Assembly (NCBI GenBank): GCA_024636315.1
Contig: JAGXHJ010000056.1
Location: forward strand, 1 to 41,657
Length of the DNA stretch: 41,657 nt
Reading direction: 5' to 3'
Source: Methylophaga sp.
Lineage (GTDB): Bacteria; Pseudomonadota; Gammaproteobacteria; Nitrosococcales; Methylophagaceae
The translations under genes were made by a program, and so were the position numbers. This document shows, one piece after another, positions 1-41,657 of the stretch. The notes under the pieces are model-generated. The model was not told where the DNA came from. It did no database searches and was given only the letters and a program-made list of their open reading frames with translations. Numbering within the stretch: the first letter of the stretch is position 1; each line of letters begins with the position of its first letter.

Positions 1-151
1 ACAATGACTCTACGGCAACAAAAAGCCTTTTCTAACATTATTCTCCACTGTTCGCTAACGCTCTCTATTACGAAAATGCAAAAACGCGTTGCCTACTGGC
101 GACTAATCGACCTCGCTTCGCTCTCCATGTCGATCAGCGGAAGATGCACAC

Positions 152-1072
152 TTGCCAGCGGTCATTAATGATATTGCAAACATTGTTAGCACCTTGGGCT
201 CTCAAGTCGTTACAGAAAAGCAAGACTATGAAGAATTTCTTAAGTCACTCACTTCACGCTTGAATGAATTAGACCAACATATTCAAATAACAAGTACTGA
301 AGATGCTGAAGCATTTGAGCACCGTAAAACGATGGGGCAAGCAGTTGAAGAACAAGTAATTGGTCTTCGTAACGAAGTAGTAGGCGCAGATGATCTCGAT
401 GCACTTAAATCAACGGTCAGTGATCGTCTAGACTTTCTGAATCAGCACTTTGAAAGTTACCGCCAATCAGACCATGAGCGTTTTACTCAGTCACAACTGC
501 AAATAAAAGAGCTCAACACCCGCTTACAGGCTATGGAACAAGAAAGTGTAGTATTACGTCACTCTGCCGAAAAATCACGTGAATTAGCACTCAAAGACGC
601 GTTGACATGTATCTGGAATCGACAAGCACTCAATGAAAATTTGGAAAAAGAATTTGTCCGCTGGCAGCGCTATCAAAAACCGCTCAGCCTAGTGGTATGG
701 GATATTGATTTATTCAAACGAGTTAATGATGAATATGGTCATGCGGCGGGTGACAAAGTTCTTAAGACCATCGCCCGTATTTTCGTGCAAGCAACACGTG
801 ATGCCGATTTTATCGCACGTTTTGGTGGCGAAGAATTTGTGGGGATTTTTCCTGAAACACGCTTAGAAGAGGCGCTCATTCTAGCCAATAAAATTCGGGA
901 AAAAGTAGCCAACTCAAAATTTCATTATGAAAATAAACCTGTTCCGATTACAGCTTCAGCAGGTTTAGCGACCTTTCGACCGAATGACACAATAGTTGAT
1001 GTATTTAAACGGGCTGATGCAGCACTGTATCGAGCAAAAGCAGCGGGGCGTAATTGCTGTCTTGCTGATTAA
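152..1072 (+). CDS. GGDEF diguanylate cyclase
   Basis: Predicted to make the second messenger cyclic di-GMP from two GTP. The first 135 or so residues are charged and helical, probably a coiled-coil sensor or dimer region, with no visible membrane segment. The GGDEF domain follows, with the entry motif DALTCIWNR, a GGEEF active-site loop at about residues 225-229 and an RDAD I-site five residues before it. The I-site implies product inhibition. The only usable start in frame is TTG at 152. The frame is open back to 107 without an ATG and no ribosome binding site is obvious, so the true N-terminus may lie upstream in another frame or the gene may be 5'-damaged. It is followed by a strong hairpin and converges on dsbA. 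Confidence 0.85.
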   Translation: MPAVINDIANIVSTLGSQVVTEKQDYEEFLKSLTSRLNELDQHIQITSTEDAEAFEHRKTMGQAVEEQVIGLRNEVVGADDLDALKSTVSDRLDFLNQHFESYRQSDHERFTQSQLQIKELNTRLQAMEQESVVLRHSAEKSRELALKDALTCIWNRQALNENLEKEFVRWQRYQKPLSLVVWDIDLFKRVNDEYGHAAGDKVLKTIARIFVQATRDADFIARFGGEEFVGIFPETRLEEALILANKIREKVANSKFHYENKPVPITASAGLATFRPNDTIVDVFKRADAALYRAKAAGRNCCLAD

Positions 1073-1079
1073 AATACAA

Positions 1080-1104
1080 CGGGGTTGGAATAATTCCAAC
1101 CCCG
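1080..1104. terminator. Bidirectional terminator between the GGDEF gene and dsbA
   Basis: A perfect inverted repeat with 11-base arms (CGGGGTTGGAA and its complement) and a 3-base loop lies between two convergent genes. T-rich or A-rich sequence flanks both sides, so it can serve both strands. Confidence 0.8.
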
Positions 1105-1119
1105 ATTTAACGTTAGCAA

Positions 1120-1749
1120 TTAATTCGATTCCTGTTGAATCAAGAAATCCACTACCTTAAGCATTTCAGGCATTCCACCCGCCATTGGTGCATCAACAAT
1201 GTATTTACCATTAACTATCATAGATGGCACACCAGTAATTCCTGATGTTTGGCTTAATAATAATGCTTTTTTCACTTTTCCTTGTACAGAAAACGAATTC
1301 ATTGTTTTAGCAAACATATCACGGTCGATGCCCTGCTCAGCAACAAAATCTAGTAATTGTTCTTCTGTTTCTAGCCTACGCTTTTCTACATGAATAGCAT
1401 TGAAAATGACTAAATGTAACTTTTCTAAATCACCCGTTGCTTCAGCGGTATAAAAGACTCTGGCTAATTGTAACCAACTATCACGAAAGATTGCTGGCAC
1501 ACGACTAAACGTTACATTTGCTGGTAATGTTTTTTCCCATTCGTGCACTTGTGGATCAAGGTTAAAACAATGAGGGCAACTATAAGAAAATAGCTCTATA
1601 ACTTCTACGACTTTTTCATCACTAGTAGCAATACGCTGCGCTGTAGGCTTGTAATGCACGCCTTCAACATAGGCAAGTGGTGTAGTCATACCTGCTAAAG
1701 GTAACAAGCTCGCACCTAATATAAGTATCGCTTTAATCATTTTCTTCAT
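1120..1749 (-). CDS. dsbA: Thiol:disulfide interchange protein DsbA
   Basis: Periplasmic thioredoxin-fold oxidase that introduces disulfides into exported proteins. A signal peptide covers roughly residues 1-22. The active site is CPHC at residues 58-61 (FSYSCPHCF), and the cis-proline loop is GVP at 173-175. The length of 209 residues is typical. It is the last gene of a leftward group resB-ccsA-dsbA, 29 bp after ccsA. This fits a shared role in periplasmic thiol chemistry and cytochrome c maturation. Confidence 0.95.
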   Translation of the reverse strand: MKKMIKAILILGASLLPLAGMTTPLAYVEGVHYKPTAQRIATSDEKVVEVIELFSYSCPHCFNLDPQVHEWEKTLPANVTFSRVPAIFRDSWLQLARVFYTAEATGDLEKLHLVIFNAIHVEKRRLETEEQLLDFVAEQGIDRDMFAKTMNSFSVQGKVKKALLLSQTSGITGVPSMIVNGKYIVDAPMAGGMPEMLKVVDFLIQQESN

Positions 1750-1778
1750 TTGAATCTTATCCTTATCTATAAATCAAT

Positions 1779-2936
1779 TTACAAAGTGCCGTAGGAATGT
1801 AGCCCTGACAAAAACATATTAACGCCCAAGAAGGCAAATATCGTCACAAATAAGCCTATAACAGCCCACCATGCCATTGGTCTGCCATGCCAGCCTTTAG
1901 TCATACGCATATGTAACCACGCCGCATAATTTAACCAGACGATCAAAGCCCACGTTTCTTTAGGATCCCAAGACCAATAACCTCCCCAAGCTTCCGCGGC
2001 CCACAATGCACCTAAAATAGTCGCTAAGGTGAAGAATGCAAAACCTAGAGCAATAGCTTTATACATAAGATCATCCATGACGGTCTTATCGGGCAATGTC
2101 GTTGCTAATAAACCTTGCGGGTTCACTGATTCACGCCATGATTTCAATAAATACGCTACGCCGATCATCGCAGCCATTGCAAACGAGCCATAGCCAACAA
2201 AGTTCGCAGGCACGTGAATCTTCATCCAATAACTTTGTAAGGCAGGCACTAATGGCTGTATCTCATGGGCTTGACGCTCAAATGTATACCAAAGCTGAAA
2301 TGCAACAGCAGAACTAATAACCAGTAATACAAAGCCACCTAAAGCACGCGTTTGATAGCGTCGCTCATAAAACAAATAAATTATTGAAGTGATAATCGCA
2401 AATAAAATAAAGACTTCATATAAATTACTGACTGGGATATGTCCGACATCTGGACCAATCAAATATGATTCCTTCCAGCGAACCATCAAACCAATCATGC
2501 CCATTGCACTTGCTGACCAAGTAAGCGCCGTGCCTATTTTTTGAGTAAATTCAGAACGCAGAAACAAGCCTGCAAAATATGTCACTGTCGCCATCACAAA
2601 CAAGGCACTCATCCACATAAAAGCAGATTGACTGGCTAACATATAATTCAAAAAGAAGTCACTATTAGCAAGCGCCAGATCATTCGCATACCGCTGAATG
2701 GCAAATAAACTAAGGAGCCCTACCACGACAATATACCAGCGGATACCCATCCAATTCTGACCTATCAACGCCATACAAAATGCGGTCAGCACCACAATGC
2801 CCACCTCGTAATAGTCAAAGACGTCGTAATACATCGTTAATAAGATGATGCCGGCTAAGACCATTGCCCCACGCCATAACCATTGTATGAATGGGCTACT
2901 TGTTTCGGTTAACATTATCCCTGCTAGTTTATTCAT
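1779..2936 (-). CDS. ccsA: Cytochrome c biogenesis protein CcsA/ResC (System II)
   Basis: Polytopic membrane protein that, with ResB/CcsB, exports haem and attaches it to apocytochromes c in System II. The tryptophan-rich WWD haem-handling motif is clear at residues 316-328 (WGGYWSWDPKETW). Conserved histidines are found near 166, 241 and 342. Many hydrophobic segments cover the 385 residues. It starts 37 bp after resB and ends 29 bp before dsbA, so the three are probably co-transcribed. Naming differs between groups (CcsA, CcsB, ResC). Confidence 0.93.
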   Translation of the reverse strand: MNKLAGIMLTETSSPFIQWLWRGAMVLAGIILLTMYYDVFDYYEVGIVVLTAFCMALIGQNWMGIRWYIVVVGLLSLFAIQRYANDLALANSDFFLNYMLASQSAFMWMSALFVMATVTYFAGLFLRSEFTQKIGTALTWSASAMGMIGLMVRWKESYLIGPDVGHIPVSNLYEVFILFAIITSIIYLFYERRYQTRALGGFVLLVISSAVAFQLWYTFERQAHEIQPLVPALQSYWMKIHVPANFVGYGSFAMAAMIGVAYLLKSWRESVNPQGLLATTLPDKTVMDDLMYKAIALGFAFFTLATILGALWAAEAWGGYWSWDPKETWALIVWLNYAAWLHMRMTKGWHGRPMAWWAVIGLFVTIFAFLGVNMFLSGLHSYGTL

Positions 2937-2973
2937 TAATGACTCTTCATTTATTAATACACAGTTAAGAACC

Positions 2974-4983
2974 CTAGTGAGGGCCAGAGTTCCCTGAGGT
3001 TAGTTTTAATTCATCACTGATTTGTTCAAAATAACCATCAAACTCACGGGGATTTCGATTACTCATTCCCGCCAGCAAGATATCCGTTCGACTGCCGTTC
3101 GCTTTCACTAAAGCCCAGAATCGACGTTGCGGTAAATAAAACAATAAAAACACCCCAATAATTAACATCGCACAACCAAAATAGACTACTGGTTTACCTG
3201 GCGAGTGTGCGATTTGTAGTCCACTCGCTTCTACGTGTTCATAGTCTGTAAGCTCAAAATAGACCGGCGAACCATAGCGTGGCAAGCTTCCTATAGCATC
3301 GACAGCATCTTGTAGAAATAATAATTGTGACTCACTAGGAGGTTGTTGTTCAGGTAAAGTCAAACCATTAACATACACTCGCGCTAATATTTCTCGCAAC
3401 ATGCTCAAATAAGCGGGACCTAAGGTCTCACGTTCAGCTTCCGGTAAAGTCGTTTCGATAAATACGGTTACATTAGAAAAACCACCCGCCACAAACATCT
3501 CGACTAATGTCATTAACGTATCGTGTAAGCTTTGTGCTAATTTTTCGTCACTATTTGCCACCGATTTAAGCGTGGTCGATGTCATTTCACGCGCAATCAC
3601 ATCAACTACGTTTTTATCATTTAAGCGTTGCAAAAAATGACTAAATCCTGTCAGACCGCCTTGGTCATCAAGCGGCAAATACAAGTAACCAAACTCATCG
3701 GCTGGGCTTTCGCGTACACCACTCAAGTAAAAGTCACGTCCATTACGTGTCACTGGCAACATGTAATTTTGATATTCTAATGCCTCACCAGTATTCGAAC
3801 GAAGCTTAAAGCCAATACTCGGGCCAAAATTACGCACGTTGTTAGGATCATCTTCAGTAGGGTCGGGATTAATATTAAATGGACGGAATGACGTTATTTC
3901 GAGTTGCGAAGAATTATCACCCCAGTGCATCATTCTCCGATCAAACACTTTTGTATCAAAACTAAGTGGTTCATTGCCCGCTTGACCATCGAGTGGCCAA
4001 GCATCAAGGGATAAAGCTGAGCCACCATCGCTAAAACTAGCCTGATATATCGCATAGCCTTTGTAGATTAAAGGATGATTCACCGCAATTGTAGTCGTCA
4101 AGGGCTCGGCTAAATCATCATCATAAACGACCAAATCAGATTCGAATGACTTGGGCTGTCCGGTTGCATAATGTTCAATACGAAAGTCTTTTACTTCTAC
4201 TCTAAAGGGCAGGTTTTGGACTAAATAACCATCACGCATCGCCACAAATGCCACACCTGATGACTGGCCTTCTGGAATATTCACACTACCCCGAAATGCT
4301 TGAGAGCCCACAGCAAGCTTGCTTTTATCAGGGATCTGGCTCAACGGTAAGTCACGTGTTTCTATGTTTATCCGTCCCTGCCATTCCGCGAATTTTAATG
4401 GCAAATTACTATCAATTAAGCCCCCAACGCAAATTACAACAATAGCTAGATGCGTCAATAAATAACCTAATCTGTTCATCCCTCCACGCATCGCTGACAC
4501 TAGGATTTCATCCGTTTTAGGTGTTTGTTTTACTCTAAAACCAAGTTTAGAAAAATTACTCTCTAATTTTGTTACGGTCTCCTCTGCCGGAGACTCAACT
4601 ACCCATGTAGCATTGTGCCGCATGGCTTGTAACGATTTACGCTGCACATGTGTACGCAAATTCCACACGTCACGTAGCATAGTAGGCCCATTTCTAATGA
4701 CGCAAACCGAGGTAGATGTCACTAATAAGACGAGAATAGAAAGAAACCATATGGCGCTGTAAACATCATACAATCCGGCTGATTCAAATAACTCAAACCA
4801 GAATGGGCCGAATTTAATTAGATAGTCAGAATAAGGCTGATTTTGTTGTAATACGGTGCCGATAATCGATGCTACAGCCAAGGCTAGCAACAGCGTGATC
4901 GCTAGATCCATTGAGCCTAAAAAAAGAAACAGGCGTTGACTGAATGATTTTCGAGATACAGGTAAATTATTGGTTTCAGACAT
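2974..4983 (-). CDS. resB: Cytochrome c biogenesis protein ResB
   Basis: Membrane partner of CcsA in System II cytochrome c synthesis. It has several N-terminal membrane segments (for example LFLFLGSMDLAITLLLALAV), a large periplasmic domain and a C-terminal membrane segment near VVYFGCAMLIIGVFLLFYLP. I chose the ATG at 4983 (protein begins MSETNN, 669 residues). The alternative GTG at 5052 adds 23 residues but overlaps the predicted terminator hairpin of the upstream cytochrome c4 gene, so it is unlikely. Confidence 0.9.
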   Translation of the reverse strand: MSETNNLPVSRKSFSQRLFLFLGSMDLAITLLLALAVASIIGTVLQQNQPYSDYLIKFGPFWFELFESAGLYDVYSAIWFLSILVLLVTSTSVCVIRNGPTMLRDVWNLRTHVQRKSLQAMRHNATWVVESPAEETVTKLESNFSKLGFRVKQTPKTDEILVSAMRGGMNRLGYLLTHLAIVVICVGGLIDSNLPLKFAEWQGRINIETRDLPLSQIPDKSKLAVGSQAFRGSVNIPEGQSSGVAFVAMRDGYLVQNLPFRVEVKDFRIEHYATGQPKSFESDLVVYDDDLAEPLTTTIAVNHPLIYKGYAIYQASFSDGGSALSLDAWPLDGQAGNEPLSFDTKVFDRRMMHWGDNSSQLEITSFRPFNINPDPTEDDPNNVRNFGPSIGFKLRSNTGEALEYQNYMLPVTRNGRDFYLSGVRESPADEFGYLYLPLDDQGGLTGFSHFLQRLNDKNVVDVIAREMTSTTLKSVANSDEKLAQSLHDTLMTLVEMFVAGGFSNVTVFIETTLPEAERETLGPAYLSMLREILARVYVNGLTLPEQQPPSESQLLFLQDAVDAIGSLPRYGSPVYFELTDYEHVEASGLQIAHSPGKPVVYFGCAMLIIGVFLLFYLPQRRFWALVKANGSRTDILLAGMSNRNPREFDGYFEQISDELKLTSGNSGPH

Positions 4984-5035
4984 ATCGTTATGGAACCCAA
5001 GTTTTTGGTACGTTAGGGTGGGGCTAATATAGAAA

Positions 5036-5061
5036 AGCCGCACAGTCTTCACTATGCGGCT
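5036..5061 (-). terminator. Terminator of the cytochrome c4 gene
   Basis: Read on the minus strand, AGCCGCA and TGCGGCT form a 7-bp stem followed by TTTTCTATAT, about 30 bp past the cytochrome c4 stop. It separates c4 from resB and argues against the upstream GTG start of resB. Confidence 0.65.
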
Positions 5062-5094
5062 ATATCTTTAAATTAAATCACCAGATTTAAAGGC

Positions 5095-5706
5095 TTAGTG
5101 CAAACCTGCAACATAAGCAGCAACGGCCGTCATTTCTTCGGCTGTCATTTTTGATGCAATATCACGCATCATGCTGTTTGGATCATTACTACGTGTACCC
5201 GCCGCAAAAGATTTTAATTGCGCTTCAACATAAGCACTATGCTGGCCTGATAGTGCTGGCCATTTTGCCGCCGGAACGCCAGCACCAGTAGGACCATGAC
5301 AGGCCATACATGCTGGTAAACCAGATTCTTTATTACCCGCGCGGAATATTTGTTGACCTGCTACGGCTAAATCTTCTGAGACCGCACCTGGAGTAATCTT
5401 ATTACCGGAATAATATGCCGCAATATCGGCCATATCTTGTTCACTTAAAGCGGCGACCATCGGTGCCATTACAGCATTGCTACGAACACCACTTTTAAAT
5501 TCTGTAAGCTGTTTGACAAGATAGGCTTCACCTTGCCCCGCTAATTTTGGAAACATGTCCGATGGGCTATTGCCATCAGCACCATGGCAAGCCGCGCACA
5601 TCATCGCTTTGCTTTTACCAGCGGCTGCATTTCCAGCTGCCATCAAAGAAGTAGACATGGCCAAGGTCATACCTATTAGCGCCATCAGTAACATTTTCTT
5701 CATCAT
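5095..5706 (-). CDS. Dihaem cytochrome c4
   Basis: Periplasmic electron carrier with two class I cytochrome domains. After a signal peptide (about residues 1-23), haem motifs CAACH (37-41) and CMACH (133-137) each begin one domain. Methionine ligand candidates follow in each half. The internal duplication and 203-residue length are typical of cytochrome c4, which usually feeds a cytochrome oxidase. It is transcribed divergently from engB with 85 bp between the starts. This c4/engB arrangement is common in gammaproteobacteria. Confidence 0.93.
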   Translation of the reverse strand: MMKKMLLMALIGMTLAMSTSLMAAGNAAAGKSKAMMCAACHGADGNSPSDMFPKLAGQGEAYLVKQLTEFKSGVRSNAVMAPMVAALSEQDMADIAAYYSGNKITPGAVSEDLAVAGQQIFRAGNKESGLPACMACHGPTGAGVPAAKWPALSGQHSAYVEAQLKSFAAGTRSNDPNSMMRDIASKMTAEEMTAVAAYVAGLH

Positions 5707-5791
5707 AATTCCTAAAATTCCACTTTCATTAAATAAAACTCTTGGTATGCTACCTCTATTAGCTTAATTTTGCACCTACGAGTTCACCACT

Positions 5792-6424
5792 ATGTCACAG
5801 TTTTATCGCCAAGCGCATTACACTATCAGCGCTACTCAATTATCCGAATTACCGCCCGATATCGGTCTCGAAGTTGCTTTTGCGGGACGCTCAAACGCTG
5901 GCAAGTCGAGTGCTATTAATACCATCACCGATCACAAAGCGCTTGCCCGCATCAGTAAAACGCCTGGCCGCACTCAAATGATCAACTTTTTTGCGCTAGA
6001 TGACAGCCGCACACTGGTCGATCTTCCTGGTTATGGCTACGCTAAAGTGCCCGAGCAAATGAAGATCCGCTGGCAACAAAATCTAGGTCAATATCTTGAC
6101 ACCCGTCAGTCACTTCAAGGCTTGATGATCATGATGGATATTCGTCATCCTCTCAAACAATTTGATATTCAAATGATTCGCTGGGCAAATCAAAAAGATT
6201 TAGATGTACATATTTTGCTGACTAAATCAGATAAATTCAAACACGGCGCGGCAATGGCCAGTTTACATAGTGTTCTGGCTGAAATAAAAAAATTGGAACT
6301 CAACGCGAGTGCACAACTTTTTTCATCGCTCAAAAAAACAGGCCGAGATGAAGCCATCGCCAAATTAGATAGCTGGTTTTTATTGAATGAAACATCTCCT
6401 GAGCTTGAGCCCACTAGCGAATAA
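5792..6424 (+). CDS. engB: Ribosome biogenesis GTPase EngB/YsxC
   Basis: Small GTPase needed for 50S ribosomal subunit assembly. The P-loop GRSNAGKS is at residues 32-39. The G3 element is DLPGYGYAK, and the TKSD guanine-specificity motif is seen in LLTKSDK. The 210-residue length is normal. The start at 5792 gives the usual short lead into the G domain. Its stop is 13 bp before soxC. Confidence 0.95.
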   Translation: MSQFYRQAHYTISATQLSELPPDIGLEVAFAGRSNAGKSSAINTITDHKALARISKTPGRTQMINFFALDDSRTLVDLPGYGYAKVPEQMKIRWQQNLGQYLDTRQSLQGLMIMMDIRHPLKQFDIQMIRWANQKDLDVHILLTKSDKFKHGAAMASLHSVLAEIKKLELNASAQLFSSLKKTGRDEAIAKLDSWFLLNETSPELEPTSE

Positions 6425-6437
6425 TTAAGGAATACAG

Positions 6438-7697
6438 ATGACAAAGCCCACCGATAGTCGCCGCCAGTTTTTACAAAAAGTAGCTCTGGGTGGAGCTTTC
6501 GCGGGTACCTTCAGTCTACCAGTGTGGTCTGATCAGACTAAACCAGACTTAGTTGATGACTTACCCGAGTGGATGAAAAAACCGGGCAAAGGTTTCAGTA
6601 ACTATGGTCAGCCTTCCCCCCATGAACAACAGGTTATTCGTTGGATATCAGCTAATCCGGACGCGCTAGGTAACGGCGTGTCATGGACACCGCTACATGA
6701 CTTACAAGGCACCATCACCCCCAACGGACTTCATTATGAACGTCATCACAATGGTGTACCGCAAATTGATCCTGCACAACATCTATTGCTCATTGATGGT
6801 TTAGTCGATAAGCCACTCCGTTTTGATGTAGCCAGCCTATTACGCTACCCGATGATTTCGCGCACTTGTTTTATCGAATGTGGCGGCAACAGTAATAGCG
6901 GTTGGCGTACTAACCCTATTCAATCAAAAGCTGGTTATGCACACGGCTTAGTCTCTAATGCAGAATGGACAGGGATCCCAGTTAAACTTTTATTAAAAGA
7001 AGCCGGCGTCAAAACAGATGCCAAATGGATTATCGCGGAAGGTGCTGATGGCGCGGCACTCAATATCAGCATTCCCTTAGAAAAACTACTCGATGATGCC
7101 CTACTTGCACTCTATCAAAATGGTGAACGATTACGCCCTGAAAACGGCTACCCGATGCGTTTAGTCTTACCCGGATGGGAAGGCATTTTAAATGTTAAAT
7201 GGTTACGACAATTAAGGCTCAGCAAAGAACCTGCGATGTCTCGTGATGAAACGTCGCAATATACAGAATTACAGCCAGATGGAACGGCAAGACAATTCAC
7301 GTTCATCATGGAAGCAAAATCGTTAATCACCTCGCCCTCTCTTGGCATGAGGTTGCTGGATAATCCTGGTATCTACCAAATTAGTGGTCTTGCATGGTCA
7401 GGTCACGGCAAAATTACTCGCGTCGAAATCTCTGCTGATGGCGGTGATACATGGACTGATGCAGAACTGCATGGCCCCATCCTCGACCGTGCTTTTACCC
7501 GTTTCAGTTTACCTTGGCATTGGCAAGGTGATTATTCAGTATTACAAAGTAGAGCTACAGATGAAACCGGTTACGTTCAACCGACGCGAGATGATCTCGT
7601 GGCTAATCGTGGTACGTATGGTTTTTTTCATTACAACGCCATAGTCAGCTGGGAAATCACCGAAACAGGAGACATCAACCATGTCTACGGGATTTAA
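6438..7697 (+). CDS. soxC: SoxC-type sulfite/sulfane dehydrogenase, molybdenum subunit
   Basis: Periplasmic molybdopterin enzyme of the sulfite oxidase family that oxidises sulfite or the sulfane sulfur of Sox intermediates. A twin-arginine signal (SRRQFLQK, residues 7-14) begins the protein. The likely Mo-ligand cysteine is C148 in the FIECGGNS signature typical of SoxC. The C-terminal Mo-co dimerisation domain includes VEISADGGDTWTDAEL. A good ribosome binding site (AAGGA) precedes 6438. Its end overlaps the start of the cytochrome subunit by 17 bp, indicating translational coupling. No other sox genes are in view, so a stand-alone sulfite dehydrogenase role is as likely as a full Sox pathway. 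Confidence 0.85.
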   Translation: MTKPTDSRRQFLQKVALGGAFAGTFSLPVWSDQTKPDLVDDLPEWMKKPGKGFSNYGQPSPHEQQVIRWISANPDALGNGVSWTPLHDLQGTITPNGLHYERHHNGVPQIDPAQHLLLIDGLVDKPLRFDVASLLRYPMISRTCFIECGGNSNSGWRTNPIQSKAGYAHGLVSNAEWTGIPVKLLLKEAGVKTDAKWIIAEGADGAALNISIPLEKLLDDALLALYQNGERLRPENGYPMRLVLPGWEGILNVKWLRQLRLSKEPAMSRDETSQYTELQPDGTARQFTFIMEAKSLITSPSLGMRLLDNPGIYQISGLAWSGHGKITRVEISADGGDTWTDAELHGPILDRAFTRFSLPWHWQGDYSVLQSRATDETGYVQPTRDDLVANRGTYGFFHYNAIVSWEITETGDINHVYGI

Positions 7698-8217
7698 TTT
7701 TCTAAGTAGTCTTTTGTTAATCGCATGTTTTTCACACAGCTATGCCGATGCCGAGCATCAATCATTAGGCAAACCAGCAGAACAACTCAGTACACAAGCA
7801 CAATGGAATTTAACCATTACCCCTGATGGTAAAGGTCTACCAATAGGTAAGGGCTCATCCGAACAAGGTGCTAAAATTTTTGCTTTGAAATGTGCCGCCT
7901 GTCATGGTCCTGCAGGTATTGGCGGTAGTGCAGAACCTTTAGTCGGTGAAGTGGGTTCACTCACCAGCGAATACCCCGAAAAAACAATAAACAGTTACTG
8001 GCCCTATGCCACGACATTATTTGATTACATCCGTCGCGCCATGCCTATTGATGCACCCTTTTCCCTTTCTGCCGATGAAGTATATGCCTTGTGTACCTAT
8101 CTATTGAGCGAAGATGATATAATCCCGACAGACCAAGAACTCAACGAAGAAAATCTGCCTCAGGTCTCGATGCCAAATCGTGATGGCTTTATCGCTGTTT
8201 ACCCTGATAAATACTAA
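7681..8217 (+). CDS. soxD: SoxD-like monohaem cytochrome c subunit
   Basis: Electron acceptor partner of the preceding molybdoenzyme. It has a signal peptide (residues 1-22, cleaved near SYADA) and one haem motif CAACH (71-75). RRAMPIDAPFSLSADEVYAL holds the probable axial methionine. It is 178 residues long and overlaps soxC by 17 bp, with GGAGA inside soxC as its ribosome binding site. It is shorter than two-domain SoxD proteins. Confidence 0.82.
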   Translation: MSTGFNFLSSLLLIACFSHSYADAEHQSLGKPAEQLSTQAQWNLTITPDGKGLPIGKGSSEQGAKIFALKCAACHGPAGIGGSAEPLVGEVGSLTSEYPEKTINSYWPYATTLFDYIRRAMPIDAPFSLSADEVYALCTYLLSEDDIIPTDQELNEENLPQVSMPNRDGFIAVYPDKY

Positions 8218-8246
8218 TAAATTCAATATTTAAGGATCCCTTTTAT

Positions 8247-10751
8247 ATGAGCCCACGTTACAGTCGTGTAGTAAGCCCAAACCCAGATTTATTCGATCTG
8301 CCGCCATTAGGCATGGATAAAAAATCCATTATTTATGATTTCAAAAACTATTACGGTAATCATCTTGCCCAAGATAAAGGCAGTGCATCAGGCCATTATT
8401 TATATTCATCTTTAGCAATCACCCTACGTGACCGCTTGTTTGAACGGATGAAACACACCAAACACACTTACGCAGAAAGCAAGTGTAAGCAAGCCTATTA
8501 TCTATCCATGGAATTCCTAATGGGTCGCGCAATGGGTAATGCCGCACTGAATTTGGGCCTAGATGACGTTTCTACTAAGGCAATGCACGATCTTGGCTTA
8601 AACTTTGAAGAATTGACGGAACTAGAGCACGATGCTGGCTTAGGTAATGGTGGCTTAGGGCGCCTTGCCGCATGTTTTATCGATAGCTGCGCAACCCTAC
8701 AGTTACCGGTTACCGGTTATGGTATTCGTTATGAATACGGTATGTTTCAACAACGTATCGAAGATGGTAACCAAATTGAAATGCCCGATCATTGGTTACG
8801 AGATGGTAATCCATGGGAACTAGAGCGTCCTGAATTCACCCAACGCGTTAAGTTCGGTGGTCACACTGAATTCCGTAAAAATAGCCATGGTAAAATGCAA
8901 GTTTACTGGGTTGAATCTAATGATGTGTTAGCCGTGCCTTATGATTTACCTGTACCAGGTTACCAAAATGGTACGGTCAATAAATTACGCTTGTGGAAAT
9001 CGGCGGCTACCGATGAATTTAACTTAGAAGACTTTAACTCTGGCTCTTATACTGAAGCAGTTGCGTCTAAAAATGCGGCTGAAAATATCAGTATGGTGCT
9101 TTACCCAAATGACTCGAGTGAAAATGGTAAAGAATTACGCCTACGTCAGCAGTATTTCCTTGCTTCAGCTAGCTTGCAGGATATTCTTGATGATTGGGTC
9201 ACCACCCATAGTGAAAAGTTTGATGATTTTGCTGAAAAAAACTGCTTCCAACTGAATGATACTCATCCAACTGTCGCTGTCGCCGAATTAATGCGTCTAT
9301 TAATGGATGAGCATGGTTTAAGTTGGGATAAGGCATGGAAAATCACCACTAAAACTATGGCTTACACTAACCATACTTTATTGCCAGAGGCGCTAGAACG
9401 TTGGTCAGTCAACATGTTTAGTCATTTACTTCCTCGCGTACTAGAAATCATTTATGAAATTAATGCACGTTTTTTAAGTGAAGTGGCCAACCACTGGCCT
9501 GGCGATAAAGCACGCCTTGCTCGCATGTCAATCATCGAAGAAGGCCATCAACAAAGTGTGCGCATGGCACATTTAGCTATTGTCGGTAGTTACTCGGTCA
9601 ATGGTGTTGCGGCACTACATTCAGAATTATTACAAAAAGGTTTATTTAACGACTTTTACCAGCTATGGCCGGAAAAATTCAACAATAAAACTAATGGTGT
9701 TACTCAGCGTCGCTGGATGGCCTGGTGTAATCCACAATTACGTCAACTACTTAATGACACCATCGGTGATAAATGGATTACTCAATTGAGTGAACTAGAA
9801 AATTTAACGCCGTATGCCACTAAACCGAAGTTCCAAGAACAATGGCGGCAAGCAAAACTAGACAATAAAAAACGCCTAGCTGATTTAGTGCAAGAAAGCT
9901 GTGGCGTAACGTTTAATACCGATGCAATGTTTGATATTCAAGTAAAACGTATTCATGAATACAAACGCCAACTATTAAATGTATTACACGTTATTCACCT
10001 TTATGATCGAATTAAACGTGGTGATACTTTAGGTATGACTAAACGGTGCGTGTTATTTGGTGGTAAAGCGGCTCCAGGCTACGCCATGGCGAAAGATATC
10101 ATCAAACTGATCAACAATGTGGCTCAAGTTATCAATAATGATTCGGACATTGGTGATTGGCTAAAAGTTGTATTTTTACCAAACTACCAAGTTTCAGCAA
10201 TGGAAATTATCTGTCCAGCCGCCGATCTATCAGAACAAGTTTCAACTGCAGGTAAGGAAGCATCTGGCACCGGTAACATGAAATTTATGATGAATGGTGC
10301 CATCACTATCGGAACGCTCGATGGTGCTAACATCGAAATTCGTGAAGAAGTCGGTGATGAAAACTTCTTCCTGTTCGGCTTAACGGAAGAGGAAGTTGTG
10401 ACAGCGCGTGTAGGCTACAACCCACGCGCTATCATCGCTCAGGATCCAGATCTTAAACGCGTTGTCGATTTATTAGAGGGTGGTCATTTTAATCAGTGTG
10501 AACCAAATCGTTTTGGCAATATTATTAATGCCTTTACTGACCACAATGATCCATGGATGACTATTGCAGATTTCCGTAGTTATGTTGATGCACAACATAA
10601 AGCAAGTCTGGCATATCAAGATATTCCACGCTGGACAGAAATGGCTATTCTCAATTGCGCGCACAGTGGTAAATTCTCTACTGATCGAACAATGGAAGAA
10701 TACAATAATGAAATTTGGAAATTAACAAAAGTCGCACCAAAACATAAATAA
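8247..10751 (+). CDS. glgP: Glycogen phosphorylase
   Basis: PLP-dependent enzyme that releases glucose-1-phosphate from glycogen. The 834-residue length is typical. The pyridoxal phosphate lysine is K679 in EASGTGNMKFMMNGA. GHDAGLGNGGLGRLAACF-like sequence near residue 130 is a conserved N-terminal signature, here preceded by ELE. The start at 8247 has AAGGA upstream. It is probably transcribed alone, or as the tail of engB-soxCD, and ends at a hairpin. Confidence 0.96.
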   Translation: MSPRYSRVVSPNPDLFDLPPLGMDKKSIIYDFKNYYGNHLAQDKGSASGHYLYSSLAITLRDRLFERMKHTKHTYAESKCKQAYYLSMEFLMGRAMGNAALNLGLDDVSTKAMHDLGLNFEELTELEHDAGLGNGGLGRLAACFIDSCATLQLPVTGYGIRYEYGMFQQRIEDGNQIEMPDHWLRDGNPWELERPEFTQRVKFGGHTEFRKNSHGKMQVYWVESNDVLAVPYDLPVPGYQNGTVNKLRLWKSAATDEFNLEDFNSGSYTEAVASKNAAENISMVLYPNDSSENGKELRLRQQYFLASASLQDILDDWVTTHSEKFDDFAEKNCFQLNDTHPTVAVAELMRLLMDEHGLSWDKAWKITTKTMAYTNHTLLPEALERWSVNMFSHLLPRVLEIIYEINARFLSEVANHWPGDKARLARMSIIEEGHQQSVRMAHLAIVGSYSVNGVAALHSELLQKGLFNDFYQLWPEKFNNKTNGVTQRRWMAWCNPQLRQLLNDTIGDKWITQLSELENLTPYATKPKFQEQWRQAKLDNKKRLADLVQESCGVTFNTDAMFDIQVKRIHEYKRQLLNVLHVIHLYDRIKRGDTLGMTKRCVLFGGKAAPGYAMAKDIIKLINNVAQVINNDSDIGDWLKVVFLPNYQVSAMEIICPAADLSEQVSTAGKEASGTGNMKFMMNGAITIGTLDGANIEIREEVGDENFFLFGLTEEEVVTARVGYNPRAIIAQDPDLKRVVDLLEGGHFNQCEPNRFGNIINAFTDHNDPWMTIADFRSYVDAQHKASLAYQDIPRWTEMAILNCAHSGKFSTDRTMEEYNNEIWKLTKVAPKHK

Positions 10752-10763
10752 ATCAAAAACAGG

Positions 10764-10794
10764 GCTACGATGGTTATAAGTAAACCATCGTAGC
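10764..10794 (+). terminator. Terminator after glgP
   Basis: GCTACGATGGTT and AACCATCGTAGC form a perfect 12-bp stem with a 7-base loop, 12 bp after the glgP stop. The downstream T content is modest. Confidence 0.75.
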
Positions 10795-10908
10795 TCCATT
10801 TGTTATGCTTTCCTCACCTGTAAAAACTTATCTCCTAGCAGTCACAAATTAAAGTCAGTATAATTGCAGATTGGTCTAAAACTCATTCTGCACCAAAAGA
10901 TTCAAAAT

Positions 10909-10947
10909 GCGCCTGTAGCTCAGTTGGATAGAGTACCAGTTTCCGAA
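10909..10947 (+). pseudogene. Truncated 5' half of a tRNA-Arg gene
   Basis: The sequence matches the first 38 or so positions of the complete tRNA-Arg(CCG) 67 bp downstream, including acceptor strand GCGCCTG, the D-arm and anticodon loop TTCCGAA. It differs at a few bases in the D-loop and anticodon stem. It then breaks off, and the following bases do not complete the anticodon stem. A break at the anticodon loop is a usual crossover point of tRNA-targeting integrases. Confidence 0.7.
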
Positions 10948-11013
10948 GCTTGCACTCATGAGTAATATAGGCACAACAACTAACACTCAATTCGGGTAAA
11001 ATAGAAAGTCATC

Positions 11014-11090
11014 GCGCCTGTAGCTCAGCTGGATAGAGTACTGGTTTCCGAAACCAGCGGTCACAGGTTCAAGTCCTGTCAGGCGCACCA
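11014..11090 (+). tRNA. tRNA-Arg (anticodon CCG)
   Basis: A full cloverleaf can be folded: acceptor GCGCCTG/CAGGCGC, D-stem GCTC/GAGT, anticodon stem CTGGT/ACCAG with loop TTCCGAA, T-arm ACAGG/CCTGT with loop TTCAAGT, discriminator A and encoded CCA. Anticodon CCG reads CGG (arginine). A TAAAAT -10-like box lies about 20 bp upstream. Confidence 0.95.
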
Positions 11091-11237
11091 CTTCCCTAAA
11101 AAACGACCCTCAGTCTAAGTGGTCACAAACTCCTAAAATTCAGTCTGTGCCCAAATCGTGCCAATTCTGTGCCACCCGATTTTGAACATTTTGAAATCAC
11201 ATCACTTTTGATTGTTAGTCTAAAAGTCCATTTCGGG

Positions 11238-11309
11238 TTTCTAAGCTGCCTGTTCGGCAGTGAACACAGCTAATGAGGCTAGGGCGTTACATTTACATTT
11301 CTAAGCTGC
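11238..11309 (-). CRISPR. Remnant of a type I-F CRISPR array (one full repeat, one spacer, one cut repeat)
   Basis: On the minus strand, 11265-11238 is a 28-base sequence starting GTTCACTGCC and ending GGCAGCTTAGAAA. This is the type I-F repeat architecture, with inverted repeat CTGCC/GGCAG, as in Yersinia, E. coli and Pseudomonas arrays. Exactly 32 bases away (11266-11297, the usual I-F spacer length), the last 12 bases of a second repeat appear (11309-11298) before the sequence passes into an IS21 transposase fragment. No repeat is found 60 bp to the left, so 11238 is the trailer end. The leader side and any cas genes are missing from the window. Identification of the repeat is from memory of I-F consensus sequences. 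Confidence 0.78.
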
Positions 11310-11713
11310 TGTTTACCTTTACGAATAGTGGTGAAATCCACCTGCATTTGTTCGCCTGGCTCTGTTTCAAACCGCACGATAGGTTCTACCATCACCTGCT
11401 TGTACGGAAATACAAAGTTACGCAAGATAGTGATCCCACCTTGGTAGCCTTGCTCGCGTATTTCACGCAGCAATACCACAGCAGGGATCCATTTAGGCTT
11501 GGCGGCTTCAATCCGAACGAGAATATAGGGTTTAAATGATTCCAATTTAGTCGATCGTGCTGGACTCGACGTGTAAGCCGGAAGTTCAATGGGCTGTTTT
11601 AAATATTTACACACAGTATTTTTTGAAATACCGAGCTGTCTGGCAATGGCTTTAATGCCATGCCCTTGTCGATGTAATACGTGGATCTCCACAAATATCT
11701 CCTTGGTCAACAT
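11279..11713 (-). pseudogene. IS21-family transposase IstA, N-terminal fragment
   Basis: The first 137 or so residues look like IstA. There is an N-terminal HTH (GHGIKAIARQLGISKNTVCKYL, residues about 18-39), and the start of the DDE catalytic domain at GEQMQVDFTTIRKGK with the first catalytic Asp. The reading frame then leaves IS21 sequence at KQQL and runs out through a cut CRISPR repeat. The protein is 144 residues against roughly 400-500 for full IstA, and istB is absent, so the element cannot move on its own. Confidence 0.8.
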
Positions 11714-11806
11714 AGTAATACGACCTTAATGGTAAAAGGTCATCATAATTGCCCAAGGGGGTCAATTTTACTACGGTGCTAAGGAGTCAGTTTTGCAGCT
11801 GTTGCA
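11310..11806 (-). mobile_element. IS21-family element remnant
   Basis: Contains the istA fragment and the non-coding terminal region upstream of it. The terminal region includes the stretch around 11756-11806 (GTCAATTTTACTACGGTGCT and AGTCAGTTTTGCAGCTG), which resembles the repeated end sequences of this family. The left break is at the CRISPR repeat. The right edge is approximate because I cannot see a clear target duplication. Confidence 0.6.
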
Positions 11807-12027
11807 AAAGAACTTGATAATGCTGGGTCAACCACACTAGGTACAAGGAACGTCAGACCTATGTGACGAATAGCATGTGGCGCTATAAGTATCATTAATG
11901 CTATTTTAAAGACTTTGTAGATAGCCAAGGCCCAACACTCCATCTTGCCAACATAGAAAAAACGATCAAACTCAACACTAGCTGAGCCCCAAAAACTTCT
12001 AAAGTATTCTTGATTTATCTCCAACAA
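11779..12027 (-). CDS. Hypothetical protein, probably 3'-truncated by IS21 sequence
   Basis: An 82-residue open frame with one hydrophobic stretch (ALAIYKVFKIALMILIAPHA). It is not a family I recognise. Its last 15 or so codons run into the terminal sequence of the IS21 remnant, so the natural C-terminus is probably lost. It has no clear ribosome binding site. It could be the surviving N-terminus of a membrane protein or a chance frame. Confidence 0.3.
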   Translation of the reverse strand: MLEINQEYFRSFWGSASVEFDRFFYVGKMECWALAIYKVFKIALMILIAPHAIRHIGLTFLVPSVVDPALSSSFATAAKLTP

Positions 12028-12124
12028 CTGTACATTTAATAAAATTCACCTTGCTTCCATAGCATTGCTACTATGATGAGTGTCAAGGGTTTCCGCTCTT
12101 CCCTTGACACACTTCAAGTTCATA

Positions 12125-12481
12125 TTATTTTTTATGAGGCAGCTTATTACTTTTTAGATCAGGGTGAAACCAACTACTTTTGCCGTCAAAAGCTGAATTT
12201 TCAGCAATATGACCCGTAGGTAGTGGACGCTGCATTGAGTCGTGAATAGCTTGTAACTCCGATGTACTTCTGACTAGTCCATCAAAAGCTGCTAAGTGTC
12301 CCGGTGTTATAGGTCGTAACTGTGAGTCGTGTATTGCCTGTAATTCTGGAGTATTCTGAATTCGTTCTCGTCCACTGTCATTATGTCCATGAAAAGGAAA
12401 TGAGTCTGCTAAGCCCTGTCCACTTATAAGTAAAAAACCTAAGCTCGAAAGTATTAATTTAGTTTTAGTTGAATTTTTCAT
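12125..12481 (-). CDS. Small secreted protein with HDS/QRPL tandem repeats
   Basis: A 118-residue protein with a clean signal peptide (residues 1-25, SSLGFLLISGQGLADS). The mature part contains at least two copies of a 30 or so residue unit: TPELQAIHDSQLRPITPGHL..AFDG and TSELQAIHDSMQRPLPTGHI..SAFDGKSSW. Conserved positions are EL, IHDS, RP, GH and AFDG. Each unit carries two histidines. I do not know the family and assign no function. An AGGT ribosome site precedes the ATG at 12481. A third, better conserved unit lies in the fragment just upstream on the same strand. Confidence 0.7.
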   Translation of the reverse strand: MKNSTKTKLILSSLGFLLISGQGLADSFPFHGHNDSGRERIQNTPELQAIHDSQLRPITPGHLAAFDGLVRSTSELQAIHDSMQRPLPTGHIAENSAFDGKSSWFHPDLKSNKLPHKK

Positions 12482-12484
12482 GTG

Positions 12485-12793
12485 TTACCTCTTTAAATTT
12501 ATTTGTTTTACATTCATATAGATGTAGATACACCTTTTTCTTGAAATTATTTTATTTCGGTTTATCTGATCCTTCGTCACTCGATAGTGATGAAGGATCA
12601 GATAAACCCGTATTAGCAGCAAGGTATCCAGGGTGAATACCTTGCATTTTTTAGCTAGTTGATCATCATGCATCGGCGCAACCCAGGTACTCTTGCCATC
12701 AAAAGCTGAATTTGAACCAATATGCCCAGGATGAAGTGGACGCTGCATTGAATTATGGATCTCTTGAAGTTCAGGCGTATTTTTTGTAATCAA
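12485..12793 (-). pseudogene. Partial copy of the tandem-repeat protein gene
   Basis: The first 49 or so residues carry one repeat unit (NTPELQEIHNSMQRPLHPGH..SAFDGKSTW) very like that of the neighbouring secreted protein, also at DNA level. There is no signal peptide, and the frame begins only at a TTG at 12793. The remaining residues are low-complexity and pass through a long palindrome. I read it as a 5'-truncated duplicate sitting just past the groEL terminator. It could still be read as the C-terminal part of a damaged larger gene. Confidence 0.5.
12559..12608. repeat. Near-perfect 23-bp-arm palindrome
   Basis: Arms 12559-12581 and 12586-12608 pair at 22 of 23 positions (the odd pair is G:U in one RNA strand) around a CGAT loop. 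No T-run follows on either strand, so it is not a standard terminator. It lies inside the repeat-protein gene fragment. Confidence 0.8.
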
Positions 12794-12820
12794 GACATTT
12801 AATATTGTAAATCTTCGCTA

Positions 12821-12850
12821 TTGCATCAACCTGTCGAGAGGTTGATGCAA
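12821..12850 (-). terminator. Terminator of groESL
   Basis: TTGCATCAACCT and its exact complement form a 12-bp stem with a 6-base loop, 24 bp after the groEL stop. The downstream U-tract is poor. Confidence 0.6.
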
Positions 12851-12874
12851 GCTAGAGTCTTTAAATTAACAGCC

Positions 12875-14533
<1,659 letters not shown>

Positions 14534-14600
14534 TTAGATTGAATCAATCACATTGGGCTGATATTCGTTGAAATTATTCAACGTACCTATTTAGTTGAAA

Positions 14601-14888
14601 TTATTCAACAATCGCCATGATGTCTTCTTCACGCATCACTAATAACTCTTCGCCAACGACTTTTACTGTTTGGCTGGCGTATTTACCGAACAAGACTGTA
14701 TCGCCAACTTTAACGTCTAAAGCAATCAGTTTGCCGCTGTCATCTCTTTTGCCAGCACCAATCGCTTGAACTACACCTTGGTCAGGTTTTTCTGTTGCAC
14801 TATCAGGAATCACAATGCCTGAATCAGTAGTACGCTCTTCTTCAGAACGCTTAACAATAACGCGGTCGTGTAACGGACGAATTTTCAT
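14601..14888 (-). CDS. groES: Co-chaperonin GroES
   Basis: 10-kDa lid of the GroEL chamber. The full 95-residue protein begins [14 protein letters not shown] and contains the mobile loop [23 protein letters not shown] ribosome site lies 7 bp before the ATG. It is the first gene of groES-groEL, with a 5' leader of about 90 nt from the predicted sigma-54 start. Confidence 0.97.
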
Positions 14889-14990
14889 ACGGTATCTCCA
14901 AAAATTAAATAGTCAACACTCTCAGCAATCGCTTACGTATAAATTCTGAAAGTAAGCCTCTTTTGCTCTAAGTCATACGAGGGACATTAT

Positions 14991-15005
14991 GCATAGCCCG
15001 TGCCA
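14991..15005 (-). promoter_or_regulatory. Sigma-54 (-24/-12) promoter for groESL
   Basis: On the minus strand the sequence TTGGCACGGGCTATGCA fits the consensus YTGGCACGRNNNTTGCW with one mismatch. GG (15004-15003) and GC (14992-14991) have exactly the required spacing. The start would fall near 14979, about 90 nt before groES. This match is closer to consensus than the mmoX promoter on the other strand. Confidence 0.7.
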
Positions 15006-15269
15006 ACCTCGTAAGTAATCATTTGGCAAGGTTGAAGTTGTTAATAATAAATAATCATAAAACAGAGGAAAATGGCGTCACATTATCAATTTAACGACTT
15101 GATTATATTATAGATAATAAATTTTAAGCATGTAGATGTTGACTGTTTTTCGGGAGTTAATAGGTAACTTGCTATACGAATTTTTCATATATGTAGGTAG
15201 TTAATACATGATCAAAAAACCGTATTACTTAAAACCTTAGAGATACATTTTTATGCATTAAATTAATAC

Positions 15270-15290
15270 AGTGTAGTTAATTAATACACT
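15270..15290. promoter_or_regulatory. Candidate upstream activator site in the groESL-mmoX interval
   Basis: AGTGTA and TACACT form an exact 6-bp inverted repeat around an AT-rich 9-base centre (GTTAATTAA). It lies about 170-190 bp upstream of the predicted mmoX start, a usual distance for enhancer-binding-protein sites, and could also serve groESL. The rest of 14889-15570 is AT-rich with no gene that I can support. That MmoR binds here is inference only. Confidence 0.35.
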
Positions 15291-15435
15291 AACTGCACAA
15301 AAAACATACACTTAATTTGTAGCCTTAAAAAAGCGGTGTGAAGTGAGTGGCTTTGTCATATTTCTGTAATAATCATCTGATTTATATAATAATTTTCACC
15401 CCACCCCTCATTGAAAAACAGCTGTTAGTCAATGT

Positions 15436-15450
15436 TGGCATGGTGCGTGC
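15436..15450 (+). promoter_or_regulatory. Sigma-54 (-24/-12) promoter for the sMMO operon
   Basis: TTGGCATGGTGCGTGCA has GG and GC elements at the exact -24/-12 spacing, with two departures from consensus. Transcription would begin near 15462, giving a 110-nt leader to mmoX. sMMO operons of other methanotrophs are known to use sigma-54 and the activator MmoR, whose gene is present downstream. Confidence 0.8.
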
Positions 15451-15570
15451 AATTGTCTTCTACATTACTTTCATTAAGTAATTGTGGGATAACGTCAGTC
15501 GTCAATGAAAGTCATTATAAAAAACTTTTCGACTGGTAATTATAATTTTAGTTTGAGGAGAGATAACACA

Positions 15571-17148
15571 ATGGCAATTAGCTTAGCTACACAGGCGGCA
15601 ACAGATGCTCTGGCACTCAATAGAGCACCAACTAGCGTTGGCGCACAGGAAGTCCATAAATGGATGCAAGATTTCAACTGGGACTTTAAAAATAATCGCA
15701 CTAAGTACCCAACCAAGTACACAATGGCAAATGATACAAAAGAGCAATTCAAACTGATCGCTAAAGAATATGCACGTATGGAATCAGTAAAAGATGAGCG
15801 TCAGTTTGGTAGCCTGCAAGATGCGTTAACACGAATGAATGCGGGTAACCGAGTAGCGCCTAAGTGGGGTGAGACCATGAAAGTGGTATCAAACTTCTTG
15901 GAAGTGGGCGAATACAACGCAATTGCTGCTTCAGCAATGTTGTGGGACAGTGCCTCTTCACCAGAGCAAAAAAATGGCTATTTAGGCCAGGTGATGGATG
16001 AAATTCGCCATACACATCAAACGGGTTATGTAAATTACTACTTCTCTAAATACTTCCACGATCCAGCAGGTCACACTGATGCACGTCGCGTACGTACATT
16101 AGGTCCACTATGGAAAGGCATGAAACGGGTATTTGCGGATGGTTTTATCTCTGGTGATGCGGTGGAATGTTCTATCAACTTACAGTTGGTTGGTGAGGCT
16201 TGTTTCACCAACCCACTAATCGTTGCAGTGACAGAGTGGGCTTCAGCCAACGGCGATGAAATTACGCCAACTGTTTTCCTTTCAATTGAAACAGATGAGT
16301 TGCGTCACATGGCAAACGGCTACCAAACAGTCGTATCCATTGCCAATGATCCCGCAGCCGCTAAATATCTAAATACCGATCTAAATAATGCCTTCTGGAC
16401 ACAGCAAAAGTATTTCACGCCAGTGCTAGGTATGTTGTTTGAATACGGTAGTAAATACAAAGTTGAACCATGGGTTAAAACATGGAATCGCTGGGTTTAC
16501 GAAGATTGGGGCGGTATCTGGATTGGTCGTTTAGGTAAATACGGTGTGCAATCTCCAGCAAGTTTGAAAGATGCTAAAAAAGATGCATATTGGGCTCACC
16601 ATGACTTGTTCTTACTAGCTTACGCAGTATGGCCAACAGGTTTCTTCCGTTTAGCACTTCCTTCTAAAGAAGATGCTGATTGGTTTGAAGCGAACTACCC
16701 AGGTTGGTATGACCATTACGGCAAAATCTATGAAGAATGGCGCGCTCGCGGTTGCGAAGATCCATCAAGCGGATTTATACCATTACAGTGGTTTGTTGAA
16801 AACAACCACGAAATCTATATCGATCGCGTATCACAAGTGCCTTTCTGCCCATCATTAACTAAGGGTGCAAGTTCATTGCGGATCCATGAGTACAACGGTA
16901 AAAAACATGCATTTAGTGATGAGTGGGGCGAACGTATGTGGCTAAGTGAGCCAGAGCGTTATGAGTGTCAAAACGTATTTGAACAATACGCAGGACGCGA
17001 GCTTTCAGAAGTGGTTGAAGAGCTTTGGGGTGTTCGTAGTGATGGCGTTACATTAATTGGCCAACCACATGTTACTAAAGATGGAAAATTGTGGACCTTA
17101 GATGATATTAAACGCATTAATTGTGTTTTTAAAGATCCATTAGCTTAA
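15571..17148 (+). CDS. mmoX: Soluble methane monooxygenase hydroxylase alpha subunit MmoX
   Basis: Catalytic subunit that oxidises methane to methanol at a carboxylate-bridged di-iron centre. From the ATG at 15571 (GAGGAG nine bases upstream) numbering aligns directly with Methylococcus MmoX. The ligands E114, E144, H147, E209, E243 and H246 are all present, as are the gate and active-site residues around T213. The length is 525 residues. An in-frame ATG at 15505 adds 22 residues unlike the family and is rejected. The odd point is position 151: characterised sMMO has Cys (HTHQC), here it is Thr (codon ACG), followed by Gly152. First gene of mmoXYBZDC, under a -24/-12 promoter. Close resemblance along the whole length favours true sMMO over butane or propane monooxygenases. 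Confidence 0.97.
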   Translation: MAISLATQAATDALALNRAPTSVGAQEVHKWMQDFNWDFKNNRTKYPTKYTMANDTKEQFKLIAKEYARMESVKDERQFGSLQDALTRMNAGNRVAPKWGETMKVVSNFLEVGEYNAIAASAMLWDSASSPEQKNGYLGQVMDEIRHTHQTGYVNYYFSKYFHDPAGHTDARRVRTLGPLWKGMKRVFADGFISGDAVECSINLQLVGEACFTNPLIVAVTEWASANGDEITPTVFLSIETDELRHMANGYQTVVSIANDPAAAKYLNTDLNNAFWTQQKYFTPVLGMLFEYGSKYKVEPWVKTWNRWVYEDWGGIWIGRLGKYGVQSPASLKDAKKDAYWAHHDLFLLAYAVWPTGFFRLALPSKEDADWFEANYPGWYDHYGKIYEEWRARGCEDPSSGFIPLQWFVENNHEIYIDRVSQVPFCPSLTKGASSLRIHEYNGKKHAFSDEWGERMWLSEPERYECQNVFEQYAGRELSEVVEELWGVRSDGVTLIGQPHVTKDGKLWTLDDIKRINCVFKDPLA

Positions 17149-17155
17149 TTTTAAC

Positions 17156-17174
17156 GGGGGGAGTAACTCCCCCC
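17156..17174 (+). terminator. GC-rich stem-loop between mmoX and mmoY
   Basis: GGGGGGAG and CTCCCCCC form an 8-bp all-G/C stem with a TAA loop, 7 bp after the mmoX stop. No T-run follows, so it may be a 3' stabiliser or partial attenuator that makes mmoX RNA more abundant than the rest of the operon. Confidence 0.55.
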
Positions 17175-17228
17175 CCGCTTAATTAACCTGTATCACAATA
17201 CATAAATCAAAAAAGTGAAGGATAAAAT

Positions 17229-18404
17229 ATGTCTTTATTAGAAGAGAGAAAACGTGGTCTAACCGACCCAGAAATGGCCGCTTCGATTATGGCTGAAATT
17301 CCAGATCAAGCTCTGGATACACAACGTAAAATGATGTACTTCTTGAAACCACGTAGTAAACGCCTGACAGAGTATGAAATCATGACGTGCTATTCACAGC
17401 CAACACCAGACTGGATCAGTGGCGGACTTGATTGGGGTGATTGGACACAGAAATTCCACGGTGGTCGCTCATCATGGGGCAATGAAACAACGGAATTACT
17501 TTCTAGCGATTGGCATGTACATCGTGATCCAGCAGGACGCTGGCATCCAGTTTACGTTAAAGCTAAAGGTGAAGATTGGCGTGTTCTTCAGCGTTTTATG
17601 CAAACTTTTTCAGCTGAAGGCGCACTGCGTACGATGGATCCGGTTTGGCGTGACGAGATTTTAACTAAGCATTTAACTGCGCTTGGTTACAGTGAGTACG
17701 GCCTATTTAATGCGCATTCATCAGTACTTAGAGATTGCACCGGCGACACAATACGTAGCACCTTTGCCTTTGCTGCATTTGATAAAGTTGATAACACACA
17801 AATGACACAGCTTATGCGTACATTCATCCATAAGATGATGCCTGGCTATGATGATTCACCCGCAATCGGTAAAAAAGAATGGACTGAAGGTGCCGCCTAC
17901 AAATCAGCACGTGAAACTGTTCAATCAATGTGGCAAGAAACCTATGACTGGAACGAAGTGATGTTCGCAGCCCATATGATTTATGACCCATTATTTGGTC
18001 AACTGGTACGCCGCGAATTTTTCCAACGTCTATCTCCTGCATATGGCGACTCATTGACACCCTTTGTTTTAGCTGGGATGCAAACTTACTTCCAAACGAC
18101 TAAAGCTGCCATGGCCGACCTTTATCATTATTGTTTAGATAATGATGAAAACCACGGTGGATTTAATCGTCGCTGGATGCATTTGTGGCTAGAAAAATGG
18201 TTACCTAGCACCGTGGCTGCCATGGCCGAGTTCATGAGTGTTTATGCAACATTGCCAGCAAGAGAAGGCTTTACCGATCATGCTTCAATCACTGCCAGCG
18301 TTAACCGCGTAGTGGATGATTGGGTTATTGATTATGCTGATAAGATTGATTACAAAGTAGACAAAAGCGCGATGGTAGCAACCATTCTAGCCGGTCTTAA
18401 ATAG
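17229..18404 (+). CDS. mmoY: sMMO hydroxylase beta subunit MmoY
   Basis: Non-catalytic, MmoX-like helical subunit of the alpha2-beta2-gamma2 hydroxylase. It begins MSLLEERKRGLTDPEMAA, and its 391 residues are close to the 389 of the Methylococcus protein. The fold is the ferritin-like di-iron fold without the full ligand set. AAGGA precedes the start. It lies 80 bp after mmoX, separated by the GC-rich hairpin, and 9 bp before mmoB. Confidence 0.96.
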   Translation: MSLLEERKRGLTDPEMAASIMAEIPDQALDTQRKMMYFLKPRSKRLTEYEIMTCYSQPTPDWISGGLDWGDWTQKFHGGRSSWGNETTELLSSDWHVHRDPAGRWHPVYVKAKGEDWRVLQRFMQTFSAEGALRTMDPVWRDEILTKHLTALGYSEYGLFNAHSSVLRDCTGDTIRSTFAFAAFDKVDNTQMTQLMRTFIHKMMPGYDDSPAIGKKEWTEGAAYKSARETVQSMWQETYDWNEVMFAAHMIYDPLFGQLVRREFFQRLSPAYGDSLTPFVLAGMQTYFQTTKAAMADLYHYCLDNDENHGGFNRRWMHLWLEKWLPSTVAAMAEFMSVYATLPAREGFTDHASITASVNRVVDDWVIDYADKIDYKVDKSAMVATILAGLK

Positions 18405-18413
18405 GAGTAGCAC

Positions 18414-18851
18414 ATGACAACTGTGAATAATAATGCATACGACGCTGGCACGAATTCTTTGAGCGGCAAAGAATTTGCCGATGAATACTTCAAAGAAGAA
18501 AATCAGGTAGTTAAAGAGAGTAATACTGTGGTGTTGGTACTTAAAAAATCTGACGAAATGGATTACATCGTAGATGAAATGTTAGAGAAGATCTTCAAAA
18601 AGGAGAACCCGTCACTAGTGATTGAAGACCGGGGTGGTTATTGGTGGTTAAAGGCAGATGGCAAAATTGAAATTGATTGTGAGTATGCTTCAGAAATTTT
18701 AGGCAAACCATACTCCGTTTACGATTTATTAGTGGATGTTACTTCTACTGTAGGCCGCGCCTACACTTTAGGAGAGACATTTACTATCACCAGCGAGTTA
18801 ATGGGTCTTGACGTCAAATTGCAAGATGTTGAGCAAGGAGAAGGGAAATGA
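18414..18851 (+). CDS. mmoB: sMMO regulatory (coupling) protein MmoB
   Basis: Cofactorless effector that binds the hydroxylase, opens substrate and oxygen access and tunes the di-iron site. The core signature EDRGGYWWLKADGKIEIDCE and VYDLLVDVTSTVGRAYTLGE closely match known MmoB. It has 145 residues with the flexible N-terminal tail (NNNAYDAG) needed for activity. It overlaps mmoZ by ATGA, so the two are translationally coupled. Confidence 0.96.
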   Translation: MTTVNNNAYDAGTNSLSGKEFADEYFKEENQVVKESNTVVLVLKKSDEMDYIVDEMLEKIFKKENPSLVIEDRGGYWWLKADGKIEIDCEYASEILGKPYSVYDLLVDVTSTVGRAYTLGETFTITSELMGLDVKLQDVEQGEGK

Positions 18852-19375
18852 CTGATATAAAAATTCACAAGGTACACGATAACGCTACGCGTGATGAGTG
18901 GGTATTGAAAATTGCAGCGCTAGAGTCTCTAGACAAAGCGGCAACGTTCTTAGTGCACTTTCGTAAGCAATATACGACGACACTAAGAGGAAGCTTTGAT
19001 TTAGAACTAGATCACAACTGGATTGAAGCACAGATTGAGCAGAAAGTTGCTACCTTGAAAGAGCGTGAATTTACCAACAATCAAGACCTTCTTCACAAAT
19101 GTGCAACAGGTGAGCCTGCAGCAACAGCAGTTGCAGCCGTGCTAGCTAAAATGGCCGCCTGTACCGATAAAATGGACGCAGAAAAGATTCATATCAATTT
19201 CAGAATTGATTATAAATCGCCCATTATGCCGACAAATTATTTTATGGATACCGATCGCATTCTGGGTAGCAAGTTGATGGAGTTACGCAATATTGGTTAT
19301 TACGATTTATCACTGCCAGAGTTACGTATTAAACGCGGTGTAAAAGTAATTGTAGCTAATGAGCAGGTGCATTAG
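18848..19375 (+). CDS. mmoZ: sMMO hydroxylase gamma subunit MmoZ
   Basis: Small helical subunit that completes the hydroxylase and buttresses alpha and beta. It has 175 residues (about 170 in Methylococcus), beginning MTDIKIHKVHDNATRDEWV, with the conserved HFRKQYTTTLRGSFDLELDHNWIE. It starts inside the mmoB stop (ATGA overlap). Confidence 0.95.
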   Translation: MTDIKIHKVHDNATRDEWVLKIAALESLDKAATFLVHFRKQYTTTLRGSFDLELDHNWIEAQIEQKVATLKEREFTNNQDLLHKCATGEPAATAVAAVLAKMAACTDKMDAEKIHINFRIDYKSPIMPTNYFMDTDRILGSKLMELRNIGYYDLSLPELRIKRGVKVIVANEQVH

Positions 19376-19519
19376 TTAGCTTAATTACGATGCGGTATTG
19401 GCGTGGTCGTCATGCCGCACCGTAGTTCGGTAAGCAGCCGAGTTGGTTTTCGCAGTGAAACAACCATAGGTAATGTTGCGGAAACCAACGGGTCTGCGCC
19501 TATAAAAAGAGAGGGTGAT

Positions 19520-19795
19520 ATGGAAAATATAAGTAACATGAAGGAAGAAGTGGAGCTAGATGGTAGGCCATCAAGCGAACATTTACTGATTACAGTCGCT
19601 GGGCGATATACCGCTTATGCCATAGATCTAGGGTTTTTATGGCGCTGGGAAATATATATTGAGGAGGACGTTATGGTGCAGGATGGTGGTTCTATTAGCC
19701 TCTCTTCCGCCACCGAAGCCGTCAATCATGTACTTGCCTTTTTTTCTGCTAGAGATCAAAACACTATTTGCGGTGATGGACTTAGCGCTGGCTGA
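19520..19795 (+). CDS. mmoD: MmoD, sMMO assembly/copper-switch protein
   Basis: Small cytoplasmic protein encoded in sMMO operons. In other methanotrophs MmoD binds or inhibits the hydroxylase and takes part in the copper switch. The match is clear in the centre: YTAYAIDLGFLWRWEI, then VQDGGSISLSSATEAVNHVL. I chose the ATG at 19520, preceded by GAGGG, giving 91 residues. Upstream in-frame starts lack a good ribosome site. It lies between mmoZ and mmoC as in other operons. Confidence 0.88.
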   Translation: MENISNMKEEVELDGRPSSEHLLITVAGRYTAYAIDLGFLWRWEIYIEEDVMVQDGGSISLSSATEAVNHVLAFFSARDQNTICGDGLSAG

Positions 19796-19858
19796 TTCAT
19801 GATTTCAGAAGTTTACTTTATGGCAAGTCCAACTAAATAAATATAGAAATAAAATTAT

Positions 19859-20920
19859 ATGAAACTACATGAAATAGAAATTGTTACCCAAGATGGTGAA
19901 TCTATTTACCTTGAATGCGCTTCTAATGAAGACATTATCACTGCTGGTTTGCGTCAGGACATCATCTTAATGTCTTCATGTAGAGAAGGCGGATGCGCAA
20001 CGTGCAAAGGTATGTGTACAGATGGTGACTACGATTTAAGGAGATGTACAGTACAAGCACTGCCCCCAGAGGAAGAAGAGGAAGGCCAAATTTTGCTTTG
20101 CCGCGCCTTCCCTGAATCGAATATGCGCATTGAAGTGCCATATACCTCAGATCGAATTTCAACATCAGCATCAGAAAGTCAACGTGATTTCTTCGCCGAA
20201 CTAGTGAACATAAGACCCGTTGCAAGTAATACTGTTGAAGTCACAATGCGAAGGATCCCTGACGAGAATGGAAGTTACGTCAAAGTGTCTTTCGAGCCAG
20301 GCCAATTTTTTGATATTCAAATTCCAGGTACGGACTTATGGCGTTCCTTCTCGCCGTCCAATTTGCCGAATAAAGATGGTGTTTTAGATTTTTTAATTCG
20401 AATTCTTCCGGATGGTCGTTTCTCAAACTTTCTAAGTAATGATGCTACGGCTGGTCAGGTACTAAATATAAGAGGCGCTTCGGGTTCATTTTATTTACAT
20501 GATAATGGCTTGCAAGCTCGGTACTTTTTGGCCGGTGGTACTGGTTTGTCTCCAGTATTAGCAATGTTAAGGAAAATGTACGATGAAGGCGATCCGCAAG
20601 AAACACGGCTTTACTTTGGTGTAAGCAAGCAAGAAGAAGTATTTTATGTGAATGAATTGGCGGCCCTATCAGAAAAAATGCCTAACTTAACCGTAAAAGT
20701 GAGCATTTCAAACCCGGACATAAATTGGGTTGGTGAGCACGGCAATGTGGTGGAAACATCACGTAAAGATTTGGAATTAAGTGGAGCAAAGCCTGATATT
20801 TATCTCTGCGGCCCATCCGGCATGGTCGATGCCACTTATAGAATGTGTGTTGAACTTGATATTCCAAAAAGCAATATTCGTACTGAGAAATTTCTTCCAA
20901 GCGGATCTTCAAATGAGTAA
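19859..20920 (+). CDS. mmoC: sMMO reductase MmoC
   Basis: Passes electrons from NADH through FAD and a [2Fe-2S] cluster to the hydroxylase. It has an N-terminal plant-type ferredoxin domain with cluster cysteines C41, C46, C49 and C81. The FAD-binding barrel follows (the RSFSPSN region), then the NAD domain with GGTGLSP and the terminal YLCGPSGMV signature. The length is 353 residues against about 348 in Methylococcus. It closes the structural part of the operon. Confidence 0.96.
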   Translation: MKLHEIEIVTQDGESIYLECASNEDIITAGLRQDIILMSSCREGGCATCKGMCTDGDYDLRRCTVQALPPEEEEEGQILLCRAFPESNMRIEVPYTSDRISTSASESQRDFFAELVNIRPVASNTVEVTMRRIPDENGSYVKVSFEPGQFFDIQIPGTDLWRSFSPSNLPNKDGVLDFLIRILPDGRFSNFLSNDATAGQVLNIRGASGSFYLHDNGLQARYFLAGGTGLSPVLAMLRKMYDEGDPQETRLYFGVSKQEEVFYVNELAALSEKMPNLTVKVSISNPDINWVGEHGNVVETSRKDLELSGAKPDIYLCGPSGMVDATYRMCVELDIPKSNIRTEKFLPSGSSNE

Positions 20921-20990
20921 TGTCTTGCCATTATTGCGAGTGGTTGCTAATGGGACTATTGTTAAGTTAAAGCCTCAAGCATTGGCCTAT

Positions 20991-21015
20991 AGCCCGCTTG
21001 CTGTGATAGCGGGCT
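20991..21015 (+). terminator. Hairpin between mmoC and mmoR
   Basis: AGCCCGC and GCGGGCT form a 7-bp stem with an 11-base loop, 71 bp after mmoC and 15 bp before the mmoR start. No U-tract follows, so it may be leaky and let some transcription into mmoR. Confidence 0.45.
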
Positions 21016-21030
21016 GTTAAAGGAAAATAA

Positions 21031-23145
21031 GTGTTAGTATCTTCTGAGTCATCAATCAATGTCGGGTTAAGTGGCAATATGAATGAGGGTATTATACCTA
21101 TCGGTATGGACCGCCCAGGCCAAGCTTGGGATTGGATGCAACAAACTAGGGCGGCTCCATCAAGCTACGATTGGGTGCGCCCCGAAGTTGCAGCGTCTTG
21201 GGCACGGTGTCTTGACGATCACAATCTTCATCCTAGGTTGGATTTTTCACCGTCAATTGATGTTACTGAAGGCACCGAACGTTTAACCCCCGTCGGTTGG
21301 TCGCGCCAACTACTCACAACGCTTTTCGTTCAAACTTTCAACGTCTATTCATATGTGCAAGACGTCGATATGACTGTATTGCTAACGGACAGCGAAGGCA
21401 CACTCATACACGTTGTGGGTGCAGGGAAGAATCATTTTCTGGCTGAAACAAAATTACTGCAACTGGGTTCAAGTTGGCAGGAGTCTGCCATAGGCAATAA
21501 TGGTATAGGCTCTGCTATTGTGCTTGGCGCACCTATGGCGTTTATCGGCAAAGAACATTTTTTTTCTATGCTACATGCCTGTGCTACCGCTGGCTACCCT
21601 ATCAAAGGCCCCGATGGCAAGGTGGTGGCATTTCTTGGCCTGATAAGTACTCAAAGAGATTCACTCAAGCCCTTATTGGCTTTTTTACGTATGGCAGGGA
21701 TGTTCGTTGAAGCCGATGTTTTTACTCGTAATCGTCCAAAAGGTAGGCTTATTCGTTTTCGGACTGTAGATGTGAGTGGAGGCTTAAGTAGCCAGCAGTG
21801 TGCGATTGATGGGCTTGTGGTCATAGATGACGATGAACGAGTTTTAGCGCTCAATGTATCGGCAATGGATTTACTCGGCATGGATTCTTATTCACATATT
21901 GTGGGTGAGAGCATAGAGTCTTCACTCGGTATCGGCTTAGGCAGTCTATTAGCGGCTCAGAATAAAGTACAGGGTCCTATAGAAATAATCTCAGTAAGTG
22001 GTACTCGTCTAGTAGTTGAGGCCGATATGATTGCGAGCGATGCTCCGGATTTAGTTACAGCAAAGACTTCTAAGGAGATTGGAGAAAGTAAGAGAGCCGC
22101 GAAAACTGATAGCCCACTGCAACCACCACGTAAAAGCCCCACTGGTGGTAAAGATACTATTCTTGATTCCTTATCAAAAAAAATGGTGAGTTTGCAGGAA
22201 CAGAAAATACCTATTTTGATAATAGGAGAATCTGGTGTCGGTAAAGAATATCTGGTGCAGCACGCTATTCGAGCAGGCTCGCGTCGTGACAATCCTTTTA
22301 TTGCGATTAATTGTGCGGCAATACCACGTGATCTGATTGAAAGTGAGTTGTTTGGTTATGCCCCCGGAAGCTTTACCGGAGCCTCTAGAGAAGGCCGTAT
22401 TGGTAAGTTTCAACATGCCTCTGGAGGTACAATTTTTCTAGATGAAATTGGCGATATGGATATTGCACTACAAGCGACATTGCTCCGTGTGCTTGAGTCA
22501 TCAGCAATCGTCCCTATTGGAGGGGTTAAGCCCGTAAAAGTCGATGTGCAAGTGATTGCAGCCACCAATGCCAGTCTACGTGATCTTGTTGAGAAAGGGA
22601 GTTTCCGTAGAGATCTTTATTACCGTTTAAATGGCGCCCAGATATGGATACCGTCACTACGTGAGCGCCCAGACAAAATTCAATTAATCAGCAATATTTT
22701 CGAAGAAGAGCAAGAGTTTGGTGGGTTTATAAATCGAGGGAAAGTACTCAGCGATGAGGTGCTTGAAATATTTCTTAAGCATCCGTGGCCAGGCAACATC
22801 CGCCAGCTCCGTAATTTATTAAAAACGGTGGCCTTGATGACCAGAGATTCAGTGATTACAGTAGAAGATTTGCCACCGGACTTTATTGCAGAAATGAGCC
22901 TCAGCAGTGATGAGCAGTATATATTTGATTCGCTTTCTCCAACTGAATCTGATACCGCAGCTACGGTATCGATTGCTCCAACAAATGGTGTGCTTGCTAA
23001 TTGGGAAGAGCAAGCAGTGCTTTCAGCACTACAAACCAGTAGCTGGAATGTATCTATGGCAGCTAAGACATTGAGTATTACACGAAGTACACTTTACAAA
23101 AAAATAGCTAAATATGGGATTACAAAACCGAGTAGAAGCTGGTGA
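21031..23145 (+). CDS. mmoR: Sigma-54-dependent activator MmoR
   Basis: Enhancer-binding protein that activates sigma-54 transcription of sMMO genes. It starts at GTG 21031 with AGGA seven bases upstream. Residues about 1-330 form an AcoR-like sensory region. The AAA+ domain has Walker A GESGVGKE (399-406), the sigma-54 contact loop GSFTGA (446-451; the usual form is GAFTGA), Walker B GGTIFLDEIGD and the arginine finger region. A Fis-type HTH closes the protein (WNVSMAAKTLSITRSTLYKKI). Total length is 704 residues. Position just after mmoC identifies it as MmoR. The two sigma-54 promoters at 14991 and 15436 are its natural targets. Confidence 0.93.
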   Translation: MLVSSESSINVGLSGNMNEGIIPIGMDRPGQAWDWMQQTRAAPSSYDWVRPEVAASWARCLDDHNLHPRLDFSPSIDVTEGTERLTPVGWSRQLLTTLFVQTFNVYSYVQDVDMTVLLTDSEGTLIHVVGAGKNHFLAETKLLQLGSSWQESAIGNNGIGSAIVLGAPMAFIGKEHFFSMLHACATAGYPIKGPDGKVVAFLGLISTQRDSLKPLLAFLRMAGMFVEADVFTRNRPKGRLIRFRTVDVSGGLSSQQCAIDGLVVIDDDERVLALNVSAMDLLGMDSYSHIVGESIESSLGIGLGSLLAAQNKVQGPIEIISVSGTRLVVEADMIASDAPDLVTAKTSKEIGESKRAAKTDSPLQPPRKSPTGGKDTILDSLSKKMVSLQEQKIPILIIGESGVGKEYLVQHAIRAGSRRDNPFIAINCAAIPRDLIESELFGYAPGSFTGASREGRIGKFQHASGGTIFLDEIGDMDIALQATLLRVLESSAIVPIGGVKPVKVDVQVIAATNASLRDLVEKGSFRRDLYYRLNGAQIWIPSLRERPDKIQLISNIFEEEQEFGGFINRGKVLSDEVLEIFLKHPWPGNIRQLRNLLKTVALMTRDSVITVEDLPPDFIAEMSLSSDEQYIFDSLSPTESDTAATVSIAPTNGVLANWEEQAVLSALQTSSWNVSMAAKTLSITRSTLYKKIAKYGITKPSRSW

Positions 23146-23178
23146 ATTTAAACTGCTTTTACACGACGGATTACCATT

Positions 23179-23481
23179 ATGACCCACGATGATCAGTTTA
23201 CAGAGGATATGGCTCGCGAGTTGGAGGCAACTATTCGTATGTTAGATGCACGCCAGTTATTTATTGAAGCTTTGATGGGAGCAGAGCATGTAAGTGAATT
23301 ATGCGAGTACTTAATAGAAAATGTTGAGCACGCTCAAGAGCAAGAGGTAGCTGAGCTGGAAAGATGGTTAGATAGTCGAGATAACGAGTGGATTTATGTT
23401 GTAAGTAGATTAAAACGCGCTAGACAGCAGCGCGTTATGCTTGGTCGAATATGTATGAAAATGGATTTAAGCGGCAGGTAA
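23179..23481 (+). CDS. Hypothetical 100-residue helical protein between mmoR and mmoG
   Basis: I do not recognise this protein. It is acidic in its first half (DDQFTEDMARELEATIRMLD) and basic at the end (RLKRARQQRVMLGR), with no signal peptide or membrane segment. Predicted to be almost entirely alpha-helical from its heptad-like leucines and glutamates. It is 33 bp after mmoR and 97 bp before mmoG on the same strand, so co-transcription is likely. It could be an assembly factor or a modulator of MmoR, but nothing in the sequence shows which. Confidence 0.75.
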   Translation: MTHDDQFTEDMARELEATIRMLDARQLFIEALMGAEHVSELCEYLIENVEHAQEQEVAELERWLDSRDNEWIYVVSRLKRARQQRVMLGRICMKMDLSGR

Positions 23482-23578
23482 GCAGATTAGTCGATGAAGG
23501 TTCTATATTTTTGCTGAAGTAGCCAACGCTTAGCGACAATATTTTTAAGGCAATATAACAATAACGGGAGAATTAGAT

Positions 23579-25258
23579 ATGGCAGTAGAAGTAGTTTACA
23601 GCAACGAGGCACGGCGGCAGATGGTTCACGGACTTGATTTGATAGCTCGCGCTGCGCGCCTTACCTTGGGGCCTGCAGGACCATCTGTCATGATTGAGCA
23701 CCGTACGCATGGTTTGCAGCCTATCGTTACCCGTGATGGCGTAACGGTTGCAAATGCTATCTCTCTTACCGACCCAGTTGCTGACCTAGGCGCGCAAATT
23801 TTGCGTGATGTTGCAAATGGTGTTTCTCGTGAAGCTGGTGATGGCACAACCAGCGCTATTGTCCTAGCGCACTGCATGGCAAAAGCCGCCATTAGATTTA
23901 TCACCGTTGGCGCAGATCCTATGCAAGTGAAAAAGGGTATGGATTTGGCATGCTTAACCGTTATTGAAGCGCTTAAGGCTTGCGCTATTGATGGTTCATC
24001 CGATGCGGCCATTGTGCACGTTGCCACTATTGCCTCGCGTGAAGAAGAAATCGGCCATTTACTTGCTAAAGTGGTCAACCGACTCGGTAAAGGGTGTACG
24101 TTAAATCTTGAGCTCGGATATAGCATGGAAGATGAGTTTGAAGTGGTTGAGGGTACGCGTTATGGACAAGGCTATCTCTCCCCCTATTTTATAACCGACG
24201 AAGATCGCCAAGTTGTAGAGCTAGAGAATCCCTATATATTTTTCTACGATGAAGAGCTCATGAGTATCGATCAGCTTATTCCGCTATACGACATGGTGCG
24301 TGAAGAAGAACGTTCGCTATTAATTATTGCTGAAAACCTAAAAGATCAAGCTCTCGCCACCACTTTACTTAACCAATCACGCGGCCTTATTAAGGTTGTC
24401 GCGGTAAAACCACCCGCATTTGGTGACCGGCGCTTAAAACATTTGGCTGATTTGGCGGCACTTACCGGCGGAAAGGTGCTAATTTTCGGGCATGGAGATA
24501 ATCCAGAATTAGTTACTCTTGCTGATTTAGGCCAGGCTTCACGCGTGATTGTTGATGCGGAGAGCACGACAATCATTTTAGGTAAAGGTGATCCGGAGGT
24601 TATTGCTGAGCGCCTCGCAGGACTTAGATTAGAGCTTGGACTAGTCCAAGCTCGTAGACCAGGAGATGGTTCACCTAGTGGCAATATGCATGAGATAGAC
24701 GATCTTGAAGATCGTATCACGCATCTCGCTAGCGCCATAGGTGTTATTCGCGTGGGTGGTATAACAGATATTGATATTAAAGAACGTTTAACTCGCATAG
24801 ATAACGCTTGGCGCACAGTATCGGCAGCGCTAGAAGAAGGCGTGGTAGCAGGTGGTAGTGCTAGTTTACTAAGGGTCCGCCATGTGTTGGAGAATCTTGA
24901 AAGCCCTAACTTGGATCACAATATGGGGATTGCGGTCGTGATGGAGGCGCTTGCCGCACCCGTCAAGCAAATTGCAGTCAACGCGGGCTTAAACCCAGAG
25001 ACTGTTGTCGATAAGTTGTTAGAGTTAAACGAACCGCTGGGTGTTTTTGATGCCTATACACGCACATATGGTGATGCTCTTGAGCTGGGCGTCTTAGACC
25101 CGGTGAAAGTAGTCAGACTTGCACTAAAAAATGCAGTGGGAGTTGTTGGTTTAATGATCACGACCGAAGCTATTGTCACTAATATACGAGATACCACTGC
25201 TTGGGATAGCTACGATCCTGAATTGGCTGCAGCTACGCGTGAAGATCCTAGGGCATAA
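23579..25258 (+). CDS. mmoG: GroEL-like chaperonin MmoG
   Basis: Divergent GroEL homologue found in sMMO loci and shown genetically in other methanotrophs to be needed for sMMO expression, probably by helping MmoR or the hydroxylase fold. The ATP site is kept (REAGDGTTSAIVLAH and the D of RIDNAWRTVSAALEEG). The GGG nucleotide loop reads GGS, an extra stretch is present near LVQARRPGDGSPSGNMHE, and the GGM C-terminal tail is missing. It is 559 residues long with a GGGAG ribosome site. Clearly separate from the true groEL at 12875. Confidence 0.95.
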   Translation: MAVEVVYSNEARRQMVHGLDLIARAARLTLGPAGPSVMIEHRTHGLQPIVTRDGVTVANAISLTDPVADLGAQILRDVANGVSREAGDGTTSAIVLAHCMAKAAIRFITVGADPMQVKKGMDLACLTVIEALKACAIDGSSDAAIVHVATIASREEEIGHLLAKVVNRLGKGCTLNLELGYSMEDEFEVVEGTRYGQGYLSPYFITDEDRQVVELENPYIFFYDEELMSIDQLIPLYDMVREEERSLLIIAENLKDQALATTLLNQSRGLIKVVAVKPPAFGDRRLKHLADLAALTGGKVLIFGHGDNPELVTLADLGQASRVIVDAESTTIILGKGDPEVIAERLAGLRLELGLVQARRPGDGSPSGNMHEIDDLEDRITHLASAIGVIRVGGITDIDIKERLTRIDNAWRTVSAALEEGVVAGGSASLLRVRHVLENLESPNLDHNMGIAVVMEALAAPVKQIAVNAGLNPETVVDKLLELNEPLGVFDAYTRTYGDALELGVLDPVKVVRLALKNAVGVVGLMITTEAIVTNIRDTTAWDSYDPELAAATREDPRA

Positions 25259-25688
25259 TTTACAGTTAGCGTCATTTAACGCTGATACAGTTCAAGCCAC
25301 AATCCTTATTCATTGATTCGAAAGTTGCCATAACGTATGACCAAGAGAATTGATAAGGATTTTGATGATGCCGAAGTCGGTATCAGGTTTCATATAAGCT
25401 CCGCGCGCTTGAACATCACGAAGATGAGTTTTACAGTATAGATTTAGTAACAAAAAAGAGTTTTTAGTATGAAACACTAAGCTGTGTTAATAACAAAGAT
25501 AATATATAAATGCCAATGAATTTGAAGTGGCATGTGATGGAAAGCTACAGTGTTTAAAGCGTTAAAACTAAGTTAAGCATGATGTTAATTAATGGTCGGT
25601 CAATGCTTCATTAGACATTCATCTAATGCCTAAACAAAAGCGCCTACAAACGACCCTTTCCATTAAACAACTCCAAAAGAGAAGATAA
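25259..25688. other. Intergenic region after mmoG
   Basis: A 430-bp gap with no gene I can support. A weak hairpin, AGCGT/ACGCT (25268-25283), just after mmoG may help end the sMMO transcripts. A 34-codon ATG frame at 25337 shows no family resemblance. No promoter for gnd stands out. Confidence 0.5.
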
Positions 25689-27203
25689 ATGACTACCAAC
25701 AAGAATGCTGATATTGGCCTAGTGGGCCTAGCTGTAATGGGCCAAAACTTGGCGCTGAATATTGCCGATCATGGCTACACCATCGCGGTTTACAACCGTG
25801 ACTCAAAAAAAATGGTGAGTTTTATTGAAGAATGCAAAAAGAACGAACCCTCACATGCCAACGTTATTGGCCATGCAGATTTAGCTTCATTTGTATTAAG
25901 CATCAAACGCCCACGTAAGATTATCTTGTTAGTAAAAGCCGGCAACGCAACAGACGTTACCATCAATGCACTCTTACCCTTCTTAGAGCAAGGCGACATT
26001 ATTGTTGATGGTGGTAACGCACTATGGACAGACACTATTCGCCGTGAAAAAGAATTAGCCGTTAAAGGCATAGACTTCATCGGTTCAGGCGTCTCTGGTG
26101 GCGAAACTGGTGCACGCTTTGGCCCATCATTAATGCCATCAGGCACACGTAAAGCTTGGGCAAGCTTAGAACCCATCTGGCGCGATATTGCGGCTAAAGT
26201 AGACGCGGTCACTGGCGAGCCTATGGAAGGCGGCAAACCAGGCAAACCAGTAGAAGGCGGTTTCTCATGCGCTGAATACATCGGTCCTGATGGTGCTGGT
26301 CACTACGTAAAAATGGTGCACAACGGTATTGAATATATCGACATGCAACTCATCTGTGAAGCTTACTGGTTGATGAAAAATCTACTAGGCATGCCAGCCG
26401 ATGAAATCGGTAAAGTATTCCAAGAATGGAACAAAAGCGAGCTATCAAGTTTCTTGATTGAAATTACGGCTGATATTCTTCAACAAAAAGACCCAATGGG
26501 TCCTGGCTTCTTGGTCGACAAGATCCTAGACACGGCTGGCCAAAAAGGCACAGGCCAATGGACGGCAGCGAATGCACTAGAACTAGGCGCACCGGCTAAC
26601 GCCATTGCTGCTGCGGTTTATGCACGCGCACTATCAAGCCTAAAAGAAGAGCGCGTAGAAGCGAGCAAGATCTTAAAAGGTCCAGTGATTGTTAAAGAAA
26701 CAGATAAAAAAGCCATTATCGACGCGATTAAAAACGCGCTATATTGCTCAAAAATATGTGCTTATGCTCAAGGCTTCCAATTAATTGACAAAGCACAAGT
26801 GGCTTACAACTGGAAACTTAACTTTGGTGAAATTGCACAAATCTGGCGTGGCGGTTGTATCATCCGCGCCCGTTTCTTGCAAAAAATCACGGATGCTTAC
26901 GCGCTTAACTCAGGTCTTAAAAACTTGATGTTAGATCCATACTTCACTAACGCAATGAATGATGGTCAAGCCGGTTGGCGTAAAGTGATTGCCTTGGCAG
27001 TCACCAATGGTATTCCTGCACAAGGTTTTGCTGCAGCCTTAGCTTATTATGATGGCTACCGCAGTGCGGTATTACCGGCTAACTTGCTACAAGGCCAGCG
27101 CGATTACTTTGGCGCGCATACTTATGAGCGTATTGATCAGCCGCGGGGTCAGTTCTACCACTTGGATTGGCCTGAAGCGGGTCGTCCTGAGACGCGTAAG
27201 TAG
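25689..27203 (+). CDS. gnd: 6-phosphogluconate dehydrogenase (decarboxylating)
   Basis: Converts 6-phosphogluconate to ribulose-5-phosphate and CO2 with NAD(P) reduction. In ribulose monophosphate methanotrophs it runs the oxidative formaldehyde cycle. The N-terminal Rossmann motif is [18 protein letters not shown]. The substrate signature is [20 protein letters not shown]. The long-form length is 504 residues, including a short insertion near [14 protein letters not shown]. An AGAAGA ribosome site precedes the ATG. The stop is one base before the next gene. Confidence 0.95.
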
Positions 27204-27204
27204 A

Positions 27205-27954
27205 ATGAAAGTAAAAAGTCAAATCGCCGACATCATTACGCCTACGGGCGTAATGCGTACTTATATCCATAGCCCTGTCGTAGCTAAGAATGTTACTGAA
27301 ACAAAATACCCGGCTATTTTGTTTTATTCAGAAATTTTTCAGCAAACCGGCCCAATAGAAAGTGCCGCTAAAATCATAGCCAGTCATGGTTATGTAGTGC
27401 TTGTACCAGAAGTCTTTCATGAGCTTAACCCGATAGGCACGATATTGGCTTATGACGATGCTGGTCGCGATAAGGGCAATACTGATAAAGCCGCAAAAGA
27501 CGTACAAGGCTACGATACCGATAATGCCGCGATGATAGATTATATCAAGCAACAAACTTGGTATAACGGCAACATAGGGGCAATGGGCTTTTGCATAGGA
27601 GGTCATCTAGCTTTTCGCGCCGCGCTACAACCTGAAATTAAAGGCACCGCTTGTCTTTACGCCACTGATCTTCATGCACTCACAATTCCGAACAAGCCTG
27701 GCCAACACAGCATGGAACGTCTAGATGATATTTCTGGTGAAATGTTAATGATATGGGGTAAGCAAGACAATCATATTCCAACCGCAGGGCGCGCCCAAGT
27801 ATATGCAAAAATGACTGAGGCAGACCTGACATTCACTTGGCATGAGTTCAATGCGCAGCATGCTTTTATGCGCGATGGTGATGAGCGTTATGATGCTCAA
27901 ACGTCTTTGTTATGTTACCAACTTGCGCTTAATTTGTTTGGTAGGACGCTTTAA
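27205..27954 (+). CDS. Dienelactone hydrolase family protein
   Basis: Alpha/beta hydrolase of 249 residues. The nucleophile elbow GFCIGG carries cysteine in place of serine, as in dienelactone hydrolase, with His in FNAQHAFMRDG and an Asp in the WGKQDNHIP region completing the triad. I chose ATG 27205, immediately after the gnd stop (TAGAATG). Earlier in-frame starts lie inside gnd. Tight spacing implies co-transcription with gnd. The substrate is unknown, because proteins of this family act on many esters. Confidence 0.85.
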   Translation: MKVKSQIADIITPTGVMRTYIHSPVVAKNVTETKYPAILFYSEIFQQTGPIESAAKIIASHGYVVLVPEVFHELNPIGTILAYDDAGRDKGNTDKAAKDVQGYDTDNAAMIDYIKQQTWYNGNIGAMGFCIGGHLAFRAALQPEIKGTACLYATDLHALTIPNKPGQHSMERLDDISGEMLMIWGKQDNHIPTAGRAQVYAKMTEADLTFTWHEFNAQHAFMRDGDERYDAQTSLLCYQLALNLFGRTL

Positions 27955-28016
27955 TGCAAATATTTGTTCAGGCATTAATCTAGTTAAATTAAATTCACAA
28001 TATTAGGGGACACATT

Positions 28017-29321
28017 ATGACCATTGCTGTTGAAGTACTAAGCAAGCTAGAACGCAAAGTTACAATTACAGTTGCTTTTCAACCACTAGAAACTGAAATT
28101 GAAGAGCGGTTAACAATATTGTCGCGTGAGGCTGAGTTTGAGGATTATCGCCCAGGTAAAGCGCCTATGCATTTAGTGAAACAGCGCTATGGCGATGAGT
28201 TACGTGTTGAAATTTACTCTGGGTCTGTAGAAAAGAGTTTTGGTAAAGCCGTTGAAAAGCAAAACATTCGCGTCGCTGGATTCCCTGAAATTGAGCACTT
28301 ACCATTTACCGATGGCGATACAGACTTTCAATATACTGCAACATTTGAAGTGTTCCCTGAGGTCGTTATTGGTGATTTTTCAACGGTAAAAATTGATCGC
28401 CCGGTGTATAAAATTGCTGAAGCTGACGTAAAAAAAGCGCTCGATTTATTAGTGAAGCAACGTGCTGGCTACCAGCCTGTTGAGCGTGCAGCTAAAAAAG
28501 GTGACCGCATTAATATTAGAATTAAAGCTTCTATCGACGGTAAAGTGGTTGAATCTACTGAAGCCGCTGGCCTTGATTTGATTTTAGGCGAAGCGGGTAG
28601 ATTAGCGTCTTTTGACAGCCAACTAATAGGCGCAAAAGCTGGTTCTGCCAGAGAGTTTGAACTGACGTATCCAGCCGATCATCAACCTGCAGAGCTTGCC
28701 GGAAAATTGGTGCATTATGAGTTTTTCTGCAACAGTGTCACTGAGTTAGTGGTGCCAAAAGTAGATGCTGACTTTTCTATCAGTCTTGGCATTGAAGACG
28801 GCGACATGGACAAAATGAAAGTTGAAGTGGCTAGAAGATTAGAGCAAGAATTAATCAAACGCATCGGTGATAAGCTAAAAGAAAATGTATTTCAGGCCTT
28901 GTTAGATAGCGCGGAGTTTGAGTTGCCGCGCGCATTAGTGGGCGCTGAATTAAACCGCGTGATGGAGGCTACCGAGAAGGATTTTAAAGATCGCGGTATA
29001 GAGCCAAGCAGCGTGAATTTAGACCCGGCGATGTTTGAAGCGCAGGCGAAAAGTACTACTAAATTACGCTTAGTGCTTAATGCCTTAATCAACACCAAGA
29101 ATCTGCATGCCAGTGCAGAACAAGTACTGGCTATGATTGAGCAGATGGCACAAGAGTTTGATGACCCTTCCGAAGTAGTCACTTGGTATTATGCTGAAGA
29201 CAATAGACTTGATCAGGCTAGAGCATTAGCTTCTGAAGAAAATGCCGTGAATTGGGTGTTGTCCGCGGCTAAACTAACAGACAAAAAAATGAGTTTTGAT
29301 GATTTAATGGGTCACGCTTAG
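28017..29321 (+). CDS. Trigger factor paralogue
   Basis: Ribosome-associated chaperone and prolyl isomerase fold, 434 residues, the same length as E. coli trigger factor. The order is a ribosome-binding N-terminal domain, an FKBP-like domain (about 150-245) and a C-terminal chaperone arm. The ribosome-docking signature usually written GFRxGKxP reads DYRPGKAP, so Gly-Phe is replaced by Asp-Tyr. The isomerase domain is diverged. It is not next to clpP-clpX-lon, where the housekeeping tig normally sits. I therefore call it a paralogue, possibly serving sMMO production, though it may be the only copy. Confidence 0.8.
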   Translation: MTIAVEVLSKLERKVTITVAFQPLETEIEERLTILSREAEFEDYRPGKAPMHLVKQRYGDELRVEIYSGSVEKSFGKAVEKQNIRVAGFPEIEHLPFTDGDTDFQYTATFEVFPEVVIGDFSTVKIDRPVYKIAEADVKKALDLLVKQRAGYQPVERAAKKGDRINIRIKASIDGKVVESTEAAGLDLILGEAGRLASFDSQLIGAKAGSAREFELTYPADHQPAELAGKLVHYEFFCNSVTELVVPKVDADFSISLGIEDGDMDKMKVEVARRLEQELIKRIGDKLKENVFQALLDSAEFELPRALVGAELNRVMEATEKDFKDRGIEPSSVNLDPAMFEAQAKSTTKLRLVLNALINTKNLHASAEQVLAMIEQMAQEFDDPSEVVTWYYAEDNRLDQARALASEENAVNWVLSAAKLTDKKMSFDDLMGHA

Positions 29322-29515
29322 CCACAAAACTTAGGTATTTATACAAATGACCGAGTGACACCGTGTAACAATCTCTTAATTTTCCTAGTAAGTTCTGGTC
29401 TTTAATAAGCGTAACCTATGTCAATTGAAATGCATCACAATTGTTGATGTAAGGAAAAGCTAATGAAATGTACCCCGATTTTCGGACAGCACCCTTAGGC
29501 GTTATTTTCCTTCAA

Positions 29516-30145
29516 TTAAGCCGCCAATTGACCGCTTAAATTATCAGACATCAAGCTCGGTGTTGTGCCCAAAGTTTGATGTTTTCGTTCCTCGTTGTAA
29601 AAGTTAATCCAATCTTTAATGCCTGCTTTAGCTTCGCTGACGGAATCATAAGCATTTAAATAAATTTCCTCATATTTGATACTACGCCAGAGGCGTTCTA
29701 CAAAGACGTTGTCACGCCAAGCGGCTTTACCGTCCATAATTACCGTTAAATAGACAAAGCCCGAACTCATCGGCACATACGTTATATCGGTGGCCCAGAC
29801 GTGATTGGGTCGGTTAATTGTTAAACCGCGTAACAGATAAGGATAGATCTTATTCTTTGGATGTTTCTTACTGGTATTCGGTTTAGGATAAATGGCTTGA
29901 ATGCCCATTTGTTTCATCAGCCGATAAACACGCTTGTGATTAGTGGCTTCGCCACTATCACGCAAGCTATCGGTGATGCGCCTAATACCAAGGTAAGGTT
30001 TACTCAGATGTATTTGGTCAATCTGTTGCATCAGTTTTAAATCACCATCCGATGGTGGCGCTACTCGATGATATACACTTGAACGATTCACCTTGAGAAG
30101 ACGACATTGTTGAACGATGGACAGCTTATTCTTTTTTGAAACCAT
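29516..30145 (-). pseudogene. IS3 transposase OrfB with in-frame internal deletion
   Basis: Integrase-core (DDE) half of an IS3-family transposase. The first catalytic Asp is D120 (VWATDITYV) and the last Glu is E150 (FVERLWRSIKYEE). The middle segment with the second Asp (normally NTDQGSQFT-like, about 35 residues before the Glu) is missing. VYLTVIMD joins directly to GKAAWRDN, a loss of roughly 65 residues with the frame preserved. The protein should be inactive. Confidence 0.85.
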
Positions 30146-30165
30146 GTGTTTGTGCTCAGCTACCT

Positions 30166-30468
30166 TTAGCGACCGAGCGCTTTGGATAAAAAATCATTTT
30201 CCATGGTGATTTCACCAATCTTAGCCTGTAATGATTTAATTTCTGATTCTCTATCTGGGGCTACCCCCTTGGTTGATGCAAAGACTTCTGCTGATTGTTC
30301 CAGTAATTGCTTTTTCCACTTAACAACCAGATTGGCATTGATAGCAAAACGACTGGCGATTTCGCTTAATGTTTGATCGCCTTTTATGGCTGCTAGTGGG
30401 ACTTTAGCTTTAAAGTCTGGTGAATGATTTCTACGTTTTTGACTCATTTTCTGTTCCTCATTTTTCAA
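30166..30468 (-). CDS. IS3 transposase OrfA
   Basis: DNA-binding half, 100 residues. It has an HTH of the IS3 OrfA type (SEIASRFAINANLVVKWKKQ) followed by a leucine-rich coiled coil (SEIKSLQAKIGEITMENDFL) and ends KALGR. It is 20 bp before OrfB and appears intact, but the partner is defective. Confidence 0.85.
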   Translation of the reverse strand: MKNEEQKMSQKRRNHSPDFKAKVPLAAIKGDQTLSEIASRFAINANLVVKWKKQLLEQSAEVFASTKGVAPDRESEIKSLQAKIGEITMENDFLSKALGR

Positions 30469-30581
30469 TAATTATAAAACAGAAAATAACGCCTTAGTTT
30501 TCAGTTTAGCTGTCCTATGGATGGGGTACAGTTCAGTCCATGTCACATACACATCATAACTCGCCGTGGTGGTGATATTGC

Positions 30582-30950
30582 TCATCCATGTGGCGGTGTT
30601 CGCTCCCGTACCCGCGGCGTGAAATTGGTAGTATTAATAGTTACGTTTCTTTGTTTTCCGGCCCTTTGCCAACTCACGGCCACACTAAGCTCATAAGTGA
30701 TAAAGGAACGTTGGTAGCTGTCATTCGAACCTAAATCATCATAACGGGCTTCTTTGCGTTGTCGTTGCCAGTGATAACGCTCATTTTCTGTTCCTGATAT
30801 TTCAGTATTACCTGTTTTAAAATCAGCCAGCTTTGACTGAGCAATGATAACGGCTTGAGCATAGTCATTTGCGAGTAGTGTTGAACGTGAACCACTGGCA
30901 TAAATTTGAAGTGTAACGGATAACACCAAGACTAAAATAGCAAAGGCCAC
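30582..30950 (-). pseudogene. Type II secretion minor pseudopilin (GspI-like) fragment
   Basis: Reading back through the GTG at 30950, the frame gives VFSLLETLVAFAILVLVLSV, the start of a class III prepilin with the +5 Glu and hydrophobic helix of GspI-type pseudopilins. Then follow LANDYAQAVIIAQSKLADF and a small globular part. The residue before the Phe is Val, not the Gly needed by prepilin peptidase. An upstream stop leaves no start codon, so the 5' end is damaged. The downstream neighbour is cut by the IS3 element 50 bp away. Confidence 0.65.
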
Positions 30951-31059
30951 TAAGGTTTCTAATAATGAAAAAACCTTATTGATGGTATGAGAATACTAAA
31001 TTCACCGTGTCGATTTCCAAAAAGACCTACCAATCAATTACCTGACGGCACGATTAATT

Positions 31060-31128
31060 ATTCAATGGTGGTTGCCGAATCCAATTGCTCAAGCTTTTCT
31101 GGTAGCCTGATAATTCACACCATTGAAT
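31060..31128. repeat. Inverted repeat with 11-bp arms
   Basis: ATTCAATGGTG (31060-31070) and CACCATTGAAT (31118-31128) are exact complements 47 bp apart, in non-coding sequence between the pseudopilin fragment and the next hypothetical gene. It may be the ends of a very small degraded element. The rest of 30951-31239 shows nothing I can name. Confidence 0.5.
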
Positions 31129-31239
31129 ATGTGGCATTATCATATCAATATAACAATATCGGTATCATGCGGTGCAAGCTAAACGTCATGCAGATTAATA
31201 TTTATGTGATGCCTTTATTCATCAAAAATGTTGTCCAGA

Positions 31240-31755
31240 TTAGTGTGGTTGAATTGGACAGCGGTTACAAATATTTCTATCAAATAGATTATCAGGCACA
31301 TCAACAACATTCTGAATTTGATAGATTTCTACGACAGGATCATTTATCCATTTAACATTAATCGTTACGGAACCCAGCTCATTCGACAGGCCTATCAAAA
31401 CCAGTAGATCATCTCGATTTAAAAAACTAAATTTGAGATTTTTTCGCTCCAGTTTTGACTCATCTGCTGCAATGCAATCAGCCGTTATTAAATAATTTGA
31501 CGTGTGAAAACTAGCCAAAATTATGGTCATCCTGCCTGAATAATCAATAAATTTTTTATTACCACTAATCGATAATGGTTTTTTCAATTCGCGTTGATCT
31601 TTTGCAAGATCTATTTCAATCGTAATATGAGCATTCGAGTCACACTCAACACCATATTTATTTCTGATATTTGATAATAATTGGTCCTCCTCGAATACTA
31701 GTGGCATCTGCATATTCAATAAATCTTCATGCCTGTGAACTAACCGCAGGTGCAC
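31240..31755 (-). CDS. Hypothetical protein beside IS1595
   Basis: A 171-residue frame that I do not recognise. It has no signal peptide or membrane segment. Mixed alpha/beta composition is suggested by alternating hydrophobics (FIDYSGRMTIILASFHTSNY, GSVTINVKWINDPVVEIYQI). The start is uncertain: GTG 31755 opens the frame, while ATGs lie 14 and 16 codons inside. The IS1595 copy begins about 15-25 bp upstream, so promoter and N-terminus may have been removed. Confidence 0.4.
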   Translation of the reverse strand: MHLRLVHRHEDLLNMQMPLVFEEDQLLSNIRNKYGVECDSNAHITIEIDLAKDQRELKKPLSISGNKKFIDYSGRMTIILASFHTSNYLITADCIAADESKLERKNLKFSFLNRDDLLVLIGLSNELGSVTINVKWINDPVVEIYQIQNVVDVPDNLFDRNICNRCPIQPH

Positions 31756-31770
31756 TAGTCAAAATCATAT

Positions 31771-32795
31771 AACTGACAAATTGGGGAGAATAATTATGCA
31801 AACTGAACTCACCAGTTTCTGGGAATGGCAACAGCATTATTCTGATGATGACGCTTGCCTTCAGGCTATCATCAAGCACCGATGGCCTACTGGTTTTTGT
31901 TGCCCACGTTGTCAGCATACCAAAGGCTGGTTACTACACACTCGGCATGCGTTCGAATGCACGGAATGCCATCACCATACCTCCATCACTGCAGGCACTG
32001 TATTTCACAACACTAAGCTACCGCTCGTTAAATGGTTTTGGTGTATTTATTGGCTATCTACAGATAAAGGCAGTATTTCTGCTCTGCGGTTAACCAAACT
32101 TATTGGCGTGTCATGGCGAACAGCGCAACGAATCTTACGTATACTCCGCAATGCCATGGGAGAACAGAATAGTTTATATAAACTCACAGGAACAATTGAG
32201 CTAGATGATGCCTTTGTGGGTGGAAAGCATGCAGGCAAGCGAGGCCGTGGTGCCAAAGGTAAGACGGCCATTCTCGTTGCCTGTGAACACAATAATGGAA
32301 AACCGGGCTTTGTTGCCATGAAAGCCGTACCTAGCATCGATAAAGAAAATGTCAGAAAGTTTGCTCAAGAAAATATTAAGCAAGGACAAACGTTAAATAC
32401 AGATGCATTTAGGGCATTAAATGTACTATCAGAAACACAGCATCATATTGCCAAAGTGACACCGGCAGAATTAGTCGATGAATGGCTACCGTGGGTTCAT
32501 ATAGTAATTAGCAACTTTAAAAGCTATTTACTCGGTACATATCACGGTGTATCTGGCATGTATTTACAAGAATATTTAGATGAATTTTGTTATCGGCTAA
32601 ACCGTCGATTTTGAGAGGCACAAATTCCGAATCGGTTATTAAGACTTTGTATTACGCATAAGCCGGTTTCTCTTAAACCTGTGGCTTGTTCATAGGCATG
32701 TAAATCTTTAGATATACTATTCAACGTATTGCGACTCTCACGAAGCGAATAGATTTTTTTATTTTCCATAATTTGACTCCCCAATATTCTGGCAT
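31771..32795 (+). mobile_element. IS1595-family element
   Basis: A transposase of the IS1595 type lies between inverted copies of ATTGGGGAG (31780-31788 and 32777-32785). Similar bases on both sides of each copy make imperfect terminal repeats of about 25 bp plausible. The exact edges are not certain. Confidence 0.6.
31796..32695 (+). pseudogene. IS1595-family transposase with nonsense codon
   Basis: It has an N-terminal zinc-ribbon (CCPRCQHTKG...FECTECHHH) and an ISXO2-like DDE domain (GTIELDDAFVGG, then NTDAF, then HIVISNFKSYLLGTYHGVS). The frame stops at TGA 32612-32614 just after YRLNRRF. Past the stop the same frame continues EAQIPNRLLRLCITHKPVSL to TAG at 32693. In this family the RRF is usually followed by Trp, so TGG to TGA is the likely change. 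The start ATG 31796 has GGGGAGA upstream. Confidence 0.75.
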
Positions 32796-33100
32796 TTATA
32801 TTCTGTTAATCTGTCATTAAACAGTATGTAAAATATAAGTGCTTTTGTCGAGAATGATCAAGCAAGTACCGAATATTGGTCGCGGCGGGTTCTAATTTGA
32901 TCTTTTTCAAGTTGATTCATAATCGCGGGCAAAGCTACAGCGGCGCAGGCGGGTCGATACAGAACATGCTTCGGGTGTTGCCACTAGGAGTATTTATCCG
33001 AAATCTGCTTCCTAAGAAGGCAGCGGAAAATTGAGAGTAGAGATTTGTAAATTTAATAATGTTAATGAGTAACACTGTCTGATAATTACATGCCTCATAA

Positions 33101-33172
33101 GCCCCACAAGCAAAAACGGTTGAAGATGTGGAGGCATTATTGCCTTGGAATATCAATGAGGTGGTTGGTTAG
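33101..33172 (+). pseudogene. IS66-family transposase C-terminal remnant
   Basis: Frame-open sequence reads AKTVEDVEALLPWNINEVVG before a stop. This is the characteristic C-terminus of IS66 TnpC transposases. Only about 24 codons survive. The preceding stretch 32796-33100 contains no gene I can support and looks like degraded insertion sequence DNA. Confidence 0.6.
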
Positions 33173-33456
33173 TAGCTTACACTTAAACAGAGCTGAGATA
33201 GCTCGCTAAAATCAGAAAATTCTTCTTCTAGAATATTACCGTACATTGAAATTTGTCTAATGCTTGCTGGTGTTTTTGTTTTATTTCTGATTGTTATAAT
33301 AGAATGATCTGAAAGATTAATGTTTGAAGTAGAAAGCTGCCTGATTTCTTTGCCTCGCATTCGGTTTCTATATGAAAGCGTTAATATACTGCGGTTTACC
33401 CGTGCTTGAGATCTTCTTACATATAGGTATTCATGAGGGAGTAAGATATTCGTTCA
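33172..33456 (-). pseudogene. Tyrosine recombinase fragment
   Basis: Read from 33456, the frame contains QARVNRSILTLSYRNRMRG then KEIRQLSTSNINLSDHSIIT. This resembles the start of a phage-type integrase catalytic domain (the region holding the first Arg, usually ...GLRxxEIxxL...). The frame then diverges. The box II HxxR and Tyr are absent. No start codon or full domain is present. Confidence 0.5.
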
Positions 33457-33469
33457 GGTTCAGTACTCC

Positions 33470-36400
33470 CTAGTAAATACTCTTCCGGCGAACAGTAAAA
33501 TTAGTATCCGCGATTAGTTTCCTTGCCTCATAACCAAGTATGGCTTCATAAGTTTTCAGTGCACATAGATCTTCGCGTGTACCTCGGTGGCTGATAGCGG
33601 AAGCAACAACTTTCAGGGCTTCAAATGAACGCCTTTCTTCCAGCCATTCAATCATCGTTTTTAGAATTTCAGCCCACGAAACATCTGTTTTTATATAAGT
33701 ATCAATCCAATGATCGACCCAAATCAATCTTATCTCGGCGACCATCTTATCTAATTCCGATATGACCTGATTATATTCCCACTTTAATTTGAGATACTGC
33801 CCAGATAAGAGATTATCCAATAACTTTCGGCGTATGGTGAACCAACCACGTTCGTTGCATTCTTGCCAGAGCTCCTCAATACCCAATGGCGACAAGAGGT
33901 GTAGATAAGGGGCCAACGCAAGCACTTGTGATTCACTTACTAGACCTGGATGACCTGTCATCTTAATCCCAAAGTGGAAATGTAAATGCTCCATTAGTTT
34001 GGTTGGCTCAGGACACTCGCTGAAAACTGTTTTTACAAGTTCGAGTAGCTGCGGTGTCGCAACGTAGAGGGCTGTTTGAATAAAATAATGGGAAAAGCGT
34101 AGATGAGCCCAATGTTTCAATAGGAGCCGTTCAGCCTCATTTATTGATAATCGCAAAATCATTTCATAGATAATATCGTCGTATTTGAATGATTTTCCCC
34201 AGTCCCGACTTGTCTTAGCACCACGATTCTCTAAATAATTATCTAAAGTGTTGGTGAGTTCTAGTGACCAAATATTACGACCATACTGCCACCAGTAACC
34301 ATTGTCATCCATGGACAACTTTTCGATCATTCCTTGAATCGCTTGCTGATCTCCTCGAGTCAGACGTGCCTTTAGGATGGCATCGTCGAGTATATCTGGG
34401 GATTTTGCAGTGCGTAGCACTTCTATATCATCTGGATACTGCGTCATGGCCCAGGATGAGAAGGCTTGGGTGCGCAGGTGCTTGTCATTTGTCTCATCTT
34501 GCCAAAGTCCAAGCAAAAGAGATCGAGACTCAATTGACATTGGACGACCGTTATTATTTTGTTGACGCCGCCAGTGATCTCTCACCATCATAGAAAATGA
34601 TGAAAAGTAATCCGTCCCTTCAATTTTCCGAGCATGCGCTGCAAGTTCGTGAACTATAAATAACACTGCTTTAGGTTGATCTACGCCATGGAGCATCATT
34701 ATTATAGGTGTTCTCAAATCATCTTGAGTTCCACGTTGAACAAAGTAATCGATTACAGCTTCAGAAGGTGGCCACTTATTGAAGGCAAAGCGAACACTAT
34801 AATAGATGAGTTCATCACGTGGTGATGAGTGCCCTTTTGTCTCAGGTTGATCTGACAATTTCGCCCAAATATTACAAACTGGCTCAAGAAACCGTGCGGG
34901 ATTATCTTTGCAACATTCTGCGAAAGCCCAGAGATAATCGGCAAGATGATTTTCACGCTCATTATCATTAGTCCAGCAGGCTTCAATTGCCAAGAGTAAG
35001 TCTGGATCAGCTATGTGCCCCGCTAGTCTTATAATACCTATTTTTAAAACCGAGCTTAAATCTGTTTTCCTAAGTATGTCATCTACAGTTTTAATTAGTT
35101 TGGAACCGTAACGTAATTTCACATGTTCAATTTGGATATCTCGCCACACAGCGCCTAATCCGGGTTCAATGTGAAAACATAGCTCCATTCCACCCGTGAT
35201 ATCACCATTGCGAAACCGTGCTATTTGAGCGTTTGTGGTTTGAACAGAGAATTTTCTGACTATATTTGGTATTTTAGAAGAGTCTGTCTCGGCCAGCATG
35301 GCCAAAGCTTCCCATCTAAGCTGATTATTGGAGCTATCGTGTGTACTTTGATTATTAAGCCAATCATTAATCGCCAGAAGAATATCTTCATAATGTGACT
35401 CTTTAGCTTGGCCAAATAGGCGAAGAGCCTGGAAGATGGCAAGCGGGTTTGAAGATGATATACGCTGGAGAAATTTTGAATTTGGATTTAGGAATAGGGC
35501 TATACCTATTATTTCTGCAAAATAAGGTTCCGCCAGTACCGATTTAGGTAGAAGACTTTTCTGGTCTAGTTCGTTTACAGCATTAGCAAGAAGCCAATCT
35601 TTCACGCGATCATGACGAAATAAGAGCCGTTGATTGTTTGATGCTCCCACAAAACGGATTATCTCACCCTGATGCGCAAGATGGCTGATCAGGCGCAAAG
35701 GTTGACCTTGTAGTTGAGCCCAGGCACTAATCTCATGCCAACGTAGTTCAAACTGGCGATTTGTGAGCATTTCTGTCGCAAGAACAAGAAGCGCCAGACG
35801 ATACTCTGTCGCTGGAAAATCCTTTTTCTGTAACGCTACTCGTGAAAGGGCTCCTTCTATAAACTGACTTATAATGTTGTGTGGTTCAGGTGTCACATGT
35901 TGCTCGTGGAGTGCGATGAGGAGAGGATCTTGACCAAGTTCACGAGATATTCCTTTTGCACTCACTGAACTGAGTTCGCGATTATTAAATCGTGCTTGTG
36001 CTAGAACAGCATCACAGCCTTCGCTCTCGGAAAAACCATTGGCAATTATCACGAGTGATTCAATACGTTTTCGTGTTTGATCATTTAGGGAAGAGAGGAT
36101 TTCTGGCCATAAAGGACATATAAGATGCCAGAGAATTGATGGCTCATTTCCTTTCATCTTCGATGCTGGATTCCAACCTACCAACTTCTCCATTAATAGC
36201 GGTGTTTTATCTGAACGATTTATATCCTCAACCACGAGCAATAGTGTGCGATCGGGTGAACAGAACGATAAAATGGGCGCACTTACTGTTGTCAGGAGTG
36301 GATGGAGTTGTTGTAATGCCATTGTGACGGCCTGTTCAAGGCTTATTGCCGATGCGACCACTTCATGTGGAAGGACAAACCCGAAGCCGCCACTTTCGAC

Positions 36401-37153
36401 ATGTGCTGTGAGCATACGATAACAGGCCACTGATTTTCCAAAGCCAGATCCCGCAACAAGAAAAGTCACGTTACGACGATGAGGTGTGGCCAACGTGGTG
36501 TCGAGTGAGCGCGCGACCCAAACTTTTGGGTTATCAGGTGGACGGTAGATTGCTAAGCTTTCTTTAGAAAGAGCATGCAGTAATTCTTTAGAAAGTAGTT
36601 CTTGCTTGATACCTAGATACAAATGACGTAGCCACTGCCCACTAGGGTTGTTGTCAAGGAAGTGAGTCAATCTAGAACGTGACCATAAATCAATTACCAG
36701 TCCATGATTCCGAGCTTCTGTCTCAATGGTTCGAACTAGAGCCTCACTTGGCTCTTCGTTTGTTGTGAGAACTAATGTCACATGTAAGTTTGGCGTGTGT
36801 TTCCTTTCTTCTACTACGAGTTCGATTGTTTTGATCATGTCTCCAGCAGGTGCTGTTGGATGCTTGCCTTTTCGAGGCTTCACTGTTGAGGGATCATGTA
36901 GCCATTTTTTCTCTAAATCCTTAGATACTGTAATTGTATGGTGAACAACAATCATATGTGGAGGATCTACATTTGGAATGAAGCATATTCCATCTACAGG
37001 TGACTTAATTGTCTTACCGGCAACATTCATACCTGAATGGACTAGTGAGATGTAGTTTGGATTAGCTTCTCGTAGAATAGCGGTTGCTAAACGTTCGAAA
37101 AGAGCTGGGTCACGAATTGTAGCTAATGCCTGTGAAGTTGTCTCTATGCCCAT
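33470..37153 (-). CDS. Large nuclease-like/STAND-type P-loop ATPase, candidate antiphage protein
   Basis: A 1227-residue protein. The first 130 residues look like a restriction-endonuclease-type fold (LVHSGMNVAGK..SPVDGICFI...HMIVVHHT), with the Asp of VDG kept but the usual ExK replaced. A P-loop follows at 235-241 (GSGFGKS) with Walker B LLLVVED (304-310). The remaining 850 or so residues are helical, HEAT/TPR-like and rich in Trp and Leu, as in sensor arms of NACHT/STAND (Avs-like) ATPases. It has an ATG start at 37153. It stands alone among integrases and IS remnants, which fits a single-gene defence system. The function is inferred from architecture and context. Confidence 0.7.
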   Translation of the reverse strand: MGIETTSQALATIRDPALFERLATAILREANPNYISLVHSGMNVAGKTIKSPVDGICFIPNVDPPHMIVVHHTITVSKDLEKKWLHDPSTVKPRKGKHPTAPAGDMIKTIELVVEERKHTPNLHVTLVLTTNEEPSEALVRTIETEARNHGLVIDLWSRSRLTHFLDNNPSGQWLRHLYLGIKQELLSKELLHALSKESLAIYRPPDNPKVWVARSLDTTLATPHRRNVTFLVAGSGFGKSVACYRMLTAHVESGGFGFVLPHEVVASAISLEQAVTMALQQLHPLLTTVSAPILSFCSPDRTLLLVVEDINRSDKTPLLMEKLVGWNPASKMKGNEPSILWHLICPLWPEILSSLNDQTRKRIESLVIIANGFSESEGCDAVLAQARFNNRELSSVSAKGISRELGQDPLLIALHEQHVTPEPHNIISQFIEGALSRVALQKKDFPATEYRLALLVLATEMLTNRQFELRWHEISAWAQLQGQPLRLISHLAHQGEIIRFVGASNNQRLLFRHDRVKDWLLANAVNELDQKSLLPKSVLAEPYFAEIIGIALFLNPNSKFLQRISSSNPLAIFQALRLFGQAKESHYEDILLAINDWLNNQSTHDSSNNQLRWEALAMLAETDSSKIPNIVRKFSVQTTNAQIARFRNGDITGGMELCFHIEPGLGAVWRDIQIEHVKLRYGSKLIKTVDDILRKTDLSSVLKIGIIRLAGHIADPDLLLAIEACWTNDNERENHLADYLWAFAECCKDNPARFLEPVCNIWAKLSDQPETKGHSSPRDELIYYSVRFAFNKWPPSEAVIDYFVQRGTQDDLRTPIIMMLHGVDQPKAVLFIVHELAAHARKIEGTDYFSSFSMMVRDHWRRQQNNNGRPMSIESRSLLLGLWQDETNDKHLRTQAFSSWAMTQYPDDIEVLRTAKSPDILDDAILKARLTRGDQQAIQGMIEKLSMDDNGYWWQYGRNIWSLELTNTLDNYLENRGAKTSRDWGKSFKYDDIIYEMILRLSINEAERLLLKHWAHLRFSHYFIQTALYVATPQLLELVKTVFSECPEPTKLMEHLHFHFGIKMTGHPGLVSESQVLALAPYLHLLSPLGIEELWQECNERGWFTIRRKLLDNLLSGQYLKLKWEYNQVISELDKMVAEIRLIWVDHWIDTYIKTDVSWAEILKTMIEWLEERRSFEALKVVASAISHRGTREDLCALKTYEAILGYEARKLIADTNFTVRRKSIY

Positions 37154-37431
37154 AGCTCGTATTCTAGAGTGTTACAGATCGAGAAGAAAAACACATAAAA
37201 TCATAGAGGTACTCACTATTGGCTTTGCCGTTATTTGTTCGTTTATTCACACCCATAAATATCAGATGAATTTGTAACATATGGCAAGCCACATGTACTC
37301 AAGACAAGTTAATACCTTCTCACAATACTGCTCTTCATACTCGAATTGGTGACAGTTCATTATTGACACTAACTACTCTACTTACACAAAAATGATAAGT
37401 TCATCGCCTCGTCCCATTCTCATTCCTGAGC
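37154..37431. other. Intergenic region upstream of the ATPase gene
   Basis: 278 bp without a gene. It should hold the promoter of the minus-strand ATPase gene, but no strong -35/-10 pair stands out. No att-like repeat of the neighbouring integrase was recognised here. Confidence 0.5.
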
Positions 37432-37674
37432 TCATTTAAATTGTTCTAATTGTTCATCAGGTACATATTCCACAATATCTTCAACTACACATCCAAAGTA
37501 AGCACACATACGATCCAAGTTCTCCGTGCCAGTGTTATATCCACGTTGGTTAATCATCTTCGATAACGTCATACGGTGAATACCGGCGGCTTCGGCAACC
37601 TCACCAATAGTAACCCTTCTGCCCTCTTCAAACTCTTTCTTCGAAATCAATTCTTTTATTTTAAATCGTAACAT
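37432..37674 (-). CDS. XRE-family transcriptional regulator
   Basis: An 80-residue Cro/CI-type repressor. The HTH is GEVAEAAGIHRMTLSKMINQ (about 24-43), followed by LDRMCAYFGCVVEDIVEYVPDE, typical of short HTH_26-type regulators. It is divergent from the excisionase-integrase genes, with palindromic sites between. It probably controls both directions. Confidence 0.85.
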   Translation of the reverse strand: MLRFKIKELISKKEFEEGRRVTIGEVAEAAGIHRMTLSKMINQRGYNTGTENLDRMCAYFGCVVEDIVEYVPDEQLEQFK

Positions 37675-37680
37675 TTAACT

Positions 37681-37773
37681 ATCACCTGATGGTTATTTAT
37701 ATCTAATGATAAATAAAAGTTTCAAACAATGCTTGCATTAATCACAAGGTGATGTATATTTATATCACGTGAT
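37681..37773. promoter_or_regulatory. Candidate XRE operators
   Basis: Two clear palindromes, ATCACAAGGTGAT (37741-37753) and ATCACGTGAT (37764-37773), and a half-like copy ATCACCTGAT (37681-37690) lie in the divergent promoter region. The last sits 7 bp before the regulator start. The shared ATCAC..GTGAT core suggests binding by the XRE protein next door. Confidence 0.5.
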
Positions 37774-37813
37774 GCGTAAACACATCATTTGAAACCTTTA
37801 AGGAGAATTAGCA

Positions 37814-38050
37814 ATGGGTGACACATACCTAACAACCGAAGAACTTGCGGAACGTATTAAATATGATCCACGTACTATTCGTGACAGATTGAAAGATTCC
37901 GTACTGCTGGAAGGGATCCATTACATCCGTCCATTTGGAGGACGAAAGATCCTTTATCTATGGGAGGCTATTGAGCGTGATATTAGTAAAACATCTCAAC
38001 AAAATTCAATGATGATCCCTATGGCATCAGGAGGTGTTTGTCATGGGTAA
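37814..38050 (+). CDS. Excisionase-like DNA-binding protein
   Basis: A 78-residue HTH_17-type protein (YLTTEELAERIKYDPRTIRD, then HYIRPFGGRKILYLWEAIER), the pattern of MerR-like excisionases. AAGGAGA lies 8 bp upstream. It overlaps the integrase start by 8 bp, so the two are coupled. It probably directs excision. Confidence 0.8.
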   Translation: MGDTYLTTEELAERIKYDPRTIRDRLKDSVLLEGIHYIRPFGGRKILYLWEAIERDISKTSQQNSMMIPMASGGVCHG

Positions 38051-39239
38051 TATTCGTTCTAGAAATGATAATGGCAAATTATTTTTCGATTTCAGTTATA
38101 AAAACAAACGTTGCCGAGAGCAAACGATGCTTGATGACACTCCTGCCAATCGTAAAAAGATGGGGCAAATGTTGTCTCGCATCGAAGCGGAAATAACCTT
38201 AGGGCAATTTGATTATGGTCAGTATTTCCCTGATAGCCCGAGAGCGCAGCAGTTTCATGATTTGAAACGACGTAAAGGCATGGCTTTAGCGGATACGCCA
38301 TTGTTTGCTGACTTCACGGAAGTGTGGCTGAACGAGATGCAGGCGCAGTGGCGTAAGTCTCATTCAGAGGGTGTGGTCACCAATTTACGTAAATATGTAT
38401 TGCCAGCATTTGGTGATAAATCTCTGGGGGAGATTACTAAAGCTGAAATCCTTGAGTTTCGGGCAAAGATAGCTAAGGTCACAAAGAAAAATGGTGGCAA
38501 TCTGTCGGCAACCCATATCAATCATATTATTACGCCGTTACGGATGATTTTGAACGAGGCAGCTAATCGTTATGATTTTAGTTCCCCTTATCATGGCATC
38601 AAGTCGCTTAAAGTACCTAAAACAGATGTGGAGCCGTTTACGATTGATGAGGTGAAGTTAATCATTAACACGGTTAGGCCTGACTTTAAACGTTATTATC
38701 TGGTGCGATTTTTTACGGGTATGCGTACCAGCGAGATCGATGGTTTACAGTGGCAATTTGTTGATTTTGAACGCCGGCAGATTTTAGTACGCCAAGCCTT
38801 GGTACGTGGTGAGTTGGTGTATACCAAAAATGATGGTTCATTTCGGGCAATTGATATGTCACAGATGGTGTTTGATGCGCTGCAAGAACAGCATAAAGTC
38901 ACTGGTGATAAGCAGTTTGTGTTTTGTAATCAAGATGGCAATGCCTTGTATCACCACAATGTGAGTCTACGTGTGTGGCATCCTTTACTTCGGCATCTTG
39001 GACTTCGTAAACGCAGACCCTACCAATCTCGTCATACCGCAGCCACATTATGGTTAGCTTCAGGCGAGAGTCCGGAATGGATTGCTAGGCAGATGGGACA
39101 CACCACAACGGAGATGTTGTTTAGGGTGTATTCCCGTTTTGTACCGAATCTGACACGCCAAGATGGTTCAGCATTTGAGCGTTTATTAAGTAGTCATCTG
39201 CAATTAGATATGAGCAATCCGGAGGTAAATGATGATTAG
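38043..39239 (+). CDS. Tyrosine-type integrase
   Basis: Site-specific recombinase of a genomic island or integrative element. It has an N-terminal arm domain of DUF3596 type (MGNIRSRNDNGKLFFDF) and a SAM-like core-binding domain near residues 85-180. The catalytic domain has Arg in FFTGMRTSEIDGLQW, RPYQSRHTAATLWLASGE (box II) and MGHTTTEMLFRVYSRFVP with the Tyr nucleophile. I use ATG 38043 (398 residues), which has GGAGGTG six bases upstream. It appears intact. Confidence 0.93.
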   Translation: MGNIRSRNDNGKLFFDFSYKNKRCREQTMLDDTPANRKKMGQMLSRIEAEITLGQFDYGQYFPDSPRAQQFHDLKRRKGMALADTPLFADFTEVWLNEMQAQWRKSHSEGVVTNLRKYVLPAFGDKSLGEITKAEILEFRAKIAKVTKKNGGNLSATHINHIITPLRMILNEAANRYDFSSPYHGIKSLKVPKTDVEPFTIDEVKLIINTVRPDFKRYYLVRFFTGMRTSEIDGLQWQFVDFERRQILVRQALVRGELVYTKNDGSFRAIDMSQMVFDALQEQHKVTGDKQFVFCNQDGNALYHHNVSLRVWHPLLRHLGLRKRRPYQSRHTAATLWLASGESPEWIARQMGHTTTEMLFRVYSRFVPNLTRQDGSAFERLLSSHLQLDMSNPEVNDD

Positions 39240-39513
39240 CACTTTACCTATGAATACAGCCGTTGCACACACTAGTGAGAAAATGATTCGACGATTAGCA
39301 TCAGCACTGTGTTGCGCCTATAACATTCCTCAAGGCGACCAATTTGTCATGTTTATTGGTCATGGTGAAGAAGCAAATAATCATCATGCTGTTGAATCGT
39401 GGGTTGAATCGACCTTGAGTGATTTAGATGAGTCTACCGCTAAAGCCATATTGCCTCATTTAGTCGAACGTTTTGGTCAAGAATTACAACAGTGGGAGTC
39501 ATTAGCATGGTGA
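39229..39513 (+). CDS. Hypothetical 94-residue protein of the integrative module
   Basis: Not recognised. A soluble, mostly helical small protein (SEKMIRRLASALCCAYNIPQ, then SWVESTLSDLDESTAKAILP). GGAGG lies 4-8 bp before ATG 39229. It overlaps the integrase end by 11 bp and the next gene by 7 bp, so it belongs to one translationally coupled unit. Confidence 0.75.
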   Translation: MMISTLPMNTAVAHTSEKMIRRLASALCCAYNIPQGDQFVMFIGHGEEANNHHAVESWVESTLSDLDESTAKAILPHLVERFGQELQQWESLAW

Positions 39514-40457
39514 TGATTAATACACTACAAGATTATATTGAGAACTGTGTTGAGGGGCATTATCGACTGACTAAAATACAGCGTTCAACAGATTGTCATG
39601 GCCAATCAAAAATGATGGCGTTATTAGAAGACTGTAGTGGCCAAATTTATTGTCATGATTGGAAAGTGAATAATTCATCTTCCAGCAGGCTAAACAGTAA
39701 TCTGTATTCATGTGTGCTGTATATAAAAAGAGAACGAGGTGTAATTTCTGCAGAACTGCTTTCCGCTAAACCCGCTGAGATAACGCATGACAACGTGTTG
39801 CAGTTTTTGCCCTACTCCGAGATTGCAACGCCTCACACCATTATGGAAATAATGGCGCTCATTGAACAATGCCCCATTGCTGCCTTACGGCAGTTCATTA
39901 ATCATGTCTTTGCCTGTGAGGCGTTTGCCTTACCGTTTTTCCAATTACCTGCCAGCCGTGAACATCATCATGCTTATCCTGGTGGATTAGCTCAGCATTC
40001 CTTAGAGGTCGTCACGATTGTGCAGCATTCATTATGGCAAGTCACCGAGAATGAATATTGGTTAAGCATCGTTGCCGCGTTATTTCATGATATTGGCAAA
40101 CTAAAAGTGTTTAAAAAAGACGGCAATAAAACACCCATAGGCTTCGTTCTCGACCATGATGTATTAACATTAGAGTTGTTGGCCTCCCCATTAGGATTAT
40201 TGGATAAAAAATGGCCAGACGGTGCAATTGCCTTACGTTACTTGCTCACTAAATCGCCGAGAACAACACGGCCTTTAATGCCTTGTGCCTTAGCCATCGA
40301 CTACGCTGACAAAATGAGTAGTGCTCAATCAACACGGAAGCAAGCCTTTAATCAAAAACCAGCTTGGCAACGGTTTGCTAAGTTAGAAGCAAAAGGACCT
40401 GCCTCTTTATTTTGGCGGCCAAGTTTATCGAATACCATTCAAGGCGTCATATCATGA
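39507..40457 (+). CDS. HD-domain phosphohydrolase, YhaM/TraI-like
   Basis: An OB-fold-like N-terminal region (MALLEDCSGQIYCHDWKV) is followed by an HD domain with the motifs EHHHAYPGGLAQHSLEVV and ALFHDIGKLKVF. This arrangement resembles YhaM 3'-5' exoribonucleases and the HD domain of MOB-H TraI proteins of conjugative elements. I use ATG 39507 (316 residues), which overlaps the previous stop. A metal-dependent phosphodiesterase role is likely. A relaxase role cannot be claimed because the three-histidine relaxase signature is not evident. Confidence 0.75.
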   Translation: MVMINTLQDYIENCVEGHYRLTKIQRSTDCHGQSKMMALLEDCSGQIYCHDWKVNNSSSSRLNSNLYSCVLYIKRERGVISAELLSAKPAEITHDNVLQFLPYSEIATPHTIMEIMALIEQCPIAALRQFINHVFACEAFALPFFQLPASREHHHAYPGGLAQHSLEVVTIVQHSLWQVTENEYWLSIVAALFHDIGKLKVFKKDGNKTPIGFVLDHDVLTLELLASPLGLLDKKWPDGAIALRYLLTKSPRTTRPLMPCALAIDYADKMSSAQSTRKQAFNQKPAWQRFAKLEAKGPASLFWRPSLSNTIQGVIS

Positions 40458-40783
40458 AACAATTTGATGAAAAAACAATTATTATCTTGAGCAGTGCCAT
40501 CCTTCTTTTAATTCTGTTTTTCATTCAGAGAAAAAGCATTGAGAATGGCGAAGTGGTTGAAAAAAAATATCAAAAAGCACATTCAGAATTTAAAATGATA
40601 CCTTCATCTGGCGGCGGGGGAATGCGCCCACAATTAGTAGTCCATAATGATGAATGGTCAGTCATTCTGAAAAATGATACTGACACGGGAAGGTGTTGGG
40701 TTAGTGAGTTGGAGTGGAATAAAATTGAGGTTGGTGACTGGGTTAACTGTCGTGATCTTCATAGCGCGAGTAATTCAGAGTAA
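40454..40783 (+). CDS. Small membrane-anchored protein
   Basis: A 109-residue protein with one N-terminal membrane segment (TIIILSSAILLLILFFIQ). A soluble tail follows, containing VHNDEWSVILKNDTDTGRCW. Its ATG at 40454 overlaps the HD gene stop. Family not recognised. Confidence 0.65.
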   Translation: MKQFDEKTIIILSSAILLLILFFIQRKSIENGEVVEKKYQKAHSEFKMIPSSGGGGMRPQLVVHNDEWSVILKNDTDTGRCWVSELEWNKIEVGDWVNCRDLHSASNSE

Positions 40784-40810
40784 CGTTAAAATCAAACCAC
40801 GGAGTTGACC

Positions 40811-41035
40811 ATGGCAAAATTAGATGGACTAGTCGCCACCTTACATTTAGAACGACAATTAATCATTGCTGCCGCGTGTACTATTGCTGGAACACTATGG
40901 GTAGCTATTCAAAATAGTGAGTTTGGCTGGCCATTAATATCTGGTGCAACACTTGTTATCGTAATTTCCTTGTTATTGATTGCTAAAAAAAGCATGAAAA
41001 TAAAAGTCTTATTACAAGAAATTGCAGATTGTTAA
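40811..41035 (+). CDS. Small two-helix membrane protein
   Basis: A 74-residue protein with two hydrophobic segments (LIIAAACTIAGTLWVAI and LISGATLVIVISLLLIA) and a short basic loop. GGAG lies 6 bp upstream of ATG 40811. Function unknown. It lies between another small membrane protein and an antitoxin-like gene. Confidence 0.6.
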   Translation: MAKLDGLVATLHLERQLIIAAACTIAGTLWVAIQNSEFGWPLISGATLVIVISLLLIAKKSMKIKVLLQEIADC

Positions 41036-41073
41036 CCAAATAGCTAAGCAATCAGTCATATTAAGGAGCCACC

Positions 41074-41454
41074 ATGTCAGAACAAGGGCACTCAAAACCC
41101 GCACCTGAAATGGTTTTGGCAAAAGCAGTTTTAAAGGCGTCTGAATATCTGGGTCTAGAGCAAGCCGAGTTGGCAAAAGTATTAGGTGTACATCGCACAA
41201 CCATTACTCGCCTCAAGCGAAATTTATCATTAGATCCTCAATCCAAACAGGGTGAGTTAGCCCTCATTTTTGTGCGAATTTCAACAGCATTATTTATGCT
41301 TACTGGGGGCGATCTAGATTGGATCAGACACTTTATGCACACTCAAAATAAAATCACTGGCGGCATTCCTGCAAAACAAATAGAAAGCATTCAAGGTTTA
41401 ATTACTGTTTCACAGTTTGTTGGTAGTTTAACTGTCACCAATACTGCATATTAA
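41074..41454 (+). CDS. Xre/MbcA/ParS-type antitoxin-like protein
   Basis: A 126-residue protein with an HTH (LEQAELAKVLGVHRTTITRLKR) and a C-terminal DUF2384-like toxin-binding region (TGGIPAKQIESIQGLITVSQFV). Such proteins neutralise RES-type toxins encoded next to them. AAGGAG precedes the ATG. No RES toxin follows within the next 130 bp. A weak hairpin (AGGGGA 41515, TCCCCT 41541) sits in the gap after the gene. Confidence 0.75.
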   Translation: MSEQGHSKPAPEMVLAKAVLKASEYLGLEQAELAKVLGVHRTTITRLKRNLSLDPQSKQGELALIFVRISTALFMLTGGDLDWIRHFMHTQNKITGGIPAKQIESIQGLITVSQFVGSLTVTNTAY

Positions 41455-41589
41455 TTATGCATAAAAGAATGACCAGTTTCCGCATTGTATTTTCCAGTAT
41501 ATAGCAAATTAAATAGGGGACTAACATACATTAATACTATTCCCCTGTAAGCAGTGTAAAATAATGTTCAAGAACAAAAGGATATAATA

Positions 41590-41657
41590 ATGAACTTAAC
41601 CACTGATACTTCAACAAAATACACCAATACTATAAGTACTTTTGAGTTATTGGACAT
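41590..41657 (+). CDS. Start of a gene cut by the window edge
   Basis: ATG 41590 with AAAAGGA nine to fifteen bases upstream opens a frame to the end of the window (MNLTTDTSTKYTNTISTFEL and on). Too short to identify. Confidence 0.5.
   Translation, partial: MNLTTDTSTKYTNTISTFELLD

Follow-up and report, generated by a model that had tools for sequence, protein, structure and literature searches.

Type I-F and other CRISPR-Cas systems are documented on islands at tRNA genes in Vibrio and its relatives (PMC6360697). Isolated I-F repeats form another described group, the solitary repeat units (SRUs): in the published search the repeat had to be truly solitary, with no partial repeat within 100 bp, and units with such second repeats were classed or discarded as mini-arrays (PMC10651486). 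Positions 11238-11309 of a Methylophaga sp. contig (the window, i.e., the whole 41,657-nt stretch of DNA analysed here) can be compared with both. We consider this sequence, with a probability of about 0.87, to be the inert trailer-end stump of a lost type I-F array which once lay beside a tRNA-Arg(CCG) attachment site. The locus includes the following features:

10909..10950, plus strand: duplicated 5'-half fragment of a tRNA-Arg gene (attachment scar), ending at TTTCCGAA, with about 90% identity to the corresponding half of the complete tRNA-Arg copies
11014..11090, plus strand: complete tRNA-Arg (anticodon CCG), found by ARAGORN
11144..11173, plus strand: TGTGCC-type direct repeats 3' of the tRNA, conserved 3' of tRNA-Arg(CCG) in the congeners G008 and G017
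11238..11265, minus strand: complete type I-F CRISPR repeat, the trailer-end copy, matching congener arrays exactly and having a second copy in the same genome, on contig C21
11266..11297, minus strand: 32-nt spacer TGTAAATGTAACGCCCTAGCCTCATTAGCTGT, its length taken from the sequence, with no target in the collections listed below
11298..11309, minus strand: final 12 nt of a second, in-register repeat (crRNA sense), with the breakpoint within microhomology to istA
11310..11805, minus strand: 5' part of an IS21-family element, recognised by IstA similarity, with a truncated istA (start codon at 11713) and a probable IS end near 11805

The sequence-only reading had described a 28-base I-F-like repeat, a spacer of exactly 32 bases and the terminal 12 bases of a second repeat. 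The first holds to the base as a perfect type I-F repeat, which reads TTTCTAAGCTGCCTGTTCGGCAGTGAAC on the plus strand and GTTCACTGCCGAACAGGCAGCTTAGAAA in crRNA sense (minus strand); it is 28 nt long, has the CTGCC/GGCAG stem and is identical to the repeats of known I-F arrays. The spacer and the partial repeat were found at the same positions. The latter reads TTTCTAAGCTGC on the plus strand, which corresponds to the opening 12 nt of the repeat on that strand and to its closing 12 nt in crRNA sense. As in an array, a 32-nt spacer separates repeats that are in register, the repeat to partial repeat period being 60. The second repeat is broken off after 12 nt, so 11238-11309 is a remnant rather than an array, with one complete repeat instead of at least two and with istA replacing the leader side. 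On the minus strand the crRNA-sense order is 12 nt of repeat, spacer, full repeat and tRNA-side flank; hence the surviving end is the trailer end, and istA now occupies the leader side. The earlier argument that the 60-base period and the inverted CTGCC/GGCAG element make chance unlikely is borne out by the numbers: the 28-mer is expected in 4e-11 chance copies (2.36 Mb genome, both strands), and the probability of the 12-mer match in register is 2.6e-7, allowing for any of four plausible spacings.

Among the relatives searched, three species of the same genus (G020, G025 and G028) have arrays whose repeat is identical to the 28-mer. The counted copies in these arrays, from highest to lowest, are 81, 58 and 44. 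In G020, csy3, csy4 and more I-F1-like genes adjoin the array, in G025 a Cas5fv, Cas6f and Cas1 set lies beside it, i.e., an I-F2 system, and in G028 Cas1 is on a different contig from the array. Comparison with the repeats of these congeners gave an exact match, in two of three cases beside I-F1 or I-F2 cas genes. No tRNA genes were found around the three arrays in the stretches read, so I-F loci occupy different sites within the genus. The G020 (I-F1; L015) and G025 (I-F2; L016) loci have the identical 28-nt repeat and similar leaders within one genus. Both also have a zeta-toxin-like gene between the CRISPR leader and cas6f, on the minus strand (L015 11305-12371 and L016 9024-9617), which in the G020 locus is followed by a ParD-like antitoxin gene.

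The genome that carries the remnant is a draft of 2.36 Mb, 88% complete. In agreement with the earlier observation that no cas gene is nearby, Csy4, Cas1 and Csy3 had no match anywhere in this draft; the same searches matched Cas1 and Csy3 in congeners and Csy4 in a control genome. Real absence of these three genes is therefore likely, not proven, since the missing part may harbour cas genes. No further array was found among the assembled contigs; outside the window, the repeat occurs just once, in truncated form on contig C21.

This second stump lies within C21:13007-13295, which is 85% identical to window 10941-11262 and covers the attachment scar, a copy of tRNA-Arg, the flank downstream of it and 25 nt of the I-F repeat present in the window. 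The tRNA-Arg copy has an internal deletion and was not accepted by ARAGORN. The repeat is cut off by a different sequence than in the window: almost directly after the stump lies a piece with similarity to 40619-40798 of the window, where the integrative element at the right end has a small gene. Since the tRNA flank joins the CRISPR repeat in the same way in both copies, this junction was formed once and then duplicated; separate events removed the leader sides. C21 may belong to a related strain; by tetranucleotide profile, C21 is closer to the window than the congener G020 is.

The integrative element (window 38034-40783) comprises a tyrosine integrase with an arm-binding domain, an HD/TraI_2-like protein and the small gene mentioned above. 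C21 (L013, G000:C21) carries the Shango defence genes SngA, SngB and SngC at 349-6141, as annotated by PADLOC. A 1755-aa protein encoded at 7542-12809 on the minus strand adjoins both the Shango genes and the tRNA scar. It has a weak Phage_integrase match near residues 1274-1394 and no other match; a second tyrosine-recombinase-like motif was seen by eye in the middle of the protein.

The tandem of a truncated 5' tRNA-Arg half and a complete tRNA-Arg is also present in the congener G008. The TGTGCC-type repeats resemble integrase arm-type sites, and the tRNA-Arg(CCG) site looks like an attachment site of integrative elements. The similarity of the window flank to G008 and G017 ceases approximately where the I-F repeat begins, and there is no CRISPR sequence at the tRNA-Arg(CCG) flank of either congener despite the shared TGTGCC-type repeats. 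The flank joining tRNA and CRISPR sequence had no match among GTDB genomes, a collection that may leave out the genome studied here. The setting is chromosomal, near glgP and tRNA-Arg, with no phage genes adjacent. Further along the window, a methane/phenol/alkene hydroxylase subunit (PF02332) is encoded at 15505-17148, after a Cpn10 gene at 14601-14888. The sequence-only reading was right about the remnant and missed the tRNA-Arg attachment context, the second truncated copy and the nature of the istA junction, internal and with microhomology.

The IS fragment belongs to the IS21 family by similarity of its IstA transposase and resembles the ISPsy4 subgroup: the product of ORF 11279-11713 (minus strand) shares 59% identity with ISPsy4 IstA over the latter's first 143 residues and matches NCBIfam transpos_IS21 with E=7.6e-32. 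The probable IS end lies at about 11805, from where congeneric IS copies match. Where a complete IS21-family element would have istA-istB between two terminal repeats, the fragment retains just an N-terminal istA portion and a single probable end, and its junction with the CRISPR sequence is not an IS end. The similarity to istA ends at or just inside the partial repeat. A CAGC-GCTTA sequence overlaps the 12-nt partial repeat and also aligns with ISPsy4 istA (window AAACAGCAGCTTAGAAA, CRISPR repeat AACAGGCAGCTTAGAAA, ISPsy4 istA CGTCAGCCGCTTAAGG). As it is common to the repeat and istA, the exact breakpoint is ambiguous within the microhomology. The earlier claim that istA directly follows the remnant stands, with istA running from about 11310, except that the precise joining point is not fixed and the junction is internal to istA. 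Judging from the aligned sequences, the breakpoint is an internal istA point within the microhomology and not a transposon end, and a recombinational deletion would be its simplest account. The istA relatives examined continue with their own coding sequence at this point and have neither spacer nor repeat inside, so none of them contains the 72 bp as a normal internal part.

The sequence-only reading suggested that the spacer may record a past invader, and the searches gave no such result. No target was found in IMG/VR (two exact 20-mers and two versions with every sixth base free), in phage and plasmid collections (blastn; only 22-nt matches at E ~3, in phages), in congeneric genomes (3 mismatches) or in GTDB genomes (20-mer). 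The spacer has no match elsewhere in its own genome at up to 3 mismatches, nor in the rest of the window, where the best alignment has 12 mismatches. The minus-strand RNA of the unit has no unusual fold (z 0.34), promoter-like sites at the remnant are at chance level, and no terminator-like site lies within the unit.

The sequence-only reading had also offered an alternative, a solitary repeat of the kind mobile elements use against I-F systems. Such a repeat would act as an RNA anti-CRISPR (Racr), its RNA being bound by host Cas6f and Cas7f and blocking assembly of the I-F effector. We regard this as improbable for the remnant, though the least improbable of the alternatives. It would fit the lack of detected cas genes, the attachment hotspot, a repeat that is perfect and duplicated in the genome, and the presence in congeners of I-F systems open to inhibition. 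However, a second partial repeat stands in register beyond the 32-nt spacer, 60 nt from the first, so the repeat is not solitary in the sense of the SRU search; the unit has no terminator, and its promoter-like sites are those expected by chance. The location is chromosomal rather than phage or plasmid, and the neighbours seen are the IS21 fragment and host genes. The phage-borne units that we did find have a spacer of about 20 nt and a terminator, unlike the remnant.

Two such units were found. One (L014, G007:C7, 2360-2470, minus strand) consists of a near-perfect I-F repeat, a spacer of about 21 nt, another I-F hairpin, which is degenerate, and a hairpin that strongly resembles a terminator (z -5.75). 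It is located shortly upstream of terminase and portal genes in a phage region of the congener G007, which is without Cas1. With its short spacer and double hairpin, this unit looks like an RNA anti-CRISPR. The other (L077, IMGVR_UViG_2888680948_000003, 1262-1372, plus strand) combines the exact window repeat with a spacer of about 20 nt, another I-F hairpin and a terminator. It lies beside a holin gene of an unrelated viral contig and was the only match to a strict gap pattern for double-hairpin units in IMG/VR. Whole units gave only short repeat-stem matches against the phage collection. Going by their build, both units resemble RNA anti-CRISPRs, and the published SRU search would discard the L077 unit because of its nearby partial repeat (PMC10651486). 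They may hold more general interest than the remnant itself.

It is very unlikely that the two stumps are more than debris, in that an integrative element targeting tRNA-Arg carries the trailer-end I-F repeat as part of its conserved end, with the repeat RNA interfering with or serving host I-F systems. Also very unlikely is an orphan array of minimal size that is still served in trans by Cas proteins encoded in the unassembled part of the genome. The incompleteness of the draft and the exact match of the repeat to functional congeneric arrays speak for it; against it, Cas1, Csy3 and Csy4 are all missing and no further array turned up in the assembled part. In addition, with the second-repeat stem lost, Cas6f would probably not achieve the normal 5' handle-spacer release unless 12 nt suffice.

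A guide-array remnant of a Tn7-like I-F3 CRISPR-associated transposon is hardly conceivable: such elements do carry I-F repeats and insertions cluster at this tRNA-linked site, but the spacer matches neither the rest of the window nor, at up to 3 mismatches, the rest of its own genome, and no Tn7 genes are among the scanned window proteins. A TniQ search was empty in this genome, but also in the control genomes, and carries no weight. Chance or IS-derived sequence is just as implausible, and both the chance match and the normal IS21 part were rejected, since the exact 28-mer with its negligible expectation recurs in congener arrays and the istA relatives have no such unit, even if their CAGC-GCTTA at the junction resembles part of the second repeat.

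Overall, the stump of a lost array is the preferred reading. The proposal of an orphan type I-F remnant cut by an IS21 fragment is supported by the perfect repeat, the second repeat in register, the lack of Cas1, Csy3 and Csy4 matches and the congener arrays; that the lineage once had a fuller array here gains support from these arrays and from the second stump. Presumably, an integrative element that uses the tRNA brought in the array or rearranged it, perhaps by delivery on an island that was then cut back. No intact island carrying the array was found, and the island origin rests on context. Recombination of the second repeat with an IS21 istA that shares the CAGC-GCTTA-like microhomology may then have removed the leader-side part. 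Cas6f processing cannot form a normal crRNA without a leader, cas genes and the second-repeat stem. Lacking cas genes and leader, the stump would give no working crRNA and would persist as debris. The loss may be recent, as an old relic would be expected to have drifted and the repeat that survives is perfect. The remnant is real and ordinary, genome debris and not a new system; it is linked to a tRNA attachment hotspot and changes little beyond that.

Compared with described systems, the remnant resembles the Vibrio I-F islands in that I-F sequence adjoins a tRNA gene with attachment-type repeats, but it has no adjacent integrase and no intact island (PMC6360697). RacrIF1 likewise has one complete I-F repeat and no cas genes, whereas the remnant has in addition a spacer of full length and part of a second repeat, and is without phage genes and terminator (PMC10651486). 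The L014 and L077 units differ from it in build, with their short spacer, second hairpin and terminator. Like other orphan CRISPR arrays, it consists of repeat-spacer remains without cas genes nearby; it is shorter than most of those reported, with one complete repeat and truncation by an IS21 fragment. With the arrays of G020, G025 and G028 it shares the identical 28-nt repeat and the mostly 60-nt period. Against its one repeat and one spacer, with no leader and no cas genes found, the G020 and G025 arrays have tens of repeats, a leader and cas genes, and are not at tRNA genes. The remnant documents that one member of the genus has lost I-F immunity, while large I-F arrays persist in other members.
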